From an uncultured Veillonellaceae bacterium (GTDB lineage Bacteria > Bacillota > Negativicutes > Selenomonadales > Selenomonadaceae), in contig CADCIX010000029.1 of NCBI GenBank assembly GCA_902801565.1, forward strand, positions 1 through 64,000: DNA of 64,000 nucleotides, read 5' to 3'. Below the pieces are notes generated by a model, which saw only the letters and a program-made list of their open reading frames with translations, was not told the DNA's origin and ran no database searches. A program made the position numbers and the translations under genes. Below are positions 1-64,000 of this stretch, one piece after another (the first letter of the stretch is position 1; the number at the start of each line of letters is the position of its first letter).

Positions 1-57
1 TTTTTCAATCTTAGGATTTTCTAACAAATTTGTTGATAGTTATTTTCATTAACGGGG

Positions 58-1830
58 ATGTTAGGCAAATCTCTTTTTCCTTATGACCCCGATATCATAC
101 CAATGGATGAAGATTTCACCTTGCAGATGTTCCTTGACAACTCCATCGTAGATTCGGCTTCATGGCAGGAGTTTATGCCAGCAGGTGTTACAAAAGCAAT
201 TTTCAAGAATTTCATACAGTATTATGATCCTGAGGTTTTTGTCGCGGCTGGCCGCAGAATTCGGGCTGTTGCCAAAAATGCAGATGAACTTGTACCTACG
301 GAGCGTGTGCGTAGAATTGCCGAGTTGTTCTCTTGTTTCAAAAACCCGGATAAGGAAACCGTTCTGACACCTTGGCGAGTGGTAAATATGCACATGAGTG
401 ACTGCATTGGTGGATATGATTTCTATGATGAAAAACATGAAGTCGTATTGGAGAACCAACCGCCCAGATTTGTAGACCAAGGGCAAGTTACTCAGGATAT
501 ATTTGCCAATATAGACTCTCGGATTTTGGAAATCAATTCAAAGACAGGGCTATATCCGCTTTATGTCACATATAGTCTGTATCGAGCAAGACTGGGCGAA
601 AATACAGAAAATGATTTGTCTCTGAATGATTTGCTTATTCTTTGGGATAGAACGGTGCAAGAGAATATATATGTTATATGTAAAACACCGATGGCAAAAT
701 CTATTACAAAACGTACACTGGTTGGATTTCGGAATGTGAGTGTGAACGCACACTACTTTGATGACCTTATCAATTATTTGGAGCATAAGCCAGAAAAATT
801 TTTAGCACGAGTGTTGAAATGCAGATATTGGAATAAAGGTGGTGGAAAAATGAATTTTGATGCTGTGGTTGGAAATCCACCTTATCAGATAGAAACTGGA
901 GGAGCTGGCCGACAGGCTAAGCCTGTCTATAATTTCTTTGTGGAGCAAGGAAAGAATTTGAGCTCCCACTACCTTTCGATGATAACACCGTCCAGATGGT
1001 TCTCGGGTGGTATGGGATTGGATTCCTTCAGGGATAACATGACATCGGATGCAAAAGTTATGCGTCTATTCGACTATATTAACGCAAAGGATTGTTTTCC
1101 ACAAATTAGCATTAGTGGTGGCGTGTGTTATTTCCTATGGAATAAAAAATTTGAAGGGGATTGCACTGTTGTAAATGTAACCAATGGGAAGAGAAACTCC
1201 TTGGTACGTCCAATGGATGAATTTCAAGTATTTGTCAGATATAATGATGCGGTTTCTATTCTGCACAAAATACTAAATCATGCAGGGTTTGAAGCACTTG
1301 ATACTGTTATTAGTCCCCTTATGCCATTTGGATTGCCGACAAACTATCGCGGTGAAAAAGAGAAGTCGAAAGCAAAACCATTACGATTATATGCCAGTGA
1401 TACTATTACTTACATTGGGCGCTCTGAAATAGAAAAAGGCAACGAATTGGTTGACAGTTACAAAGTAATGATGAGTAAAATGAGTGCTGAACATGCAGGG
1501 GAACCCAATAAGGAAGGCATGTTTAATGTGTTCACCAAGACCATGAGAATACTGAAGCCTGGGGAAGTATGTACCCACTCCTATTTTTTGCTTGGAAACT
1601 ACGATAATGAAGATGAGGCAAATGGACTGTTGACATACTTGAAGACAAAATTTGTTCGTTTTATCGTTATGACTACGTTGAGTGCTGTTAATTTGTCTAA
1701 ACTTGTCTTTTTCAATGTACCAATGCAAGATTTTACAAAATCATGGACGGATGATAAACTGTATGCGGAATACAATCTAAATGACGATGAAATCTCATTT
1801 ATTGAGTCTATGATTAAACCTATGCAGTAA
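58..1830 (+). CDS. N6-adenine DNA methyltransferase (Eco57I/type II-like)
   Basis: Probable restriction-modification adenine methyltransferase of 590 aa. A motif X-like TPWRVVNMH lies near residue 118, a motif I-like segment ILEINSKTGLYPLY near residues 160-173, and the catalytic NPPY motif at residues 273-276. These are followed by a SRWFSGGMGLDSFR segment typical of Eco57I-class enzymes. The order X-I-IV is that of a complete methylase core, but the family often carries more N-terminal sequence. An open frame in another phase ends at 52, so the start may be a true start just after an upstream gene or may mark a frameshift; ATG 58 has only a weak GGGG upstream. The gene is AT-rich compared with the core genes to the right and is followed by a helicase gene, which suggests a restriction or defence island. 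Exact type and target are unknown. Confidence 0.75.
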   Translation: MLGKSLFPYDPDIIPMDEDFTLQMFLDNSIVDSASWQEFMPAGVTKAIFKNFIQYYDPEVFVAAGRRIRAVAKNADELVPTERVRRIAELFSCFKNPDKETVLTPWRVVNMHMSDCIGGYDFYDEKHEVVLENQPPRFVDQGQVTQDIFANIDSRILEINSKTGLYPLYVTYSLYRARLGENTENDLSLNDLLILWDRTVQENIYVICKTPMAKSITKRTLVGFRNVSVNAHYFDDLINYLEHKPEKFLARVLKCRYWNKGGGKMNFDAVVGNPPYQIETGGAGRQAKPVYNFFVEQGKNLSSHYLSMITPSRWFSGGMGLDSFRDNMTSDAKVMRLFDYINAKDCFPQISISGGVCYFLWNKKFEGDCTVVNVTNGKRNSLVRPMDEFQVFVRYNDAVSILHKILNHAGFEALDTVISPLMPFGLPTNYRGEKEKSKAKPLRLYASDTITYIGRSEIEKGNELVDSYKVMMSKMSAEHAGEPNKEGMFNVFTKTMRILKPGEVCTHSYFLLGNYDNEDEANGLLTYLKTKFVRFIVMTTLSAVNLSKLVFFNVPMQDFTKSWTDDKLYAEYNLNDDEISFIESMIKPMQ

Positions 1831-1954
1831 GAATGGAATGAGCATATAGGTGATGGCATGTTCGGTTAAGATTATAATAATCCATATGAATGTCTGTCAT
1901 CGCCTATCTCATCTGTAAAAACAAAGGATATTGTCATTAAAAGGAGAAGAAACT

Positions 1955-4669
1955 ATGTTGCGCATAGATGTGTCAATTTTAGCTACAAGCAAGGTGATTT
2001 GTGAAAATATCTCTTATTTCAGCTTCTCCGATCGAGGTCTGCTAAGTCAGAATATACTTGCACAAATCCGTAATCTTGTTGAGTATGTAGCTATGAGAGC
2101 AGTATCGAATGCTAATGATATTGATCCTAATGATTATGATTTACGTAAGTTGGCACTTAAAGATATGCAAAAGAGGGGGAATTTGAGGTTTTTGTATAAA
2201 TTTCACGAAATGCTTCAGAAATCTGTTTCTCATTACACTGTAGACAAAAACGGTTCCGAGCGTCTAATGCTCAAATACTATGAATATCTTTTGAAAATTA
2301 AAATGTTTTTAAAACAAAACTTTGACTTGGACATTCTAGAAAATATACAAGATTTTCCCCTAAACACAGACAATGAAATAGCAGGTTACTACGAGAAAAT
2401 TGCAGAAAAGATCGAATCAAGTAGTCCTCTCAGTTATCCTGTCTCGTATCGTGAACGATATTATATCCAAAGAGTAAAACCATTTTTTGTAAAACAAAAA
2501 GTATATTATGAAATCACATTTACAGATGCCAATGCAAATGTCAGTAAATTTAATCGAGCAATTGCCTTCACAAAACATGAAATAATCGATAATTATGCAG
2601 TAAAGGTTTCGATACATAATGATTTTATACAAATCTTAGGCAAAAATGTTTCTATTATGATTCTTGATAACTATGAAGTTTCTATTCGCCCTTGTGAATG
2701 GAATAATTTATCTAATATTTTAGGGCTTCAAATAAAGTATAGTTCGAGTTCTGACGAATACAAGAGAATGATGCGTTTTCTCACCGATACGAAAATGTCT
2801 CTAACAGAGCTTGTGAGTGTGGATGATTACTACTATGATTGTGTGAAAAGAAAAATCATGGAGAAATCACGTTCATCAATAATCTATACTTTACTTGACC
2901 AATGTAGAGATATAATCTTGCGAGATGTAGCAGGGTCAAATATCCTACGCTACCTGCTTTATAAAATGAATAATCGAATTATTAAACAACAAATGTGTAA
3001 TAATTCGTGTGAACATTTGTCCAATCTTCATCTGAATTATGCCTGTATTCCCTTTGAACGCATGCCATATTGTACTTCGCTTCGGAAACATAATCCAAGA
3101 ATATACGATTTGTTTGATTCGATTCCTATTATTGGTCATGAACATGAATTATTTGCTAGATATATCAAAAATAACACAGAAACAGAAGGGAGGCTTTTTA
3201 CACCTACTTCGAATTTATCGCATTTGGACAATATTGAAAAAACTATACAGAAATATAATAATTTGTTGTATCATAAGCATGAGTATAGACAGTTGAAAAG
3301 GTTTAAAGATTTCATTTATGTGGCAGAATATATAGATGATATTACTGAAATTATTGCCAAACTACAAGAACTTTCTTCGACAGGTGTATCACACTATGCG
3401 GCTTCAGTTAATTATTGGATTTCTCAAAATCCTTATGATATTGATGATCAATCCAAAATTGATGCATTGTGCAAAATGTTTTCAAGTTCGCACGTTGCAT
3501 TAATATATGGAGCTGCAGGAACAGGAAAGTCTACGCTACTCAAACACGTAGCGGACTTTTGGGCAGATAAAAGTAAATTATTTCTGGCAAACACTCATCC
3601 AGCTGTAGACAATATGAGAAGAAAAGTTTCAACAGGAAATAGTACATATAGCACAATTGCGAAGTTTTTATCACAAAAGAACATAATGGATGATTATGAT
3701 ATTCTTATCATAGATGAATGTAGTACTGTGAGTAACAATGATATGAGAAAAGTGTTGGATAAGTCCAGATTTAAGCTTTTCGTCTTAGTGGGCGATATTT
3801 ATCAAATCGAATCTATTTACTTTGGTAATTGGTTTAATCTTGCTCAGAAATTTGTGCATAAGGATGCAATATTCGAATTATCACATCCTTACAGAACCCA
3901 AAATGATAACCTTCTTACTGTTTGGGAACGTGTAAGGAAACTGGATGATTCAATTTTAGAAATATTGGTAAAAAATGGTTATGTTGCAAATCTTGATGAA
4001 ACGATATTTGAAATAGGAGACGATGATGAAATTATTTTATGTTTGAATTACGATGGACTTTATGGCATAAACAATATTAATCGTTTTTTGCAAAATAATA
4101 ACCCTAATAAAGGGGTTATTTGGGGCATCAACACATATAAAATTGGAGATCCTGTGCTTTTCAACGATGCAAATATATTTTCACCTTTAATTCACAATAA
4201 TACAAAAGGACGGATTGTTGAAATCCATGCAGATGAATATCAGATTTTGTTTAATGTGGAGATAGAGAATTCCATTAATGCAATAGATGCCGAGGGGTAT
4301 GAATTTCAACTTATCGGAGAGTCGGAGAAAGGGAATTCGATTATCTCGTTTAGCGTGAACAAATTTCGAAGTACTGATGAAGATGATGATAGTGATTCTA
4401 CAATTGTTCCATTTCAAGTTGCTTATGCTGTCTCTATACATAAAGCACAAGGATTAGAATATGATTCGGTTAAAATAGTAATTACAAATGAAATTGAGGA
4501 GCAGATTACACATAATATTTTTTATACGGCTATCACAAGAGCAAAAAATAAACTAAAAATATACTGGTCACCAGAAACAGAACATGCAATTTTGGAAAGG
4601 ATGAAAATTAACGATACCAAAAAGGATGCGTATCTGCTAGCAAATTTATCTGCGTTAAAAATGGCATAA
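1955..4669 (+). CDS. SF1 (RecD/UvrD-like) DNA helicase
   Basis: Superfamily 1 helicase of about 904 aa. Walker A GAAGTGKS lies near residue 519, Walker B ILIIDECS near residue 588, motif III LVGDIYQIES, motif IV-like HPYRTQND, and at the C-terminus SIHKAQGLEYDSV followed by YTAITRAKNKL (motifs V and VI). The first roughly 500 residues match no domain I recognise and are rich in Lys, Asn and Ile. The start ATG at 1955 is chosen because AAGGAG sits 9 bases upstream; the frame is also open from a TTG at 1931. It follows the methyltransferase by 124 bp on the same strand with the same AT-rich composition. A joint role in restriction or phage defence is inferred from this pairing. A terminator follows at 4755. 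Confidence 0.8.
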   Translation: MLRIDVSILATSKVICENISYFSFSDRGLLSQNILAQIRNLVEYVAMRAVSNANDIDPNDYDLRKLALKDMQKRGNLRFLYKFHEMLQKSVSHYTVDKNGSERLMLKYYEYLLKIKMFLKQNFDLDILENIQDFPLNTDNEIAGYYEKIAEKIESSSPLSYPVSYRERYYIQRVKPFFVKQKVYYEITFTDANANVSKFNRAIAFTKHEIIDNYAVKVSIHNDFIQILGKNVSIMILDNYEVSIRPCEWNNLSNILGLQIKYSSSSDEYKRMMRFLTDTKMSLTELVSVDDYYYDCVKRKIMEKSRSSIIYTLLDQCRDIILRDVAGSNILRYLLYKMNNRIIKQQMCNNSCEHLSNLHLNYACIPFERMPYCTSLRKHNPRIYDLFDSIPIIGHEHELFARYIKNNTETEGRLFTPTSNLSHLDNIEKTIQKYNNLLYHKHEYRQLKRFKDFIYVAEYIDDITEIIAKLQELSSTGVSHYAASVNYWISQNPYDIDDQSKIDALCKMFSSSHVALIYGAAGTGKSTLLKHVADFWADKSKLFLANTHPAVDNMRRKVSTGNSTYSTIAKFLSQKNIMDDYDILIIDECSTVSNNDMRKVLDKSRFKLFVLVGDIYQIESIYFGNWFNLAQKFVHKDAIFELSHPYRTQNDNLLTVWERVRKLDDSILEILVKNGYVANLDETIFEIGDDDEIILCLNYDGLYGINNINRFLQNNNPNKGVIWGINTYKIGDPVLFNDANIFSPLIHNNTKGRIVEIHADEYQILFNVEIENSINAIDAEGYEFQLIGESEKGNSIISFSVNKFRSTDEDDDSDSTIVPFQVAYAVSIHKAQGLEYDSVKIVITNEIEEQITHNIFYTAITRAKNKLKIYWSPETEHAILERMKINDTKKDAYLLANLSALKMA

Positions 4670-4754
4670 CTAAACTTAGCTGAAAGTGCATTACAACAAC
4701 TTTTTAAGCAAATTTTTCTTTCTGGGAAACAACTTTATAAGAAACCAAAAAAAG

Positions 4755-4797
4755 AATCTTCCTCCATACTAAGAGTGTGCGGAGGGAGATTTTTTAT
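4755..4797 (+). terminator. Rho-independent terminator after helicase
   Basis: An imperfect 15-bp stem (AATCTTCCTCCATAC against GTGTGCGGAGGGAGATT, with wobble pairs) with a short loop is followed by a run of T. It separates the AT-rich methylase/helicase pair from the mobilisation genes. Confidence 0.65.
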
Positions 4798-4820
4798 TGG
4801 GCAGAGAAAGGGGTCACACG

Positions 4821-5210
4821 ATGGAACAGACTTTCAGTGGGGACATCCGCACCACAGAAGAACACACCAAGCACCACTTGACCTTAGAGGAACAGTTGGC
4901 ACAGCTTGAGGCGAAGAACAAGAAAGCGAAGGAGACGGAGGCACGGCGCAAAGCGAAGATGGCGAAACTCCGCTCTGCCCTGCTTTCGCAGAAACGAGAA
5001 GCCTTCGATAAGGTGCTTTCGGAGTATGGCATCCAGACGGAGAGTCAGTTGCAGGAGGCAATGGCACTCTATGCTAAACTCCACAGCGCAGGAATCACCA
5101 CACCAGACCAGCTTGACAAACTGATTGACTTGGCATTGGATTACAATCCCGACCTCATCAACGGGTTGACGGTGGAAAACCGCCAGTCCGCACAGGGGAA
5201 CGCTATGTAA
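4821..5210 (+). CDS. Hypothetical mobilisation-associated protein
   Basis: Small, highly charged protein of 129 aa beginning MEQTFSGD. Residues about 20-60 are almost all Glu, Lys, Arg, Ala and Leu and should form a coiled coil; the C-terminal half (TPDQLDKLIDLALDYNPDL) is helical. ATG 4821 is preferred because GAAAGGGG lies 8 bases upstream; an in-frame TTG at 4797 lacks a good ribosome site. It sits immediately before the candidate oriT and the MobC-like and relaxase genes, so it is probably part of the same mobilisation module. I do not recognise a named family. Confidence 0.6.
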   Translation: MEQTFSGDIRTTEEHTKHHLTLEEQLAQLEAKNKKAKETEARRKAKMAKLRSALLSQKREAFDKVLSEYGIQTESQLQEAMALYAKLHSAGITTPDQLDKLIDLALDYNPDLINGLTVENRQSAQGNAM

Positions 5211-5252
5211 ATCCTACACACCTCCGCACTCTAAGAGATGCCCCTCACGGGG

Positions 5253-5327
5253 GACACGGCAAGCCCGTCGGCGTTTACGTTTCGTTTACGCCTTTTGTAA
5301 ACAAATCACGCCGAGGCTTGCTGTGTC
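5253..5327. other. Candidate origin of transfer (oriT) foldback
   Basis: Arms 5253-5274 (GACACGGCAAGCC...CGGCGT) and 5308-5327 form a long imperfect inverted repeat. Between them are two direct copies of GTTTACG (5273-5279, 5284-5290) and an opposing GTAAAC near 5297-5302. It lies directly upstream of the ribbon-helix-helix and relaxase genes, the usual place for oriT. No nick site was identified, so the assignment rests on position and structure. Confidence 0.5.
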
Positions 5328-5360
5328 AATGGTTTCAGCATTTACGGGAGGTTTTGCAAC

Positions 5361-5726
5361 ATGGGCGTTATTTCGGTGAGATTGGACAACGATACGGAGG
5401 CACGATTGAAGCGGGAAGCAAGGGCGCAGGGAATGAGTTTTTCGGATTTCCTGCGGAAACGGCTGACTGGCAAAAGTCAGAAGGTAAGCGAGTTAGACTT
5501 GAAGGAGATTGCAGAAGCATTGGACGGCAATCTCCGGCAAATCTGCGATTTCCTCGACCACATCGAGCGAGAGCAGAGCGAGAATGTGTATTTGCTTCAG
5601 TTGATGATGTGTCATTTCATGCTCCTGCTCATGCCCAATGGAAAGGAGAAAATACATAATGCGTGGCGGACTGCCATTCAAAAGGCAAAGGAACATACCG
5701 CCAAGCGAGAGGGCGAATTGTCATGA
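5361..5726 (+). CDS. MobC-like ribbon-helix-helix mobilisation protein
   Basis: Protein of 121 aa. The N-terminus VISVRLDNDTEARLKREA followed by GMSFSDFLRKRL is a typical CopG/MobC ribbon-helix-helix DNA-binding fold (residues 3-36). The rest is helical. Such proteins bind oriT and recruit the relaxase. ATG 5361 has GGGAGG 9 bases upstream, and the gene overlaps the relaxase start by 4 bases, indicating translational coupling. Confidence 0.7.
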   Translation: MGVISVRLDNDTEARLKREARAQGMSFSDFLRKRLTGKSQKVSELDLKEIAEALDGNLRQICDFLDHIEREQSENVYLLQLMMCHFMLLLMPNGKEKIHNAWRTAIQKAKEHTAKREGELS

Positions 5727-7450
5727 TGAGCGGGAGAGCCATCAACTACGAACAGGCAAGCAGTTACTATAAGCATAGTGAGGATTATTATACCTGCCAC
5801 CTCACCAACTATGACCGTTGGCATGGGAAACTCGCCAAGCGACTGAAGATGACAGGCGAACTCAGCAAGGGACAATTTGACACATTCTGCCAGAACATGG
5901 CCGAGGAGGAACGGCGAAAGCGCATTGGCTTCGATGCCACCTTCAGCGCCCCCAAGTCTGTCAGCCTTGCCTTGGCAGAGTCCGATGAGCGCAGGGAGGA
6001 ACTGGTACGGATGCACCAAACCGCCGTGGATCGGGTCTTGGCAGAAATCGAAAAACACCATTTGCGGACACGAAGTAACAGCAAGAAACTGACGGCACGG
6101 AATATGGCTTGCGGCGAATTTGTCCATTTCCTCAACCGCAACAATGAACTGGATTTGCATAGCCACTGCGTCATTCTGAACCAGACCGACACAGACGAGA
6201 AGCTACTCGCCCTTGATTTTGATAAACTTCTGGAGCATCAGAAAATGCTCGGCTTGATTTATCGGCAGGAATTGGCGCATGAACTTTTGAAGTCCGGCTA
6301 TGAATTGGAAATCACCAATTCGCGGGAAGGATACTTCGAGTTAAAGGGCTTTGACCGTGAAACCGTCATGGCACACAGTTCACGCCGGAAGGAAATTCTC
6401 GCCGAGGCAAATCGCCAAGGAGCAATGACAGCCCAAGGGAAGATGCTTGCCAATCTCGCCACTCGGAAAGTCAAGGACAAATCCATCCGCTACGAGGATG
6501 TTCTGGCAGAAGTGAAGCAAAGTCTCTATGACACAGGAAAGGTAAAAATTGAACATCACAAGAAGGAGGACTCCCCACATAGAAGAATTGCAGGAACCGA
6601 TGATGATGGAGGAAGAAGGTTTTCCGATGGAGGAAACGGCACCGACCAAAAGCAGGGGCACCGTGGAGCCAATGCCGGAGATGGACATCTTGAAGCCCAT
6701 GCCGGACAATCCCGTTTTGCAGATATTGTCGAGGACTGGAGCGCAGAGTTTGAAACATTTGCCCAAGGAGATGGCCTGCCGCAGTTGTCCCAAATCCCTT
6801 TGGATGTGCCAGCAAGACGATCTCGTCTGCTTCTGCCAAGCGACACGGTTCGTCATTTGGCAAGCCTCCAGACCCAAGAGAAATATCACGCTGTTATGCA
6901 GCGGGCGCGTCGGCAGGAGCGCAGACGGCGAATAGACGGGATTGCCAAAACAGCCATCGAGCATTTGTCCAGAGAAGCCTTTGCCTTCTCCATCCCCGAA
7001 GCCTGTCACCGCATTATGGCGGAAGGTGTCTTGGAGCGGATTTCGCAAAAGGAGGCACAGGCAGCAATGGAGCGATTGAAACTTGTCAAATTGGGAAGGA
7101 TGGAACGGGGAAAGAATCGCAAGGATGTTTATGTCACCACCGAAGAAAATATTTTGCAGGAGCATAATATCATTGAGCGGATGAAGCAGGGCAAAGGCGT
7201 TATCCCTGAAACGCTCTCTATGGAGCGGAGCAAAGCCCTTCTCCATCGAGTTGCCGCCGAGGAAAATCTCACGCCCAACGAGGAGCAGACTGCCGTCCTC
7301 CATCATATCATGACCAGCGCAGACCGTTTTCTCTGTGTGCAGGGATTGGCCGGAACGGGCAAAACCTACACCATGAACGCCCTGCGGAAGTTGTGCGAGG
7401 CCGAAAATGTTCAAGGTTCGTGGCGTATGCTTCACGGGCAAGGCCGCTGA
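5723..7450 (+). CDS. MobF/TrwC-family relaxase, N-terminal part (frameshifted gene)
   Basis: Relaxase that nicks and covalently carries DNA during conjugative transfer. The N-terminus MSGRAINYEQASSYY carries the tyrosines of the TrwC domain, and DLHSHCVILN near residue 145 is the metal-binding His motif. A helicase domain starts after residue 500 with Walker A GLAGTGKTYT near residue 540, then the frame ends at 7450 just after CEAENV. The continuation is in the next frame (7407-8750), so the gene is split by a one-base indel near 7410. Between about 6550 and 6840 this frame reads as Gly/Asp/His-rich low-quality sequence while the frame starting at 6549 reads as an acidic Pro/Met/Glu-rich linker, so a second pair of indels is possible. 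ATG 5723 was chosen over the in-frame GTG at 5663, which would add 20 residues overlapping the previous gene. Confidence 0.8.
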   Translation: MMSGRAINYEQASSYYKHSEDYYTCHLTNYDRWHGKLAKRLKMTGELSKGQFDTFCQNMAEEERRKRIGFDATFSAPKSVSLALAESDERREELVRMHQTAVDRVLAEIEKHHLRTRSNSKKLTARNMACGEFVHFLNRNNELDLHSHCVILNQTDTDEKLLALDFDKLLEHQKMLGLIYRQELAHELLKSGYELEITNSREGYFELKGFDRETVMAHSSRRKEILAEANRQGAMTAQGKMLANLATRKVKDKSIRYEDVLAEVKQSLYDTGKVKIEHHKKEDSPHRRIAGTDDDGGRRFSDGGNGTDQKQGHRGANAGDGHLEAHAGQSRFADIVEDWSAEFETFAQGDGLPQLSQIPLDVPARRSRLLLPSDTVRHLASLQTQEKYHAVMQRARRQERRRRIDGIAKTAIEHLSREAFAFSIPEACHRIMAEGVLERISQKEAQAAMERLKLVKLGRMERGKNRKDVYVTTEENILQEHNIIERMKQGKGVIPETLSMERSKALLHRVAAEENLTPNEEQTAVLHHIMTSADRFLCVQGLAGTGKTYTMNALRKLCEAENVQGSWRMLHGQGR

Positions 7451-8750
7451 TGGGCTGGAGAAGGAATCGGGAATCCCCTCCTCCACCATCCACTCCTTTC
7501 TCGGCAAATTGGAGAAGGAGTCCGGCATCAAGGCAGAGCGGGACAGCGAGGACGGCATACGCCAACATTGGGACTTCTCCAAGGTCAAGCCTACCCAAGA
7601 ACGGGAAATCTGGATCGTGGACAAGGTCGGACTGGTGGACAACCATCTGATGGACGAACTGCAACAGGCGGCAATTGCCTACAACGCCCAGGTGGTGCCT
7701 TCCGGGGATTACGACCAACTGCCTCCCGTGGGAGCGGGAGAACCTTTCAAGGCGCTCATCGAGGCTGGGGCAGGAACCGCCTATCTGGAGGACATCCGCA
7801 GACAGCGGGACTTGGAACTCTTGGAGGCCGTGCGCCACTCCGTCAAGGGCGATACCCTCAAGACCTACGAGATATTGGACAAGCGGGGCGATTATCGGGA
7901 AATCGGTAGCCGTGATGACCGTATGTGTGAAATCAGGAATATCATGCGACAAGCGAAACTGGAGGACTACAAAAACCAGTTGCTCCTCGTTTCCACTAAC
8001 GGCACCCGCAAGGAGTACAACGACATGATACGAAGGGATTATATCTTTGCAGGCCAGCTTGACAAAGGCACCACCTTCAAAATCACCTCCCACAACGGGG
8101 AGAAGGATGTGACGGAGAAACGCCGATTTGCCCGAAGGGACAGAATCATCTTCACCGGCAACAACAGGTGCCTTGGCGTCCTCAACGGCACGATGGGGCA
8201 AATCGAGAACATCCAAGGCAGCGTGTTCACCGTCAGAACCGATAACGGGGAGCAAGTCACCTTCGACATAGAGCAGTACAACAGCATCGACTACAGCTAT
8301 GCCGTGACGAACTACAAGGCGCAGGGCATGGGCGTGGATTTCGTCGTGGCGGATATGCCCACCACGGGCAGGGGGCAGAACCGCAATGCCGCATACGTCG
8401 ATTTGAGCCGAGCCAAGCAGAGAGCCATCGTATTTACGGACAGCAAGGAACGACTGGAGAAGCAGACCAGGGCTTTCGTCAAGAAGGTGTCCTCCCGTGA
8501 CTTCGCCGAGCGGATTCAAAAGATGGTGCGGCGGGGCTATGTGGCGAACAATGAACGGTATCATGTGCCGGAGAAGAAATCTATCGGCGAATTGCTTGCT
8601 TCCGTGAAGTGGAAACCTCTGGATGAACGAGTGCCGGACATTTGGCAGACGTATGAACGGCAGAAAACACAACGGGACGGCAAGAAGCCTCTCCCCTCAC
8701 TCATCCGTCAGCATAGGCTGGATGAACCATCGGAAGGTATGGGAAGGTAA
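7407..8750 (+). pseudogene. Relaxase C-terminal RecD-like helicase fragment
   Basis: C-terminal 447 aa of the relaxase-helicase, out of frame with its N-terminal part. It contains GDYDQLPPVGAGEPF (motif III), SYAVTNYKAQGMGVD (motif V) and NAAYVDLSRAKQRA (motif VI). The Walker B region reads IVDKVGLVD where the family has a DE pair, so the catalytic Glu appears replaced by Lys. The frameshift and this change together suggest the transfer function is decaying, unless programmed frameshifting restores it. A strong terminator follows at 8779. Confidence 0.75.
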
Positions 8751-8778
8751 ATTTTCCCATTGCGGGCAAAAATCCAAG

Positions 8779-8824
8779 ATGCCCCACGGTCAGCAGGAGA
8801 TTGGCTGTCCGTGGGGCATTTTCC
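8779..8824 (+). terminator. Terminator of the mobilisation module
   Basis: Perfect 11-bp stem ATGCCCCACGG/CCGTGGGGCAT with a 19-base loop followed by TTTTCC. The rest of the stretch to the fbp promoter (8825-8996) shows no gene. Confidence 0.8.
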
Positions 8825-8996
8825 TTTGTCTGGCGCAGTGTGACGGTCACGGGACGCAGTAACAAATCAGTAACAAAAACTGGAAAACGGGACGGACATA
8901 GGGTATAATATCGGCATATTTAGTGAAAGGATAACGTGGAAAAACACCATATCTTGTGGTTTCTGACGAATCTGTTGAGTGTGCCGCATGGCGGAA

Positions 8997-9025
8997 TTGA
9001 AATCGTCTGCCGTATGATGTACAAT
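8997..9025 (+). promoter_or_regulatory. Sigma-70-type promoter of fbp
   Basis: TTGAAA (8997-9002), 17-bp spacer, TACAAT (9020-9025), placed about 40 bp before the fbp start. A TATAAT at 8904-8909 without a good -35 may be a second, weaker promoter. Confidence 0.6.
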
Positions 9026-9065
9026 TAAAATTGAAGTAAAGTTTAAGGAACGTGAGGTGTTACGT

Positions 9066-10973
9066 ATGGCAGCACAGCATCAGGGGCGTGTCAGCAAAGT
9101 GCTTCGCTTGCTGGCGGATAAGTATCCTACCAAAGAGGCAGTTTACAGCAAGCTCATCCATCTGCAGGCGCAGCTCAGTCTGCCCAAGGGGACAGAGCAC
9201 TTCATGAGTGACCTCCATGGGGAGTACGCATCCTTCTTCCATATCCTCAACAACTGCTCCGGGGTTATCCGGGAGAAGGTGGACTATGTTTTCGGCGCGC
9301 GGCTCACGGAGGAGGAGATGGCCGAGTTCTGCACCCTCATCTATTATCCCAAGGAAAAGATCGAGCAGATGAAGGAGGAGCGCAAGGCCACGCCGGAGTG
9401 GTACCGGCGGAATCTGGCGCAGCTTTTGGAACTCGCGAAGCTCATGTCCTTCAAGTATCCGGCATCGAAGGTGGAGAAGTTCATTCCGGAGAATTACGCA
9501 TCGGTCATCGAGGAACTCATGAACACGCGCCCGGAGTCGGACAATGCGCAGTTTGTCTACCATAAGCGGCTTTTGGATACCATCGTGCAGATCGACGGAG
9601 GGGCGGACTTCATCTATGCCTTTACCGTGCTGGTGAAACGATTGGCCGTGGACCGGCTGCACATCGTGGGGGATTTCTTTGACAGGGGAAACCGGCCCGA
9701 CGCCATCCTGAATCTTCTCATGAAGCATCCCTCCGTGGATATCCAATGGGGCAACCATGATGTGCTCTGGATGGGAGCGGCTCTTGGCAGCGAGGTCTGC
9801 ATTGCCACGGTGGTCAGGAACAGTCTGCGTTACAACAACACCGATGTGCTGGAACGGGGCTATGGCATCAGCCTGCGTCCGCTGACGACCTTTGCCACCC
9901 ACAGCTATCCGGATGCCAATCCCATCAAGGCGGCGGAGAAAGCGGCTGCCATGCTGATGTTCAAGCTGGAGGGGCAGCTCATCCGGCGCAATCCTGATTT
10001 CTGCATGAATCATCGTCTGCTCCTGGACAAGATCGATTTCCGTTCCTCCTGTGCGGTGCTGGGAGACGGCAAGCGCTACGAGCTCAGGAGCGCCTATTTT
10101 CCCACCATTGACGAAAATACGAAGGATCCCTATGAATTGACGGAGGAGGAGCAGGCCATCATCGATGATCTGCGTTCCTATTTCACGGAGAGCGCGGTCC
10201 TGCAGCGTCATGTGGACTACCTTTACGAGAAGGGCAGCATCTACACCCGCTTCAACGGCAATCTGCTGTTCCATGGGTGCGTGCCCATGAACGAGGATGG
10301 GAGTTTCCGTGAGGTCACCTTCAATGGAAAGACTTACAAGGGAAAAGCCTACTTTGACTATGCGGACCAGCAGGCACGCCAGGCATATCTCTACCGCACG
10401 CAGGAAGGGCTGGACTTCATGTACTTCCTCTGGTGCGGGCTCAGCTCCCCCGTGGCGGGCAGGGAATTTCGCACCTTTGAACGGGCGTTCCTGTCGGACA
10501 AGAGTACCTGGAAGGAGCCCAACGATCCCTATTTTAAGTTGATCAATAGCGAAGAGACCTGCAAGAGAGTTCTTGAGGAGTTTGGACTGAAGCCGGAGCG
10601 CGGGCATATCATCAACGGGCATGTGCCGGTGAAGGTGAAGAAGGGGGAGACTCCCGTAAAGGCAAACGGCAAGGCCATCGTCATCGACGGGGGCTTCTGC
10701 AAGGCATATCACAGCAAAACGGGCATTTCCGGCTATACCCTCGTGTCCAATTCCCGGGGCATCCGCCTCCTGCAGCACCAAAAGATTGCAGATGCCCGCA
10801 CGGCATTGCGGGAAAACGGGGATATCGAGTCGGTGTCCGAGATGGTGGAACTGCAGACCTATCGCACGACCATCGGCAATACGGACCAGGGGAAGAACAT
10901 CCAGAATGAAATTACCGATCTCTACAATCTCTTGCTGGCTTATCAGAACGGCCTTTTGAAGCCGAGGAAATAA
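9066..10973 (+). CDS. fbp: Fructose-1,6-bisphosphatase class III
   Basis: Gluconeogenic enzyme that converts fructose 1,6-bisphosphate to fructose 6-phosphate and phosphate in the cytoplasm. The metallophosphatase signature is clear: FMSDLHGEY near residue 47, GDFFDRGNRPD near 201 and QWGNHD near 228, with the class III-specific NNCSGVIREKVDYVFG. About 635 aa is the normal length for this Firmicutes-type class. ATG 9066 has GAGGTG 6 bases upstream; an in-frame GTG at 9057 is less likely. It is a single-gene unit. Confidence 0.95.
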   Translation: MAAQHQGRVSKVLRLLADKYPTKEAVYSKLIHLQAQLSLPKGTEHFMSDLHGEYASFFHILNNCSGVIREKVDYVFGARLTEEEMAEFCTLIYYPKEKIEQMKEERKATPEWYRRNLAQLLELAKLMSFKYPASKVEKFIPENYASVIEELMNTRPESDNAQFVYHKRLLDTIVQIDGGADFIYAFTVLVKRLAVDRLHIVGDFFDRGNRPDAILNLLMKHPSVDIQWGNHDVLWMGAALGSEVCIATVVRNSLRYNNTDVLERGYGISLRPLTTFATHSYPDANPIKAAEKAAAMLMFKLEGQLIRRNPDFCMNHRLLLDKIDFRSSCAVLGDGKRYELRSAYFPTIDENTKDPYELTEEEQAIIDDLRSYFTESAVLQRHVDYLYEKGSIYTRFNGNLLFHGCVPMNEDGSFREVTFNGKTYKGKAYFDYADQQARQAYLYRTQEGLDFMYFLWCGLSSPVAGREFRTFERAFLSDKSTWKEPNDPYFKLINSEETCKRVLEEFGLKPERGHIINGHVPVKVKKGETPVKANGKAIVIDGGFCKAYHSKTGISGYTLVSNSRGIRLLQHQKIADARTALRENGDIESVSEMVELQTYRTTIGNTDQGKNIQNEITDLYNLLLAYQNGLLKPRK

Positions 10974-10997
10974 AGATATCTTGTTAGAAGGAAAAAG

Positions 10998-11042
10998 CCC
11001 GCCGCATGTTGAACTATATATGTTAAAAATCGATGTGGCGGG
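10998..11042 (+). repeat. Hairpin over the leader of the EAL gene
   Basis: CCCGCCGCAT (10998-11007) and ATGTGGCGGG (11033-11042) form a 9-of-10 bp stem with a 25-base AT-rich loop. The 3' arm lies next to the GGAAGAGGG ribosome site of the following gene, so it could either attenuate read-through from fbp or mask that site. There is no T-run, which argues against a simple terminator. Confidence 0.45.
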
Positions 11043-11056
11043 AAGAGGGCGATATT

Positions 11057-12778
11057 GTGGATGAAAAACCGGTACTGCTTATTGTAACTCCTCATGAGGA
11101 GGATCGTGATGTGCTGTCACGGTACCTCAAGGAGGATTATGAAGTTCTTGCAGCAAAAGATGGAAACGAGGCTCTTGCCACCATGGGAAGCGAACAGGTG
11201 GATGTGGCCGTGGTGGCATTGGATATGCCGGGCATGGATGGCATTGAGCTTATGACTGTCATGAAGCATACGGAGACGATGAGCGAGATTCCTGTGCTGG
11301 CCATAGCGAACCAGGGAGATCATGACAGTGAGACCAATGCAGTGGAGATGGGGGCGACGGACTTCATCACGAAGCCTTATCATCCAACAGTGGTGCGCCA
11401 TCGTGTGCGCAATGTATTGGGCGGGCATGAAAACGAGTGGCGCAAGGCGCTCCAGTCTGCACAGGACCAGAAAATCATGGAGATGCAGCACTCCATGGAA
11501 CGGGATTATCTTACGGGCCTTTACAATCGGGAGGCTTTTTATCGAAAGGCTGCCGAGCTCATGCAGACCAATCGGGATGTCCTCTATGATATCGTCTATT
11601 TTGACATCAGCTGCTTCAAGGTGATCAATGACCTCTTCCACATGGAGACGGGCAACGTGGTCCTGAACACGGCGGGCTTCTATTTTCCGACGGTGGTTGG
11701 GGATTTTGGCATCTGTGCCCGTTTCGAGGCAGATCATTTTGTCATCTGTATTCCCGATGACAAAATGGATATTGAGCAGATCCTGGAGGGATTGGATAAA
11801 AGCATACAGTCCCTGGGAATCAACCATAATATCCGCTTTTTTGCCGGAATCTATCACGTGGAGGATGCCTTCCTTTCCGTGGACAGGATGTGCGATTGGG
11901 CGCATATCGCCCTCAACAAGATCAAGGGCAGTTACGTGACGCGCTATGCCTACTACGATGAGAGTATGTGGGAGATTATGGTGCGGGAACAGACATTGGT
12001 CCGGGATATGGAAATCGGCCTTTACGAGAAACAGTTCTGCATCTATATGCAGGCAATCTACGATCTGAAGCACAAGCGGGTGGTGGGCGCAGAGGCGTTG
12101 GTGCGTTGGCTGCATCCCACCATCGGGACAGTCCTGCCGGCCTATTTCATCCCGCTGTTCGAGAGCAACGGATTCATCGTACGGCTGGACCGTTATGTCT
12201 GGGAGGCGGTCTGCCAGTTCATCAAGGAGCAGAAGGAACGGTTTGGCAAGGTGATGGTGCCGGTTTCGGTAAATGTGTCCCGCCTGAATTTCTACAATCT
12301 GGATCTTTTGCAGTATCTGTTGGGCCTGGTGGAGAAATACGGGCTGGAGACCTGGATGCTGAAGCTGGAGATCACGGAAACGGCCTATATGGACGAGCCG
12401 GAAAAGATCATCTCGGTCATCAAGGAGTTCCGGGCGCAAGGCTTCTCCGTGCTCATGGATGATTTTGGCAGCGGGCATTCCTCGCTGAGCATGTTGAAGA
12501 ACCTGCCGGTAGATGTGCTGAAGCTGGACATGAGCTTTACCCATGAGGCCGGTCATTCCCATCGGGTCAACACCATTCTCAAGTTCATCATGCAGCTTTC
12601 CCAGGAACTCGGGATGGAGGTCATCGTAGAGGGCGTGGAGACGAAACAGCAGCTGGATGTCATAGCCGAGCTTGGATGCAAGGAAATCCAGGGGTACTAT
12701 TTCTCCCGTCCATTGCCGGCGGATGAGTTTATGAAGGTGCTGGAAGAGCAGGATGAGAGGGAGAAAGCTTCTTTATAA
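11057..12778 (+). CDS. Response regulator with degenerate GGDEF and EAL domains
   Basis: Cyclic-di-GMP signalling protein of 573 aa. Residues 1-125 are a receiver domain with the phosphoacceptor in VALDMPGMDG and the conserved Lys in TKPY. Residues about 150-310 are GGDEF-like, but the active-site loop reads ARFEADHF in place of GGDEF, so cyclase activity is unlikely. Residues about 325-570 are an EAL domain with intact EALVRW, NVS, LEITET, DDFGSG, LKLD and VEGVET motifs, so it is probably an active phosphodiesterase controlled by phosphorylation. GTG 11057 follows GGAAGAGGG by 8 bases; an in-frame ATG at 11033 is possible. No histidine kinase is adjacent. Confidence 0.88.
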   Translation: MDEKPVLLIVTPHEEDRDVLSRYLKEDYEVLAAKDGNEALATMGSEQVDVAVVALDMPGMDGIELMTVMKHTETMSEIPVLAIANQGDHDSETNAVEMGATDFITKPYHPTVVRHRVRNVLGGHENEWRKALQSAQDQKIMEMQHSMERDYLTGLYNREAFYRKAAELMQTNRDVLYDIVYFDISCFKVINDLFHMETGNVVLNTAGFYFPTVVGDFGICARFEADHFVICIPDDKMDIEQILEGLDKSIQSLGINHNIRFFAGIYHVEDAFLSVDRMCDWAHIALNKIKGSYVTRYAYYDESMWEIMVREQTLVRDMEIGLYEKQFCIYMQAIYDLKHKRVVGAEALVRWLHPTIGTVLPAYFIPLFESNGFIVRLDRYVWEAVCQFIKEQKERFGKVMVPVSVNVSRLNFYNLDLLQYLLGLVEKYGLETWMLKLEITETAYMDEPEKIISVIKEFRAQGFSVLMDDFGSGHSSLSMLKNLPVDVLKLDMSFTHEAGHSHRVNTILKFIMQLSQELGMEVIVEGVETKQQLDVIAELGCKEIQGYYFSRPLPADEFMKVLEEQDEREKASL

Positions 12779-12821
12779 AGCAGCTTCAACAATGCGAAGC
12801 AAGTGCAAGGACAGGAACTTC

Positions 12822-12856
12822 AAAGGCGGGGGCAATCGGCCCTCGCCTTTATATAA
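12822..12856 (+). terminator. Terminator after the EAL gene
   Basis: AAAGGCGGGGGC and GCCCTCGCCTTT form a 12-bp stem (one mismatch) with a short loop, followed by an AT-rich tail with a weak T-run. Confidence 0.6.
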
Positions 12857-12866
12857 AAAATAAGAA

Positions 12867-12895
12867 TTGCATTTGCTTTTGGAATGTGGTATAAT
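12867..12895 (+). promoter_or_regulatory. tRNA-Gly promoter
   Basis: TTGCAT (12867-12872), 17-bp spacer, TATAAT (12890-12895); the tRNA begins 17 bases after the -10 box. Confidence 0.65.
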
Positions 12896-12912
12896 ACTTG
12901 AGTCGGTTGATT

Positions 12913-12986
12913 GCGGGCATAGTTCATCGGTAGAATACGAGCTTCCCAAGCTCGGGAGGTGGGTTCGATTCCCATTGCCCGCTCCA
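12913..12986 (+). tRNA. tRNA-Gly (anticodon CCC)
   Basis: Acceptor arms GCGGGCA and TGCCCGC pair fully. The anticodon stem CGAGC/GCTCG encloses the loop TTCCCAA with anticodon CCC. The T-arm GTGGGTTCGATTCCCAT is canonical, and CCA is encoded at 12984-12986 after discriminator T. Confidence 0.96.
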
Positions 12987-12997
12987 TAGGAATTTTT

Positions 12998-13024
12998 AGG
13001 AACTGAGTTATCAGTTCCTTTTTT
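12998..13024 (+). terminator. tRNA-Gly terminator
   Basis: Perfect 9-bp stem AGGAACTGA/TCAGTTCCT with a 4-base loop and a T-run, 11 bases past the tRNA. Confidence 0.85.
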
Positions 13025-13054
13025 GCATATATCTATATTAAGGATGTGAGCAAG

Positions 13055-14629
13055 ATGGGCATATATCTGAACCCGGGAGATGACAAATTCCAGATGGCAC
13101 GCCGTTCCGAAATTTACGTGGACAAGAGCGGCCTGCTTGCCTACCTTAACCGTGTACTCAGAACAGAGGAGCGTTTTGTCTGCGTCAGCCGTCCCAGACG
13201 CTTTGGCAAGTCCATGGCAGCCAACATGATCGCTGCCTATTACGACAGAACGGTTGATACCGAAAAAATCTTTCAAGAAATGAACATAGCTCAAGTCGCC
13301 AGTTTTCATGAACACTGTGGAAAATACGATGTCATACAGCTCAATATGCAGGATTTTTTGAGCCGTACAAAGGATATGCCGGAGTTCCTGAGCCTGTTGC
13401 AAAGGCGCGTCTTGCGTGATCTTCTGAAAGCTTACCCAAGTGATGATTATTTCGATGAAAACGACTTGCCAGAAACCATGTCGGATATATTTGAAAAGAC
13501 CCGGCGTCTTTTTGTTATTGTTATTGACGAATGGGACTGCATTTTCAGGGAATATAAGGATAGGAAAGATTGGCAGGAGCAGTACCTTGATTTCCTGCGC
13601 ACCTGGCTGAAAGACAAGGCGTATGTAGGCCTGGCTTATATGACGGGAATCCTTCCTATCAAAAAGTACGGCACTCACTCTGCCCTCAATATGTTCCGTG
13701 AGTTTTCCATGACCGACGCCGGCCCCCTGGCCGAATATGTGGGCTTTACCGAACAGGAAGTCAAAAGCCTGTGCGAAGCACATAACATGGACTACAGCGA
13801 GTGCAAGGCTTGGTATGACGGTTACCACTTCAATGAAGTCGGTTCCATCTACAGCCCCCGCTCCGTTGTCCAGAGCATGCTGTCCCATAAATTCAGCACC
13901 TACTGGAACCAGACAGAGAATTTCGAAGCACTGAAGGTCTACATGGATATGAACTATGACGGTCTCCGTGAAGCCATTATCGCTCTGATGGCAGGCGAAC
14001 GCAGGCGAATCGATACCGCCAGCTTCACAAACGACATGACCACCTTCCATACCATGGACGACGTGCTGACACTGCTGGTGCACCTGGGGTATTTGGGCTA
14101 TGACTTTGACAGTTCCAGCGTATTCATCCCCAATCAGGAAATCCTGCGGGAATATGCCAGCGCAGTCAAAACCGGTGGATGGGATACGGTAGCCAGGGCC
14201 ATCAAAGCCTCAGACCAGCTCCTCGAAGACACACTGGCGCTAAAGGAAGAGGCGGTGGCCCAGGGCATCGAAGAGGCACACATGGAAACCAGCCATCTCA
14301 CCTACAACGACGAAAACGCCCTGGCCTACACCCTCTCCCTGGCCTATTACACCGCCCGGCAAAAATATACCCTCATCAGGGAATTTCCCGCCGGTAAAGG
14401 CTTTGCCGACCTGGTTTTCCTGCCCAAGCCAAACCATGCCGGCCTGCCGGCCCTGTTGCTAGAGCTGAAGTGGGATAAAGACGCTGACACGGCCATCCGT
14501 CAAATCAAGGGAAAAGCTTATCCTAAGGCTTTTGAGGCGTATGCTGGGAAGGTATTGCTGGTTGGTGTCAGCTATGATAAAAAGAGCCGTGAGCATGAGT
14601 GCCTGATAGAGAAAGCAGAGATACGGTGA
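13055..14629 (+). CDS. AAA-ATPase-like protein with PD-(D/E)XK nuclease domain
   Basis: Protein of 524 aa of the AAA-ATPase-like/PD-(D/E)XK pair (DUF1703) often found in multiple copies in Bacteroidetes and Selenomonadales. The N-terminal ATPase part has the P-loop SRPRRFGKS near residue 50 and Walker B VIVIDEWD near 155. The C-terminus has the nuclease-like core PALLLELKWDKDAD near residues 468-481, with the E-x-K signature. ATG 13055 has AAGGATG upstream at good spacing; an in-frame GTG at 13046 is less likely. The gene stands alone behind the tRNA terminator. Biological role is unknown; phage-related or selfish functions have been suggested for the family. Confidence 0.85.
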   Translation: MGIYLNPGDDKFQMARRSEIYVDKSGLLAYLNRVLRTEERFVCVSRPRRFGKSMAANMIAAYYDRTVDTEKIFQEMNIAQVASFHEHCGKYDVIQLNMQDFLSRTKDMPEFLSLLQRRVLRDLLKAYPSDDYFDENDLPETMSDIFEKTRRLFVIVIDEWDCIFREYKDRKDWQEQYLDFLRTWLKDKAYVGLAYMTGILPIKKYGTHSALNMFREFSMTDAGPLAEYVGFTEQEVKSLCEAHNMDYSECKAWYDGYHFNEVGSIYSPRSVVQSMLSHKFSTYWNQTENFEALKVYMDMNYDGLREAIIALMAGERRRIDTASFTNDMTTFHTMDDVLTLLVHLGYLGYDFDSSSVFIPNQEILREYASAVKTGGWDTVARAIKASDQLLEDTLALKEEAVAQGIEEAHMETSHLTYNDENALAYTLSLAYYTARQKYTLIREFPAGKGFADLVFLPKPNHAGLPALLLELKWDKDADTAIRQIKGKAYPKAFEAYAGKVLLVGVSYDKKSREHECLIEKAEIR

Positions 14630-14654
14630 ACGAGTGAAAATATCCGAAGCTGTG

Positions 14655-14680
14655 GGGATTGCAGAGGCAATCCCTTTTTT
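14655..14680 (+). terminator. Terminator between convergent genes
   Basis: GGGATTGC/GCAATCCC perfect 8-bp stem, 4-base loop, six T. It ends the AAA-ATPase gene; the rrf2 gene converges from the right. Confidence 0.85.
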
Positions 14681-14695
14681 GTTGCGTATGCTATG

Positions 14696-15094
14696 CTACG
14701 CTAACAAATCTGCCAGGGTGATGCCAAAGAAATAGTCGTGCACCATTTGGTCAAATTTCTGCCACATGGGGAATGTGTGGCACCCGGACTTCTTCTGGCA
14801 GGGATTCTTGTCATCGTGCAGACAGGATACGATTGCCAGGGAGCCTTCTGTAAGCTCCAGTATCTCGCCTACGGTGTACGAAGAAGGCTGTCTGGTCAGG
14901 CGGTAGCCTCCGCCTTTCCCGCGCAATCCCTTCAGGAGATCATTCTGCACCAGAACCTTCAGGATGGATTCCAGATACTTCTTGGAAATTCCCTGCCGAT
15001 TGGCAATTTCCTCCAATGGAATGAAACTGTCTCTATTTTGCTCCGCCAGATCCAGCATAACGCGGAGCGCATATCTGCCACGGGTTGAAATCAT
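14696..15094 (-). CDS. Rrf2-family transcriptional regulator
   Basis: Regulator of 132 aa. Residues 1-80 form the Rrf2 winged helix (MISTRGRYALRVMLDLAEQ, then ISKKYLESILKVL, then LRGKGGGYRLTR). Three cysteines follow in the pattern SCL, NPC, SGC (about residues 91, 98 and 104), the arrangement that holds a [2Fe-2S] cluster in IscR and NsrR relatives, so redox, iron or NO sensing is likely. AAGGAGG lies at the right distance from ATG 15094. It is divergent from the DUF3793 gene, and both promoters carry the same operator, so it probably represses itself and that gene. Confidence 0.9.
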   Translation of the reverse strand: MISTRGRYALRVMLDLAEQNRDSFIPLEEIANRQGISKKYLESILKVLVQNDLLKGLRGKGGGYRLTRQPSSYTVGEILELTEGSLAIVSCLHDDKNPCQKKSGCHTFPMWQKFDQMVHDYFFGITLADLLA

Positions 15095-15120
15095 GTTTTC
15101 GGTCCTCCTTTTTCATATAT

Positions 15121-15153
15121 ACCTATTATAACGAAAGGTAAAAGGATAATCAA
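15121..15153 (-). promoter_or_regulatory. rrf2 promoter with operator copy 1
   Basis: On the minus strand, TTGATT (15153-15148), 17-bp spacer, TATAAT (15130-15125). The operator ACCTAT-N7-AAAGGT (15121-15139) overlaps the -10 box. Its geometry is identical to the copy at 15165-15183. Confidence 0.7.
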
Positions 15154-15164
15154 GAGGGTAACAT

Positions 15165-15198
15165 ACCTATTGACACTATAGGTTGATGGGTATATAAT
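15165..15198 (+). promoter_or_regulatory. DUF3793 promoter with operator copy 2
   Basis: Consensus promoter TTGACA (15170-15175), 17-bp spacer, TATAAT (15193-15198). The inverted repeat ACCTAT-N7-ATAGGT (15165-15183) covers the -35 box. The 44-bp offset from copy 1 is close to four helical turns, fitting cooperative repressor binding. Confidence 0.75.
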
Positions 15199-15224
15199 CA
15201 GGGAGAAAATTATATATGTGTTTC

Positions 15225-15249
15225 TGTCAAATATTGACAATGAATATCT
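15225..15249 (+). promoter_or_regulatory. Fur-like box and TGTCAA palindrome in the DUF3793 leader
   Basis: TGTCAA-ATA-TTGACA (15225-15239) is a perfect palindrome. Overlapping it, TGACAATGAATATCT (15235-15249) matches the 7-1-7 Fur consensus TGATAATNATTATCA at 11 of 14 defined positions. The 15-mer starting at 15229 recurs at 15943 in front of the candidate small RNA. Confidence 0.5.
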
Positions 15250-15318
15250 ATATCACCAAAATTAATGATAGTTGTTCTCATTTTATCGTCGTATGCCAAA
15301 GAGTTGAGGAGTGGTTAT

Positions 15319-15888
15319 ATGTGTGGTGCAGTATCCTTTGAACATCTGATGGGGCAGCATGCTGCTCCTTTGTTGGCGGGACCGAAACCTGCCAGTCTCG
15401 TTTCCTTTCGGAAAAGCAAGTTTGAGGACTTTGATGCCCTCATAGCTTCCTACGAAACCTGCTTTGCCTGCAAGGGGATTTCTTTTTGCCGCTTGGCAGA
15501 GGGAGAGGAGTATGTGCTGATCCTGTTTTATCGAGCCTGCGCATTGGAGGCGTGGCTTGCCTCGGAAAAAGTGCGCCTCCTCCTTGACCGCTATGGGTAT
15601 GGCGGAATGACCTCCCTTGGGGAAATGCTCGAGGAGTTGAAGAGACGCATGCGGAGAAAAATGACATTCCCCCACGAAATCGGCCTGTTTCTCGGCTATC
15701 CGCCGGAGGATGTGCAGGGCTTCATTGAACATGGGGGACAGTCCTTTGCTTACAGCGGCTACTGGAAGGTCTATGCCAACGAAGAGGAGACGCGCAGGCT
15801 GTTTGACCTTTACACGGAATGCACCCGGAAGTTTTGCAGGAAACTGGAGGAGGGGATGAGGTTTTCGGAGATTTTGCAGGCAGGATAG
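15319..15888 (+). CDS. DUF3793 family protein
   Basis: Protein of 189 aa with the DUF3793 pattern: an N-terminal half with ETCFACKGISFCRL and a C-terminal half with HEIGLFLGYPPEDVQGFIEHGG and YSGYWKVYANE. The family is common in anaerobic Firmicutes and often neighbours flavodoxin or ferrous-iron transport genes; its biochemical role is not known. ATG 15319 is chosen because GAGGAGTGG sits 5-6 bases upstream; an upstream in-frame extension to 15265 has no ribosome site. Its promoter carries an Rrf2-type operator and its leader a Fur-like box, so control by iron and/or redox state is inferred. Confidence 0.85.
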   Translation: MCGAVSFEHLMGQHAAPLLAGPKPASLVSFRKSKFEDFDALIASYETCFACKGISFCRLAEGEEYVLILFYRACALEAWLASEKVRLLLDRYGYGGMTSLGEMLEELKRRMRRKMTFPHEIGLFLGYPPEDVQGFIEHGGQSFAYSGYWKVYANEEETRRLFDLYTECTRKFCRKLEEGMRFSEILQAG

Positions 15889-15947
15889 GGGCCTGATGGC
15901 AAACAATATGGCAGAAACAGTGAATGAGAAAAAATTCGCTTTAAATA

Positions 15948-15976
15948 TTGACAATGATTTTCAATTGCAATATAAT
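15948..15976 (+). promoter_or_regulatory. Consensus promoter containing a Fur box, no ORF downstream
   Basis: TTGACA (15948-15953), 17-bp spacer, TATAAT (15971-15976). TGACAATGATTTTCA (15949-15963) matches the 7-1-7 Fur consensus at 12 of 14 defined positions and covers the -35 box and spacer. No plus-strand gene follows; the next gene is xdhC on the other strand. Confidence 0.7.
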
Positions 15977-15982
15977 ATATAC

Positions 15983-16060
15983 AGGCTTTCGTTAAAGCTC
16001 TCCTAAAATATATACACAGCAAAACATGCCCCGTGCTGCTCATGCGGGGCATGTTTCGTT
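15983..16060 (+). ncRNA. Candidate Fur-regulated small RNA
   Basis: Predicted transcript of about 78 nt from the promoter just upstream. It contains a small hairpin GGCTTT-cgtt-AAAGCT, then an unpaired CTCTCCTAAAA segment complementary to a Shine-Dalgarno, then a 12-bp terminator stem (16022-16033 with 16045-16056). The order promoter, hairpin, anti-SD seed and terminator fits trans-acting sRNAs such as those made under iron starvation. The terminator's T-run is weak on this strand (TTTCGTTGTT) and better on the minus strand, where it also ends xdhC. Transcription is inferred, not shown. Confidence 0.5.
16022..16060. terminator. Bidirectional terminator (xdhC / candidate sRNA)
   Basis: AAACATGCCCCG/CGGGGCATGTTT perfect 12-bp stem with an 11-base loop. 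On the minus strand it is followed by TTTTG and ends xdhC. Confidence 0.75.
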
Positions 16061-16091
16061 GTTGGGTAGATGGAGAAATACCTTGCGGCGG

Positions 16092-17126
16092 CTACGCGGC
16101 AGACATAGGATTGCGGGTTTGCAGGTCGGCGCGGACTTGTATCATTTGGGCGGCGATGGAGATTGCGATTTCGGCCGGGGTTTCCGATTGGATGGGAAGG
16201 CCGATGGGGGCAGTCACGAGATTCAGGTCCTCTTCGGAGAAGCCGTATTCTTCCATCAAGGTCTGCCGTACCTTTGCTGTTTTTGTCCTGCTGCCGATGA
16301 CACCGAGATAGCAGGGGCGGCAGGGGATGACCTGGGCCTGCACGATGGTGTCGAAGGCGTGGCCGCGGGTCATGACGCAGACATAGTCCTCCTTCTGTAT
16401 CTTTACGGAATCGGAGATATGATGGAAGTCGATGCACCTGACCTCCTCTGCTGTCGGGAAGAGCTCCCGGTTGGCGAATTCCGGGCGGTCATCCAGCACC
16501 GTGCAGCGAAAGCCGAGGTGGCTCAGCACGGGCTCCAGTTCCTGTCCCACGTGGCCGCAGCCGAAGATGTAGACCCTTCCGGCGGAGGCAATCTGCTCCG
16601 TGTAAAGATCCCTATGGTTTTCCTGGATGCGTTGCGGACGGCGGCGGAGCTGCGGGATGATTTCCCTTGGCAGGTCTTTGTCCGTGAGCCCGAGGGACGG
16701 CGCATAGAGGCTCATTCGTCCCTCCCGCTTCAAGTCGCAAAGCATCCAGAGGTCTTCGTTTGCCGAAAAACTGCTTTCTGCCTGTTCGATGGTCGAGAGG
16801 GTGTCCTTGTCCCCTGGGGGGATATAGCTGAAAAAGACACTGACATCGCCCCCGCAGATCATGCCGAGGCTTTGCACATCGTTTTTGTTCAGAACGAAGT
16901 CCTGGGCAAGGGAGGTCTTTTCTTCCAGCACCTTCCGGGCCACCTGTTCCGCACGGTGCTCCACGGCGCCGCCTCCTATGGTACCGGCAATCCGGCCCTC
17001 CTGTCCCACCAGCATATGTGCTCCTGCCCCGCGCGGCGTTGAGCCGGAGGAGGCAAGGACGGTGACGAGGACCAGCTCCTCGCCGTTTTCCAGATGTTTT
17101 TTCATTTGTTTCAGCAGTTCTTTCAT
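16092..17126 (-). CDS. xdhC: XdhC/CoxI family molybdenum hydroxylase maturation factor
   Basis: Protein of 344 aa. The N-terminal XdhC/CoxI domain shows LASSGSTPRGAGAHMLV and GTIGGGAVEH. The C-terminal Rossmann-like XdhC_C domain has VYIFGCGHVGQELEPVL near residue 192 and YLGVIGSRTKTAKVRQ near 279. XdhC proteins bind molybdenum cofactor, promote its sulfuration and insert it into xanthine or aldehyde hydroxylases. The client here is most likely the Mop enzyme at 23.9 kb. It is a single-gene unit with its own terminator. The stretch 17127-17219 shows nothing notable. Confidence 0.9.
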   Translation of the reverse strand: MKELLKQMKKHLENGEELVLVTVLASSGSTPRGAGAHMLVGQEGRIAGTIGGGAVEHRAEQVARKVLEEKTSLAQDFVLNKNDVQSLGMICGGDVSVFFSYIPPGDKDTLSTIEQAESSFSANEDLWMLCDLKREGRMSLYAPSLGLTDKDLPREIIPQLRRRPQRIQENHRDLYTEQIASAGRVYIFGCGHVGQELEPVLSHLGFRCTVLDDRPEFANRELFPTAEEVRCIDFHHISDSVKIQKEDYVCVMTRGHAFDTIVQAQVIPCRPCYLGVIGSRTKTAKVRQTLMEEYGFSEEDLNLVTAPIGLPIQSETPAEIAISIAAQMIQVRADLQTRNPMSAA

Positions 17127-17339
17127 AAAATCTCAACCGTTACTGAAAACTTATAAAAAGCTATGCATTTCATAAGAAAAGTTAACTTTTACGTTCCATT
17201 CCTCATTCTTTCCCACAAAGGGAGTTTCGCATCCGCTTTTGCCGTCCCGAGGGGCAGGCTACTTGCGTTTGATGTAATGCTCCAGAGGCTTAAATTCCCC
17301 GCTAACGAACGGGTACATATCTGCATTGACTTGTTGGTG

Positions 17340-18212
17340 TCAGCTTGCAGATTTGGATAGCTCCGTCTCCCCGTAGCGTTTGAGATTCAATGCCGCCTGG
17401 AAGTCACGGTCTATCACATTGCCACAATGCGGACAAACATAAGTCCTATCAGATAGCGTCAGGTCTTTCTTTACATAGCCGCATTCGATACAGGTCTTAG
17501 AGCTTGGATACCATCTGTCAGCTATGACAACGGCTATCTTCGCCCAATGAGCCTTGTATTCTATCTGTCTGCGGAACTCGTAAAGGTTTTGCTCCTGAAC
17601 CTTCTCCGACAAATGCTTGTTCTTCATCATCCCCTGCACATTCAGGTTTTCGAGGCATATAAAACTTGGTTTTCGTCCTATTATTGCCGCCGTTGCCTGA
17701 TGCACATGATTGGCTCTGATGTTCGCCAGCCTGTGGTTGATTCGTAAAAGTCGTTTTTCGCCTTTTATAAGGTTGCTTGTTTTGCAGTAACTATCTCCTT
17801 TCTTGTTCATTTGGTATTTTCGAGATACCTGACGCTGCAACCTGCGCCTCGTTTTCTTGAGTTTTCGGACTGTCCTGGTCTTGTTGATATTCCTGACCTT
17901 GGTGGTGTCAGAGATTATCGCCAAGTCCTTGATGCCCAAATCAATGCCTACACCTTCCGTATAGGGATGACCAGCCTGTTTGCATACAAATTTCAGCTCA
18001 CGCATGGGCTTCAGCTTGCGGGAAGTCTTGATTCCTACGGAAAGCCACCAGTTTTCACCGTCAAATGATATCCGTGGGCTGGTATATTTTGCTTGGGTCG
18101 GGATTCTTCCCTTTTCGGCGAGCTTTATCCAGTTGAGCCTCTGGCGGTTCTTTTTCTTGCTGCCGGCTATATTCTCCAGTTTGACATGTGTGTCTGTGAA
18201 CTGGATTTTCAC
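17340..18212 (-). pseudogene. tnpB: TnpB, C-terminal part
   Basis: RuvC-like nuclease part of TnpB, 290 aa. RuvC I is GIDLGIKDLA, RuvC II ICLENLNVQG, and a zinc finger is made of CIECG and CPHCG. RuvC III is DRDFQAALNL. All catalytic acidic residues are present. Upstream, the sense frame DFRFYQDNV runs into a TGA and is out of phase with the N-terminal part, so the gene is broken by a single indel near 18214-18235. TnpB is an RNA-guided DNA nuclease tied to IS200/IS605 elements. Confidence 0.85.
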
Positions 18213-18213
18213 G

Positions 18214-18603
18214 TTATCTTGGTAGAAGCGGAAATCTCAGTTTCCTGCCTATCCGGGCATAATGTCCAATCTTCTTAGGTGAATACCTGACATAGCCTAC
18301 CTGTTTCTGCTTACGGAAGAAGTTCTTATACGCTATGCACAAGTCTTTGATGGCCTGCTTTGTGACATTGTTTGATATGTCTAGTAGCCAGGGCTTTTCC
18401 CCAGAATTGCGGAGAACTGTAAACTCCTTGCGAAGGTCATAATCGCTTTGGAGCTTACGTCCTTCCTGAAAATTCTCCATCTGCTTATCCAAAGCCCAGT
18501 TGTAGGCAAACCTTGAAGCACCTGCGAACTGAAACAGTTTAGTTCTCTGCTTGTTATTCGGGAGCAGGCATATCCTGATTGACCTTATCACCTGAATCAC
18601 CAC
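18214..18603 (-). pseudogene. tnpB: TnpB, N-terminal part
   Basis: The first 129 aa of TnpB. It begins with an OrfB-type helix-turn-helix region (NKQRTKLFQFAGASRFAYNWAL, residues about 17-38) and ends after GHYARIGRKLRFPLLPR when the frame is lost; the remainder is encoded at 17340-18212. Start is a GTG (18603 or the in-frame GTG at 18594, which has AAAGGTG better spaced). Confidence 0.8.
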
Positions 18604-18728
18604 CTTTCATGTATATTATACCTTATTAGTGGCGACATTTCTGGATTTTCGCAAGATTGTAATGTAGTTAGCATAGTTTTATAACTATTTAGAAGTTACT
18701 TTTATCTATTGAAAGCCTCCAAGGGATT

Positions 18729-19868
18729 TCAGATTATGGCCGCTTCATACCCGCAAATCTTGTTCACCTCTGTTGCGAGGTGAAGGGCGGCACGGTAGCG
18801 TTCCTGATGTTTTTCCTTTTGTTTTTGTGTGACGCATTTTCTTGCGCTTCCTTCGAAGCGCTTCTTGAGGGATACCGGCCGGTCTTCCTGCACCAGCTTG
18901 TCCGCAAGGAAGACGAGGGCGGCTTCGTCCAGCTTCTTGTCGGGAGGCATGTCGTGATGTGTGCGTATGAGGGCGGCGATGTCCGGATAGCCGAGCCTGT
19001 CCAGATATTCGGCGCCTTGTTTCGCGTGGGCCTTTTCTGTCCGGGCGATGTCGTGGAGGAGGGCGGCGGATAGGGTCGGTTCCCTTGCGAGGAAGGTTCC
19101 CGCATCTTCCAGGGCAGACAGCAGCCTGTCTGCCTCCTTGGCAACAGCCATCGTATGGCGGACAACACGGGATGGCGTTTGTGCAGTTTCCAAAAGATCG
19201 AGACAGAAATCGCGATCCGGGATTGGATGCGGGACGCGTCCGAGTTCCTGGATCTTTAAGCCCCCGTTGGTTTCAATGACACTGGAAATCGAGCCATAGG
19301 GGGGCTTTTTCATGTTTGCCCTGTCGAAAGGAGGCTGGAGAAGCCTTTCCGTGCCTGCGCGGGTGAGTGAGGACAGGCCGTCAAGGGGGGGCAGGTTACC
19401 GAGCACAGCGAAGAAGGCCCGCAGGATGCCGGAATGGGTGACGAACAGGAGATTTCCCGGGACCTTTTGCGCCGCAGTTCCGATGGCATGAAGAAAACGC
19501 AGCAGCGACAGGCCCTGGGGTTCGGCCTGTGGAAGGGTGAGGAAGGGCTCCTTTCCCCGCCTCTCGTAGAGAAGGGGCCACCGCCTCCGGATTTCCTCGA
19601 AAGCAAGGCCGTCCCACTCTCCCGTGTCGATTTCCTGCAATCCCTCCAGTACATGGAATGGGCGGCGCAGGAGGGCCGCTGTCTGTCTTGCCCGCTGCAG
19701 GGGGCTGCAAAAGACGGCGGCGATTGGCAGGTTGTCCAGCTCGCGCCCGGCAACTGCTGCCTGAAGCCTGCCGAGGACAGAGAGCGGGAGCTCCCGTCTT
19801 CCGAGGCAGATGGATGTTCCTTCGGGGAAAGCAGGTTCGGCATGCCGAAGAAAACAGAGAGTTCTCAT
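18729..19868 (-). CDS. Histidine phosphatase-HD domain fusion protein
   Basis: Protein of 379 aa with two enzyme domains. Residues 1-190 are a phosphoglycerate-mutase-type histidine phosphatase (LRHAEP near residue 7, the FCSPLQRARQTA motif, GEWDG, and VTHSGI near 145), most like alpha-ribazole phosphatases. Residues about 235-379 are an HD phosphohydrolase (VRHTMAVAKEA, LLHDIART, RTHHDM). The substrate is unknown. ATG 19868 is chosen because GGGGGAA lies 6 bases upstream; the frame stays open another 92 codons upstream over a terminator and the next gene, which is not coding. Similar fusions near molybdenum hydroxylase genes suggest a link to cofactor metabolism, but this is an inference. 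Confidence 0.82.
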   Translation of the reverse strand: MRTLCFLRHAEPAFPEGTSICLGRRELPLSVLGRLQAAVAGRELDNLPIAAVFCSPLQRARQTAALLRRPFHVLEGLQEIDTGEWDGLAFEEIRRRWPLLYERRGKEPFLTLPQAEPQGLSLLRFLHAIGTAAQKVPGNLLFVTHSGILRAFFAVLGNLPPLDGLSSLTRAGTERLLQPPFDRANMKKPPYGSISSVIETNGGLKIQELGRVPHPIPDRDFCLDLLETAQTPSRVVRHTMAVAKEADRLLSALEDAGTFLAREPTLSAALLHDIARTEKAHAKQGAEYLDRLGYPDIAALIRTHHDMPPDKKLDEAALVFLADKLVQEDRPVSLKKRFEGSARKCVTQKQKEKHQERYRAALHLATEVNKICGYEAAII

Positions 19869-19897
19869 GATATTCCCCCATGGTTTGTCGTGATAAG

Positions 19898-19927
19898 AAA
19901 ACCACTGGAGTTGCCCCCAGTGGTTTT
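19898..19927 (-). terminator. Terminator of the heme-binding-like gene
   Basis: Perfect 11-bp stem AAAACCACTGG/CCAGTGGTTTT with an 8-base loop. Reading minus, it ends in TTTT, between the upstream gene stop and the phosphatase start. Confidence 0.75.
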
Positions 19928-19956
19928 GTTGTTTCCCGGAAAATGGGACGTTTCCA

Positions 19957-20892
19957 TCAATCGGCCATAGCTGCGACTGCGGCCTCTGCAACAGTGGTAT
20001 CTTCTGCCACGCTACCGCCGGATACGCCGATGGCGCCGATCTGCTTCCCACTCTTGTCATAGACCGGAATGCCACCGCCAAACTCCACGAGACGGCCTGC
20101 ATGCTGCACCGCGATTCCCTGGAGTTCCTGTCCCTGCTGGGCAAGTTCTTTTACCTTCGCGCTGGGCATCTTCAAGGCCACGGCCGTGAATGCCTTATTC
20201 GGGGCAATTTCGAGGCTTGCCAGGAGGGAATTTTCCATCCTGTGCAGCAGCACCAGATTGCCGCCCATATCCACAAAGGAAATGACCATGGGCACGTCGA
20301 TTTCGATGGCCTTTTTCTCCGCAGCATTCACTGCCAGGATGGCCTTGTCCAGCAATACTCCGCCGGAGGCTGCCTTGATCTCTTTTGCTTTCTTGTAGGC
20401 GTCGAGACCGGCCTGGGCAACGGAGGTATCCTCAGCCACGCTGCCGCCGGACACGCCGATGCCGCCGATCTGCTTCCCGGAAGCATCATAGATGGGGAGC
20501 CCGCCGCCGAATTCCACGATGCGGCCTGCATGCTGGACGGCAATGCCCTGCAATTCCTGTCCTTGCTGCGCAAGCTGTTTCACATTGGAGCTGGGCATTT
20601 TCAACGCAACGGCGGTAAAGGCCTTGTTCGGGGCAATCTCCAGGCTGGCCAGCAGAGAGCCTTCCATCCTGTGCAGCAGCACCAGATTCCCGTCCATATC
20701 CACCACCGAGATGACCATGGGCACATTGATTTCCTCTGCCTTGTTCTGGGCACCCGCCACCATGATCTTCGCTGCATCCAGCAGCTCACCCGTGGCGGTT
20801 CCCTTGGCCGAGGCATAGGGTGTGTTGACGAGCAGCAAGGCGCTCATCAGCAGGAATGCACCCAGACAGACCAAAAAACCGGACTTTCTCAT
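19957..20892 (-). CDS. Secreted tandem GlcG/HbpS-like (DUF336) protein
   Basis: Exported protein of 311 aa. Residues 1-30 are a signal peptide (MRKSGFLVCLGAFLLMSALL, then a YASA-like cleavage region). Two near-identical HbpS/GlcG (DUF336) domains follow, about residues 32-160 and 175-308. Each has the sequence order VPMVISVVD, HRMEGSLLASLEIA or its near copy, ALKMPS, QGIAVQHAGR, EFGGG and GVSGGSVAEDT. HbpS-type domains bind heme or corrinoids. The second copy is a clear internal duplication at both DNA and protein level. The promoter contains the 42-bp repeat also found before folE. Confidence 0.85.
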   Translation of the reverse strand: MRKSGFLVCLGAFLLMSALLLVNTPYASAKGTATGELLDAAKIMVAGAQNKAEEINVPMVISVVDMDGNLVLLHRMEGSLLASLEIAPNKAFTAVALKMPSSNVKQLAQQGQELQGIAVQHAGRIVEFGGGLPIYDASGKQIGGIGVSGGSVAEDTSVAQAGLDAYKKAKEIKAASGGVLLDKAILAVNAAEKKAIEIDVPMVISFVDMGGNLVLLHRMENSLLASLEIAPNKAFTAVALKMPSAKVKELAQQGQELQGIAVQHAGRLVEFGGGIPVYDKSGKQIGAIGVSGGSVAEDTTVAEAAVAAMAD

Positions 20893-20938
20893 AAGATTCT
20901 CCCCTTTCCTTTGCACAAAAGAAATATCATCTATGCAA

Positions 20939-20980
20939 TATTATAACGCATTGTTCGAATTTTGCCAAAGAAAAAATATT
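20939..20980 (-). repeat. 42-bp promoter repeat, copy 1 (hbpS-like gene)
   Basis: Minus-strand TTGGCA (20968-20963), 17-bp spacer, TATAAT (20945-20940). The whole 42-bp segment matches 40895-40936 at 39 of 42 positions. The remaining stretch up to 21250 holds no convincing gene. Confidence 0.7.
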
Positions 20981-21273
20981 TCAATTGATGTTCTGACATT
21001 GGCTTGTCCATGTTGTAATAAATATCCGAATTCTCCCAAAACTTTATAAAACAGGCATTATTTGATATCATGTAAATGAGAGCTTGAGATTCGGCCATGA
21101 GCAGTGCGGGCCTTCTGGTGTCTGCTTCGAAATACATATGTATACCAATTTCAAAGATTTTTTCTATGATGAGGAATCTGCGTAGTCTGACTGCTGGCGG
21201 CAGAAGCATAGGTATTGTTCCCGGTGGTGTTACGTTTAAATGAGGGAATTTTGGATAGAGAGGAGCGAGTGCA

Positions 21274-21510
21274 TTGATTGCGATAAGACAACAAGCCTAT
21301 CAACTGATTGATGCTATGCCAGATGAAAAATTATCCCTTATTGTGGACATTTTGCAAGCATTCAAACGCAACGAAAATGTTCACAGCAAAGAGAAATCGG
21401 TAAATCGCAATGTTGATCTCTCAAAATATATGGGGCGAGGAGATAAAATGTTTGCTGATACGGAATCGATAGAAAATTATCTAAAGGAGTCTCGTGATGA
21501 CAGATTCTAA
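21274..21510 (+). CDS. Putative antitoxin of a PIN-domain toxin pair
   Basis: Protein of 78 aa beginning MIAIRQQAYQLIDAMPDEKL, with a helical N-terminus and a C-terminal tail (MFADTESIENYLKESRDDRF) of the type that wraps toxins. It starts at TTG 21274 with GAGAGGAG 9 bases upstream and overlaps the PIN gene by 14 bp. Assigned by its position and size; family DUF2281- or RelB-like is possible but not certain. The preceding leader ATAGAGAGGAG-C-GAGTGC-A-TTGAT is repeated before the MNT gene at 22008. Confidence 0.7.
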   Translation: MIAIRQQAYQLIDAMPDEKLSLIVDILQAFKRNENVHSKEKSVNRNVDLSKYMGRGDKMFADTESIENYLKESRDDRF

Positions 21511-21919
21511 AATATTTCTGGACACTGCACCATTCATATATTTGCTGGATAATGATGAAAATTTCGGTGATAAAACGAATAGAATACTGTCTGATTTTTT
21601 ACGGAAAAATAATAAATTCGTTTCATCAGTAATCACTTGTAGCGAATATCTTGTTGTTCCTTATCGAACAAACAATCGACCCTGTATCAATGCATTTTGG
21701 GAGCTGATTGAAGATTGCTTTATCGATTTGTTTCCAATTACGCAGCCAATCGCGGAAAAGGCCGCAGAAATTCGTGCTGCATACAAATTCAAAACAATGG
21801 ATTCTCTGCAATTAGCTGTTGCATGCATGGAAGAGCGTGAATTGTTTTTAACGAATGACAAGCAATTGAGGCAATTTCAGGAAATTCGTTGTGTAACAGT
21901 CGAAGAATGGGAGGTTTAA
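21497..21919 (+). CDS. PIN-domain (VapC-like) toxin
   Basis: Ribonuclease-type toxin of 140 aa. The PIN acidic residues are visible: Asp in KIFLDTAPF (residue 8), Glu in VITCSEYL (near 48), Asp in KTMDSLQLA (near 97) and Asp in FLTNDKQL (near 117). ATG 21497 with AAAGGAG 7 bases upstream is preferred over GTG 21494. It overlaps the antitoxin gene, as usual for type II pairs. Confidence 0.85.
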   Translation: MTDSKIFLDTAPFIYLLDNDENFGDKTNRILSDFLRKNNKFVSSVITCSEYLVVPYRTNNRPCINAFWELIEDCFIDLFPITQPIAEKAAEIRAAYKFKTMDSLQLAVACMEERELFLTNDKQLRQFQEIRCVTVEEWEV

Positions 21920-22026
21920 CTTTTGCCGACAAATCGAAATTGACCATCCGAAGGTCAATGGATAACCTTGCGGAACTGCGGGATTCTTTTCTGCAGGAAT
22001 ATTTCGAATAGAGAGGAGTGAGTGCT

Positions 22027-22323
22027 TTGATCTTTACTGCTGATGAAATACGTGCTAGGCTACTGCCTGTTTTGGAAAAAAATATGATAAGTCGTGCAGT
22101 ACTGTTTGGTTCATATAGTAAGGGTACAGCTACGGAATTAAGTGATATTGATATCATGGTTGAAAGTCATTTGCGTGGATTGGATTTTTTTGGCTTTGTT
22201 GAAGATATACGCGAAAGTTTGGCTGACAAAGAGGTAGATGTTATAGACATAGAGGAGATTGTTCCTGATTCGCCAATAGAGAAAGAGATTAATGCAACAG
22301 GGGTGGAGATATATGCCAAGTAA
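22027..22323 (+). CDS. mntA: MNT-type nucleotidyltransferase antitoxin
   Basis: Minimal nucleotidyltransferase of 98 aa. The signature AVLFGSYSKGTATELSDIDI (residues about 24-43) is the GSX10DXD motif of MntA. In HEPN-MNT systems it AMPylates and neutralises the HEPN RNase toxin. TTG 22027 is preferred by analogy with the neighbouring antitoxin; GTG 22018 would merge with the ribosome site. The HEPN partner downstream is truncated, so this is probably an orphan antitoxin. Confidence 0.8.
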   Translation: MIFTADEIRARLLPVLEKNMISRAVLFGSYSKGTATELSDIDIMVESHLRGLDFFGFVEDIRESLADKEVDVIDIEEIVPDSPIEKEINATGVEIYAK

Positions 22324-22513
22324 AGATTTAATCATACTCGACAAGCTTATAGGTTATAGTGAAGATATTTCTGATTATGTTTTGGACATGGATAAAGAGA
22401 AATTTGTGGCTGATAGCAAAACAATGGCCGCTTGCGCGTTTTGTCAGCTCTGTTCCTCGTCTGCCGGAATGGCCTGTTCCGAGAATATGTCCGAGCCAAT
22501 CATGTCAAGGTAG
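22313..22513 (+). pseudogene. Truncated HEPN-domain toxin
   Basis: The first 42 or so residues (MPSKDLIILDKLIGYSEDIS, then MAACAFC) match the start of HEPN toxins of MNT pairs, and the start overlaps the mntA stop in the usual way. From about 22437 the sequence is the 3' end of the opposite-strand NTP transferase gene, so the HEPN core with its Rx4-6H active site is lost. The remaining frame closes at 22513 by chance. Confidence 0.75.
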
Positions 22514-23406
22514 AGCTTTGCTGCAGCCTGGCGCACGGCGGATTCATAGCGCTCGAAGGCATGAAGGAAGCGTTTCCCTTCCTCGGTGAGGGAACTGCTG
22601 CTGCCCTTGGCTCCGCCCTGGCTGCGCTTGACCAGGCAGATGCCGCTTTGAGCTTCCACGGTATTGAGCATCTGCCAGCCGGAGGAATAGGAGATCTGCA
22701 TGCGCTTGCAGGCACGGCTGACGGAGCCCAGTTCGTCGATCAGGGCGAGGAGCAGGGCGGTCTGGGAGTCGAAAAAGGGCTTCTCCCGCGCCAGGGCCAC
22801 ACGGACTATGGGGCGTACCAGCTGGCTGTTGTGGTAGTTCAGAAGGGCTGTGTAGTCTTCCTGGGTGTCCATGTCCATGAGGATGCCCCGATCCGCGACA
22901 TCGATGCGGGTTTCTTCCACGCCGCATCGGGAGAGGGCGCCCCGGAGCCCGTCATCGCCCTTGTCCTGCAGGATTCGCTCGATGACAGGGGCGGACATCA
23001 GGATGGGGTGTCCGGTCATGCCATTGCAGACGGGGACGGCAAGCTCTGCTTCGCTGGCAAGGAGTGCCTTGACCGTATCCGAGGTGAAGAGGGGAATGTC
23101 CACCGGGGTGAAGAGGACGCGGTCGCATTTGTCCTCCAGATACTGCAGGCCGATGCAGGCGCTCTCGAACATATCCGTGGTACGGTAGTTGGGATTGCGC
23201 AGAAAAAGGACGCCGTTCCGCGTGAGGTGATGTTCCAGGTCGTCGGCGCGATAGCCCGTGACAAAGACGATCCTGGAAACATCGGACTGCTTCAGCGTGG
23301 CGATGATTCTCTGCGATATGGATATGGCTCCCACATTCAGCATGGGCTTGAAGTCGCCCATGCGGCTGGAGAGGCCCGCTGCGACAATAACGGCTCCTGT
23401 CCTCAT
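22444..23406 (-). CDS. MobA-like NTP transferase fused to ModE-type HTH (DVU_1551 type)
   Basis: Protein of 320 aa. Residues 1-195 are a MobA/MocA-type nucleotidyltransferase (AVIVAAGLSSRMGDFKPML near residue 5, RNPNYRTTDMFES, LFTPVDIPLF). Residues about 205-300 are a ModE-like winged helix (DELGSVSRACKRMQISYSSG, then KRSQGGAKGSSSSLTEEG). MocA-type enzymes make the molybdopterin cytosine dinucleotide that Mop-type hydroxylases need; the fused domain may sense or regulate molybdate. This architecture is, from memory, the DVU_1551-type NTP transferase found with the maturation operon seen at 31-40 kb. It sits 0.5 kb before mop on the opposite strand. Confidence 0.85.
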   Translation of the reverse strand: MRTGAVIVAAGLSSRMGDFKPMLNVGAISISQRIIATLKQSDVSRIVFVTGYRADDLEHHLTRNGVLFLRNPNYRTTDMFESACIGLQYLEDKCDRVLFTPVDIPLFTSDTVKALLASEAELAVPVCNGMTGHPILMSAPVIERILQDKGDDGLRGALSRCGVEETRIDVADRGILMDMDTQEDYTALLNYHNSQLVRPIVRVALAREKPFFDSQTALLLALIDELGSVSRACKRMQISYSSGWQMLNTVEAQSGICLVKRSQGGAKGSSSSLTEEGKRFLHAFERYESAVRQAAAKLYLDMIGSDIFSEQAIPADEEQS

Positions 23407-23486
23407 TTGTTCTGCACTCCCCGAAGAAATTGTCCCATGGAAAAGCGAGTTGTTTTTATTTGCAATTTGACAGACCTGATAAAACT

Positions 23487-23515
23487 ATCTTAAAATTTAT
23501 ACAATAGACGGTCAA
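23487..23515 (-). promoter_or_regulatory. Promoter of the NTP transferase gene
   Basis: Minus-strand TTGACC (23515-23510), 17-bp spacer, TAAGAT (23492-23487). The -35 overlaps the stop of the upstream small gene. Confidence 0.5.
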
Positions 23516-23775
23516 TCTTCATGTGTGCCGCAGGCATCGTGATCCGCGCCTTGCCCGGTCATGTCCAGCAGATGCTGCTGTCCCTCGGCGGTGAAGAAGA
23601 CCAGTTCCGAGGGATTGCCTTGGGAGTTTTCGCCGCCCAGCCGCAGGATATTGGCTGTTTCGTGGTAGTCGATGGGCAGTGTCCTGTGGAAGGTCCGGCC
23701 CGTTTTCAGGTCGGTCACCTCGATTTTCACCTCAATCGCGCGAATCTCGCGGATGTTCGTTTCATCGTGCGTCAT
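23512..23775 (-). CDS. Hypothetical small protein, His/Cys-rich C-terminus
   Basis: Protein of 87 aa beginning MTHDETNIREIRAIEVKIEV and ending with TGQGADHDACGTHED. GAGGTG lies 7 bases before ATG 23775. The body looks like a small beta-rich fold; the tail groups three His, one Cys and several acidic residues, which could bind metal. It lies between the NTP transferase and mop genes, divergent from mop, so a role with the molybdenum enzyme is possible but only by position. I do not recognise a family. Confidence 0.65.
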   Translation of the reverse strand: MTHDETNIREIRAIEVKIEVTDLKTGRTFHRTLPIDYHETANILRLGGENSQGNPSELVFFTAEGQQHLLDMTGQGADHDACGTHED

Positions 23776-23886
23776 ATGCGCTCACCTCATTTTGTATATT
23801 GGTATATCCTATTCCAGTATATCAGAAGATTGGCTGGATTTAAAGTTTTTGCAACGTTTGTTTATTGAAGAGAAGGGGGAATATGA

Positions 23887-26631
23887 ATGATCAAGAAGCC
23901 GTTTATCATCAATGGAGTGGAGAGGAAGCTTATACTGGAGGGTGACGAGACTCTCGCAACCGTCCTGCGTGAAAGGCTGCTGCTCACGGGCTGCAAGATC
24001 GGCTGCGGACAGGGACATTGCGGCGCCTGCAACGTCATCGTGGATGGGAAAATCGTGAAGTCCTGCCTGCAGAAGGCCGTGAAACTGCCCGATTATGCAG
24101 AGATCACCACCATTGAGGGCGTTGGCACGGTGAACAGCCTCCATCCCCTGCAGGTCGCATGGATGGCCTATGGCTGCGCCCAGTGCGGTTTCTGCAGCCC
24201 GGGCTTTATCATCAGCGCGAAGGTGCTTCTGGAGCAGAATCCCAGCCCGACCCGCCAGGAGGTCCGCGACTGGTTCCACAAGTCCCGCAATCTCTGCCGC
24301 TGCACGGGTTACAAGCCTTTGATTGACGCTGTCATGGCAGCCGCTGAGGTCATGCGCGGCGAGAAGATGAAGGAAGACCTTCTCTTCATGCCCACCGAGA
24401 ACCGCATCACGGGCACGAAGTTCGTGCGCCCCTCCGCAGCCATGAAGGTCACGGGAACCTGGGACTTCGGTGCGGATGAGGCCCTGCATATGCCGGAGGG
24501 AACGCTCCGCCTCGCCCTCGTGCAGGCAGAGGTTTCCCATGCGAACCTGAAGGGCGTGGATACCTCCGAGGCCGAGAAGATGCCCGGTGTCTTCAAGATC
24601 ATCACGGCGAAAGACGTTCCCGGCAAGAACCGCATCAACGGGCTTGTCATGCTGCCGCTCAACAACAAGTGCGATGGATGGGATCGTCCGATCCTCTGCG
24701 ATGAGAAAATCTTCCAGTTCGGTGATGCTATTGCCATCGTGGCCGCTGACACGGAGGCCCATGCCAAGGCAGCTGCCGCAGCGGTGAAGGTGGATCTGGA
24801 GCAGCTTCCCGCCTATATGAGCGTGCCGGAAGCCATCGCCCCGGATGCCATCGAGATTCATCCCGGCACCCCGAACGAGTACTATGAGACGAATGCCATC
24901 AAGGGGCCGGATTTTGATTGGGATGCCTGCCCGGAGAAGAACCAGGTCGAGGTCGAGAGCTATTGCTCGCGTCAGCCCCATCTCTTCCTTGAGCCTGACT
25001 GCGGATATGCCTACATCGATGAGGATGAGATGCTGACCATCCATTCCAAGTCCATCGGCATCCATCTGCACATGCCGATGATTGCAGAAGGCATCGGCAT
25101 TCCCATGGAGAAGCTCCGCATGGTGCAGAACCACACGGGCGGCACCTTCGGCTACAAGTTCTCCCCGACGAACGAGGCAATTCTCGGCGTGGCGGCATTG
25201 GTCTGCAAGCGCCCCGTTACGCTGAACTTCAACATGTTCCAGTCCATCACCTATACGGGCAAGCGTAGCCCGGGCTTCATGCACATCAAGCTCGCGGCAG
25301 ACGACAACGGCAAGCTGCTTGCTCTCTGGGGCCGCAACTACATCGACCATGGCCCGTATTCCGAGTTCGGCGATCTGCTGACCCACCGCCTGACCCAGTT
25401 CGTGGGCGCGGGCCTTGACATCCCGTCCATCCGGAACAAGAGCACGACGGTGTTCACGAACCATGCCTGGGGCAGCGCATTCCGTGCCTATGGCTCGCCG
25501 CAGTCCTTCATGGGAAGCGATATCGCCATCGACTGCCTTGCGGCAAAGATGGGCATCGATCCCTTTGAGATGCGGGCGATGAACTGCTACAAGGAAAAGG
25601 ATGATTCCCGCACGCCGACGGGCTGCAAGCCGGATGTCTACTGCGAGGAAGATCTTTTCAACCTGGCGCGTCCCCATTATGAGGCGGCGAAGAAGCGTGT
25701 GGCGGAGAAGAACGCGGCATCGGACGGCAAGATCAAGTACGGCATCGGCGTTTCCCTCGGTGTCTATGGATGCGGCCTTGACAATACGGACACTTCCGAA
25801 TGCTATGCGGACCTGAATCCCGATGATACGGTGACGCTGCGCAATTCCTGGGAGGATCATGGACAGGGTGCCGACATTGCGACACTGACGGCCGGGCATG
25901 AGGTCCTGCGTCAGGCAGGCTTCACACCCGATCGCATCAAGCTGGAGCTCTGCGACTCCAAGCTTTGCCCGAACTCCGGTCCTGCAGGCGGCAGCCGCTC
26001 CACGGTCATGACGGGTTCCGCAACCCGCGTTGCCTGCGAGAATCTCCTGAAGGCCATGAAGAAGCCCGACGGCTCCTATCGCACCTATGCCGAGATGAAG
26101 GCAGAGGGCATCGATACCCATGTGACGGGTGTCTACAGCTACACGGCGTCCGTTGCGCTGGATCAGGCCACGGGCCAGGGCGAGCCCTTCCCCACCTACA
26201 TGTACACGATTTTCCTGCCGGAGGTTGCCGTGGATACGGAAACGGGCAAGGTGACGGTGGAGAAATTCACGGCGGTGACGGACTGTGGCACGATCCTCAA
26301 CCAGCTGGCGGTGGACGGCAACTTCTACGGCGGCCTGGTGCAGGGCATCGGTCTTGCATTGACGGAGGACTTCGAGGACCTCAAGAAGCACACCAGCCTG
26401 ATGAAGTGCGGCATTCCTTATCCGAAGGATGCGCCGGATGACATCGAACTGGTCTACCAGACGAACCATCCGCGTCCGAACGGTCCCTTCGGTGCTTCCG
26501 GTTGCGGTGAGGCACCCCTGGATGCACCTCATCCCGCCATCCTGAACGCCATCTACAATGCGACAGGGGCAAGGATCACGCGCATCCCGGCACGTCCAGA
26601 GAATGTGCTGGAGGCGCTGAAGGCGTTGTAA
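23887..26631 (+). CDS. mop: Mop-type molybdenum aldehyde oxidoreductase
   Basis: Single-chain xanthine-oxidase-family hydroxylase of 914 aa, closely resembling Desulfovibrio gigas aldehyde oxidoreductase. The plant-type [2Fe-2S] cluster uses Cys40, 45, 48 and 60; the second uses Cys100, 103, 137 and 139, the same numbering as D. gigas from memory. The molybdopterin domain follows with GTFGYKFSPTNEA, AFRAYGSPQ and DHGQGADI, and the catalytic Glu lies in GASGCGEAPL at residue 875. It should oxidise an aldehyde or related substrate with molybdopterin cytosine dinucleotide and no FAD domain. ATG 23887 follows AGGGGGAA. XdhC (16.1 kb), the NTP transferase (22.4 kb) and the operon at 31-40 kb are the likely maturation factors. 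A terminator follows at 26669. Confidence 0.92.
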   Translation: MIKKPFIINGVERKLILEGDETLATVLRERLLLTGCKIGCGQGHCGACNVIVDGKIVKSCLQKAVKLPDYAEITTIEGVGTVNSLHPLQVAWMAYGCAQCGFCSPGFIISAKVLLEQNPSPTRQEVRDWFHKSRNLCRCTGYKPLIDAVMAAAEVMRGEKMKEDLLFMPTENRITGTKFVRPSAAMKVTGTWDFGADEALHMPEGTLRLALVQAEVSHANLKGVDTSEAEKMPGVFKIITAKDVPGKNRINGLVMLPLNNKCDGWDRPILCDEKIFQFGDAIAIVAADTEAHAKAAAAAVKVDLEQLPAYMSVPEAIAPDAIEIHPGTPNEYYETNAIKGPDFDWDACPEKNQVEVESYCSRQPHLFLEPDCGYAYIDEDEMLTIHSKSIGIHLHMPMIAEGIGIPMEKLRMVQNHTGGTFGYKFSPTNEAILGVAALVCKRPVTLNFNMFQSITYTGKRSPGFMHIKLAADDNGKLLALWGRNYIDHGPYSEFGDLLTHRLTQFVGAGLDIPSIRNKSTTVFTNHAWGSAFRAYGSPQSFMGSDIAIDCLAAKMGIDPFEMRAMNCYKEKDDSRTPTGCKPDVYCEEDLFNLARPHYEAAKKRVAEKNAASDGKIKYGIGVSLGVYGCGLDNTDTSECYADLNPDDTVTLRNSWEDHGQGADIATLTAGHEVLRQAGFTPDRIKLELCDSKLCPNSGPAGGSRSTVMTGSATRVACENLLKAMKKPDGSYRTYAEMKAEGIDTHVTGVYSYTASVALDQATGQGEPFPTYMYTIFLPEVAVDTETGKVTVEKFTAVTDCGTILNQLAVDGNFYGGLVQGIGLALTEDFEDLKKHTSLMKCGIPYPKDAPDDIELVYQTNHPRPNGPFGASGCGEAPLDAPHPAILNAIYNATGARITRIPARPENVLEALKAL

Positions 26632-26666
26632 ATCAACGTGACTCCAATTTCATAGGGCAACATAAA

Positions 26667-26701
26667 GAGCGCAGGGGCGGCATAAACGTCCCTGCGTTTT
26701 T
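26667..26701 (+). terminator. mop terminator (30-bp repeat copy 1)
   Basis: Stem CGCAGGG/CCCTGCG with a 13-base loop and TTTTT. The 30-bp segment 26667-26696 recurs exactly at 28295-28324. Confidence 0.8.
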
Positions 26702-26793
26702 GGTGCGCCCGCCGTGTACTGAACGGTACGCACGGTGGTGTGAGATACTCGATTCTAAAAGGGGAAAAGAGATAATACCGAGAGAATATTGTG

Positions 26794-26828
26794 TTTCTAT
26801 CATATTTTTGATAAAATTGTGATAGAAA
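26794..26828. promoter_or_regulatory. Inverted repeat before the AlbA/Schlafen gene
   Basis: TTTCTATCA (26794-26802) and TGATAGAAA (26820-26828) form a perfect 9-bp inverted repeat around a 17-bp AT-rich centre containing a GATAAAAT -10-like box, directly before the ribosome site GAGGTG. It is a good candidate operator for the gene's own winged-helix domain. Confidence 0.5.
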
Positions 26829-26840
26829 TGAGGTGATAGA

Positions 26841-28169
26841 ATGATAGAGGGTGCCAATACTGAATTTAAGCGCGAATATGCGGAGTCTATCCGCAAGTCT
26901 GTCCTTGCTTTCGCCAATACAGAAGGCGGGTGCCTATACGTTGGTATTGCTGATGATGGAAGTGTCGTAGGAGTAGCAGATACCGATGATGTGCAGAAGC
27001 GTATTGTCAGCCTTTGTCGTGATGGCATACGGCCTGATGTCATGATGTTCCTGTCGTGTGATAGAATCGTGATAGAAAATAAGGATGTGGTACGTGTCCA
27101 GGTTCAGCGTGGCACCGATTGCCCATACTATCTGACCGGCAAGGGGATTCGTCCCGAGGGAGTCTATATCAGGCGGGGTTCCGCCAACATTCCGGCCTCG
27201 ATTGGGCAGATACGCAAAATGATTCGTGAGGCAGGGGATTTTCATTATGAACGGGAGCGTTCTTTGGAGCAGGAGTTGACCTTTGAGAGAACGGCTGGAA
27301 TTTTTTCTGAGGCAGAACTGCCCTTTGGCGAGGTGCAACAAAGAACGCTGGGACTGGTGAGCGCGGACGGGCTTTATACGAATCTGGGGCTGCTGCTGTC
27401 CGATCAGAACCAGCACACCATCAAGGCAGCGATTTTTTCCGGGAAAAAGCAGGAGGTTTTCCGCAACCGGCGGGATTTTTCCGGTTCGCTTTTGGGGCAG
27501 GTCAAGGACCTGATTGAGTATCTTGATTATTATAATGGTGTCCATAGCGAGATTCACGGCATGAAGCGGATCGACAGCCGTGACTGCCCGGTGGAGGCTT
27601 TGCGGGAAGCAGTCTTCAATGCGGTGGTACACCGTGATTATGCCTTTAGCGGCAGCACCTTGGTGAGCTTGTATGAGGACAGGATTGAAATCCTCTCCCT
27701 TGGAGGATTGCCGGAAGGTGCTACTTATCAGGATATGATGATGGGGGTATCTATCCAGCGCAATCCGAAACTTGCGGAGATTTTTTACCGGCTGCATTAC
27801 ATAGAGGCTTTCGGCACAGGAGTGCAGCGCATACAGCGAGCTTATGAAGACTGTGAGAGAAAGCCGCAATTCCTGGTGTCAGACAATGCGGTGAAGGTGA
27901 TTTTGCCTAATATTCACTATGAAGGGGTTACGGCAGAGAATGGAAAGGCAAAGGAGTCAATGGCGGTTTATGGGCCTTCGTACAAAAAGGGGGATGACCT
28001 GAGGGTGTATGAGGCTATCGCCAGCGGTGCAGACAGCCGCAGGGCACTGCAGGAGAGGATGGGCTTCTCATTGACCAAGACGATAAATATCCTGCGACGG
28101 TTGCAGGATGAGGGAAGGATCGTGCGCATTGGCAAGGGGAAAAACAGCCGTTATGGAGTGAAAGGTTAG
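26841..28169 (+). CDS. AlbA_2/Schlafen-type putative DNA-binding protein (RecG-like)
   Basis: Protein of 442 aa. The N-terminal AlbA_2 domain (TEFKREYAESIRKSVLAFAN, then GGCLYVGIADDG, residues 7-45) is followed by YIRRGSANIPAS and a C-terminal GHKL ATPase-like region (ALREAVFNAVVHRDYAFSGS near 255; FGTGVQRIQRAYED near 335). The last 65 residues form a winged helix (RRALQERMGFSLTKTINILRRL). Such proteins are common in anaerobes and are annotated as transcriptional regulators or helicase-related; the real role is unclear. ATG 26841 has GAGGTGATAG upstream. The upstream inverted repeat suggests autoregulation. Confidence 0.85.
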   Translation: MIEGANTEFKREYAESIRKSVLAFANTEGGCLYVGIADDGSVVGVADTDDVQKRIVSLCRDGIRPDVMMFLSCDRIVIENKDVVRVQVQRGTDCPYYLTGKGIRPEGVYIRRGSANIPASIGQIRKMIREAGDFHYERERSLEQELTFERTAGIFSEAELPFGEVQQRTLGLVSADGLYTNLGLLLSDQNQHTIKAAIFSGKKQEVFRNRRDFSGSLLGQVKDLIEYLDYYNGVHSEIHGMKRIDSRDCPVEALREAVFNAVVHRDYAFSGSTLVSLYEDRIEILSLGGLPEGATYQDMMMGVSIQRNPKLAEIFYRLHYIEAFGTGVQRIQRAYEDCERKPQFLVSDNAVKVILPNIHYEGVTAENGKAKESMAVYGPSYKKGDDLRVYEAIASGADSRRALQERMGFSLTKTINILRRLQDEGRIVRIGKGKNSRYGVKG

Positions 28170-28181
28170 GGTGTGTTGAAA

Positions 28182-28238
28182 AACGGAAACTGTGTACTAC
28201 AGCGAGACAGTTTTTCGTATGTGCTGGAGGTTTCCGTT
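28182..28238. repeat. Inverted repeat downstream of the AlbA gene
   Basis: AACGGAAAC (28182-28190) and GTTTCCGTT (28230-28238), perfect 9-bp arms with a 39-base spacer, in a 250-bp gap without genes. Confidence 0.4.
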
Positions 28239-28294
28239 ACTCCTGTGCCGATGCTTCGGGAAAGGAAAGGCTGAACCAGGAGATGAAGGCCAAC

Positions 28295-28330
28295 GAGCGC
28301 AGGGGCGGCATAAACGTCCCTGCGCTTTGT
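28295..28330 (+). terminator. Terminator-like hairpin (30-bp repeat copy 2)
   Basis: GCGCAGGG/CCCTGCGC stem. The sequence 28295-28324 is identical to 26667-26696 behind mop. The T-run is shorter (TTTG) here. Confidence 0.65.
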
Positions 28331-28339
28331 GATGCTTAA

Positions 28340-28368
28340 AAGTTTTTAAATACTCTATTTAAAAACTT
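28340..28368. promoter_or_regulatory. Perfect palindrome before the AAA gene
   Basis: AAGTTTTTAAA (28340-28350), 7-base centre, TTTAAAAACTT (28358-28368). It lies about 50 bp before the AAA gene start and is a candidate operator or AT-rich cruciform. Confidence 0.45.
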
Positions 28369-28419
28369 GCTTATATTTGGTAATTTTTATATACTTTACT
28401 TGAAAGAGGGTGATGCACG

Positions 28420-29625
28420 ATGATAGAGCGTCCGATCTACCTGGAACAGCTGCTTCACTGGAAAGACCATGATGTTATCAAGGTAGTAACCGGAGTCAGG
28501 CGTTGCGGCAAGTCGACCATGCTGAAAATGTTTAGGAAGGAACTGCAAAAATCAGGAGTTCCAGAGGAAAATATCATTTCTCTTAATCTTGAGGATATCG
28601 AAGGCATTGATATAAATGATTACCGTCAGTTGCTTCAATATTTTGTAGACAGGCTTCAGCCAGATGGGCGGATGAACTATATATTTATTGATGAAGTCCA
28701 ACAGGTCAACGGTTTTGAGAAAGCCGTTGATGCCCTATATGTCAAGGAAAACTGTGATGTTTATATAACCGGTTCCAATTCCAGGATGCTGTCAGGGGAA
28801 CTTGCTACGCTGCTTTCCGGACGCTGCGTGAAGATAAAGATGCAGCCCCTTTCCTTTGCTGAATATGTCTCTGCCTATCCAGGAAAGAGCCCTGAAAGGC
28901 TTTACATGAAATATCTGGAGAATGGTTCCTTTCCTTATGTTGTCAATCTGGAAGAGCAGGCCTATGTAAGGGAGTATTTGAGCAGTATCTTTGATGCAAT
29001 CATGCTGAAGGATATTATGGTCCGGAATAGATGCCCCGACCAAAATCTCTTGAAGAAGATCGCCAGATTCCTGTTTGATAACATTGGCAATCCTTGTTCG
29101 ACCAAGAAGATTGCTGATACCTTGACATCCATGGGAACCAGGACAACTGTTCCTACGGTGGAAAAATACCTTGGCTCTCTGCAGGACAGTTTTTTGTTCT
29201 ATCAGGCGGAGCGGTTTGATGTGAAGGGTAAGGAATATCTGAAGACAGGCGGTAAATACTATGCCGTAGATATGGGCCTTCGAAAAACCGTTCTCGGCAA
29301 TAAGCCGGCAGACATGGGGCATATACTAGAAAATATAGTCTACCTGGAACTCAAGCGGCGATGGGAAGAAGTATATGTGGGGAAGGTCGGCGATACAGAA
29401 ATAGATTTTGTTGTCATGCAGGATGGGGAGCGTTGTTATTATCAGGTAGCCTATACGGTTATTGACGAGGACGGTTCCATCCTGAAACGTGAATTGGCTC
29501 CTCTGAGGAAAATAAAGGACTATTACCAAAGATATTTGATAACAATGGATATGGTTCCATCTGTTTCCCATGAAGGGATAACGCAGGTGTATGCTTTGGA
29601 TTGGCTGCTGGGGTACAGTGATTAA
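28420..29625 (+). CDS. AAA ATPase with DUF4143 domain
   Basis: Protein of 401 aa. AAA_14 domain: P-loop GVRRCGKST near residue 26 and Walker B YIFIDEVQ near 89, with sensor-like YITGSNSRML. The DUF4143 domain follows (residues about 200-370: VEKYLGSLQDSFLFY, GKYYAVDMGLR, LENIVYLELKRR), ending in a PD-(D/E)XK-like EIDFVVMQDGERCYYQVAY, as in many members. Such genes are frequent, mobile-looking and of unknown function. ATG 28420 has GAGGGTGATG upstream. Confidence 0.85.
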   Translation: MIERPIYLEQLLHWKDHDVIKVVTGVRRCGKSTMLKMFRKELQKSGVPEENIISLNLEDIEGIDINDYRQLLQYFVDRLQPDGRMNYIFIDEVQQVNGFEKAVDALYVKENCDVYITGSNSRMLSGELATLLSGRCVKIKMQPLSFAEYVSAYPGKSPERLYMKYLENGSFPYVVNLEEQAYVREYLSSIFDAIMLKDIMVRNRCPDQNLLKKIARFLFDNIGNPCSTKKIADTLTSMGTRTTVPTVEKYLGSLQDSFLFYQAERFDVKGKEYLKTGGKYYAVDMGLRKTVLGNKPADMGHILENIVYLELKRRWEEVYVGKVGDTEIDFVVMQDGERCYYQVAYTVIDEDGSILKRELAPLRKIKDYYQRYLITMDMVPSVSHEGITQVYALDWLLGYSD

Positions 29626-29678
29626 CCCCTTCCTGCAAGGTTTTCGGGGGAGGGATGAAGCCGTGGAATGCTTCTGGT

Positions 29679-30683
29679 TCACGCTTTTTCCTCATCGCCG
29701 GGGAACACGATGCCTACCTGTTTGCGGGCTTTTTCGGCGGTTTCCAGCACAGCCACGGAAATAGCAAGCCCTTTCTCCATGAGCCCATAATCTTTTTCGG
29801 CGAAAATCTTTGCAAATTCCTGGAACTCATGCACCATGCGATGGCTGTACTTATTGAGTCTTGAATGGACCGTGACACCGCTGCCGCGAAGGTTCATTTC
29901 GAAGGAACTGAGTTCGTTGGGAGCGCCTATCGCCCTGATGTAGCCCTTTTCTCCCTGGATGGTGATATAGCCGGGACTGTCCGAATCCTTGGCACCGATG
30001 GCCAGCGCAAAGAAACCGGGATATTTCAGGGTGGCCACGCCGCTGGTGTCAATGCCGTTGAAGCCGATGTTGGCCGTATAGGTGACGGATTCGGGCGCGC
30101 CAAAGAGGCCGATGATGAAGTTGAGATTGTAGATATTGATGTCATACAGGGCGCCGCCGCTGCGCTGGGGGTCAAAGGCGGGCAGGACCTCGCCCTGCAG
30201 ATATCTGTCGTAACGGCTGGAATACTGGGAGTAGTTGGCCGCCACGGTCTTGATTTTTCCGAGCTTGGGCAGGTTTTCCCGGATGGCGGCAAAGTTCGGC
30301 AGATGAAGGATCGTCACTGCCTCAAACACATAGAGATGCCTGGAAATGGCCAGATCCTTCAATTCCCGCACTTCCTTGGCGGTCGAGGCGAAGGGCTTTT
30401 CCACGATGACATTCTTCCCGGCGAGGAGCGCCTTCTTCGTATACTCGTAATGGACGCTGTTGATCAGTCCCACATACACGAACTCGATCTCCGGGTCAGC
30501 CAGCAGGGCGTCATAGTCGGTATAGACCTGCGGAATGCCATGGGCCGAGGCCAGCTTCTCTGCCTTTTCCTTGCTGGAAGGGCGGGCAAAGATGGCGGCT
30601 GCCTCTATCTCCGGGACTTCCTTCAGGGCAGGAAGTATCCCCTCCTTGACGATAAAACCGGTTCCTAAAATGGCCAATTTCAT
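29679..30683 (-). CDS. Gfo/Idh/MocA family oxidoreductase
   Basis: NAD(P)-dependent sugar or polyol dehydrogenase-like protein, 334 aa. The N-terminal Rossmann fold begins MKLAILGTGFIVKEGILPAL, with the family motif VIVEKPFASTAKEV (EKP) near residue 90. The C-terminal domain includes GALYDINIYNLNFI. Substrate cannot be told. ATG 30683 is chosen because GGGGAG lies 7 bases upstream; the frame runs 8 codons further. It is followed on the same strand, upstream, by the small gene ending at 30704, so the two may be co-transcribed. Confidence 0.85.
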   Translation of the reverse strand: MKLAILGTGFIVKEGILPALKEVPEIEAAAIFARPSSKEKAEKLASAHGIPQVYTDYDALLADPEIEFVYVGLINSVHYEYTKKALLAGKNVIVEKPFASTAKEVRELKDLAISRHLYVFEAVTILHLPNFAAIRENLPKLGKIKTVAANYSQYSSRYDRYLQGEVLPAFDPQRSGGALYDINIYNLNFIIGLFGAPESVTYTANIGFNGIDTSGVATLKYPGFFALAIGAKDSDSPGYITIQGEKGYIRAIGAPNELSSFEMNLRGSGVTVHSRLNKYSHRMVHEFQEFAKIFAEKDYGLMEKGLAISVAVLETAEKARKQVGIVFPGDEEKA

Positions 30684-30703
30684 GCAGAATCTCCCCTCTC
30701 TTG

Positions 30704-30964
30704 TCAATCCTTTTTGTTGAGGAACAGGCCGAGCTTGTGTTCCAGTTCGCGGATCCGTTCCCGGTCGCGGCTCCGCATCTCATAGATGGCGGAAAAGCTG
30801 TCCACCCACATCATCAGGAACTTCTTGAAGCTGTCTGCCACCACCTGGTCATCCTCGCATATGATATTCACGGCTTTTGTGGCACGGTCAAAGGCATCGA
30901 TCAGAATGCCCCATGCCTCATCCTGGCTGATGCCGGCTTCCTGTTTGTTGTCGTTTTCTTCCAT
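30704..30964 (-). CDS. Hypothetical protein
   Basis: Acidic helical protein of 86 aa beginning MEENDNKQEAG. Its C-terminus (RSRDRERIRELEHKLGLFL) looks like a coiled coil. ATG 30964 has GAGGG 8 bases upstream; a longer in-frame start at 30994 is possible. It ends 21 bp before the oxidoreductase start and is probably in the same transcript. No family recognised. Confidence 0.6.
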   Translation of the reverse strand: MEENDNKQEAGISQDEAWGILIDAFDRATKAVNIICEDDQVVADSFKKFLMMWVDSFSAIYEMRSRDRERIRELEHKLGLFLNKKD

Positions 30965-31013
30965 AGTGTAGTCCCTCGCAAAAGCCTTCTCCAATATGTC
31001 CTGGGTAAGCAGT

Positions 31014-31102
31014 GACCTCCATTTGCAAGCATCGTGGATTTACCTGTACAATGGATTGCAAGAATCAATCTCCGCAGGGATTACCGCATACAAATGGAGG
31101 TC
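31014..31102. repeat. Long inverted repeat between divergent genes
   Basis: GACCTCCATTTG (31014-31025) and CAAATGGAGGTC (31091-31102) are perfect 12-bp arms enclosing 65 bases that contain a further small hairpin (GGATTG...CAATC). It lies 150 bp before the maturation operon and 50 bp from the divergent small gene. Function unknown: a regulatory RNA structure or operator is possible. Confidence 0.5.
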
Positions 31103-31259
31103 GTTATATCAAGTATAATCTATCTTGGGGCAGATGTCAAAATTTTGCTCCATTTTGTGGATAGGGAACTGTTCATTTTTTTCTGATAATCTGATAAAAT
31201 AGAATAATAGATACGTGGTCAGCAGTCGGGCATAGAAGACCGGAGGGATGATGGGCGTT

Positions 31260-33575
31260 ATGAAAGAACACTTTAAGGAAAGGAACACGAGAGACTACCA
31301 TCAGAAGCGGCTTTTCACCAAGGAAGAACTGGAGGAAAGGGAGAGCCTTTGCGTCCATGAGCAGTCGCCCTTCTGTTCTGCGGCCTGCCCCATGAAGCTG
31401 GATGTGCGGGATTTTGTCCGGCGGATGGCGGCGAAGGATTTCACGGGGGCCCGCGCCATGCTGGAGCGGATTTCCCCTTTCCCGGAAATCCTTGCCCACG
31501 GCTGCAGCCATCCCTGTGAGGCGGCCTGCCGGATGGGGGAGGCAGGGGAGAGCATCGCGATTGCCGATCTGGAACGGGTCGCCATGTTCCTGGGTGCGCC
31601 AAAAAAGGGGAAGGGGCTCCTGAAATTCAAGAAGAAGAAGCGGGCGGCGGTTTTCGGTGGGGAGCTGTTCACCCTTGTGGTGGCGGCGCAACTGGCGGAC
31701 AAGAGCTATCCTGTGGAGTTCTATGTGGAGGCAGGGGATGCGGAGTCCCTGCTGAAACAGTGCGCCCCCTTTCTTTCGGAGGAGATTCTGGCAAGTGCCG
31801 TGAGGCGCCTGCAGTCCATGGACATGAAGATTTTTTACGGTACGGACCTTTCCTCCGCTTTTGTGGAAGAAAAGAGGGGGGCCTTTGACCTGCTCTGCGC
31901 CGCCGGCTATCTGGCGAAGGAAAGTCCCGATGCAGATACGCTGCTGGGAAAGGACGGGATTCTCTATCCATCGGAGGAGGGGGGCGAGTGCCTTCGCACC
32001 TTCTACGATGCCAGGAGGGCAAGCGTTTCAGCGGACCGTCTGGCGCAGGGGCTGGATCCCTCCACCATGAGAGGGGAAGAAGGGACGGTCACTTCGCGCC
32101 TCTACACGAACATGGGGCAGGTGGAGCCATCTAAGCGCATTCCCCTGCGAGGTGAGGGGGAGGCCTATGATGGGGAGAAGGCCGCAGAGGAGGCGGTGCG
32201 ATGCATCCAGTGTGTCTGCGAGGAATGCCTGAAGGGCTGCACCTATCTGCGCCATTTTGCGAAGCATCCCCGCATCCTGACGCGGGAAATTTACAATAAC
32301 ACGGGCATCATCATGGGGGACCATATGATGAACAAGGCCATGAACAGCTGCTCCCTCTGCGGCCAGTGCGCCGTCACCTGCCCGAACGGCTATGACATGG
32401 GGGAGATCTGCCGTCTGGCCAGGGAAAATATGGTGGACACGGGCAAGATGAGCCTTGCCGTCCATGAGTTTGCCTTGCAGGACATGCTGTTTTCCAATAC
32501 GGAGGGCTTCCTGAGCTGCGTTCCCAAGGGGCAGGAACAGGGGTGCCGTTATGTCTTTTTCCCCGGCTGCCAGGCGGGGGCGGTTGCGTCGGAGGCCGTT
32601 TTGAGGGCCTATCGGGATCTGGCGGGTCGTCTTGACGGCGGCGTTGCACTGATGCTGGGATGCTGCGGCGCCATAGCGAAATGGGCCGGACGGCGGGAGC
32701 TGTTGAACGAGCAGAAGGATTTCCTGCGGCAGGAGTTTGGGAAGCTGGGAAGCCCAGTGATTCTCGCAGCCTGCCCTACTTGCAGGAAGACACTGGAGGA
32801 GGAAGGACTGGGGCAGGTGAAGAGCCTTTGGGAGACACTCCTTGAGATCGGTCTGCCCGAAGGAAGCGCCTGTCATGAGGAGAAAGTGGTCCTGCACGAT
32901 GCCTGCGGGGCGCGGAATGACCAGAAAATGCGGCAGGACGTGAGGGAGATTGCCGGGCGGCTCGGTTTCCGGCTGCTTCCTGCGGAGTGGGAGGGGGAAA
33001 AGACTTCCTGCTGTGGCTATGGAGGGCTTGTTGCCTATGCCAACCGGGAAATGGCCGCCGAAATGGCGGAGGATTGCAGGAAGGAGTTCCCCGATGCGCC
33101 TTATATCACCTACTGCATGGCCTGCAGGGACCGTCTGGCGCGGCAGGGGGCGCAGTCGATGCACCTTCTGGAGCTTTTGTATGAGTGTCCTGCGGGCACG
33201 CCGCCGGACATATCGGAGAAACGGAGGAACCGGCTTCTCCTGAGGGAGACGATTTTGCGGGAATTCGGCGGGGGAGATGACATGTCTCCTGCAGGGAATG
33301 GCTGCGCCTCGCCGGAGGAAATGGGTTTTCGGGCGGTAATCACGGAGGAGGCCCGCAGGCAGATGGATGACAGGATGATCCTCGACACGGATGTCTGGAA
33401 GGTGATGGGGCATTACCGGGATACGGGGGAAGCTGTTCTCGACCAGAGGACGGGGCTCCTGATTGCCCGGCTGCGGATCGGTAATGTGACCTTCTGGGTG
33501 AAGTTCACCGAGGATGGGGCGGGTTATATCATCCGTGGGGCATACAGCCACCGGATGCTGGTGCGGACGAGATAG
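31260..33575 (+). CDS. Pyridine nucleotide-disulfide oxidoreductase-like / Fe-S CCG-domain protein
   Basis: First gene of the maturation operon, about 771 aa. The N-terminal third resembles the Fe-S domain of GltB-small-subunit/HdrA-like proteins (CSAACPMKLDVRDFVRR, HGCSHPCEAACRMGE). Next comes a degenerate flavoprotein-like region with GELFTLVVAAQLAD. The centre has a [4Fe-4S] pair (CIQCVCEECLKGCTYL; CSLCGQCAVTCPNGYDMGEIC). The C-terminal half carries two CCG-type heterodisulfide reductase repeats (GCCGAIAKWAG, ACPTCRKTL; CCGYGGLVAYANRE). Such proteins pass electrons to disulfide or metal centres. From memory, this is the oxidoreductase/dicluster-binding protein of the DVU_1558-type neighbourhood. 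The start is uncertain: GGAGGG at 31242 fits 31251 or 31260; 31248 is the longest. Confidence 0.8.
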   Translation: MKEHFKERNTRDYHQKRLFTKEELEERESLCVHEQSPFCSAACPMKLDVRDFVRRMAAKDFTGARAMLERISPFPEILAHGCSHPCEAACRMGEAGESIAIADLERVAMFLGAPKKGKGLLKFKKKKRAAVFGGELFTLVVAAQLADKSYPVEFYVEAGDAESLLKQCAPFLSEEILASAVRRLQSMDMKIFYGTDLSSAFVEEKRGAFDLLCAAGYLAKESPDADTLLGKDGILYPSEEGGECLRTFYDARRASVSADRLAQGLDPSTMRGEEGTVTSRLYTNMGQVEPSKRIPLRGEGEAYDGEKAAEEAVRCIQCVCEECLKGCTYLRHFAKHPRILTREIYNNTGIIMGDHMMNKAMNSCSLCGQCAVTCPNGYDMGEICRLARENMVDTGKMSLAVHEFALQDMLFSNTEGFLSCVPKGQEQGCRYVFFPGCQAGAVASEAVLRAYRDLAGRLDGGVALMLGCCGAIAKWAGRRELLNEQKDFLRQEFGKLGSPVILAACPTCRKTLEEEGLGQVKSLWETLLEIGLPEGSACHEEKVVLHDACGARNDQKMRQDVREIAGRLGFRLLPAEWEGEKTSCCGYGGLVAYANREMAAEMAEDCRKEFPDAPYITYCMACRDRLARQGAQSMHLLELLYECPAGTPPDISEKRRNRLLLRETILREFGGGDDMSPAGNGCASPEEMGFRAVITEEARRQMDDRMILDTDVWKVMGHYRDTGEAVLDQRTGLLIARLRIGNVTFWVKFTEDGAGYIIRGAYSHRMLVRTR

Positions 33576-33584
33576 GAGGGCGGC

Positions 33585-33806
33585 ATGGCGGAAACGAAGA
33601 GTTATTACACCATAGAGACGGACGGGACACTGCTCTGCCAGAAATGCAAGGTTCCCCTGGAAAAGGCGGATGCCGTGTTCAGCTATCTTGAGAATGCCTT
33701 TCCCGTGGAGCTTCCGGTCTGCCCCAAATGCGGCTTCGTCTACGTGCCGGAGGAGCTTGCCTTGGGAAAGGTGTTGTCCGTGGAAAAGGTGCTGGAGGAC
33801 AAATGA
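33585..33806 (+). CDS. DVU_1557-type zinc-ribbon redox protein
   Basis: Protein of 73 aa with two CxxC knuckles (LLCQKCK near residue 17, VCPKCGFVYVPEELALG near 45). It probably binds zinc or iron and may carry sulfur or electrons. It starts 10 bp after the oxidoreductase and overlaps the methyltransferase by 4 bp (ATGA). In the Desulfovibrio neighbourhood, from memory, an equivalent small redox protein sits at the same place. Confidence 0.8.
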   Translation: MAETKSYYTIETDGTLLCQKCKVPLEKADAVFSYLENAFPVELPVCPKCGFVYVPEELALGKVLSVEKVLEDK

Positions 33807-34357
33807 GGAAAGAGTCCCTTCATCCCGGCGGGAGGGAAACCACCCTGCGGTTGCTGGAAATGGCCGAAAAATATGGACTCCCCTCCGGGAAACGATGCGC
33901 CCTGGACATGGGGGCGGGAGATGGAAGCACCCTGCGCCTCTTGAGGGAACTCGGATGGGAGGCAGAGGGCATTGACCGGAAGCCCGGCGATGGGGTTTCC
34001 GTGGGTGATCTGCTTTGTACCTCCTTTCCGGACAAAAACTTTGACCTCGTGATTTCCGAATGTGCCTTTTACGTTGCGGGAGACGTTGCGGGAGCTCTTC
34101 GGGAGGCCTGGCGCCTTCTGAGGGGAAAGGGGCTGCTTGCCCTGGGGGATGTATATTTTGGCGGTCCTGAACAATGGAGGGAGCTGCTGGAGAGGCAATC
34201 CTTTTGTGTGCTGGAGATGGAAGATCTCACGGAGCGCTGGCGGGAATACTATCTGGAATGCGTATGGATGGGACGGACGGAGGTTCTTTGCCATGAACGA
34301 CGGAAGGGCTGCCGCTATTTCTTGACTGTTGCGGGAAAGGAGGAGGCACATGGATGA
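33803..34357 (+). CDS. SAM-dependent methyltransferase (DVU_1556 type)
   Basis: Class I methyltransferase of 184 aa. SAM-binding motif I is ALDMGAGDGSTLRLLRELG near residue 33, motif II DLVISECAFYVAGD near 85, then a post-motif LLRGKGLLALGDVYFGGP. ATG 33803 overlaps the previous stop, so coupling is expected; the frame upstream of it is not coding. The substrate is unknown; given its neighbours it may methylate a cofactor precursor or a protein of the maturation system. Confidence 0.85.
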   Translation: MRKESLHPGGRETTLRLLEMAEKYGLPSGKRCALDMGAGDGSTLRLLRELGWEAEGIDRKPGDGVSVGDLLCTSFPDKNFDLVISECAFYVAGDVAGALREAWRLLRGKGLLALGDVYFGGPEQWRELLERQSFCVLEMEDLTERWREYYLECVWMGRTEVLCHERRKGCRYFLTVAGKEEAHG

Positions 34358-34775
34358 TGCATTGGAACGCATGCTGGAGCTTTCGCGGGAAGGCTTTTTC
34401 TGCGCGCAGATCCTTTTGATGCTGGCACTGGAGTCCGAGGGGAAGGAAAATCCGGATCTCGTCCGGGCCATGGGCGGACTGAACGGCGGAATCGGCAACA
34501 CGGGGGACGTGTGCGGTGCCTTGACGGGCGGGGCCTGCTTCCTCTCGTATTTCCTGGGCAAGGGAGAGGCCGATGAGCTGGAGCATCCGGAGTGGAAGGA
34601 GATCATGGAAGAGTATGTGGGCTGGTTCCGCCAATACGCCGCCGAGTATGGGGGGATATCCTGCAAGTGCATCCTGGAGGGGGACGAGCGGAACAAGATC
34701 CAGCGCTGTCCCATGGTGATGCAGGCGGTTCTGGAAAAGTGCATGGAACTTTTGGAGGTTCATGAGGCTATTTGA
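34350..34775 (+). CDS. C-GCAxxG-C-C family protein (DVU_1555 type)
   Basis: Protein of 141 aa. Cysteines are arranged as in the C_GCAxxG_C_C family: CAQILLML near residue 18, then GDVCGALTGGACFLSYFLG near 54, then SCKCILEG and RCPMVMQAV. The family is linked to redox, selenium or metal proteins; the central motif could hold a cluster or relay thiols. The start overlaps the methyltransferase end by 8 bp, with AAAGGAGGAGG before ATG 34350. Confidence 0.85.
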   Translation: MDDALERMLELSREGFFCAQILLMLALESEGKENPDLVRAMGGLNGGIGNTGDVCGALTGGACFLSYFLGKGEADELEHPEWKEIMEEYVGWFRQYAAEYGGISCKCILEGDERNKIQRCPMVMQAVLEKCMELLEVHEAI

Positions 34776-34787
34776 GGAGGGAAGCCC

Positions 34788-35909
34788 ATGGAGAAGATCG
34801 TGTACCTGAACAATGCGGCCACGAGCTGGCCCAAGCCGGACTGCGTGGCGGAGGCCGTGCAGAAGGCGCTGCAATCGCCGCCGGGCTCCATGCATCGCGG
34901 CGGCATAGAGGATGTGGATGTCTTCGCATTGGTAAGGCAACGGCTTGCGACACTGCTCGGCGTGAAGGATGCGGAGTGCATTGCCCTGGGGTCCAATGCG
35001 ACCTGGGGGCTGAATCTTGCCCTGCATGGCTTTCCTCTTCAGGCAGGGGATGTGGTGGTGACTACAAGGGCGGAGCACAACAGTGTCCTGCGTCCCCTGT
35101 ACCAAAGGGCCGTGAAAGAGGGAATTCGGGTCGTGTATCTGGACACGGATGAGGTGGGACGGGTGCCCCTTTCCTTCTGGGAAAGGGCCATGGCCGACTA
35201 TCGTCCGAGGCTTGCGGTGTTCACCCACGCCTCCAATGTGACGGGGGCCGTCCATGATGCCGCAGAAATGACAGCCCTGGCGAAGTCCGTTGGGGCGGCT
35301 GTTCTTCTGGATGCCTCCCAAAGCCTCGGATGGATTCCCCTGGAGGCAGATTCCTGGGGCATTGACATGATTGCCTTCACGGGACATAAATACCTTCTGG
35401 GCCCCCAGGGGACGGGGGGGCTTTTTGTGCGGAAGGGCATCTCCCTGCAGCCTTGGCTGCAGGGAGGCACAGGAATCCGAAGCGAACTGGAGGAAATGCC
35501 CGAGGAGATGCCGCTCCGTCTGGAGGCGGGAACGGGCAACGAGCCGTCATTCCACGGGCTGCTTGCGGCTTTGGAATGGGCCGGGGAGCATCCTCTGGAG
35601 GAGGCAGAACATCGGGCGTTGCTGGGATATCTTCGGGAGGGCCTGATGGATGCCGGTGCGAGAGTTATCCTCCCCGATGGGCTCACCACCCCGGTGGTGA
35701 GCTTCATCTTGTCGGAGGAAAGCGTGGCCGATGTGGGCTATATCCTGGGGGAAAGTTATGACATCATCTGCAGGACAGGACTGCACTGCGCGCCGAAACT
35801 GTTTTCCTGCCTTGGGGTTTCGGAGACAGTGCGGATATCTCTCTCCCGATTCACACAGAAGGAGGATGTGGATGCCGTGCTTGAGGCAGTGAGGGATATT
35901 AGGGGATGA
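34788..35909 (+). CDS. Class V aminotransferase, cysteine desulfurase-like
   Basis: PLP enzyme of 373 aa. The N-terminus YLNNAATSWPKPDCVAEAV is the SufS/CsdA-type start. The PLP lysine lies in FTGHKYLLGPQGTGGLFV near residue 204, and the persulfide cysteine in CRTGLHCAPKLF near residue 330. It should release sulfur (or selenium) from cysteine (or selenocysteine), which could sulfurate the molybdenum cofactor of Mop. ATG 34788 has GAGGAGGGAAG upstream. It overlaps the next gene by 4 bp. Confidence 0.88.
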   Translation: MEKIVYLNNAATSWPKPDCVAEAVQKALQSPPGSMHRGGIEDVDVFALVRQRLATLLGVKDAECIALGSNATWGLNLALHGFPLQAGDVVVTTRAEHNSVLRPLYQRAVKEGIRVVYLDTDEVGRVPLSFWERAMADYRPRLAVFTHASNVTGAVHDAAEMTALAKSVGAAVLLDASQSLGWIPLEADSWGIDMIAFTGHKYLLGPQGTGGLFVRKGISLQPWLQGGTGIRSELEEMPEEMPLRLEAGTGNEPSFHGLLAALEWAGEHPLEEAEHRALLGYLREGLMDAGARVILPDGLTTPVVSFILSEESVADVGYILGESYDIICRTGLHCAPKLFSCLGVSETVRISLSRFTQKEDVDAVLEAVRDIRG

Positions 35910-36187
35910 GATTCGAGCGGAAGAAAGTGGAGAATTGCTTTGCCGATTCCAGGACCTATGAATACCGGATCCCTGTTTCCGGCGAGGCACTGGCAGAGTC
36001 CCTGCCCGATGTCTGGGAAATTCGTCGGAACGAGAGATTGCGTCGTCCGGTATTCATCGCGAAAAAGGAAGGCATCCATCTCAAGGGGCTTTTGGCTGGC
36101 CATGCGGTGCGGGCGAGTTTTCTGGAGACGGAGTGGGAGGCAAGGCAGAAGGAGTTTGAGGATTGGATGGAGGATATGGATGGCTAG
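35906..36187 (+). CDS. Uncharacterised small protein of the maturation operon
   Basis: Protein of 93 aa beginning MRFERKKVENCFADSRTYEY, with a basic, beta-rich first half and an acidic helical C-terminus (WEARQKEFEDWMEDMDG). It overlaps its neighbours on both sides (4 bp and 8 bp), so it belongs to the same coupled operon. No family recognised; it might be a protein partner of the desulfurase or the radical SAM enzyme. Confidence 0.7.
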   Translation: MRFERKKVENCFADSRTYEYRIPVSGEALAESLPDVWEIRRNERLRRPVFIAKKEGIHLKGLLAGHAVRASFLETEWEARQKEFEDWMEDMDG

Positions 36188-37592
36188 TGAGATTGCGAGC
36201 ACCATGAGCGTGTGCCCCGTCTGTCTGCGGAAATTGCAGGCGCACAAGGTGGTGGGGGAAGACGGTTTCGTCCATATGGAGAAGGAGTGCCCGGAGCATG
36301 GTCATTTCGATGTCCTGCTCTGGGAGGGGGATGCTGCAAGCTACAAAGCGTGGGGGGATGTGCCCTCTGCTCCGGTGACGCCTGTGGGAGCTCGTCCCGC
36401 AGAGCGGGGATGTCCCTATGACTGCGGCCTTTGCGAGGCGCATTTGAGGGATGGCTGCTGCGTCCTGCTGGAACTGACGAACCGCTGCAATCTCCGCTGC
36501 CCCGTCTGCTTTGCTGCTGCAGGGGAAGAGAAGGGCATCCTGGAACCGGGGCTGGAGGAAATCGGGAAAATCTACGATATGCTGATGGCCCGGGGAGGCC
36601 CCTTCAATATCCAGCTTTCGGGGGGCGAGCCGACCCTGCGGGAGGATCTGGCGGATATTATCGCATTGGGCAGGGAGAAGGGATTCTCTTTTTTCCAGCT
36701 CAATACCAACGGCCTGCGGATTGCCGGGGAGGAGGGATATGCCCGTGCACTCTTTGAGGCAGGGGTATCCTGTGTGTTCCTGCAGTTCGATGGCTTGCGG
36801 GATTCCGATTATGAAGCCCTGCGCGGCGGGGCGCTTCTGGCGAAGAAGCTCCGTGTAGTGGAACTCTGCAAGGAGGCCGGGCTCCCCGTGGTTCTGGTTC
36901 CCACCATAGTGCCGGGAATCAATGAGGATGCCATCGGCGACATCCTGGACTTTGCCCTTTCCCATGCGCCCGGTGTTCGCGGAGTGCATTTCCAGCCGGT
37001 CAGCTATATGGGAAGGAATTCCCTGCCGTCCCGGGAACGGATTACCCTTCCAAGGATTCTGCGGGATATCGAACAGCAGACAAATGGCAGGATGAAGGCT
37101 TCCGATTTCAGCGGCGGCGGTGCAGAAAATCCCTATTGCTCCTTCCATGCGGCCTATCGGATTGGCCTGGATGGCACATGTAAGGCACTGGCAAAGCGTG
37201 GGAGCTGCTGCTGTTCGGCCGATGCGCCCGCAGGGGAAACGTCCTGTTGCACGGATGAGGCTCCCGGTTCCTGCTGCACAGGGGAAGGAAGAGAGGCAAG
37301 GCCGGTCAAAAGCTCGGAGGCGCGGGATTTCGTTGCGCGGCAATGGGGTGCATGCACATCCTGCAGCGAGGATGTGCCGGGGACGGAGGCTTCCTCACTG
37401 GATGCCTTTCTGGAACAGGCGGTGCTGCAGACCTTCACCGTATCGGGGATGTTGTTTCAGGATGCATGGAATCTGGAACTGGACAGGCTGCAGCGTTGCT
37501 ATATCTGCGAGGCGGATGCTGAGCGGGGCATGATTCCCTTTTGCGCCTATAATCTGACGGATGGGAAGGGGAGGGCTCTGTACAGGAAATGA
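36180..37592 (+). CDS. Radical SAM protein with Cys-rich insert (TrsS-like)
   Basis: Radical SAM enzyme of 470 aa. A zinc-ribbon-like N-terminus (VCPVCLRKLQAHKV, then ECPEHGHFDVL) precedes the radical SAM core. The CX3CX2C motif in TNRCNLRCPVCFA is at residues 103, 107 and 110, then NIQLSGGEPTLREDL near 143. At residues about 340-365 there is an insert with three cysteine clusters (SCCCS, SCCTD, SCCTG), and the C-terminus has RCYICEADAERGMIPFCAYN. ATG 36180 is set by GGAGG 6 bases upstream; the ORF extension to 35940 is not coding. From memory, homologues in Desulfovibrio-like genomes are (seleno)proteins named TrsS; here all positions are Cys. Reaction unknown. Confidence 0.85.
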   Translation: MASEIASTMSVCPVCLRKLQAHKVVGEDGFVHMEKECPEHGHFDVLLWEGDAASYKAWGDVPSAPVTPVGARPAERGCPYDCGLCEAHLRDGCCVLLELTNRCNLRCPVCFAAAGEEKGILEPGLEEIGKIYDMLMARGGPFNIQLSGGEPTLREDLADIIALGREKGFSFFQLNTNGLRIAGEEGYARALFEAGVSCVFLQFDGLRDSDYEALRGGALLAKKLRVVELCKEAGLPVVLVPTIVPGINEDAIGDILDFALSHAPGVRGVHFQPVSYMGRNSLPSRERITLPRILRDIEQQTNGRMKASDFSGGGAENPYCSFHAAYRIGLDGTCKALAKRGSCCCSADAPAGETSCCTDEAPGSCCTGEGREARPVKSSEARDFVARQWGACTSCSEDVPGTEASSLDAFLEQAVLQTFTVSGMLFQDAWNLELDRLQRCYICEADAERGMIPFCAYNLTDGKGRALYRK

Positions 37593-38857
37593 GCGAGATG
37601 GGACGCACGAGGCTGGATGGGCTGATCTGCAGACAGGAACATTGGAAGGAACTGACAAGGGAGAGGCTGGAGGAGCTTCAGCTTCGCCGTCTGAACGAGC
37701 TTCTGGCCAGGGAGAAAAGGCGGAAGGGATTTTACCGGGATTTGCCGGAGCGTCTGTCCTCGTTGAAGGAGCTTCGGAAACTTCCCTTTACGACTCCTTC
37801 CATGCTGGCAGAGCAGGGAAACCGCATGCTCCTTCTCTCCCAGTCGGAGATTCTGCGGGTGATATCCGGCGAGACCAGCGGCACCAGCGGGCAGGCGAAG
37901 CGGGTTTTCTATACGGAGCGGGATCTCTGCCACACGGTGGAGCTTTTTGAGACCGGCATCGGCGAGATGTGCGGCATTGGGAACCGCGTGCTCATCGACA
38001 TGCCCTTTTCGGGGGAGCATGGGCTGGGAAACCTGATCGAGCGGGCCGTTGAGCGGACCGGAGCCCTTCCACTGCGAGGCGGGGGCGGAAGCTGGAAAGA
38101 ACGCATCTGCCGCATCCGCGAGGGAAGACCGGACTGCATCATTGGCTTCCCTGTTCCCTTGATGGGGACGGCGCGGCTTTACGCCCATGTTTATGGGAGA
38201 GATGATTTCCCCATACGGAAGGCGCTGGTTTCGGGGGACGCTTGTCCGCCCGGGGTATTGAAATGCCTGGAGGAGGAGTTTTCCATGACCCTGTTTCCTC
38301 ACTATGGCTCCCGGGAAATGGCCCTTGCAGGGGCAATCACCTGCCCGGCTCATGAGGGGATGCACCTCCGCGAGAACCACATTCTGGCGGAAATCGTCGA
38401 TGACGCAGGGAATGTCCTGCCCGACGGGGAGGAAGGGGAGCTGGTGATCACCACTCTGGACATGGAGGCCATGCCCCTGCTTCGCTATCGGACCGGGGAC
38501 CGGACACGGTTCCTTTTGGAGCCGTGTCCCTGTGGAGGCGTGACGAGGCGTTTGGACAGGGTATCGCGGATGGCCAAGGACGTCTTCTGGATGGAGGAAC
38601 TGGACGACCTGCTTTTCCCGGTGAAAACCCTGGTGGACTATCGCGCTGCATGGGACAGGGATGGGCTTTTCCTTGCGGCAAGGACCTTGGAGGGCCATGG
38701 GGCAGAGGAATTGGAAGAGAGAATCGGCTGGAAATATCCGGGTCTTTCCCTGCAGTTGGAGGTTTCGCCCTGCCGCTTGGAGGAATTTCCATGTTATAAG
38801 GGAAAACGCTGTGTTGAGAAAATTTGTCATGTGTTTGATATGGAAGGAGAAAGCTGA
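37589..38857 (+). CDS. Phenylacetate-CoA ligase-like AMP-dependent ligase (DVU_1553 type)
   Basis: Adenylate-forming enzyme of 422 aa of the PaaK class. The P-loop motif ETSGTSGQAKRVFYTERD lies near residue 95, then FPHYGSREMALAGA near 232 and RYRTGDRTRFLLEPCPCGG near 300. Such enzymes activate a carboxylate with ATP and usually pass it to CoA; the true substrate is unknown. It overlaps the radical SAM gene by 4 bp (ATGA). A CoA ligase among cofactor-maturation genes suggests a modified carboxylate-containing group is being built. Confidence 0.85.
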   Translation: MSEMGRTRLDGLICRQEHWKELTRERLEELQLRRLNELLAREKRRKGFYRDLPERLSSLKELRKLPFTTPSMLAEQGNRMLLLSQSEILRVISGETSGTSGQAKRVFYTERDLCHTVELFETGIGEMCGIGNRVLIDMPFSGEHGLGNLIERAVERTGALPLRGGGGSWKERICRIREGRPDCIIGFPVPLMGTARLYAHVYGRDDFPIRKALVSGDACPPGVLKCLEEEFSMTLFPHYGSREMALAGAITCPAHEGMHLRENHILAEIVDDAGNVLPDGEEGELVITTLDMEAMPLLRYRTGDRTRFLLEPCPCGGVTRRLDRVSRMAKDVFWMEELDDLLFPVKTLVDYRAAWDRDGLFLAARTLEGHGAEELEERIGWKYPGLSLQLEVSPCRLEEFPCYKGKRCVEKICHVFDMEGES

Positions 38858-39885
38858 TGAAAGAGATAAGGACCGAAGATGCTGTGGGGCATGTCCTGTG
38901 CCATGATGTGACGCAGATTATCCGTGGGGTGACGAAAGGGGCGCGCTTCCGCAAGGGGCATGTGATTGCTGAGGAGGATATTCCAGTGCTTCTGTCCCTT
39001 GGGAAGGACCATGTCTACGTTTGGGAAAATGACGAGTCGATGCTCCATGAGAATGACGCGGCAGAGATTCTGAGGCAGGTCTGCCAAAACGATGGCATGG
39101 AAGCCTCGGAGCCGAAGGAGGGGAAAATCGAGCTGAAGGCCCTTCAGGATGGCGTGTTCCATGTGGACGAGGAACGATTCGATGCCATCAATGAGCTGGA
39201 TGACATCGTCATTGCCACGATTCCCCAGAATTTTCCCGTGAAGCAGGGAACGAAGCTGGCGGGGATGCGGGTGGTTCCCCTGGTCATCGGGAAGGAAAAG
39301 ATGGAGGAGGTCCGGAAGCTGGCCGGGGAGGCGCCCCTTTTCGAGCTGCGTCCCTACAGGAAGATGAAGGTGGGTGTTGTCACCACGGGAACAGAGGTGT
39401 TCCTCGGACGCATCAAGGATACCTTTACCCCGGTGCTGGAGGCAAAGCTCAATGCCTTTGGGCTTCGCGTGGACGAGCATCGCCTGTCGGATGACGTGAC
39501 GGAACATACAAGGGAAAAGATACAGGAGCTTTTGGACCTGGGCATGGACATGGTGCTCTGCACCGGCGGTATGAGCGTGGACCCGGATGACCGCACGCCG
39601 GCGGCAATCCGGGCGGCAGGGACGAGGGTCGTGACCTATGGCGCGCCAGTCCTGCCGGGAGCGATGTTCCTTCTGGCCTATTGGGAGAAGGACGGGCGGA
39701 ATGTGCCGGTCCTTGGGCTTCCCGGCTGCGTTATGTACAGCCCCGCGACGATCTTCGATATCGTCCTGCCGCGCCTGCTCACAGGGGAAATCCTGACTAA
39801 ACGGGAACTGCGGCATCTGGGCATCGGCGGGCTTTGCATGGGCTGCAAGAGCTGTCATTACCCGGTGTGCGGGTTCGGGAAGTAA
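38857..39885 (+). CDS. Molybdopterin-binding MoeA-like protein
   Basis: Protein of 342 aa. The N-terminal part (VGHVLCHDVTQIIRGVTKGA) and the MoCF core (VGVVTTGTEVFLGRIKDTFT near residue 170; MVLCTGGMSVDPDDRTPAAI near 230) are of the MoeA/CinA type that binds molybdopterin. The C-terminal tail ends GLCMGCKSCHYPVCGFGK, a four-Cys motif absent from ordinary MoeA that may hold a metal or pass sulfur. It starts on the last base of the ligase stop (TGATG), so it is translationally coupled and closes the operon. Confidence 0.85.
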   Translation: MKEIRTEDAVGHVLCHDVTQIIRGVTKGARFRKGHVIAEEDIPVLLSLGKDHVYVWENDESMLHENDAAEILRQVCQNDGMEASEPKEGKIELKALQDGVFHVDEERFDAINELDDIVIATIPQNFPVKQGTKLAGMRVVPLVIGKEKMEEVRKLAGEAPLFELRPYRKMKVGVVTTGTEVFLGRIKDTFTPVLEAKLNAFGLRVDEHRLSDDVTEHTREKIQELLDLGMDMVLCTGGMSVDPDDRTPAAIRAAGTRVVTYGAPVLPGAMFLLAYWEKDGRNVPVLGLPGCVMYSPATIFDIVLPRLLTGEILTKRELRHLGIGGLCMGCKSCHYPVCGFGK

Positions 39886-39911
39886 TCTTGGGAGAATGGA
39901 GCTGAACACAG

Positions 39912-40613
39912 GTGAAAACCATAGGCCTTCTGGGCGGAATGAGCTGGGAAAGCACTGTCACTTATTACGAAATACTGAATAAGGAGATCGCAGAGAAATT
40001 GGGCGGGTTTCACAGTGCCAAGATTTTGATGTACAATGTGGACTTTGCCGAGCTGGAAGAGAATATGATGCGGGGCAACTGGGCGGGGAATGCCGCAATC
40101 CTCTCCGATGCGGCGAAGAGGCTGGAGAGCATCGGAGCCGATTTTATCGTCATTGCAACGAATACGATGCATAAGCTGGTTCCCGAAATGGAAAAGCATC
40201 TCCATATACCGATCCTGCATATTGCGGATGCTGCCGCGAAGCGCATCAAGGAAGACGGACTGCGGCGCGTGGGATTCCTGGGCACGAAATTCACGATGAC
40301 CCAGGACTTTGTCATTGGCAGGTTGAAGGCTGCAGGGCTTGAGGTAATCGTTCCCGAGGAAGAGGATATCGGGCTGGTGAATGATATTATCTTCAATGAA
40401 TTGTGCCTCGGGAAAGTCCTGGATTCCTCGCGGGAAGAATACAAACGAATCATTTCCCATATGCAAGGCCAAGGAGCGGAGGGCGTTATCCTGGGATGTA
40501 CCGAAGTAGGAATGCTGATCGGCGAAAAGGACAGCCCGATTCCCGTATACGATACGACCGTTCTTCACGCACAGGAAGCGGCGCGACTTGCTCTCCAAAT
40601 TGGGGAAGAATAG
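39912..40613 (+). CDS. Aspartate/glutamate-type amino-acid racemase
   Basis: PLP-independent racemase of 233 aa. MKTIGLLGGMSWESTVTYYE is typical of the Asp/Glu racemase family, and the catalytic Cys of the second half is in GVILGCTEVGML near residue 197. The first catalytic position reads ATNTMHKL, with Thr where aspartate racemases have Cys, the pattern of the YgeA broad-specificity group. It begins at GTG 39912, 26 bp after the maturation operon, so it may be read through from it. The region to folE carries repeats described separately. Confidence 0.85.
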   Translation: MKTIGLLGGMSWESTVTYYEILNKEIAEKLGGFHSAKILMYNVDFAELEENMMRGNWAGNAAILSDAAKRLESIGADFIVIATNTMHKLVPEMEKHLHIPILHIADAAAKRIKEDGLRRVGFLGTKFTMTQDFVIGRLKAAGLEVIVPEEEDIGLVNDIIFNELCLGKVLDSSREEYKRIISHMQGQGAEGVILGCTEVGMLIGEKDSPIPVYDTTVLHAQEAARLALQIGEE

Positions 40614-40623
40614 GCTTGGAATG

Positions 40624-40640
40624 TTTTGCCGTTGGCAAAA
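40624..40640. repeat. TTTTGCC palindrome, copy at racemase end
   Basis: TTTTGCC-gtt-GGCAAAA, followed by CTTGAA. It resembles the palindrome TTTTGCC-ttt-GGCAAAA at 40899-40915 inside the folE promoter. Confidence 0.5.
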
Positions 40641-40659
40641 CTTGAATCCCCTCTGGGGA

Positions 40660-40841
40660 CTAGTGTCCCGCCTCGTTCATATCCATAATAATTGCCCGAT
40701 ATGCAGTCATCTGCGTTGTCATCGTCAGTTGGCGTAGCCACCGCTACGCCGCCCTCCACCGCTACGCCGCCCTCCTCTTCCTAGCATCTGACTACATCTC
40801 GAACAATTATTTTTATGTTTCTGAACGAGGTGGGACACTAG
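40660..40841. repeat. Foldback repeat element, copy A
   Basis: Outer arms 40660-40694 (CTAGTGTCCCGCCTCGTTCA start) and 40804-40841 pair over about 30 positions; inner arms 40697-40714 and 40784-40801 continue the stem. The apex holds CTGCGTTGTCATCGTCAGT, the hairpin GGCGTAG-ccaccg-CTACGCC, and an exact 18-bp tandem duplication (40738-40755, 40756-40773). The core is shared with copy B at 50038-50194. It could be a MITE or a structured RNA element. Confidence 0.65.
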
Positions 40842-40862
40842 CTTCGCGTCGCAATGCGTTAT

Positions 40863-40880
40863 GACGGGATAAATCCCGTC
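40863..40880. repeat. Perfect 18-bp palindrome
   Basis: GACGGGAT-aa-ATCCCGTC between the foldback element and the folE promoter; possible operator or RNA hairpin. Confidence 0.5.
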
Positions 40881-40894
40881 GAAACGACAATAAG

Positions 40895-40936
40895 AATATT
40901 TTGCCTTTGGCAAAATTTGAACAATGCGTTATAATA
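40895..40936 (+). promoter_or_regulatory. folE promoter (42-bp repeat copy 2)
   Basis: TTGGCA (40907-40912), 17-bp spacer, TATAAT (40930-40935). The palindrome TTTTGCC-ttt-GGCAAAA (40899-40915) covers the -35 box. It matches the minus-strand segment at 20939-20980 at 39 of 42 positions. Confidence 0.7.
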
Positions 40937-40967
40937 AAAGACGATATATTGATGGAAAGCGGGGAAT

Positions 40968-41543
40968 ATGGGGATGAACGAAAAGGCAGCCAGGGCGATG
41001 CGGGAGTTCCTGGAGGCGTTGGGAATCGATCTCAAGGCGGCCGGCATGGAGAAGACGCCGGAACGGGTGGCGATAATGTACGGGATGCTCTTTGACGGCA
41101 TTGGCCGGGAGACACGGGACATCTGGGGGGAGATGTTTGATGCGGGGCCCGGGACCGATGGCATCGTGGCTGTGCGGCATGTTCCCTTTTACTCCATGTG
41201 TGAGCATCATCTCGTGCCTTTCTTCGGCGAGGTGAATATCGCCTATCTTCCTGCTCCCTGCGGTGTGGCTGGGTTCAGCAAATTCACGAAGCTGGTGGAG
41301 ATCATCTCCCATCGTCCCCAGATTCAGGAGCGCATGACCGGGGAGATCGCCGAGGCCATCGCTGCAGATCTGCGGGCACAGGGGGTGCTGGTGACGGTGG
41401 AGGCGCAGCAGCTCTGCATGACCATGCGGGGAGATCTCGCCCATGGCACGCGCACCGTGACTTCCTTCAGTACGGGGCGGTTCCGTGAGGATGCGACGCT
41501 CCGGCAGCAGGCCTGGAATCTTTTGGGAAAGGAAAACAAATAA
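40968..41543 (+). CDS. folE: GTP cyclohydrolase I
   Basis: First enzyme of folate synthesis: GTP to 7,8-dihydroneopterin triphosphate. 191 aa, the normal length. Zinc and substrate residues lie in FYSMCEHHLVPFFG (near residue 74) and in QQLCMTMRGDLAHGTRTVT. ATG 40968 or ATG 40974 could start it; GGGGAA precedes both. It heads an operon folE-folP-folB-folK/folA with 3-bp or overlapping junctions. Confidence 0.94.
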   Translation: MGMNEKAARAMREFLEALGIDLKAAGMEKTPERVAIMYGMLFDGIGRETRDIWGEMFDAGPGTDGIVAVRHVPFYSMCEHHLVPFFGEVNIAYLPAPCGVAGFSKFTKLVEIISHRPQIQERMTGEIAEAIAADLRAQGVLVTVEAQQLCMTMRGDLAHGTRTVTSFSTGRFREDATLRQQAWNLLGKENK

Positions 41544-41546
41544 CCC

Positions 41547-42389
41547 ATGGTGAGAACATATGACTTCAAGGACGGAAAGAGATTGGAGATTGGCAGGAAA
41601 ACCCTTGTCATGGGCATCCTGAATGTGACGCCGGACTCCTTTTCCGATGGCGGGAAATGGAACTGTGTGGACAAGGCAATTTTTCATATGAAGGAAATGG
41701 TGCGGGATGGGGCGGATATCATCGATGTCGGTGCGGAGTCCAGCCGTCCCGGTTTTCAGCCAATGCCTGCCGCAGAGGAGCAGGAGCGCCTGCGCCCCTT
41801 CCTTGAGGCGGTTTTGCGTGAATGCCCTGTTCCCGTTTCCGTGGATACCTTCAAGGCGGAAACTGCGGAAATGGCGGCATCCATGGGGGTGCATATCCTG
41901 AATGATATCTGGGGGCTCCAGTATGCGGAGGAACCCGGGCGCATGGCACGCCTTGCCGCATCTTACGGGCTGCCCGTTATTGTGATGCACAATCAGGAGG
42001 GCAAGGAGTATGGGGAAGATATTGTGGCGGACATGAAGTCCTTTTTCCGTGAATCCCTGCGTATTGCGGAAAAGGCCGGAATGCAGCGGGAGCAGGTCAT
42101 TTTCGATCCGGGAATCGGTTTCGGCAAGACGCAGGAGGACAATCTCGTGGTATTGCATCGTCTGGCAGAGCTCATGGAATTGGACGGCGAGGAATATCCC
42201 CTGCTTCTGGGGGCCAGCCGCAAGAGCTTTATCGGCCATGTGCTGGATCTTCCGGTGGAGGAGCGCATGGAGGCGACGGGGGCGGTTTGCGTCCTGGGCA
42301 TCCAGGCGGGCTGCCAGATCCTTCGGGTTCACGATGTGAAGCCGATCAGCCGCATGGCGCGCATGGCGGATGCCATCATGGGGGCATGA
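41547..42389 (+). CDS. folP: Dihydropteroate synthase
   Basis: Condenses p-aminobenzoate with hydroxymethyl-dihydropterin diphosphate. 280 aa. Hallmarks: MGILNVTPDSFSDGG near residue 22, DVGAESSRPGF near 60, DPGIGFGKTQEDNL near 185 and LGASRKSFIGHVL near 220. It starts 3 bp after folE and overlaps folB. Confidence 0.94.
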   Translation: MVRTYDFKDGKRLEIGRKTLVMGILNVTPDSFSDGGKWNCVDKAIFHMKEMVRDGADIIDVGAESSRPGFQPMPAAEEQERLRPFLEAVLRECPVPVSVDTFKAETAEMAASMGVHILNDIWGLQYAEEPGRMARLAASYGLPVIVMHNQEGKEYGEDIVADMKSFFRESLRIAEKAGMQREQVIFDPGIGFGKTQEDNLVVLHRLAELMELDGEEYPLLLGASRKSFIGHVLDLPVEERMEATGAVCVLGIQAGCQILRVHDVKPISRMARMADAIMGA

Positions 42390-42751
42390 GCATGGACAGG
42401 ATTGAACTCAAGGGCATGGAATTTTACGGTTATCACGGCTGCTATCCAAGGGAACGGGAACAGGGGCAGCCGTTTTTGGTGGATGTATCCCTGCAGGTGT
42501 CCCTGGAAAAAGCGGGGAAAAGCGATGACCTCGGGGAAACGGTGGATTACGGGGCCGTGTTCCGCGATGTGGGAGACATTGTGGAAGGGGAGCCGCGAAA
42601 GCTCATCGAGGCTGTGGCTGAGGACATTGCCGGCAAGGTGCTCCGGGACTATCCCCTGGTGGAGGCTGTCTGCGTTACGGTACACAAGCCGGAGGCCCCG
42701 CTTCCAGGAAAGTTTCGCGATGCTTCCGTGACGGTTGAAAGGAAACGTTAG
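42386..42751 (+). CDS. folB: Dihydroneopterin aldolase
   Basis: Converts dihydroneopterin to hydroxymethyl-dihydropterin. 121 aa. ELKGMEFYGYHGCYPRERE at the N-terminus, the VDYGAVF strand and IEAVAEDIAGKVL are family features. ATG 42386 overlaps the folP stop (ATGA); ATG 42392 is an alternative. The longer frame upstream is not coding. Confidence 0.92.
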   Translation: MSMDRIELKGMEFYGYHGCYPREREQGQPFLVDVSLQVSLEKAGKSDDLGETVDYGAVFRDVGDIVEGEPRKLIEAVAEDIAGKVLRDYPLVEAVCVTVHKPEAPLPGKFRDASVTVERKR

Positions 42752-42752
42752 G

Positions 42753-43754
42753 ATGGAGTGGGAGTGCTATGTCAGTTTGGGCGCAAATCTCGGTGACAGG
42801 GAGCGGGCCTTGCGGCAGGCATTGGAATGGCTGCATGGGAGCGACGGCATGGAACTTTGCCGTGTTTCCGGCTTTTTTGAGACCGCTCCCTGGGGCAAGC
42901 TGGATCAGCCGCCCTTTGTGAATGCGGCGGCGAAACTGCGGACGGAGATGGAGCCTCTGGAACTCTTGGAAACCTGCCAGCGCATCGAGAAAGACCTGGG
43001 AAGAGTGCGGCATGAGCATTGGGGGGCAAGGACCATGGATATCGACCTGCTCCATATCCCCAATGTATCGATGGACACGGAGCAACTGCACCTGCCCCAT
43101 CCCCATATGCTGGAACGGGCTTTTGTGCTGGTTCCTCTGGCAGAGATCGCTTCCGGGCTGGAGATTGCGGGAAAGACCGTGAAGGAGCATCTGGTGGCTT
43201 GCCGGGATACAGGAGAAGTAACGTCCTGCCCGGGAAGTCCCATGGATATTTCCCTGAAGATCATTGCCTGTGTGGATGAGCGGGAGGGACTTGGCAAAGA
43301 AGGGAAGCTGCTTTTCCGGCTGCCGGAGGATATGGCCTTTTTCCGTCAGCAGACCTGGGGCGGCACGGTCATCATGGGCAGACGCACCATGGAATCCCTG
43401 GGGAAGCCCCTGGACGGGCGGAGGAATATCGTCCTTTCCCGTCAGGGGATGCAGAGGGAAGGCTTCACGGCGTGTCGCTCACTGGAGGAGCTTTGGCAGA
43501 TATTGTTCCAGTCCCCCGATGAAAACACGTATGTCATCGGGGGTGGGGAAATCTACAGGCAGTTTCTTCCTTATTGCCGTGAGGCATTTGTCACCCGGGT
43601 GGCGGCGGATGGCAGGGCGGATGTGTTCCTGTCGGGGCTGGATGAGTTTTCCCTGAGAGGGTGTCGTGGGAGCGTGGACGCGGCAACGGGGTATGAAATG
43701 AGTTTTTGTCATTATATTCGTGGAGGCAGCGGGGATGGAGATTTTCAAGAATGA
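42753..43754 (+). CDS. folK: HPPK-dihydrofolate reductase fusion
   Basis: Two folate enzymes in one chain of 333 aa. Residues 1-155 are HPPK ([50 protein letters not shown]). Residues about 168-325 are dihydrofolate reductase ([52 protein letters not shown]). HPPK and DHFR are normally separate, and HPPK more often fuses to FolB or FolP. The DHFR start has [14 protein letters not shown] in place of the usual GxxNxLPW, but aligns. ATG 42753 lies directly after the folB stop. Confidence 0.9.
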
Positions 43755-44409
43755 CTGGGCGGATTATCTGAACGAGGAATTGAAGCAGCCCTATTACCAG
43801 CAGCTTCGCCAGTTCCTCATCAGGGAGTATCGGACGCGGCGCATCTATCCGGACATGTATGCTATTTTCAATGCGCTTCATTATACGAGTTATGCGGATG
43901 CGAAGGTGGTCATTCTGGGACAGGATCCCTATCATGGGCCGGGGCAGGCCCATGGCCTGAGTTTCTCTGTTCTGCCCGGAGTGGAGCCACCTCCTTCCCT
44001 CATCAACATCTTCAAGGAATTGCAGGACGACCTTGGTTGCCGCATACCGAACAACGGCTGCCTGAAGCCCTGGGCGGATCAGGGGGTGCTTCTGCTCAAC
44101 ACCGTGCTGACGGTGCGGGAGCATGCGGCAAATTCCCATCATGGGCAGGGCTGGGAGATCTTCACGGACAAGATCATTTCCCTACTGAACGAGAGGGAGA
44201 ACCCCCTGGCCTTTATCCTCTGGGGTACACCGGCGCGGCGCAAGAAGGCCATGATCACGAATCCTCATCATTTCATTGTGGAATCCCCGCATCCAAGCCC
44301 GCTTTCCGCTTCCAGAGGATTTTTCGGCAGCCGTCCCTTTTCGCGGGTGAATGCGTTTCTGGAGGCCCATGGGGAAGCGCCGATTGACTGGCAATTGCCG
44401 GATGTGTAG
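43735..44409 (+). CDS. ung: Uracil-DNA glycosylase (family 1)
   Basis: Excises uracil from DNA. 224 aa, usual length. The catalytic water-activating motif is [14 protein letters not shown] near residue 62, and [16 protein letters not shown] near 184 is the second motif. ATG 43735 has GGAGG 8 bases upstream and overlaps the end of the folate fusion gene, so it is co-translated with the folate operon; low folate raises uracil in DNA, which may explain the coupling. Confidence 0.94.
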
Positions 44410-44419
44410 GAGATAGATC

Positions 44420-45454
44420 ATGGGCGATAACAAGGTCACGATACAAGACATTGCTGATCGGGCAGGCGTGTCGAAGAGCACCGTGTCCCGCTATCTGAAT
44501 CGCGGCTATGTCAGTGCGGAGAAGGCGGAAAGGATTCGCGCCGTCATCGATGAGACGGGATTCCAGTCGAATTTCTTTGCCAGCCGGCTGAAGACGAAGC
44601 GGAGCAAGCTCATCGGGCTCGTTCTGCCCCGTATCGATTCCGTCTCGGTGGGCAAGCTGCTGGCCGGTATCGGCTATATCCTGGAACCGGAGGGCTATCA
44701 GGCAATCATGCTGGTAAGTCAGCTCGATGTGGAAAAGGAATTGGGAAACATCATCAGCCTTCATCAGCAGGGGGTGGACGGCATCATCATCAATTCTGTG
44801 GGCATCACGGAGCGGCACATTGCCCTGCAGAAGGACATCCACATTCCCATGCTGTATACGGGGCAGTATCATCCCGAGGCCAATTGCCTGAAGGTGGATG
44901 ATGAGGCGGCGGGTCGCATGATGGGAGCTTACCTCAAGCAGATGGGGCATGAGCGGGCTGTTTTCGCAGGTGTCACGAAGACAGATGTGGCAGTGGGAGT
45001 GGAACGGCGCAAGGGATTCACAGATGCATTCCTGGAAGGGCGCAGCGGGGCACGGGTGGATTTTATCGAGACGGGTTTCGGTTTCCTCAATGCCTACAAC
45101 CTCGCAGGGGATATGCTGCGGCTGAAGCCCACGGTCATCGTGGGAGCTACGGACAACATCAGCCTTGGCATCCTGCGGTATCTCCATGAACGGGAGATCA
45201 AGGTGCCGGAGGAACTCTCTGTGGCTGGATTTGGCGGTTACGATGTGGGAGCCGTGGTCTATCCCGCCCTTACCACTGTGGCCTTTAATTTCGAGTTGGT
45301 GGGAATGAACGTGGCCCAGCGCATGCTGGATTTCATTGATGGCCGTCCTGTGGCAGAGGATGTGGAGCTGCCCTTCTTTTTCGTGGAGCGCGAAAGCGTC
45401 CGAAGGGTGGGATCGCAGGATGTGGTCCGCCAGTCCTTTGCGGGGATGGCATAA
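44420..45454 (+). CDS. LacI-family transcriptional regulator
   Basis: Repressor of 344 aa. The N-terminal HTH is VTIQDIADRAGVSKSTVSRY (residues 6-25) followed by a hinge helix. A sugar-binding periplasmic-type domain begins near residue 64 (KLIGLVLPRIDSVSVGKLL) and includes LSVAGFGGYDVGAVVYPALT. It follows ung by 10 bp. The effector is unknown; the neighbouring PTS IIA gene on the opposite strand is a plausible target. Confidence 0.9.
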   Translation: MGDNKVTIQDIADRAGVSKSTVSRYLNRGYVSAEKAERIRAVIDETGFQSNFFASRLKTKRSKLIGLVLPRIDSVSVGKLLAGIGYILEPEGYQAIMLVSQLDVEKELGNIISLHQQGVDGIIINSVGITERHIALQKDIHIPMLYTGQYHPEANCLKVDDEAAGRMMGAYLKQMGHERAVFAGVTKTDVAVGVERRKGFTDAFLEGRSGARVDFIETGFGFLNAYNLAGDMLRLKPTVIVGATDNISLGILRYLHEREIKVPEELSVAGFGGYDVGAVVYPALTTVAFNFELVGMNVAQRMLDFIDGRPVAEDVELPFFFVERESVRRVGSQDVVRQSFAGMA

Positions 45455-45459
45455 AAAAA

Positions 45460-45493
45460 ACGCCAGGGAGCACTTTCCTTGGCGTCATTTTTA
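45460..45493. terminator. Terminator between lacI-type and PTS IIA genes
   Basis: ACGCCAGGGA/TCCTTGGCGT stem of 10 bp (one mismatch), 6-base loop, T-run on the plus strand and A-run before it, so it can serve both converging genes. Confidence 0.8.
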
Positions 45494-45500
45494 CGGTCAG

Positions 45501-45863
45501 TTATTTCTTGAAGAAACTGATGCGGGCACCCAGGGAGAGGATTGGCCTGGCAGGCCCTTTCAGGATGATCTGCCCTGGCATGGAGCCTTCCGCATTGAAT
45601 ACAAGGGTGCAGTGCCCTTCTTCCCGAATGGTATCGTTGACCACGTCGCCGACACTGACCACGGTGTACTCGCTGTTGCCGAACTTGAGCTTGTCTCCCT
45701 TGACGATGTCTGCCTTGAGGTCGCTGGCGGTGTGCTCGATCACCATGTCGGCGAGATTCGGGCGCACGCCCTCGTCGAGAATGATGACGCTGTTGTTGTT
45801 TTCAAGGAAGGTGCGTGCCAGATTGCCGATGGCAGTTACGGATACCTCATATTTTGTTTCCAT
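45501..45863 (-). CDS. PTS glucitol/sorbitol-type IIA component
   Basis: Protein of 120 aa of the EIIA-Gut (SrlB) family: NLARTFLENNNSVIILDEGV, GDKLKFGNSEYTVVSVGDVVNDTI, EEGHCTLVFNAEGSMPGQII. The usual active-site His of the family falls within a region where this protein has IEHTASDL, so the phosphorylated residue may be that His. No EIIB or EIIC gene is in the window, so it is an orphan. ATG 45863 is chosen as family start; the frame is open 40 codons further. The ribosome site is weak. Confidence 0.8.
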   Translation of the reverse strand: METKYEVSVTAIGNLARTFLENNNSVIILDEGVRPNLADMVIEHTASDLKADIVKGDKLKFGNSEYTVVSVGDVVNDTIREEGHCTLVFNAEGSMPGQIILKGPARPILSLGARISFFKK

Positions 45864-46090
45864 GGTCTTTTCAAATCCTTTCCGTATAGAAGATGAATGG
45901 ACACTATTATTTTTGTTATTATTCCATAGGCAAGGCACTTTTTCCTGCTTGCAGGCGCATTTGGGAGAAAAAAATCTGTCCATGGGAAAAAATGGCTTGC
46001 GGGGAAGGAGATTTCCCTTGCGGCTAGAATCTATATTTTTAGGGTATCTTGATAGAAATTGGGTTATTTGCTTTCCAAAGGAGGCTGTAT

Positions 46091-46966
46091 ATGAAAGAGT
46101 ATAAACCGTTTAAGTCAGGCAAGGTCCGCGAGGTCTATGATGCCGGGGACAGCATCATCATGGTGGCGACGGATCGCATTTCCGCCTTTGACCATATCCT
46201 CAAGAACAGGATTACCAAGAAGGGCGCAATCCTTACCCAGATGTCGAAGTTTTGGTTCGACTTTACGAAGGACATCCTGCCCAATCACATGATTTCCGTG
46301 AAGAATGAGGATATGCCGGAATTCTTCCGCCAGCCGCAGTTCATCGGAAACAGCATGAAATGCAAAAAGCTCACCATGATTCCCATGGAGTGCATTGTGC
46401 GCGGCTACATCACGGGAAGCGGTTGGGAGAGCTACAAGGAAAGCGGCGAGATTTGCGGCATCAAGCTGCCGGCTGGGCTCAAGGAGTCCGAGAAGCTGCC
46501 GGAGCCGATCTTCACGCCCAGCACGAAGGCGGAGATCGGCGACCATGACGAGAATGTTTCCCTGGAGCAGGGGGCTGCGGTGCTGGAGAAGTTCTTTCCG
46601 GGCAAAGGGCGCGAGTATGCGGAGAAGGTGCGTGATTTCACGATTGCCATCTACAAGAAATGCGCAGACTATGCAAAGACCCGTGGCATCATCATCGCCG
46701 ACACGAAATTCGAGTTCGGTCTCGATGAGGCAGGCAATATTGTTCTGGGGGATGAGGTGCTGACACCGGACAGTTCCCGCTTTTGGCCGTTGGAAGGCTA
46801 TGAGCCGGGGAAGTCCCAGCCTTCCTACGACAAGCAGTTCGTGCGCGACTGGCTCAAGGCGAATCCGGACAGCGACTACAATCTTCCTGAGGAGGTGATC
46901 GACAAGACCATCGCAAAATACAAGGAAGCATTCAAGATGCTGACTGGCAAGGATTTTGACATGTAA
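46091..46966 (+). CDS. purC: SAICAR synthetase
   Basis: Purine synthesis step: CAIR plus aspartate to SAICAR. 291 aa, the longer eukaryote-like variant. Signatures: SGKVREVYDAGDSIIMVATD near residue 8, RGYITGSGWESYKESGEICG near 105, ADTKFEFGLDEAGNIVLGDE near 200 and TPDSSRFWP. ATG 46091 has AAAGGAGG 8 bases upstream; the upstream in-frame ATG at 46049 has none. Confidence 0.94.
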   Translation: MKEYKPFKSGKVREVYDAGDSIIMVATDRISAFDHILKNRITKKGAILTQMSKFWFDFTKDILPNHMISVKNEDMPEFFRQPQFIGNSMKCKKLTMIPMECIVRGYITGSGWESYKESGEICGIKLPAGLKESEKLPEPIFTPSTKAEIGDHDENVSLEQGAAVLEKFFPGKGREYAEKVRDFTIAIYKKCADYAKTRGIIIADTKFEFGLDEAGNIVLGDEVLTPDSSRFWPLEGYEPGKSQPSYDKQFVRDWLKANPDSDYNLPEEVIDKTIAKYKEAFKMLTGKDFDM

Positions 46967-46993
46967 CATGTATAGGTATGGGAGGGGATTTGA

Positions 46994-47935
46994 ATGAAGT
47001 TATTTAGGATGTTCGCAGTATTGCTGGCAGTTGTCTGTATGACCTTTGGCGGTAAGGCTTTGGCGGCCGAGGATGGTATGCAGGTTTTTCAGGATGCCTA
47101 TCTTCCCGCAATGGATAAGGCGCAAAACTATCATTTGGAATTGATATTCCATGGGCCGACATTCCAATCGAATTTGGTTGCTTCCGGCCAGATAGGAATG
47201 GGTGGTTCCGGCGTGGTGGATGGAACCCTGAGCTGGGCCTACACGAATACGGACACCAACCAGACCAAGCAGAACGAGATTCCCATCTACGCGGAACGGT
47301 CCGGCAATTCCATTGTCCTGTACGGACAGCGCAACGGCTCCTGGCAGCGTGAGAATGTTCTGGAAGGACTGGCATGGATCCTGGATGCGGTCAGCGCGAA
47401 TGACAGGGCAACGAGGATGCAGTACGCTGCAGCGGTCAAGGACGTGACGGCCACGGATGTCGGCAACGGTCGGCAGAGCATGAGGATCCTTCTTGATGGC
47501 AAGGCCTTGGCCGAGATGGAGAACAAAGCCGTCAGGGAGCGCATTGATTCCATGGGGGATGCCGAGAAGAAGGATGCCACGGAATTCTTGCGTTATATCA
47601 ATGCGGCTCTTGCCGAAAACGATATCGAGTGCACGTGGACAATCGACAAGGAAACAGGGAAGACGGTCACGGTAGCGGCAGATCTCACGGGTATCATGCG
47701 CGGCTATGCAAAGGCTGTGCTTGAGGATTCCTATCAGGGTCAGATTACCCTGACGCCGGAGGAAACAGAGTTCCTTGCATCCATTGGCTACTATTACGAT
47801 CTGCAGTTCTATCTGACGAATATGGGTGAAGCGGCCAGCCAGGTTGTCATTCCTGCTGCGGTGAAGCGCGATGCAAAGGACAGCAACCTCTTCAATGACA
47901 TAAAGGCGGAGGTCATTTCCGTAGTGAAAAAGTAA
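46994..47935 (+). CDS. Secreted protein, LolA/LppX-like fold possible
   Basis: Exported protein of 313 aa with a clear signal peptide (MKLFRMFAVLLAVVCMTFGG, then KALAAED, cleavage near residue 25). The mature part has alternating beta-rich and helical stretches (NYHLELIFHGPTFQSNLVAS; SNLVASGQIGMGGSGVVDGT; ECTWTIDKETGKTVTVAADL), which loosely recalls periplasmic lipid-binding LolA/LppX proteins. No motif proves this. It is 27 bp after purC but has its own GGGAGGGG ribosome site and a strong terminator at 47966. Confidence 0.65.
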   Translation: MKLFRMFAVLLAVVCMTFGGKALAAEDGMQVFQDAYLPAMDKAQNYHLELIFHGPTFQSNLVASGQIGMGGSGVVDGTLSWAYTNTDTNQTKQNEIPIYAERSGNSIVLYGQRNGSWQRENVLEGLAWILDAVSANDRATRMQYAAAVKDVTATDVGNGRQSMRILLDGKALAEMENKAVRERIDSMGDAEKKDATEFLRYINAALAENDIECTWTIDKETGKTVTVAADLTGIMRGYAKAVLEDSYQGQITLTPEETEFLASIGYYYDLQFYLTNMGEAASQVVIPAAVKRDAKDSNLFNDIKAEVISVVKK

Positions 47936-47965
47936 ACACACAAGTGTTCAAGGGTTTCTTGATGA

Positions 47966-47998
47966 AAAGGCGGGCTCCTTTTGAGGGAGCCCGCCTTT
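47966..47998. terminator. Bidirectional terminator (secreted protein / trpA)
   Basis: Perfect 13-bp stem AAAGGCGGGCTCC/GGAGCCCGCCTTT with a 7-base loop, flanked by A-run and T-run. It ends both the secreted-protein gene and the trp operon. Confidence 0.85.
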
Positions 47999-48027
47999 AT
48001 AGATGGAGTATCAAGATGAAGATTGCC

Positions 48028-48813
48028 CTATACTTTGTCTATGGAAACAATGGCATCTTTCATGGATTTCACGTATTCCCCGATGTATCTGGGTGCATCC
48101 TTTCCGTATTTCTCCAGCAATTTGATGATGGCGGAGCCGACGATGGCACCGTCGGAAAGGGAGGCCATCTTTTTGGCCTGTTCCGGCGTGGAGATGCCGA
48201 AGCCGATGGCGCAGGGGATGTCTGTGCTTTGGCGCACGGAGGCAACAATGGAGGCCAGGTCGGTCTTGATTTCACTGCGGACGCCTGTGACGCCGAGGCT
48301 GGAAACGATGTAGAGGAATCCTTTCGCCTCCCGGGCAATCATGGCGATGCGCTTCTCCGAGGTCGGCGCGATCAGGGAAATCAGATCGACCTCATGGGCT
48401 TTGCAGAGGGGGGCGAACTCATCCTTTTCTTCGAAGGGAAGGTCCGGCAGGATCAGCCCGTCCATGCCGATGTCCTGGCAGGTAGAGATGAAGCGTTCCG
48501 CGCCGTAGGAGAAAACGACGTTGGCATAGGTCATGAAAACCATGGGGATGCTCACGTCCTTACGGAGATCACGTACGAGGTCGAAGATCTTGTCCGTCGT
48601 CGTGCCCGCACGGAGGGCGCGAACGTTTGCTCCCTGGATGACGGGGCCTTCCGCTGTGGGATCGGAGAAGGGAATGCCGAGTTCGATGAGGTCAGCGCCG
48701 TTTTCCGCGGCAGAGCGGACAGCGGAGGCAGTGGTTTCCAGGTCGGGATCCCCGCAGGTGATGAACGGGATGAATGCCTTCCCTTTGGCGAATGCTTTCT
48801 TGATGTTACTCAT
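48028..48813 (-). CDS. trpA: Tryptophan synthase alpha chain
   Basis: Cleaves indole-3-glycerol phosphate to indole. 261 aa. Family marks: [15 protein letters not shown] near residue 14, [19 protein letters not shown] near 45, [11 protein letters not shown] near 126 and [14 protein letters not shown] near 208. ATG 48813 overlaps the trpB end by 8 bp; the 34-codon upstream extension of the frame lies in trpB. Last gene of the trp operon. Confidence 0.95.
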
Positions 48814-50005
48814 GGATATCCTCCCCCCGATAGCGGGCAATTGCGGCACAGTCCTTGTCGCCCCGGCCGGACAAGGTGATGACGATGATCTTGTCCCCGC
48901 CAAGGGTGGGGGCAATCTTCATGGCATGGGCCACGGCATGGGCGGACTCGATGGCGGGGATGATGCCCTCTGTCCTTGCCAGATACTCGAAGGCATTGAC
49001 CGCCTCGTCATCCGTGACCGGAACGTATTCTGCCCTGCCGATGTCGTGCAGGTGGGCATGTTCCGGCCCGATGCCCGGGTAATCCAGCCCTGCGGAAATG
49101 GAGTAGACCGGGGCAATCTGGCCGTACTCGTCCTGGCAGAAATAGGATTTCATGCCATGGAAGATGCCGAGCCTGCCCGTGTGGATGGTGGCGGCGGTTT
49201 CCGCAGAATCGATGCCGCGTCCCGCTGCCTCGCAGCCGATCAGGCGGACCGATTCATCTTCGATGAAATGGTAGAAGCTCCCGATGGCATTGGAGCCGCC
49301 GCCCACGCAGGCGATGACCGCATCGGGGAGCCGTCCTTCCTTCTTGAGGGTCTGCTCCTTGATTTCCTTGGAAATGACGGCCTGGAAGTCGCGGACGATG
49401 GTGGGGAAGGGATGGGGGCCCATGACGGAGCCGAGGCAGTAGTGGGTGTCGCTGATGCGGGAGGTCCATTCCCGCATGGCCTCGGAAACGGCATCCTTCA
49501 GGGTGGCCGTGCCGCTCTTCACGGGGATGACCTCCGCGCCCAGCAGTCGCATGCGGTAGACATTGAGGGCCTGGCGTTTCGTGTCCTCCTCGCCCATGAA
49601 GACCACGCATTCCATGCCCATGAGGGCGGCTGCCGTGGCAGTGGCGACGCCGTGCTGTCCTGCGCCTGTTTCGGCAATCAGGCGGGTCTTGCCCATCCGC
49701 TTGGCCAGAAGTGCTTGCCCAAGGACGTTGTTGATCTTGTGGGCGCCCGTATGGTTCAGGTCCTCGCGCTTGAGATAGATCTTCGCGCCGCCGAGGTCTT
49801 TGGTCATCTTTTCCGCGAAATAGAGCAGGGAGGGTCTTCCCGCATAATCGTTGAACAGGGTTTCCAGTTCCTGCTGGAACTTCGGGTCGTCCTTGAAGCG
49901 ATTGTAGGCTTCTTCCAGTTCGATGACGGCGTTCATCAGGGTTTCGGGAATGTATTGTCCGCCGTGGATGCCGAAGCGTCCGCGGGATTTCGTTTCATGT
50001 GTCAT
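48806..50005 (-). CDS. trpB: Tryptophan synthase beta chain
   Basis: PLP enzyme joining indole and serine. 399 aa. [19 protein letters not shown] at the start, [20 protein letters not shown] with the PLP Lys near residue 86, and [12 protein letters not shown] near 230. ATG 50005 has AAGGAAAC at good spacing; the in-frame ATG 50032 is 9 codons longer. The foldback element separates it from trpF. Confidence 0.95.
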
Positions 50006-50037
50006 TTCTTGTTTCCTTTCCAAGGTATACATTTCTT

Positions 50038-50194
50038 AGGAAGCAGGGATTAATAAAATTCACATTCTGCTTGTCCAAATCCACATATGCTGCGTTATCG
50101 TCAGTCGACATAGCACCGCTATGCCTCCTTCCTCTGCCTTGCCTATGTGAATTTGTCCTGCGCATTATGCAAATTTTATTTTCCCCTGCTTCCT
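50038..50194. repeat. Foldback repeat element, copy B, within the trp operon
   Basis: Arms 50038-50090 and 50141-50194 pair over most of about 53 positions (start AGGAAGCAGGG). The apex holds CTGCGTTATCGTCAGT and the hairpin CATAGC-acc-GCTATG. The right arm contains the last codons of trpF (to the stop at 50165), so the left arm mirrors coding sequence. The core matches copy A at 40660-40841, with paired base changes in the apex hairpin. It lies on the trp transcript between trpF and trpB. Confidence 0.7.
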
Positions 50195-50788
50195 TACAGC
50201 GGCGACGAAGGCCGCCATTTTTTCCTTGTCTTTCCGCCCGTTCGTCTCGATGCCGGAGCTGACATCCACCCCGTAGGGATGGAGGGCGAGGATGGCATCG
50301 GCGACGTTTTCCGGGGTGAGGCCTCCTGCCAGGAAATAGGGGCGCGCCACGGAGGCAATCAGGGACCAGTCAAAGGCCGTTCCCGTGCCGGCTCCTGCAT
50401 CCAGCAGCACGGAATCCGCCGTGCTGCCCTGGGCAATTCCTGCATCTTCGGCAGTCCGGATGCGGAAGGCCTGAAGGATGGGGATGTCCAGATGGTTCCT
50501 GAGATCTGCGATATAGGAGGCGTCCTCATTTCCGTGGAGCTGGACGGCATCCAGGATGCCGCCTTTCGCCAGTTGGACAATCACAGAGGGGCTTTCGTTG
50601 ACGAAGACCCCGACGGCCTTGATGGAAGGGGCAAGGAGTGCTTTCAGCTCCTTTGCCTGTGCTGCCGTCACATGGCGCTTGCTCTTGGGGGCAAAGACGA
50701 ATCCGATGTAGTCGGGCATGAGTTCATTGGCGGCCTCGATGTCCGCAGGGCGGGTCATGCCGCAGAGCTTGATTTTCGTTGGAATCAT
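50165..50788 (-). CDS. trpF: Phosphoribosylanthranilate isomerase
   Basis: 207 aa. IKLCGMTRPADIEAANEL at the start (CGMTR motif), GFVFAPKSKRHVTAAQAKE, VQLHGNEDASYI near residue 77, and FLAGGLTPENVADAI near 150. It overlaps the trpC stop by adjacency (start 50788, trpC stop at 50785-50787). Its last codons lie in the right arm of the foldback element. Confidence 0.94.
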   Translation of the reverse strand: MIPTKIKLCGMTRPADIEAANELMPDYIGFVFAPKSKRHVTAAQAKELKALLAPSIKAVGVFVNESPSVIVQLAKGGILDAVQLHGNEDASYIADLRNHLDIPILQAFRIRTAEDAGIAQGSTADSVLLDAGAGTGTAFDWSLIASVARPYFLAGGLTPENVADAILALHPYGVDVSSGIETNGRKDKEKMAAFVAAVRKQGKIKFA

Positions 50789-51567
50789 GGATTGCCTCGC
50801 AGTTCTGCCAGTTTTTCCCGCTTGTCCGCTGCGCGCATGAGGGTTTCGCCGACCAGTACGGCATCTGCCCCCATGTTTCTTGCCTGCTGTACGTCCCCGG
50901 CGGAGGTGATGCCGCTTTCCGCCACGAACAGGACCCCTTCGGGCACGGATTTCCGCAGCCGCAGGCTGTTCCCTGTATCCACGGAAAAATCCTTCAGGTT
51001 GCGGTTGTTGACGCCGACGATGCGGGCGCCTGTAGCAAGGGCTTCCTGGATTTCCCTTTCGTCATGGGCCTCCACGAGGGCAGACAAGCCCAGAGTATCG
51101 GCAATGGCGAGGTATTCCTTGAGCTGTTCGCTCTCTAAGATGGAGCAGATCAGCAGGACGGCGGAGGCACCCAGCAGCTTTGCCTCATAGATCATGTACT
51201 CGTCTATGGTGAAGTCCTTGCGGAGACAGGGCAGGGAGACGGCAGAGGCAATTTCTTCCAGATAGTCCTCGCTGCCGAGGAACCATTTCGGCTCGGTCAG
51301 CACGGAGATGCAGTCCGCACCTGCCGCCTCGTATTCCCTTGCAATCTCAAGATAGGGGAAGTCCGGGGCAATCAGCCCCTTGGAGGGGGAGGCCTTCTTG
51401 CACTCGCAGATGAAGGAGATGTCCGGCTTCCGCAAGGCCTTCTCAAAGGAAAAGGTTCCCTTGGGAAGGTCGAGGGCCTTTTGCCGGAGCTGGGCGAGGG
51501 GGTGGTTTTTCTTCGCTTCTGCCACGCGCTCACGGGCATGTTCTGCCAGTTGGTCCAGAATGTTCAT
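50785..51567 (-). CDS. trpC: Indole-3-glycerol phosphate synthase
   Basis: 260 aa. [19 protein letters not shown] near residue 50, [16 protein letters not shown] near 87, [19 protein letters not shown] near 110, and [15 protein letters not shown] near 178 with [14 protein letters not shown] after it. It overlaps trpD by 4 bp. Confidence 0.95.
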
Positions 51568-52595
51568 GACTGCTCCTCTGTGCGGTTGCTGACCTCGATG
51601 AACTTCTCCAGGGTTTCCGCAGCCTTGCCGGAATCGATGAGCTCCGCCGCAAGGGCGATGCCGCTCTTGAGATCCGCTGCCTTATCGCCGATGTAGAGGG
51701 CGGCTCCCGCATTGAGAAGAGTGGCGTTCCGCTTGTGGCCCTTTTCGCCCTTGAGGATCCTGCGGGTGATTTCTGCGTTCTCCTGCGGCGCGCCACCCTT
51801 GAGGTCTTCCCTGTGGCAGCGTTCCATGCCGAAATCCTCCGGACGGATGGTGTAGGACTTGAACCAGCCATCGCGTATCTCGCAGACCGTGGTGGGGGCG
51901 GAGAGGGAAATCTCATCCAGTTTGTCCTGCCCATAGACCACCATGCCGCGCTTGACGCCGAGGCTGTTGAGCACCTGCGCCAGGGGGGCGACAAGGTATT
52001 CGTCGTAGACGCCGAGGAGCTGGCGGGTCGGCATGCCGGGGTTAGTCAATGGCCCCAGGATGTTGAAGACCGTGCGGAAGCCCAGTTCCTTGCGGATGGC
52101 ACCCACGTACTTCATGGAGGCATGGTATTTCTGGGCGAAGAAGAAGCACATGCCCACCTCCTTGAGGAGCTTGCGGCAGAGATCGGGGCTTTGCTGGATG
52201 TTTACGCCCAGCGCCTCAAGGCAGTCCGCCGTGCCGCATTTCGAGGAGGCGGCGCGGTTGCCGTGCTTGGCGACCTTCATGCCCCCTGCGGCGGCGATGA
52301 GGGCGGAGGTGGTGGAGATATTGAAGCTCTGGGCGTTGTCTCCGCCCGTCCCCACGATCTCGAAGATGTCCATCCCCGTCTCCACCTTTGTGGCATGGTC
52401 GCGCATGGCTGCGGCACATCCTGCGATCTCATCGGTGGTCTCTGCCCGTGCGCTCTTGGTGGAAAGGGAGGCGAGGAAGGCGGCGTTCTGTGTCGGCGAG
52501 GTCTCGCCGCTCATGATCTCGTTCATTACGGTATAGGCTTCCTCATAGCTCAGGTCTTCCTTGTTGACGATTTTGACGATGGCTTGTTCAATCAT
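51564..52595 (-). CDS. trpD: Anthranilate phosphoribosyltransferase
   Basis: 343 aa. [20 protein letters not shown] near residue 76 (GTGGD motif), [20 protein letters not shown] near 106, and [19 protein letters not shown] near 167. ATG 52595 follows an AAAGGAGAG ribosome site, 27 bp after trpG. Confidence 0.95.
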
Positions 52596-52622
52596 GGTAG
52601 TCTCTCCTTTTGATTTTGAAAG

Positions 52623-53189
52623 TTATTTCTGTATGAAATTCCGCAGCATGGTCTTGCCGTCCGGGGTCATGATGGATTCCGGATGGAACTGGACGCCGTA
52701 GATGGGGTAGTCCCTATGGCATACCGCCATGATCTCGCCGTCCACTGTCCTTGCGGCAATCCGAAGGGAATCCGGGATGGTGTCGGCGTCTGCTGCCAGC
52801 GAATGGTAGCGGGCGACAGGGGCTGTCTTCGGGCAGCCGTGGAACAGGGGACAGTCTGTATCGAATTGGGTTTCGGACTGCTTGCCGTGCATCAGCTTCC
52901 GGGCATAGGTGATGGTGGCGCCGAAGGCCGCGCAGATGGCCTGATGCCCGAGGCATACGCCGAGGATGGGGATGTCCTTCCCGAGGGCGGTCACGATTTC
53001 CATGATGTTTCCCGCATTTTCCGGTCTTCCGGGTCCGGGGGACAGGATGATGCGGCTCGGTGACAGCCTGCGGATTTCCCCCACGGTCATCTCATCGTTT
53101 CGGATGACGTGGATATCCGGGTTCATTTCCCCTACCAGTTGGTAGAGGTTGTAGGAAAAGCTGTCGTAATTGTCCACCAGCAAGATCAT
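52623..53189 (-). CDS. trpG: Anthranilate synthase component II (glutamine amidotransferase)
   Basis: 188 aa. Class I amidotransferase with the catalytic Cys in ILGVCLGHQAICAAFG near residue 79 and the His-Glu pair in GVQFHPESIMTPDG near 170; LSPGPGRPENAGN near 51 marks the oxyanion region. It supplies ammonia to TrpE, and may also serve folate synthesis (PabA role), since no separate pabA is seen here. Overlaps trpE by 4 bp. Confidence 0.94.
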   Translation of the reverse strand: MILLVDNYDSFSYNLYQLVGEMNPDIHVIRNDEMTVGEIRRLSPSRIILSPGPGRPENAGNIMEIVTALGKDIPILGVCLGHQAICAAFGATITYARKLMHGKQSETQFDTDCPLFHGCPKTAPVARYHSLAADADTIPDSLRIAARTVDGEIMAVCHRDYPIYGVQFHPESIMTPDGKTMLRNFIQK

Positions 53190-54652
53190 AAGTCATCCTC
53201 CTCTGCCAGTTCCAAGGCGCGGACAACGGCCTTCGCCTTGTTGATGCACTCCTGGTACTCCTTCTCCGGAACAGAGTCCGCCACGATGCCCGCGCCGCTC
53301 CGGACGAAGACCTTTCCGTTCTTCTTGTAGGCGATGCGGATGGCGATGCAGGTGTCCATGTTGCCCGTGAAGTCGATGTAGCCGATGGCGCCGCCGTAGA
53401 TGCCCCGCTTGTTGTTCTCCAGCTCCCCGATGAGCTGGCAGGCCCGGATTTTCGGTGCACCGGAGAGGGTTCCGGCGGGCAGCACCGCCGTGATGGCGTC
53501 CAGCGCGTCATGCTTCGGGGATATCCTGCCCCGCACGGTGGAGCCGATGTGCATGACATGGGAGAAGCGTTCGATGGAATGGAGCTTTTCCACCTCCACG
53601 GTGCCGAACTCGCTGACTTTTCCCAGGTCATTGCGTCCCAGGTCCACCAGCATGTTGTGCTCGGCAAGCTCCTTCTCGTCCGCCAGGAGTTCCCTTTCCA
53701 GAGCCATGTCCTCTTCCTCTGTCTTGCCCCGGGGCCTCGTTCCTGCCAGCGGGAAGGTGTGCAGGATGCCGTCCTCCAGCTTCACCAGTGTCTCCGGCGA
53801 TGCTCCCGCCACTTCCACGTCCATGCCGGAGAAGTAGAACATGTAGGGGGAAGGGTTGATGGTGCGGAGCATCCGGTAGGTGTTGAGCAGGCTCCCCTCG
53901 AAGGAGGCGCTCAGGCGGTTGGAAAGCACGATCTGGAAGATATCCCCCTCGTGGATGTGATGCTTGGCCTTTTCCACCATGGAGCAGAACTCTTCCTTCT
54001 GAAAGAGGGGTGTGACCTCTCCCGTCAGGTGCCCGGCGGCCTCGCTTCCCTTTGCACCGCTTCGGATGAGCTTGGCGAGGCGTTCCAGTTCGCCGACGGC
54101 CTTCTTGTACTCTGCCTCCACGTCTTCCAGCGGCATGTTGACCATCAGGACGATTTTCTGGCGGACGTGGTCGAAGGCGATGACCTTGTCGAAGAGCATG
54201 AGGTCCACATCCCGGAAGGCTTCCGTGTCCTTGGCAAGGGAGCGGACCTTTGGCTCGCTGTAGCCGAGAAAATCGTAGGCGAAATAGCCGACCAGCCCTC
54301 CCGTGAAGGAAGGGAGCTGGGGAAAGCGGGGACTGCGGTGCTTTGCGAGGATCTGGCGGATATGTGCCGCAGGGTCCTCCGTCTTCGTCTTGAGCTCGCC
54401 CGCATGGAACTCGCCGTTGGCGCAGGTGACTTCCATTTTCGGCTCGAAGCCCAGGAAGGTGTACCTGCCCCATTTGTCGCTGGACTGGGCGGATTCCAGA
54501 AGAAATGCGTGGCTGGATGCGTTCTTGAGGATGCGCAGGGTCTCGATGGGCGTGGTGAAATCCGACAGGATTTCGCAGCTGAGAGGAAGGATATCATAGC
54601 TGCCGGTTGTCTGGAGACGTTTTGCTTCCTCCAGGGATGGGAAAATCTTCAA
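53186..54652 (-). CDS. trpE: Anthranilate synthase component I
   Basis: 488 aa. The chorismate-binding core has PFLHG-type residues replaced by SFTGGLVGYFAYD near residue 120. The C-terminal marks are GDIFQIVLSNRLSA near 246, PLAGTRPRGKTEEEDMALE near 310, HVMHIGSTVRGRI near 375 and GGAIGYIDFTGNMDTCIAIR near 427. N-terminal LLESAQSSDKWGRYTFLG carries the Ser-rich tryptophan feedback site. The start is TTG 54652, set by AAAGGAGG 8 bases upstream; that ribosome site lies in a perfect hairpin behind a T-box riboswitch. Confidence 0.94.
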   Translation of the reverse strand: MKIFPSLEEAKRLQTTGSYDILPLSCEILSDFTTPIETLRILKNASSHAFLLESAQSSDKWGRYTFLGFEPKMEVTCANGEFHAGELKTKTEDPAAHIRQILAKHRSPRFPQLPSFTGGLVGYFAYDFLGYSEPKVRSLAKDTEAFRDVDLMLFDKVIAFDHVRQKIVLMVNMPLEDVEAEYKKAVGELERLAKLIRSGAKGSEAAGHLTGEVTPLFQKEEFCSMVEKAKHHIHEGDIFQIVLSNRLSASFEGSLLNTYRMLRTINPSPYMFYFSGMDVEVAGASPETLVKLEDGILHTFPLAGTRPRGKTEEEDMALERELLADEKELAEHNMLVDLGRNDLGKVSEFGTVEVEKLHSIERFSHVMHIGSTVRGRISPKHDALDAITAVLPAGTLSGAPKIRACQLIGELENNKRGIYGGAIGYIDFTGNMDTCIAIRIAYKKNGKVFVRSGAGIVADSVPEKEYQECINKAKAVVRALELAEEDDL

Positions 54653-54660
54653 TGAAAAAA

Positions 54661-54690
54661 CCTCCTTTGACCATTTTCTGTCAAAGGAGG
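54661..54690 (-). promoter_or_regulatory. Hairpin masking the trpE ribosome site / second terminator
   Basis: Minus-strand CCTCCTTTGAC-agaaaatg-GTCAAAGGAGG is a perfect 11-bp stem whose 3' arm is the trpE Shine-Dalgarno, followed at once by TTTTTTC and 10 nt later by the TTG start. It can act as a Rho-independent terminator or as a translation block. Confidence 0.75.
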
Positions 54691-54696
54691 TAAAAC

Positions 54697-54735
54697 AAAA
54701 CGCCCTTGACAGAATGAAACATTCTATCAAGGACG
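54697..54735 (-). terminator. T-box terminator of the trp operon
   Basis: Minus-strand CGTCCTTGATAGAATG-ttt-CATTCTGTCAAGGGCG stem of 16 positions (two imperfect), then TTTTGTTTT. The antiterminator would pair the T-box sequence with the 5' arm CGTCCTTG. Confidence 0.85.
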
Positions 54736-54995
54736 AACAATGCATTTACATCATCCGCGGTGCCACCTTGGATTCACAGCAGTGCAGAAGCAGATGCTGT
54801 GCGCTTGGCAGGATACTATCATATCCCCGGCAACTCACGTATGCCCATACGTCGCAGAATACTCTGTGGCAGGCCACATTTGACTGCGCCCTCAGCGGTC
54901 CATTTGACAACTTGTTTCTCGCCTGACTCCCAGCATCGCAGGCTCTCTGTGGAGGCATCATTGCCGTTATCTCCGCGTCAACGGTTTGCTTTATG
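54697..54995 (-). promoter_or_regulatory. Tryptophan T-box riboswitch
   Basis: Leader RNA that senses uncharged tRNA-Trp. The T-box sequence AAGGTGGCACCGCGG is at 54769-54755. Stem I starts near GTTGACGCGGAGATAACGG (K-turn/GA region), has the AG-bulge CAGAGAGCC and the distal loop, and returns through AAATGGACCGC; the specifier TGG (Trp) is at 54902-54900. The terminator follows at 54735-54697. Uncharged tRNA-Trp should stabilise the antiterminator and allow trpEGDCFBA expression. Confidence 0.9.
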
Positions 54996-55006
54996 AAACT
55001 GAAATG

Positions 55007-55035
55007 ACTATACCATTTGAGCAAGGACTTGTCAA
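55007..55035 (-). promoter_or_regulatory. trp operon promoter
   Basis: Minus-strand TTGACA (55035-55030), 17-bp spacer, TATAGT (55012-55007). Transcription should start near 55000, right before stem I of the T-box. Confidence 0.75.
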
Positions 55036-55118
55036 GGAAAATTTCACGGGAAAAGAGGGAATGGATGTTCAGGCGCCGAAATATCAAATGATGTATTAAG
55101 TCATGATGAGGAGGCAGC

Positions 55119-56090
55119 ATGAGAAAACGAGAGAGGATTTTCTGGCTGTTTGTCGCTGTGATGCTCATCGGCATTTTTGCAGAGGGGCTGGTGCGGCTGA
55201 CGGAGACGGACTATTCGGCACGGCAGAACGAGCATCGGCGGAAGCTCGGCGCCGTATATATGACACTCAACAATCCCTTCTACGAGATCATCGACGAGGA
55301 GATCCGCGCCGTGGTGGAGAACCATGGGGATGTGCTGATTTCCCGGGACCCTGCGCTCTCAGTGGATCGGCAGATTGCCGAGGTGAAGGAGCTCATCGAG
55401 GGCGGCGCGGAGCTCATCTTTGTCAATCCCGTGGACTGGCAGGAAATGGAACCTGCGCTCCAGACGGCCTATGAGGCGGGAGTGCCCGTCATTGCCATCG
55501 ATACCAGCGTCCAGGATGACCGCCTTGTGGCATGCACCGTGGTGTCCGACAATTATCAGGCGGGTGTCCAGTGCGCGGAGCATCTGGTGGCCAATTCCTC
55601 GGGGGGAAAGATCGCTCTGCTGAAACACACCGAGGCCAGGTCCGGCGTGGACCGCATCCAGGGGTTCCGGGATGTTATCGCAAAGCATCCGGAGTTCATT
55701 ATCGTGGATGAGATGGAATGCCTGGGGCAGCTTGAGATTGCCATGCCGGCCATGAAAGAGATGCTGGAAAGGCATCCCGACATCGATATCGTCATGGCCC
55801 TCAATGACCCTGCGGCCATGGGCGCCCTTGCCGCCCTGCAGAGCGCGGGCCGGCTCGACGAGGTGCAGGTCTACGGCGTGGATGGCGTGCCGGAGACGAA
55901 GGAGATGATTGCCGCCGGACACATGACGGCGACGGCGGAGCAGTCACCCCGCCGCATCGGGCGCATTGCGGCGGAGCAGGCCTATCATATCCTTGCGGGG
56001 GATGGGGTGGAGGAGTCCCATATCAAATTGAGGACGCGCCTGCTGACGCGGGAAAACATTTCCCCGGGCGATATTGAGAGGTGGGATTAG
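55119..56090 (+). CDS. Membrane-anchored sugar-binding protein (PBP type 1)
   Basis: 323 aa. An N-terminal hydrophobic segment (RIFWLFVAVMLIGIFAEGLV, residues 6-25) without a clear cleavage site anchors a type 1 periplasmic-binding domain: LGAVYMTLNNPFYEIIDEEI, PVIAIDTSVQDDRL, ALLKHTEARSGVDRIQGF, VMALNDPAAMGALAAL. It overlaps nothing but ends directly at the kinase start, so it probably senses an external sugar for that kinase. ATG 55119 has GAGGAGG upstream. Confidence 0.85.
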   Translation: MRKRERIFWLFVAVMLIGIFAEGLVRLTETDYSARQNEHRRKLGAVYMTLNNPFYEIIDEEIRAVVENHGDVLISRDPALSVDRQIAEVKELIEGGAELIFVNPVDWQEMEPALQTAYEAGVPVIAIDTSVQDDRLVACTVVSDNYQAGVQCAEHLVANSSGGKIALLKHTEARSGVDRIQGFRDVIAKHPEFIIVDEMECLGQLEIAMPAMKEMLERHPDIDIVMALNDPAAMGALAALQSAGRLDEVQVYGVDGVPETKEMIAAGHMTATAEQSPRRIGRIAAEQAYHILAGDGVEESHIKLRTRLLTRENISPGDIERWD

Positions 56091-57371
56091 ATGGAAGTGC
56101 ACAAGCTTCTGTGGGGCTATAACGGCATCATCGTTCTACTCCTGTCGGGGTTCATGTGTGTGACCCAGACGAAGATCAACCAATCCATGGGAGCGCGCTC
56201 TTTCCTGGAACAGGTACCGGCGCTGCCGATGCCGGCGATGGAAAGCTTTCTCCTGACGGTCTTCGCTCTGGCTTTGATGGTGGCTTTGGGGTGGATTTAC
56301 CGCCAGTCCGATGCCATCAAACCGCACTGGCAGATTCTGGTGTTCTTTGCGGAAATCGGTTCCTGCGTGCTGCTCATGCGCAGCATCAATCTCGCCTATG
56401 ACGGTGTTGTCCTCCTTGTGGTGGCGGATATCATGTGCCGCTATGGAGGGCGGCATCAGGAATACCTTCTTGTGGCTGCCATGCTGGGGCTGTATTTCAT
56501 CTCAAACTACAATCTGGCCGTGTTTCAGATGAAGGTCATTCCCTTTGACGCATATATCTCCTACTATGAGCCGACAGCGCAGGCGGCGCTTCTGGCGGCG
56601 AGAAATGTGTTCGTGTCCGTCAACATTGCCCTGTTCGTGATCTACATGGTGCTTCTGGTGAAGGGGAAGCATGAGGAAAAGGAGCGCATCCGTCTGCTCA
56701 ATGAGAAGCTGGGAGAGGCCAACGAGCGGCTCCGGGCCTATGCCATCGAGGCGGAACGCATGGCGGAGACAAGGGAGCGCAACCGCCTGGCGCGGGAAAT
56801 CCACGATACCCTGGGACATGCCTTGACAGGCATCGTGGCCGGCCTGGATGCCTGTATTCTCATGGTGGAGACCGCTCCGGATTTCACACGGGCACAGCTG
56901 GAGAAGATCCGCGATACGGCCCGGAGGGGCATGACGGATGTCCGGCGCTCCGTGAAGAAACTGCGCCCTGCGGATCTGGACAAGCTGCCCTTCCGGGAGG
57001 CATTGACGCGCATGACGGAGGAGTTTGCGGCTTCCTCGGGCATGGACATCCATTTCACCGTGGTGGGCTGGCCCGAAAGCCTGCGGGAAGACCAGGAGGA
57101 GGTCATCTACCGCGTGGTGCAGGAGGGCATCACGAATGCCAACCGGCATGGCAGGGCGAAGACCGTGAATCTCACCATCGGCAGCAGCGAGGGGAAGCTC
57201 CGCATCATCATCGCCGATGACGGAACGGGCTGCGAGAATGTGAAGCAGGGGTTCGGTCTGCGGCACATGAAGGAGCGGCTGGAGCTTTTGCACGGCAGCC
57301 TGAATTTCTGGAATGACGCAGGGTTCATCGTTGAGGCGGAAATTCCAATGAACCAGGAGGAGGATTTATGA
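56091..57371 (+). CDS. NarX/DesK-type sensor histidine kinase
   Basis: 426 aa. Five to six membrane segments in residues 1-190 (e.g. IIVLLLSGFMCV, LLTVFALALMVALGWIY, GVVLLVVADIM, VFVSVNIALFVIYMVLLV), a coiled linker, then HisKA_3 with the phospho-His in RLAREIHDTLGHALTG near residue 240 and an HATPase with ITNANRHGRAK, IIADDGTGC and GFGLRHMKERL. It is coupled to the PBP gene upstream (start on the next base) and to the response regulator (4-bp overlap). Confidence 0.9.
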   Translation: MEVHKLLWGYNGIIVLLLSGFMCVTQTKINQSMGARSFLEQVPALPMPAMESFLLTVFALALMVALGWIYRQSDAIKPHWQILVFFAEIGSCVLLMRSINLAYDGVVLLVVADIMCRYGGRHQEYLLVAAMLGLYFISNYNLAVFQMKVIPFDAYISYYEPTAQAALLAARNVFVSVNIALFVIYMVLLVKGKHEEKERIRLLNEKLGEANERLRAYAIEAERMAETRERNRLAREIHDTLGHALTGIVAGLDACILMVETAPDFTRAQLEKIRDTARRGMTDVRRSVKKLRPADLDKLPFREALTRMTEEFAASSGMDIHFTVVGWPESLREDQEEVIYRVVQEGITNANRHGRAKTVNLTIGSSEGKLRIIIADDGTGCENVKQGFGLRHMKERLELLHGSLNFWNDAGFIVEAEIPMNQEEDL

Positions 57372-58042
57372 TCAAGGTCATGATTGCCGACGATCAGGAA
57401 CTCATACGGGAGAGCCTGAAGGTTGTCCTCGATATGAATCCCGACATGGAGGTCATCGGTCTTGCGGAGAACGGGCGGCAGCTTTTGGAGATGCTTGCCG
57501 GGAAATGCCCGGATGTGATTCTCATGGACGTGCGGATGCCGGAACTGGACGGCGTGCTCTGCACCAAGGCGGTGAAGGAAAAATACCCCAAGGTGAAGAT
57601 CATCATCCTCACGACCTTCGATGACGATGAATACGTCTACAATGCCTTGAAATACGGGGCCAGCGGCTATCTGCTCAAGGGCGTCTCCGTGCCGGAATTG
57701 TCCACGGCAATCCGCACGGTGCTGTCGGGCGGATCCATGCTCAATCCCGGCGTTGTCACAAAGGTCGTGCGACTCTTCAACCAGATGGCGCAGTCCAATC
57801 TGGCGGTGGAGGCGGATGAGACAGGCAGCGAGGAGCTCACGCGCACCGAGCGCAACATCGCGCGGCTCGTGGGGCAGGGGCTCTCCAACAAGGAAATCGC
57901 GGAACGCCTCAAGTTTTCCGAGGGCACCGTGCGGAACAATCTGAGCGCGGCCCTTTCGAAGCTGAATCTCCGGGACCGCACACAGATGGCCATTTGGGCG
58001 GTACAGACGGGGCTGGCGGTGACTTCACTGGAGGAAGGCTGA
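57368..58042 (+). CDS. NarL-family response regulator
   Basis: 224 aa. Receiver domain with DD at residues 8-9 (IADDQ), the phosphoacceptor in VILMDVRMPELDG near residue 54 and KG in LLKGVS near 105. The LuxR-type HTH is TRTERNIARLVGQGLSNKEI, then SEGTVRNNLSAALSKL (residues 160-205). It pairs with the kinase just upstream. The next gene overlaps its stop by one base. Confidence 0.92.
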   Translation: MIKVMIADDQELIRESLKVVLDMNPDMEVIGLAENGRQLLEMLAGKCPDVILMDVRMPELDGVLCTKAVKEKYPKVKIIILTTFDDDEYVYNALKYGASGYLLKGVSVPELSTAIRTVLSGGSMLNPGVVTKVVRLFNQMAQSNLAVEADETGSEELTRTERNIARLVGQGLSNKEIAERLKFSEGTVRNNLSAALSKLNLRDRTQMAIWAVQTGLAVTSLEEG

Positions 58043-59361
58043 TGGAAGAGCGGGGAAAGGGACAGCACCGCAGCATGTTCTTTGCGGTGGCCGGCATTAT
58101 CCTGCTGCTTTTGGCAGCGGTGGCTTACTATGTGCAGGGACAGGAACGTGTCTTGCGCATCGGTGTCTTTGCAGGTAATAACTGGGGAGTTCCCCAGGGG
58201 AACAGCTACGCCGTCCTCGATGAGGCGGTGGAAGAGTTCCAAAAGGAGCATCCCGGAATCCGGGTGGAATATGTCAGCGGCATCAAGAAGGAAGACTATG
58301 CGGAATGGCTGGCGGAACAGGTGATGGGCGGCAGGGAGCCGGACGTGTTCTTCATCCTCTCCGATGATTTCAACCTTTACGCATCCATGGGGGCGCTCAT
58401 GGAGCTTTCTTCCTTTATGGAAGAGGACCGGGATTTCCGAACGGAAAATTATTACAAGGCGGCCCTGGACTACGGGAAGTATGAGGATCAGCCTTATGCT
58501 CTTCCCTGCGCGGGGGTGCCGACCCTCATGTTCGTGAACAAGAGCCTCCTCGCCCGCGAGGGAATCCCCATGCCGGGGGATGACTGGACCTGGAAGGATT
58601 TTTTGGGCATCTGCCGCCGGGTGACAAGGGACACGGATGGGGATGGCGTGCTCGACCAATTCGGCTGCTATGACTATACCTGGCAGCAGGCGGCCATTAC
58701 CAACGGGGTGACCCTTTTCCGTGAGGACGGGCGGGCCTCCTATTTCGCCGATGCGCGCATGGAGGAGGCCGTGCGCTTCATGATGGATTTGAGGAGCATC
58801 CAGAAGGGCAGGGAGATCACATCAAAGGACTTCGATATGGGGAGGGTGGCCTTCCGTCCCTTCTCTTTCGCTGAGTATCGCACCTATAAGCCTTATCCCT
58901 GGCGCATCAAGAAGTACATGGATTTTGAGTGGGATTGCATCAAGCTTCCAGCAGGTCCGTCGGGACGCAATACTTCCGAGCTGGACACCCTGCTGGTGGG
59001 AATGAGTGCCCGTACGCGGATGCCGAAGCTTTCCTGGGATTTCATGAAGAAGCTCTGCTATGATGCCGGGCTCCAGGAGCGCATTCTGCAGGACTCGCAG
59101 GGCCTTCCCGTGCGGCGGGATGTGGTGCTTTCCGCAAAGGCCCGTGATATTTTCCGGTGGGAGACGGAGGGCGCAGACATGGATATCGATGCCCTCAGCG
59201 AGGCCATGGACGAGGCGGTCATGCCCCCGAAGTTCAAGGGCTACCGCGCAGCCATGCTCTACGCGGACACAGAACTGACAAAGATCATCAACGGGACGAT
59301 CCCCTTCAACAACTCCCTGAACAAATTGCAGAAGGAAATCAATGCCATGCTGCAGTATTGA
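58042..59361 (+). CDS. ABC transporter extracellular solute-binding protein
   Basis: 439 aa. The N-terminus MEERGKGQHRSMFFAVAGII and the following LLLLAAVAYYVQG form a signal anchor. The rest is a family 1 (sugar) binding protein: RIGVFAGNNWGVPQGNSYAV, EEFQKEHPGIRVEY, PDVFFILSDDF, DYGKYEDQPYALPCAGVPTL, and FTWKDF-like DWTWKDFLGICRRV. No permease or ATPase gene follows, so it may be a second sensor for the two-component system or feed a distant ABC transporter. ATG 58042 overlaps the previous stop (TGATG). Confidence 0.87.
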   Translation: MEERGKGQHRSMFFAVAGIILLLLAAVAYYVQGQERVLRIGVFAGNNWGVPQGNSYAVLDEAVEEFQKEHPGIRVEYVSGIKKEDYAEWLAEQVMGGREPDVFFILSDDFNLYASMGALMELSSFMEEDRDFRTENYYKAALDYGKYEDQPYALPCAGVPTLMFVNKSLLAREGIPMPGDDWTWKDFLGICRRVTRDTDGDGVLDQFGCYDYTWQQAAITNGVTLFREDGRASYFADARMEEAVRFMMDLRSIQKGREITSKDFDMGRVAFRPFSFAEYRTYKPYPWRIKKYMDFEWDCIKLPAGPSGRNTSELDTLLVGMSARTRMPKLSWDFMKKLCYDAGLQERILQDSQGLPVRRDVVLSAKARDIFRWETEGADMDIDALSEAMDEAVMPPKFKGYRAAMLYADTELTKIINGTIPFNNSLNKLQKEINAMLQY

Positions 59362-59366
59362 CAGAA

Positions 59367-59407
59367 GGAGCGCATAAGTGGTGGGCTGCCACTTATGCGC
59401 TCCTCGT
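59367..59407. terminator. Bidirectional terminator
   Basis: Perfect 15-bp stem GGAGCGCATAAGTGG/CCACTTATGCGCTCC with a 7-base loop, between the solute-binding protein gene and the converging PTS IIA gene. Confidence 0.85.
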
Positions 59408-59430
59408 TTGGATAGTGCAATTTTGAAGTC

Positions 59431-59898
59431 TCATACCGCGTATTCCAGTACGCAGTCCTCGCCGGCTTCCACTTCATCTCCGCTCTCGTGGGGATGGAGC
59501 TCCACGACCTTGTCGTAGTTGACGATGAGCACGGGGGAGATGAGGTTGATATGGCGTCTTTTCATGAAATCCAGATCGAGCTCCAAGATCGGCGTTCCTG
59601 CCTTTACATGGTCGCCGCGCTTGTGCAGAGCCGTGATGCCCTCTCCTTCCATGAGGATGGTATCAAGCCCCACATGCACGAGAACCTGTACGCCATCCTT
59701 CGTCGTGATGGCAAAGGCATGGTTCGTCTCAAAGAAAAGGGTGATTTCCCCGTCGCAGGGAGCCACAACCACAGCACTTTCCGCCAGGATGGCAATCCCG
59801 TCTCCCGTGAGCTTCTCCGAAAAAATGGGATCCGGCACCTGTCCCAGAGCCATGGTTCGACCGCTGACCGGGGCGATGAGCTGATGTAGCTTTTTCAT
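59431..59898 (-). CDS. PTS glucose-type IIA component
   Basis: 155 aa of the Crr/EIIA-Glc family: LIAPVSGRTMALGQVPDPIF at the N-terminus, ILAESAVVVAPCDGEITLFF, the phospho-His in VQVLVHVGLDTILMEGEG near residue 75, and ISPVLIVNYDKV. It takes phosphate from HPr and passes it to an EIIB, and in many bacteria also regulates. No EIIB/EIIC is nearby. ATG 59898 is the family start; the in-frame ATG at 59946 is 16 codons longer and its ribosome site is weak as well. Confidence 0.88.
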   Translation of the reverse strand: MKKLHQLIAPVSGRTMALGQVPDPIFSEKLTGDGIAILAESAVVVAPCDGEITLFFETNHAFAITTKDGVQVLVHVGLDTILMEGEGITALHKRGDHVKAGTPILELDLDFMKRRHINLISPVLIVNYDKVVELHPHESGDEVEAGEDCVLEYAV

Positions 59899-60021
59899 GA
59901 TTCGCTGCGCTTCCTCGTGAAAATCGCACGGAAGGCGCATTTTCACCTGCCTTTATGTGGAATAATTTTCCGAAGCCCGTTTTCCTATATTTTACACCCT
60001 TTATGCCCATTCATCAAGGGT

Positions 60022-61119
60022 TTATGGGATATTTGGTATATTTTTGCTCACGGCGGTGTGCTTGATGATGTCCTCGATGCGCAGGTCGATCTCAAGCTGT
60101 TGCTTGTGGAGGGTTTCCGCTGTCTCGAATTCCACGGGCTTGTCCTCCCTGAGGGCCTTGACGTAATGCTGCCAGGTCTTGATGGTGATTTCCGTGGACT
60201 GCTGGCGCAGACGGGCGAGGTAGAAGGCGCCGGGGGGGACGGGGATCTCGTCGAGCTTTTGCTGACGCTTCTTGAGGGAGGGGATGACCTCGTCCAGAAG
60301 AAGGGCGCGGATTTCGCTCTTTTGTCCCTCGGAGAGAACGCCGGAAGAGGTCTTTGTGAGGTTCTTGAAGCGCTGCTGCTGCTGGAGGAATTCCCGGTTG
60401 CTGTTGTCCACGATGTCCTGTGTGGCAGCGATGTAGTCTGCGATATCCTTGTTCTGCAGGGGAGCGATGGTGTTCAGATAGTCCTTGTAATTCTTGATAT
60501 AGGCAATCTGCCAATGCCCGTCATGGTTTTCCTCCATGACGAGCTCCAGCGTAAAGGGGGTCTGTGTGTAGTCTTCGATGACATTCAGCTCTGCCGTTGC
60601 GGTGGTGCCGTTGTGGGAAATGGAGCCGATGCTGACGAAGGTGGTGTTGCGGAGCTGGCTGCGCTCAAGGAAGCGCTCGAAGTCGATGCCGAGCTGCCGC
60701 CCCTTGAGGATGTCGATTCCCCCCGGCAGGATCCAGGCATCGCGGCTCAGGCGGCTCAGGATGGTCTCCTTTACGCCATTGGTGAGCTGGGGCTTGATCA
60801 TCACATAGAATTTCTCGAAGAGCACCTTCGTTTGGGGCGTCAGGGTGGAATCATAGGCGAAGAGATCCACCGTGAGGTCATCATAGGCATTGGATGTCAG
60901 CAGGTCAAGGTTCACGTTTTGCTGAAAGGTGGCCGCATCGTTGTTCTTTATTGCGTTCATTGCCTGCTGCAGGGCATATTCCGGGGTGCGCGTGTAGATG
61001 CCGAAGTACCATATGGCAGAGGCGATGATGGCGCCCAGCAGCAGGAACAGGAAAAGGCTCTGGCGATGACGGTTGCTGCGTCTTTTCTGCAAAGTCTTTT
61101 GCCAGGTGTAGTCGTCCAT
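60022..61119 (-). CDS. Membrane-anchored hypothetical protein
   Basis: 365 aa. Basic N-terminus then one transmembrane helix (SLFLFLLLGAIIASAIWYF, residues 21-39). The outer part starts with YTRTPEYALQQAMNAIKNND, a DUF2939-like pattern, has an NTF2-like strand set (ATAELNVIEDYTQTPFTLEL) and a helical Gln/Lys-rich C-terminal third. Function unknown. Convergent or isolated transcription; no partner gene. Confidence 0.65.
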   Translation of the reverse strand: MDDYTWQKTLQKRRSNRHRQSLFLFLLLGAIIASAIWYFGIYTRTPEYALQQAMNAIKNNDAATFQQNVNLDLLTSNAYDDLTVDLFAYDSTLTPQTKVLFEKFYVMIKPQLTNGVKETILSRLSRDAWILPGGIDILKGRQLGIDFERFLERSQLRNTTFVSIGSISHNGTTATAELNVIEDYTQTPFTLELVMEENHDGHWQIAYIKNYKDYLNTIAPLQNKDIADYIAATQDIVDNSNREFLQQQQRFKNLTKTSSGVLSEGQKSEIRALLLDEVIPSLKKRQQKLDEIPVPPGAFYLARLRQQSTEITIKTWQHYVKALREDKPVEFETAETLHKQQLEIDLRIEDIIKHTAVSKNIPNIP

Positions 61120-61257
61120 TCAATATCTCCAATCTGTATCTCTCGAATAAGCGTACTACCATTGTATTCGAAAAAAAGGAGATTTTCAACATCTTTCCTT
61201 ATGGCAGCGTTTAATGGTAGAATAGAGAAAGGATGTTCTGGAAAAGGGGGCGGGAGA

Positions 61258-61731
61258 ATGAAGTGGATCAACCATCAGGTGGTGACAGGGGTCATCATGT
61301 ACGCGGCGACGGAGGATCTCCTGCTCACTGCCTGCGGCATGGCGGGGGCCATCCTTCCCGACAAGGTGGAGGGGAGCCCTCGAAGGGGAATCATGAGCTG
61401 GGGCTGGCGCAGCCGTCATCGGGGATGGTCCCATTGGCCGCTGCTCTATGTGGCGGTGATCGGCCTCCTGCTGAAGTGGCAGGGTGTGTCTTCCCTGCTG
61501 GAGCTTCCTGCCGGGGGCATCCTGTCGGAGACGGGCCCCATGCGCATCGGCATTGCCCTTTGCCTTGGCGCGCTTCTGCACATCGCAGAGGATGCCGTCT
61601 GCGGCAAGGTTCCTGTCCTCTATCCGAACCGGAAATGGGGGCTCCGCCTCTTCAAGGTGGGTTCCGTGGCAGAATATCTCTTTGCCCTGGCGGTGGTGCT
61701 CCTTTGCTACCTGGTTAAGATCATGGTATAG
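61258..61731 (+). CDS. YdjM-like membrane-bound metal-dependent hydrolase
   Basis: 157 aa. The family pattern MKWINHQVVTGVIMYAATE, then AGAILPDKVEG, then SRHRGWSHWPLLYVAVIG, then GALLHIAEDAVCGKVPVL, shows His/Asp residues (H6, D35, HR..SH, H..ED) of the LexA-binding inner membrane-associated putative hydrolase group. Three to four membrane helices. ATG 61258 is chosen for GGGCGGGAGA just upstream; the very long open frame before it is antisense to the neighbouring gene. Confidence 0.82.
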   Translation: MKWINHQVVTGVIMYAATEDLLLTACGMAGAILPDKVEGSPRRGIMSWGWRSRHRGWSHWPLLYVAVIGLLLKWQGVSSLLELPAGGILSETGPMRIGIALCLGALLHIAEDAVCGKVPVLYPNRKWGLRLFKVGSVAEYLFALAVVLLCYLVKIMV

Positions 61732-61766
61732 AAATGGCGTCCCGCTGTGCGGGACGCCATTTTTTG
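61732..61766. terminator. Bidirectional terminator
   Basis: AAATGGCGTCCCGC/GCGGGACGCCATTT perfect 14-bp stem with a 3-base loop and T-run. Confidence 0.85.
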
Positions 61767-61773
61767 GAAGTTC

Positions 61774-62154
61774 CTATTTTGCCGTGATTCCATCGGCGAT
61801 GATCTTTTTCAGTGCTTTTTCCGACTGCTCCTCGCCTTCCAGCGTCAGGAGTTCTGTGCGGCAGGCCGTGAGGACGTTGATGGCAGCATCCACATCCTTG
61901 ACACGGGAGAAGCCGTCGTCGTGGTCCATGAGTTTCTGGAGGGCCTTGCGGCTCGTTGCGGCGAGTTTCTCCCGCAGGGAGCTGCGCTTTTTTGCCCGTT
62001 TTTCCAGGGTTGCCGTGAGTTCGAGAATCTGGTCCATCGTGTGGGCGGCGGCCAGGAAGTCGTACTTCGTCTGGGCGGTCAGGGGCTGCCCTCCCTGCTC
62101 CTCCGGCAAGCGGCCTTGCTTTAATATATCCTTGAAGCGGTCAATTGTTGCCAT
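61774..62154 (-). CDS. Hypothetical helical protein
   Basis: 126 aa beginning MATIDRFKDILKQGRLPEEQ. Strongly helical and charged (LTATLEKRAKKRSSLREKLA), cytoplasmic. ATG 62154 has AAGGGATGGG upstream; the longer frame to 62313 is AT-rich leader. The 240-bp gap to the debranching gene shows only weak promoter-like boxes. Function unknown. Confidence 0.65.
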   Translation of the reverse strand: MATIDRFKDILKQGRLPEEQGGQPLTAQTKYDFLAAAHTMDQILELTATLEKRAKKRSSLREKLAATSRKALQKLMDHDDGFSRVKDVDAAINVLTACRTELLTLEGEEQSEKALKKIIADGITAK

Positions 62155-62392
62155 GTTTATCCCATCCCTTGATTCATGTATATGCGAAAACTGCAGGAAT
62201 TCTTTTCCTGCGAAAGAGTATTCTTTCTTGTAAGGGAGAAATCCTTTCGAAAAATACTTTATAAAATAATTATTTTCCACAAGGCGGGAATTGAATGGAC
62301 AAATTGCCCACATCAGGCAGGATTTTTGTGTGACATATAGAATCTAATTTGTAAGAAGATATAGTTTTGTTCATTTGGGGAAGTGAAGTCTT

Positions 62393-64000
62393 ATGCGTGT
62401 TGATATGATGCCAATGGATACCTGCCAGGGATTCCATATCCGTCCCGGTTTTTTCCTGATGCCGGGGACATCGCTCCTGCCGGGGGGCGTGAATTTTTCC
62501 GTGTATTCGAAGGAAGCGAAATCCTGCGAACTGGTGCTGTACCATGCGGGCGAGAAGGCTCCCTTCGCCATTCTCCCTTTTGGAAAGAAGTATCGTATCG
62601 GCAATGTCTTCTCCATGTTCATCTTCGATCTGGATTACGAGGATCTGGAGTATGGCTTTCGCATGGACGGGGAATACGATCCGGAGGAAGGGAATCTCTT
62701 CGACCACACGAAGAGTCTGCTGGATCCCCGCGCTCTCATCGTGTCGGGGCGGGAGGTCTGGGGCATGCGGCCGGACAAGACGAACCCCTTCCAGCTTCGC
62801 GGCAAGGTGGGTATGGAGGACTTTGACTGGGGCTACGATCTTCCCTTGAAGACACCCCACAATGATCTGATCATCTACGAGGCCCATATCCGCGGCTTCA
62901 CGAAGGATGAGTCCTCCGGTGTGAAGTACAAGGGCACTTATGCGGGGATGCGGGAGAAGATACCCTACCTCAAAGATTTGGGCGTGACGGCGGTGGAGCT
63001 CATGCCCATCTTCGAGTTCGACGAGTTTGACGGCCTTCTGGACCCGCGGCGCGACAAGGATGGGAACATCCTCTACAATTACTGGGGCTACAATACCGTG
63101 GGCTTCTTTGCTCCCAAGGCAGGATATGCTGCAAGCGGCGGGCAGTCCCTGCAGATGGACGAGTTCAAGAGCCTCGTGAAGCGCTTCCATGAGAACGGCA
63201 TCAAGGTCATCCTCGACGTGGTGTTCAACCACACGGGAGAGGGCAATGAGGAGGGACCCTGCATTTCCTTCAAGGGCCTTGACAACAAGACTTACTATAT
63301 GCTGAAGCCGGGGGGACTGTACCATAATTTCAGCGGCTGCGGTAATACGATGAACTGCAACCATCCCGTGGTGCGGGATATGATCCGTGGATGCCTGCGC
63401 TATTGGGTCTGCGACTATCATGTGGACGGCTTCCGTTTTGACCTTGCGTCGATTCTGGGGCGCAGCCAGGAAGGGGAGCCGCTGGACAATCCTCCGCTTC
63501 TGGAGGAGCTGGCCCATGACCCCGTGCTGGCGGATGCCATCCTTATCGCGGAGGCATGGGATGCTGCAGGCCTCTATCAGGTGGGAACCTTCCCTGCCTA
63601 TGGCCGATGGGCGGAGTGGAACGGCAGGTACCGTGATGACATGCGCCGCTTCCTCAAGGGGGATGATGGCTACGCCAATATTGCCGCTGCCCGCATCGCA
63701 GGCTCGGAAGACATCTATAACCGCCATCGGCGCGGGGACCATGCCTCCGTGAACTTCATCACCTGCCATGACGGGTTCACACTCTGGGACCTCTATTCCT
63801 ACAACGAGAAGCACAACGAGGCCAATGGCTGGGAGAACACCGACGGTGCAAATGATAACTACAGCTGGAATTGTGGCGTCGAGGGGGAGACGGAGGACGA
63901 GGAGATCATTGCCCTCCGGAAGAAGCTCGTCAAGAACGCGGCGGCCGTCCTGCTTCTGAGCCGCGGCATTCCCATGCTGCTGGCGGGGGATGAGTTCTGC
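62393..64000 (+). CDS. glgX: Glycogen debranching enzyme / isoamylase-type (partial, runs off window)
   Basis: The first 536 residues of a GH13 debranching enzyme. An N-terminal CBM48 region (PGTSLLPGGVNFSVYSKEAK) precedes the catalytic barrel. Region I is VILDVVFNHTGEG near residue 278, region II DGFRFDLASILGRS near 343 (nucleophile Asp), region III LIAEAWDAAG near 385 (acid Glu), and region IV FITCHDGFTLWDLYSYNEKHN near 455. It would hydrolyse alpha-1,6 branches of glycogen. ATG 62393 follows GGGGAAG. The stop lies beyond 64000. Confidence 0.9.
   Translation, partial: MRVDMMPMDTCQGFHIRPGFFLMPGTSLLPGGVNFSVYSKEAKSCELVLYHAGEKAPFAILPFGKKYRIGNVFSMFIFDLDYEDLEYGFRMDGEYDPEEGNLFDHTKSLLDPRALIVSGREVWGMRPDKTNPFQLRGKVGMEDFDWGYDLPLKTPHNDLIIYEAHIRGFTKDESSGVKYKGTYAGMREKIPYLKDLGVTAVELMPIFEFDEFDGLLDPRRDKDGNILYNYWGYNTVGFFAPKAGYAASGGQSLQMDEFKSLVKRFHENGIKVILDVVFNHTGEGNEEGPCISFKGLDNKTYYMLKPGGLYHNFSGCGNTMNCNHPVVRDMIRGCLRYWVCDYHVDGFRFDLASILGRSQEGEPLDNPPLLEELAHDPVLADAILIAEAWDAAGLYQVGTFPAYGRWAEWNGRYRDDMRRFLKGDDGYANIAAARIAGSEDIYNRHRRGDHASVNFITCHDGFTLWDLYSYNEKHNEANGWENTDGANDNYSWNCGVEGETEDEEIIALRKKLVKNAAAVLLLSRGIPMLLAGDEFC

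What the first reader, a model, noticed from the sequence alone, without database searches (positions are those of the whole stretch)
31260..39885. Nine-gene coupled operon for an undescribed molybdenum-hydroxylase maturation or cofactor-modification pathway
Nine genes overlap or nearly touch (junctions of 10 bp, -4, -8, 13 bp, -4, -8, -4, -1), which shows they act together. The mix is unusual: Fe-S/flavin oxidoreductase, zinc-ribbon redox protein, SAM methyltransferase, C-GCAxxG-C-C protein, cysteine desulfurase-like PLP enzyme, radical SAM enzyme, PaaK-like CoA ligase, and a MoeA-like protein with an added four-Cys tail. The gene types match, from memory, the DVU_1551-DVU_1558 set next to the Desulfovibrio aldehyde oxidoreductase gene. 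A Mop enzyme, XdhC and the DVU_1551-type NTP transferase are also in this window. A radical SAM enzyme plus ligase plus methyltransferase points to synthesis of a modified group, not just cofactor sulfuration. No product is known to me.
Basis: partly seen in the sequence, partly recalled or inferred. Interest (0 to 1): 0.85.

Follow-up and report, generated by a model that had tools for sequence, protein, structure and literature searches.

The report
TrsS-type aldehyde oxidoreductase maturation operon
These nine genes are a copy of a gene set, already named in databases but never explained, that almost always accompanies one enzyme, the molybdenum aldehyde oxidoreductase known from Desulfovibrio, and most likely helps to make that enzyme active, although what the genes produce is still unknown.

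Summary
The operon is real: nine tightly coupled genes at 31248-39885, with Mop, an XdhC-like factor and the NTP transferase nearby. It is not undescribed: NCBIfam already models most of these proteins as DVU_1551-1558 families plus the radical SAM protein TrsS. Tests here show that the set follows one enzyme, the one-subunit aldehyde oxidoreductase Mop (crystallised from D. gigas), not molybdenum hydroxylases in general. Co-occurrence was 25 both / 1 Mop only / 4 TrsS only / 170 neither in the window's class and 139/4/2/54 in Desulfovibrionia. Gene order is conserved across phyla. Eighteen extra Mop copies lack TrsS, ligase and methyltransferase, and in three genomes TrsS lies away from a Mop operon, so it probably acts in trans, as maturation genes do. 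D. gigas itself carries the operon, yet its enzyme is described with ordinary MCD and Mo=O, which argues against a stable cofactor modification. TrsS keeps the metal-site residues of tetraether synthase. New here: orf93 (15 of 15 copies abut TrsS) and sm87, two unmodelled families with an invariant cysteine. The product remains unknown.

The parts
31248..33575 (+). diclust: GltD-like N-terminal domain, 4Fe-4S dicluster, two CCG domains and a C-terminal domain (NF045663)
   Evidence: NF045663 759.8 bits, cut-off 530; Pfam Fer4_20, CCG, Fer4_17; flavin GxGxxG degenerate here, intact in most relatives
33585..33806 (+). ZnR: DVU_1557 family redox protein, two CxxC
   Evidence: NF045645 92.3 bits, cut-off 60; DUF7479
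33803..34357 (+). SAM methyltransferase, DVU_1556 type
   Evidence: NF045667 90.2 bits, under cut-off 155; SAM motif and one family-wide Cys conserved
34350..34775 (+). C-GCAxxG-C-C protein, DVU_1555 family
   Evidence: NF045669 157.7 bits, cut-off 103
34788..35909 (+). PLP cysteine desulfurase-like enzyme
   Evidence: PF00266, TIGR01977 303 bits under cut-off 377; PLP Lys201 and catalytic Cys334 (RTGLHCAP) present
35906..36187 (+). orf93: small protein with invariant Cys11 (NCF motif), candidate sulfur acceptor
   Evidence: no Pfam/NCBIfam hit; 15 of 15 copies in 200 class genomes abut TrsS; Cys11 invariant
36180..37592 (+). TrsS radical SAM protein (Cys form)
   Evidence: NF045646 560.7 bits, cut-off 490; Tes metal-site residues kept
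37589..38857 (+). PaaK-like adenylate-forming ligase, DVU_1553 family
   Evidence: NF045666 318.7 bits, cut-off 300; S97/G98 loop, D304, K406 conserved
38857..39885 (+). MoeA/MogA-like molybdopterin-binding protein with CxxCxxCx4C tail
   Evidence: PF00994 83 bits; tail conserved in 34 homologues; the gene most often kept beside extra Mop copies
23887..26631 (+). Mop, one-subunit molybdopterin aldehyde oxidoreductase, the presumed client
   Evidence: NF045668 1492.6 bits; full-length match to D. gigas and D. desulfuricans AOR structures; only PF02738 match in the genome
16092..17126 (-). XdhC-like aldehyde oxidoreductase maturation factor
   Evidence: NF045664 312.5 bits, just under cut-off 350
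18729..20144 (-). CobC-like phosphatase fused to the HD half of the DVU_1551 protein (start codon uncertain)
   Evidence: NF045665 profile residues 197-359 and TIGR03162
22444..23406 (-). MCD-type NTP transferase fused to a ModE domain
   Evidence: NF045665 profile residues 2-196, TIGR03310, TIGR00637
23512..23775 (-). sm87: small protein with invariant C-terminal Cys82
   Evidence: no NCBIfam hit; homologues beside Mop/TrsS in many loci

Best explanation
A copy, probably acquired from Oscillospiraceae/Clostridia-like bacteria, of the widespread TrsS/DVU_1551-1558 gene set, which works in trans to mature or activate the Mop-type (D. gigas) aldehyde oxidoreductase. Shown here as association: the set is tied to this one enzyme subfamily, one set accompanies several Mop copies, and TrsS stays in the genome even where it has left the operon. 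Inferred from families: the MoeA/MogA-like protein and the NTP transferase build Mo-MCD, and the XdhC-like protein carries it to Mop. The dicluster protein, zinc ribbon and C-GCAxxG-C-C protein supply and pass electrons. TrsS, the adenylating ligase and the methyltransferase carry out a radical step on an adenylate-activated group, most likely in a cofactor intermediate or a small helper molecule whose trace does not persist in the finished enzyme. In some lineages, as here, a cysteine desulfurase passes sulfur to orf93. Substrate and product are not known.
For: Co-occurrence 25/1/4/170 in 200 class genomes, p=1e-26; three of the four TrsS-only genomes hold Mop fragments. Desulfovibrionia 134/7/4/54, corrected after reading loci to 139/4/2/54. 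40 of 50 TrsS genomes from many phyla have Mop over the cut-off. Of 47 loci with enough flank, 42 have diclust and 37 Mop upstream in the same order. 18 extra Mop loci: none with TrsS, ligase or methyltransferase, 7 with a full-length MoeA-like gene. G222, G244, G245: Mop operon without TrsS, TrsS elsewhere in the genome. NCBIfam calls the XdhC-like family an AOR maturation factor. The genome has MoaA and Mop but no SelD over cut-off. The tree places the window's TrsS with Oscillospiraceae/Clostridia.
Against: Co-occurrence and order show association, not function, and Fisher values ignore relatedness. A few clusters with diclust-ZnR-TrsS and usually ligase have no Mop beside them (L097, L113, L124-L126), and the L097 genome has no Mo hydroxylase match (the record may be incomplete). 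A few Mop genomes show no TrsS (G054, G288, G424, G430, G456; some may be incomplete). No substrate, product or mutant is known. The extra Mops might simply not need the system.
Confidence: 0.62

Rival explanations
1. The set makes a stable chemical modification of the Mop cofactor.
For: Radical SAM enzyme, adenylating ligase and methyltransferase together with molybdopterin-binding proteins.
Against: D. gigas carries the operon, yet structures of its enzyme are described with ordinary pyranopterin cytosine dinucleotide, Mo=O and no sulfido ligand (PMC3877041, PMC10223205). The supposed pterin-methylating relative MJ0619 proved to be a lipid synthase (PMC9433317).
Confidence: 0.13
2. The TrsS branch makes a separate small redox cofactor or electron carrier used by the dicluster protein or Mop, as in other radical SAM cofactor pathways.
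For: Clusters with diclust, ZnR, TrsS and usually ligase but no Mop (L097, L113, L124-L126); diclust-ZnR are kept with some extra Mops; Mop lacks a flavin subunit (PMC10223205).
Against: Near-strict genome-level tie to Mop; no precursor peptide or carrier common to all clusters was seen, only a lipoyl-domain protein in L126.
Confidence: 0.14
3. The set is a sulfur (or selenium) insertion system giving Mop a Mo=S or Mo=Se ligand.
For: Cysteine desulfurase with intact Lys201/Cys334, XdhC-like protein, orf93 with an invariant Cys.
Against: Desulfurase and orf93 occur in a minority of sets (10 and 6 of 80 loci); D. gigas AOR needs no sulfido ligand (PMC3877041); no SelD over cut-off in this genome.
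Confidence: 0.07
4. The genes form a metabolic pathway that uses Mop as one step, not a maturation system.
For: Ligase, methyltransferase and oxidoreductase could belong to catabolism.
Against: Conserved in many phyla; one set with several Mops; TrsS retained when relocated.
Confidence: 0.04

Closest known systems
DVU_1551-1558 gene set with TrsS (NCBIfam NF045645, NF045646, NF045663-NF045667, NF045669; Haft and Tolstoy 2025, cited in PMC13188914)
   Same: Same families and close to the same order, with Mop in the neighbourhood
   Different: Here Mop and the XdhC/NTP-transferase genes are separated from the operon, the NTP-transferase-HD protein is split between two fusion proteins, a desulfurase-orf93 pair is present, and TrsS is a Cys form with a Cys-rich insert
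D. gigas aldehyde oxidoreductase (1VLB/1SIJ)
   Same: Mop matches it over the full length; the same operon surrounds its gene
   Different: No desulfurase-orf93 pair was seen in the D. gigas set; here Mop lies about 4.6 kb from the operon
Tetraether lipid synthase Tes/GDGT-MAS (7TOL)
   Same: TrsS keeps rubredoxin-site, N-terminal-cluster and radical SAM ligands and the labile Met (M424) plus C440 and C455
   Different: 331.8 bits, under the Tes cut-off of 450; TrsS has its own invariant C93 and C320 and no lipid gene context was noted
Selenium-dependent molybdenum hydroxylase system (YqeB/YqeC/SelD)
   Same: XdhC-like protein, MocA-like transferase and GltD-like protein beside a Mo hydroxylase (from family knowledge)
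   Different: No SelD over cut-off here; different client and extra radical SAM enzyme, ligase and methyltransferase
PaaK phenylacetate-CoA ligase (4R1L)
   Same: Adenylate-forming fold by sequence, conserved loop, Asp304 and C-terminal Lys406
   Different: Substrate unknown; only 113.9 bits

Membership tests
DVU_1551-1558/TrsS gene set | TrsS, diclust, DVU_1557, DVU_1555 and DVU_1553 families over their curated cut-offs | tested here: met
   560.7/490, 759.8/530, 92.3/60, 157.7/103, 318.7/300 bits
DVU_1551-1558/TrsS gene set | DVU_1556 methyltransferase, XdhC-related factor and full-length DVU_1551 transferase over cut-off | tested here: not met
   90.2 against 155, 312.5 against 350; DVU_1551 split over two genes, 193.3 and 126.5 against 315. 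These families are still the best hits, so the locus is filed as a divergent copy of the set; equivalence is not claimed for these three proteins
DVU_1551-1558/TrsS gene set | Conserved gene order with Mop in the same genome | tested here: met
   Same order; Mop 4.6 kb upstream across a 49% GC stretch
DVU_1551-1558/TrsS gene set | Needed for active Mop | not testable with these tools
   needs deletion and assay
Mop / NF045668 aldehyde oxidoreductase | Over cut-off 1100 bits and one-subunit architecture | tested here: met
   1492.6 bits; residues 1-913 aligned to 1SIJ
Mop / NF045668 aldehyde oxidoreductase | Sulfido-free Mo with MCD in the mature enzyme | not testable with these tools
   Described for D. 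gigas (PMC3877041)
Tetraether synthase Tes | NF045702 over cut-off 450 | tested here: not met
   331.8 bits
Tetraether synthase Tes (works like) | Ligands of the metal sites | tested here: met
   C12/C15/C37/H40, C78/C82/C85/H88, C103/C107/C110, M424 with C440/C455 conserved in 78-80 of 80; full set of C-terminal cluster ligands not checked
Selenium-dependent Mo hydroxylase system | SelD in the genome | tested here: not met
   best 51.7 bits against cut-off 125
Cysteine desulfurase (class V) | PLP lysine and catalytic cysteine | tested here: met
   Lys201, Cys334, PF00266
MoeA | Curated MoeA model over cut-off | tested here: not met
   PRK10680 21.1 against 440; only the molybdopterin-binding domain PF00994 is met

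The most novel reading that the evidence does not exclude
TrsS uses a Tes-like cluster-sulfur chemistry to form a C-S or C-C bond in a labile or transient cofactor intermediate, which takes the place of the usual Mo=S sulfuration and explains why Mop-type aldehyde oxidoreductases are the exception in the xanthine oxidase family; orf93 and sm87 are new cysteine carriers of this pathway.
Probability: 0.18. Interest if true: 0.82.

Novelty: new member of a known kind. Interest (0 to 1): 0.52.

Why it matters
D. gigas aldehyde oxidoreductase is a classical molybdenum enzyme and the odd one out in its family, because it works without the sulfido ligand. In the papers found here no dedicated maturation genes were described for it. 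The tests tie a conserved radical SAM gene set, present in hundreds of genomes, to this very subfamily, and give concrete deletions to make in a tractable host. If confirmed, this would reveal a new step in molybdenum enzyme maturation and a bacterial role for a relative of tetraether synthase.

Tried and rejected
Pterin methylation by TrsS by analogy with MJ0619: dropped as an argument, because MJ0619 is a lipid synthase (PMC9433317) and the Pfam name HMPTM rests on the old assignment. Selenium-dependent reading: no SelD over cut-off; in the named loci in-frame TGA appears only in two TrsS matches, L075 (two) and L111 (one, with a frame change), and neither was resolved. Folds of orf93 and sm87: usable models (pLDDT 91 and 84) but no convincing PDB match (Foldseek E over 0.1; best Z 7.9 and 3.0). 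TrsS without Mop as proof against the link: most cases turned out to have Mop elsewhere or in fragments. Haft and Tolstoy 2025 could not be read, so its own proposal for TrsS is not represented here. Promoter and terminator scans were uninformative.
Full report
OBSERVATION. Families: dicluster oxidoreductase NF045663, DVU_1557 redox protein, DVU_1556-like methyltransferase, DVU_1555 C-GCAxxG-C-C protein, cysteine desulfurase-like enzyme, an unmodelled 93-aa protein (orf93), TrsS, DVU_1553 ligase, and a MoeA-like protein. Mop, an XdhC-like factor and the two halves of a DVU_1551-type protein lie upstream. This is therefore a divergent copy of a gene set that NCBI has already modelled. A 2026 review lists TrsS (NF045646) as a selenoprotein family and cites Haft and Tolstoy 2025 (PMC13188914); that paper is not held. 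DVU_1559 is the D. vulgaris aldehyde oxidoreductase (PMC10920352).

CONSERVATION. Five further genomes of the same class show the set beside Mop. A scan of GTDB contigs found at least 567 TrsS relatives; the 80 best, with flanks, span Bacillota, Thermodesulfobacteriota, Chloroflexota, Acidobacteriota, Spirochaetota, Myxococcota, Campylobacterota and Pseudomonadota. The order is Mop-diclust-ZnR-MTase-CGCA-TrsS-ligase, often followed by XdhC, NTP transferase and phosphatase, with the MoeA-like gene before Mop. Of 47 loci with enough flank, 37 have Mop and 42 have diclust in the expected place.

CO-OCCURRENCE. Window class, 200 genomes: TrsS and Mop 25, Mop only 1, TrsS only 4, neither 170; one TrsS counted among the 25 (G156) is cut by contig ends, and three of the four TrsS-only genomes have fragments of Mop. 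71 genomes have only other Mo hydroxylases over the search threshold, and those four are among them. Desulfovibrionia, 199 genomes: 134/7/4/54, and 139/4/2/54 after finding that three 'Mop only' genomes hold TrsS with long inserts and two 'TrsS only' ones have Mop beside it. In the second set Mop was sought with a 411-residue D. gigas query, not the family model. p-values (1e-26, 3e-41) ignore relatedness. Across phyla 40 of 50 TrsS genomes have Mop over cut-off.

TRANS ACTION. Eighteen extra Mop copies were examined: none has TrsS, ligase or methyltransferase in the fetched stretch, seven keep a full-length MoeA-like gene and three keep diclust plus zinc ribbon (some species are close relatives). 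In G222, G244 and G245 a Mop operon lacks TrsS, while TrsS sits elsewhere (in G245 the operon runs to a contig end). In C. ragsdalei (G244) there are two TrsS copies, one on a contig that also carries Mop fragments and one beside a CobW-like GTPase and molybdate transport genes with ModD. This pattern is what trans-acting maturation genes would give; it does not prove it.

WHAT IS KNOWN OF THE CLIENT. Genome G303 holds a protein 100% identical to the D. gigas sequence 1SIJ over the 411 residues searched, so it is taken as D. gigas. There MoeA-like, Mop, diclust, ZnR, MTase, CGCA, TrsS, ligase, XdhC and phosphatase lie in a row. The D. gigas enzyme is described with pyranopterin cytosine dinucleotide and an oxo in place of the sulfido ligand, and its activity depends on the redox state of a dithiolene sulfur (PMC3877041, PMC10223205). 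So the operon is present in the organism whose mature enzyme is described without an unusual cofactor. A permanent modification is thus unlikely; a transient, labile or separate product is not excluded.

CHEMISTRY. TrsS is nearest to tetraether synthase (369 bits for the profile). Conserved in 78-80 of 80 sequences are C12/C15/C37/H40 (rubredoxin site), C78/C82/C85/H88, C103/C107/C110, M424, C440 and C455, and C93 and C320, which are particular to TrsS or not aligned with Tes. [quoted passage not shown] The same paper rejects the pterin-methylase role of MJ0619, so TrsS gives no hint of pterin methylation. The ligase keeps its adenylation residues, including C-terminal K406. The step these enzymes take is inference.

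THIS COPY. The window's TrsS groups with Oscillospiraceae and Clostridia and not with most of its own class, so horizontal gain is likely. Mop and operon are 59-60% GC, the stretch between them 49%. The NTP transferase is fused to ModE and the HD half to a phosphatase. The dicluster protein has a degenerate flavin motif, shared with related copies (L035, L042, L062). TrsS has a Cys-rich insert. orf93 is exclusive to this context in the class, 15 of 15 copies abutting TrsS; sm87 carries an invariant Cys near its end.

VERDICT. A real, widely conserved, already named but unexplained gene set, most probably for maturation or activation of Mop.

Noticed in passing
window 35906-36187: orf93, a family without Pfam or NCBIfam model, invariant Cys11, always next to TrsS in 200 class genomes.
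   Followed up: yes
window 23512-23775: sm87, another small family without an NCBIfam model beside Mop/TrsS, with an invariant C-terminal Cys.
   Followed up: partly
window 26632-31247: Low-GC (49%) stretch with ATP-binding-type proteins and a Gfo/Idh-like oxidoreductase between Mop and the operon; looks inserted.
   Followed up: partly
window 17340-18603: Two adjacent ORFs that look like a split TnpB/IS605-type transposase near the XdhC-like gene (read from the sequence, not scanned).
   Followed up: no
window 19957-20916: Protein made of two similar repeats with weak matches to heme-degrading (HbpS-like) domain families.
   Followed up: no
window 40968-43754: Folate genes downstream, including a folK-dihydrofolate reductase fusion at 42735-43754.
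   Followed up: no
L089 9968-12145: TrsS fused to a domain like the metal-binding double selenoprotein MbdU (117.9 bits, under the model cut-off), in Desulfosporosinus.
   Followed up: partly
L126 6794-14242: Mop-free TrsS cluster with a lipoate-protein ligase and a lipoyl-domain protein, and a rhodanese further on.
   Followed up: partly
L088 8234-16912; L063 7200-8348: Lone TrsS beside a CobW-like GTPase, in C. ragsdalei next to molybdate transport genes and ModD.
   Followed up: partly
L027 (same genus, G001): Homology to the window begins at TrsS; the operon is broken upstream, by rearrangement or misassembly.
   Followed up: partly
L162-L164 (Desulfovibrionia): TrsS with long inserts (675-743 aa frames) that family searches score in pieces.
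   Followed up: partly
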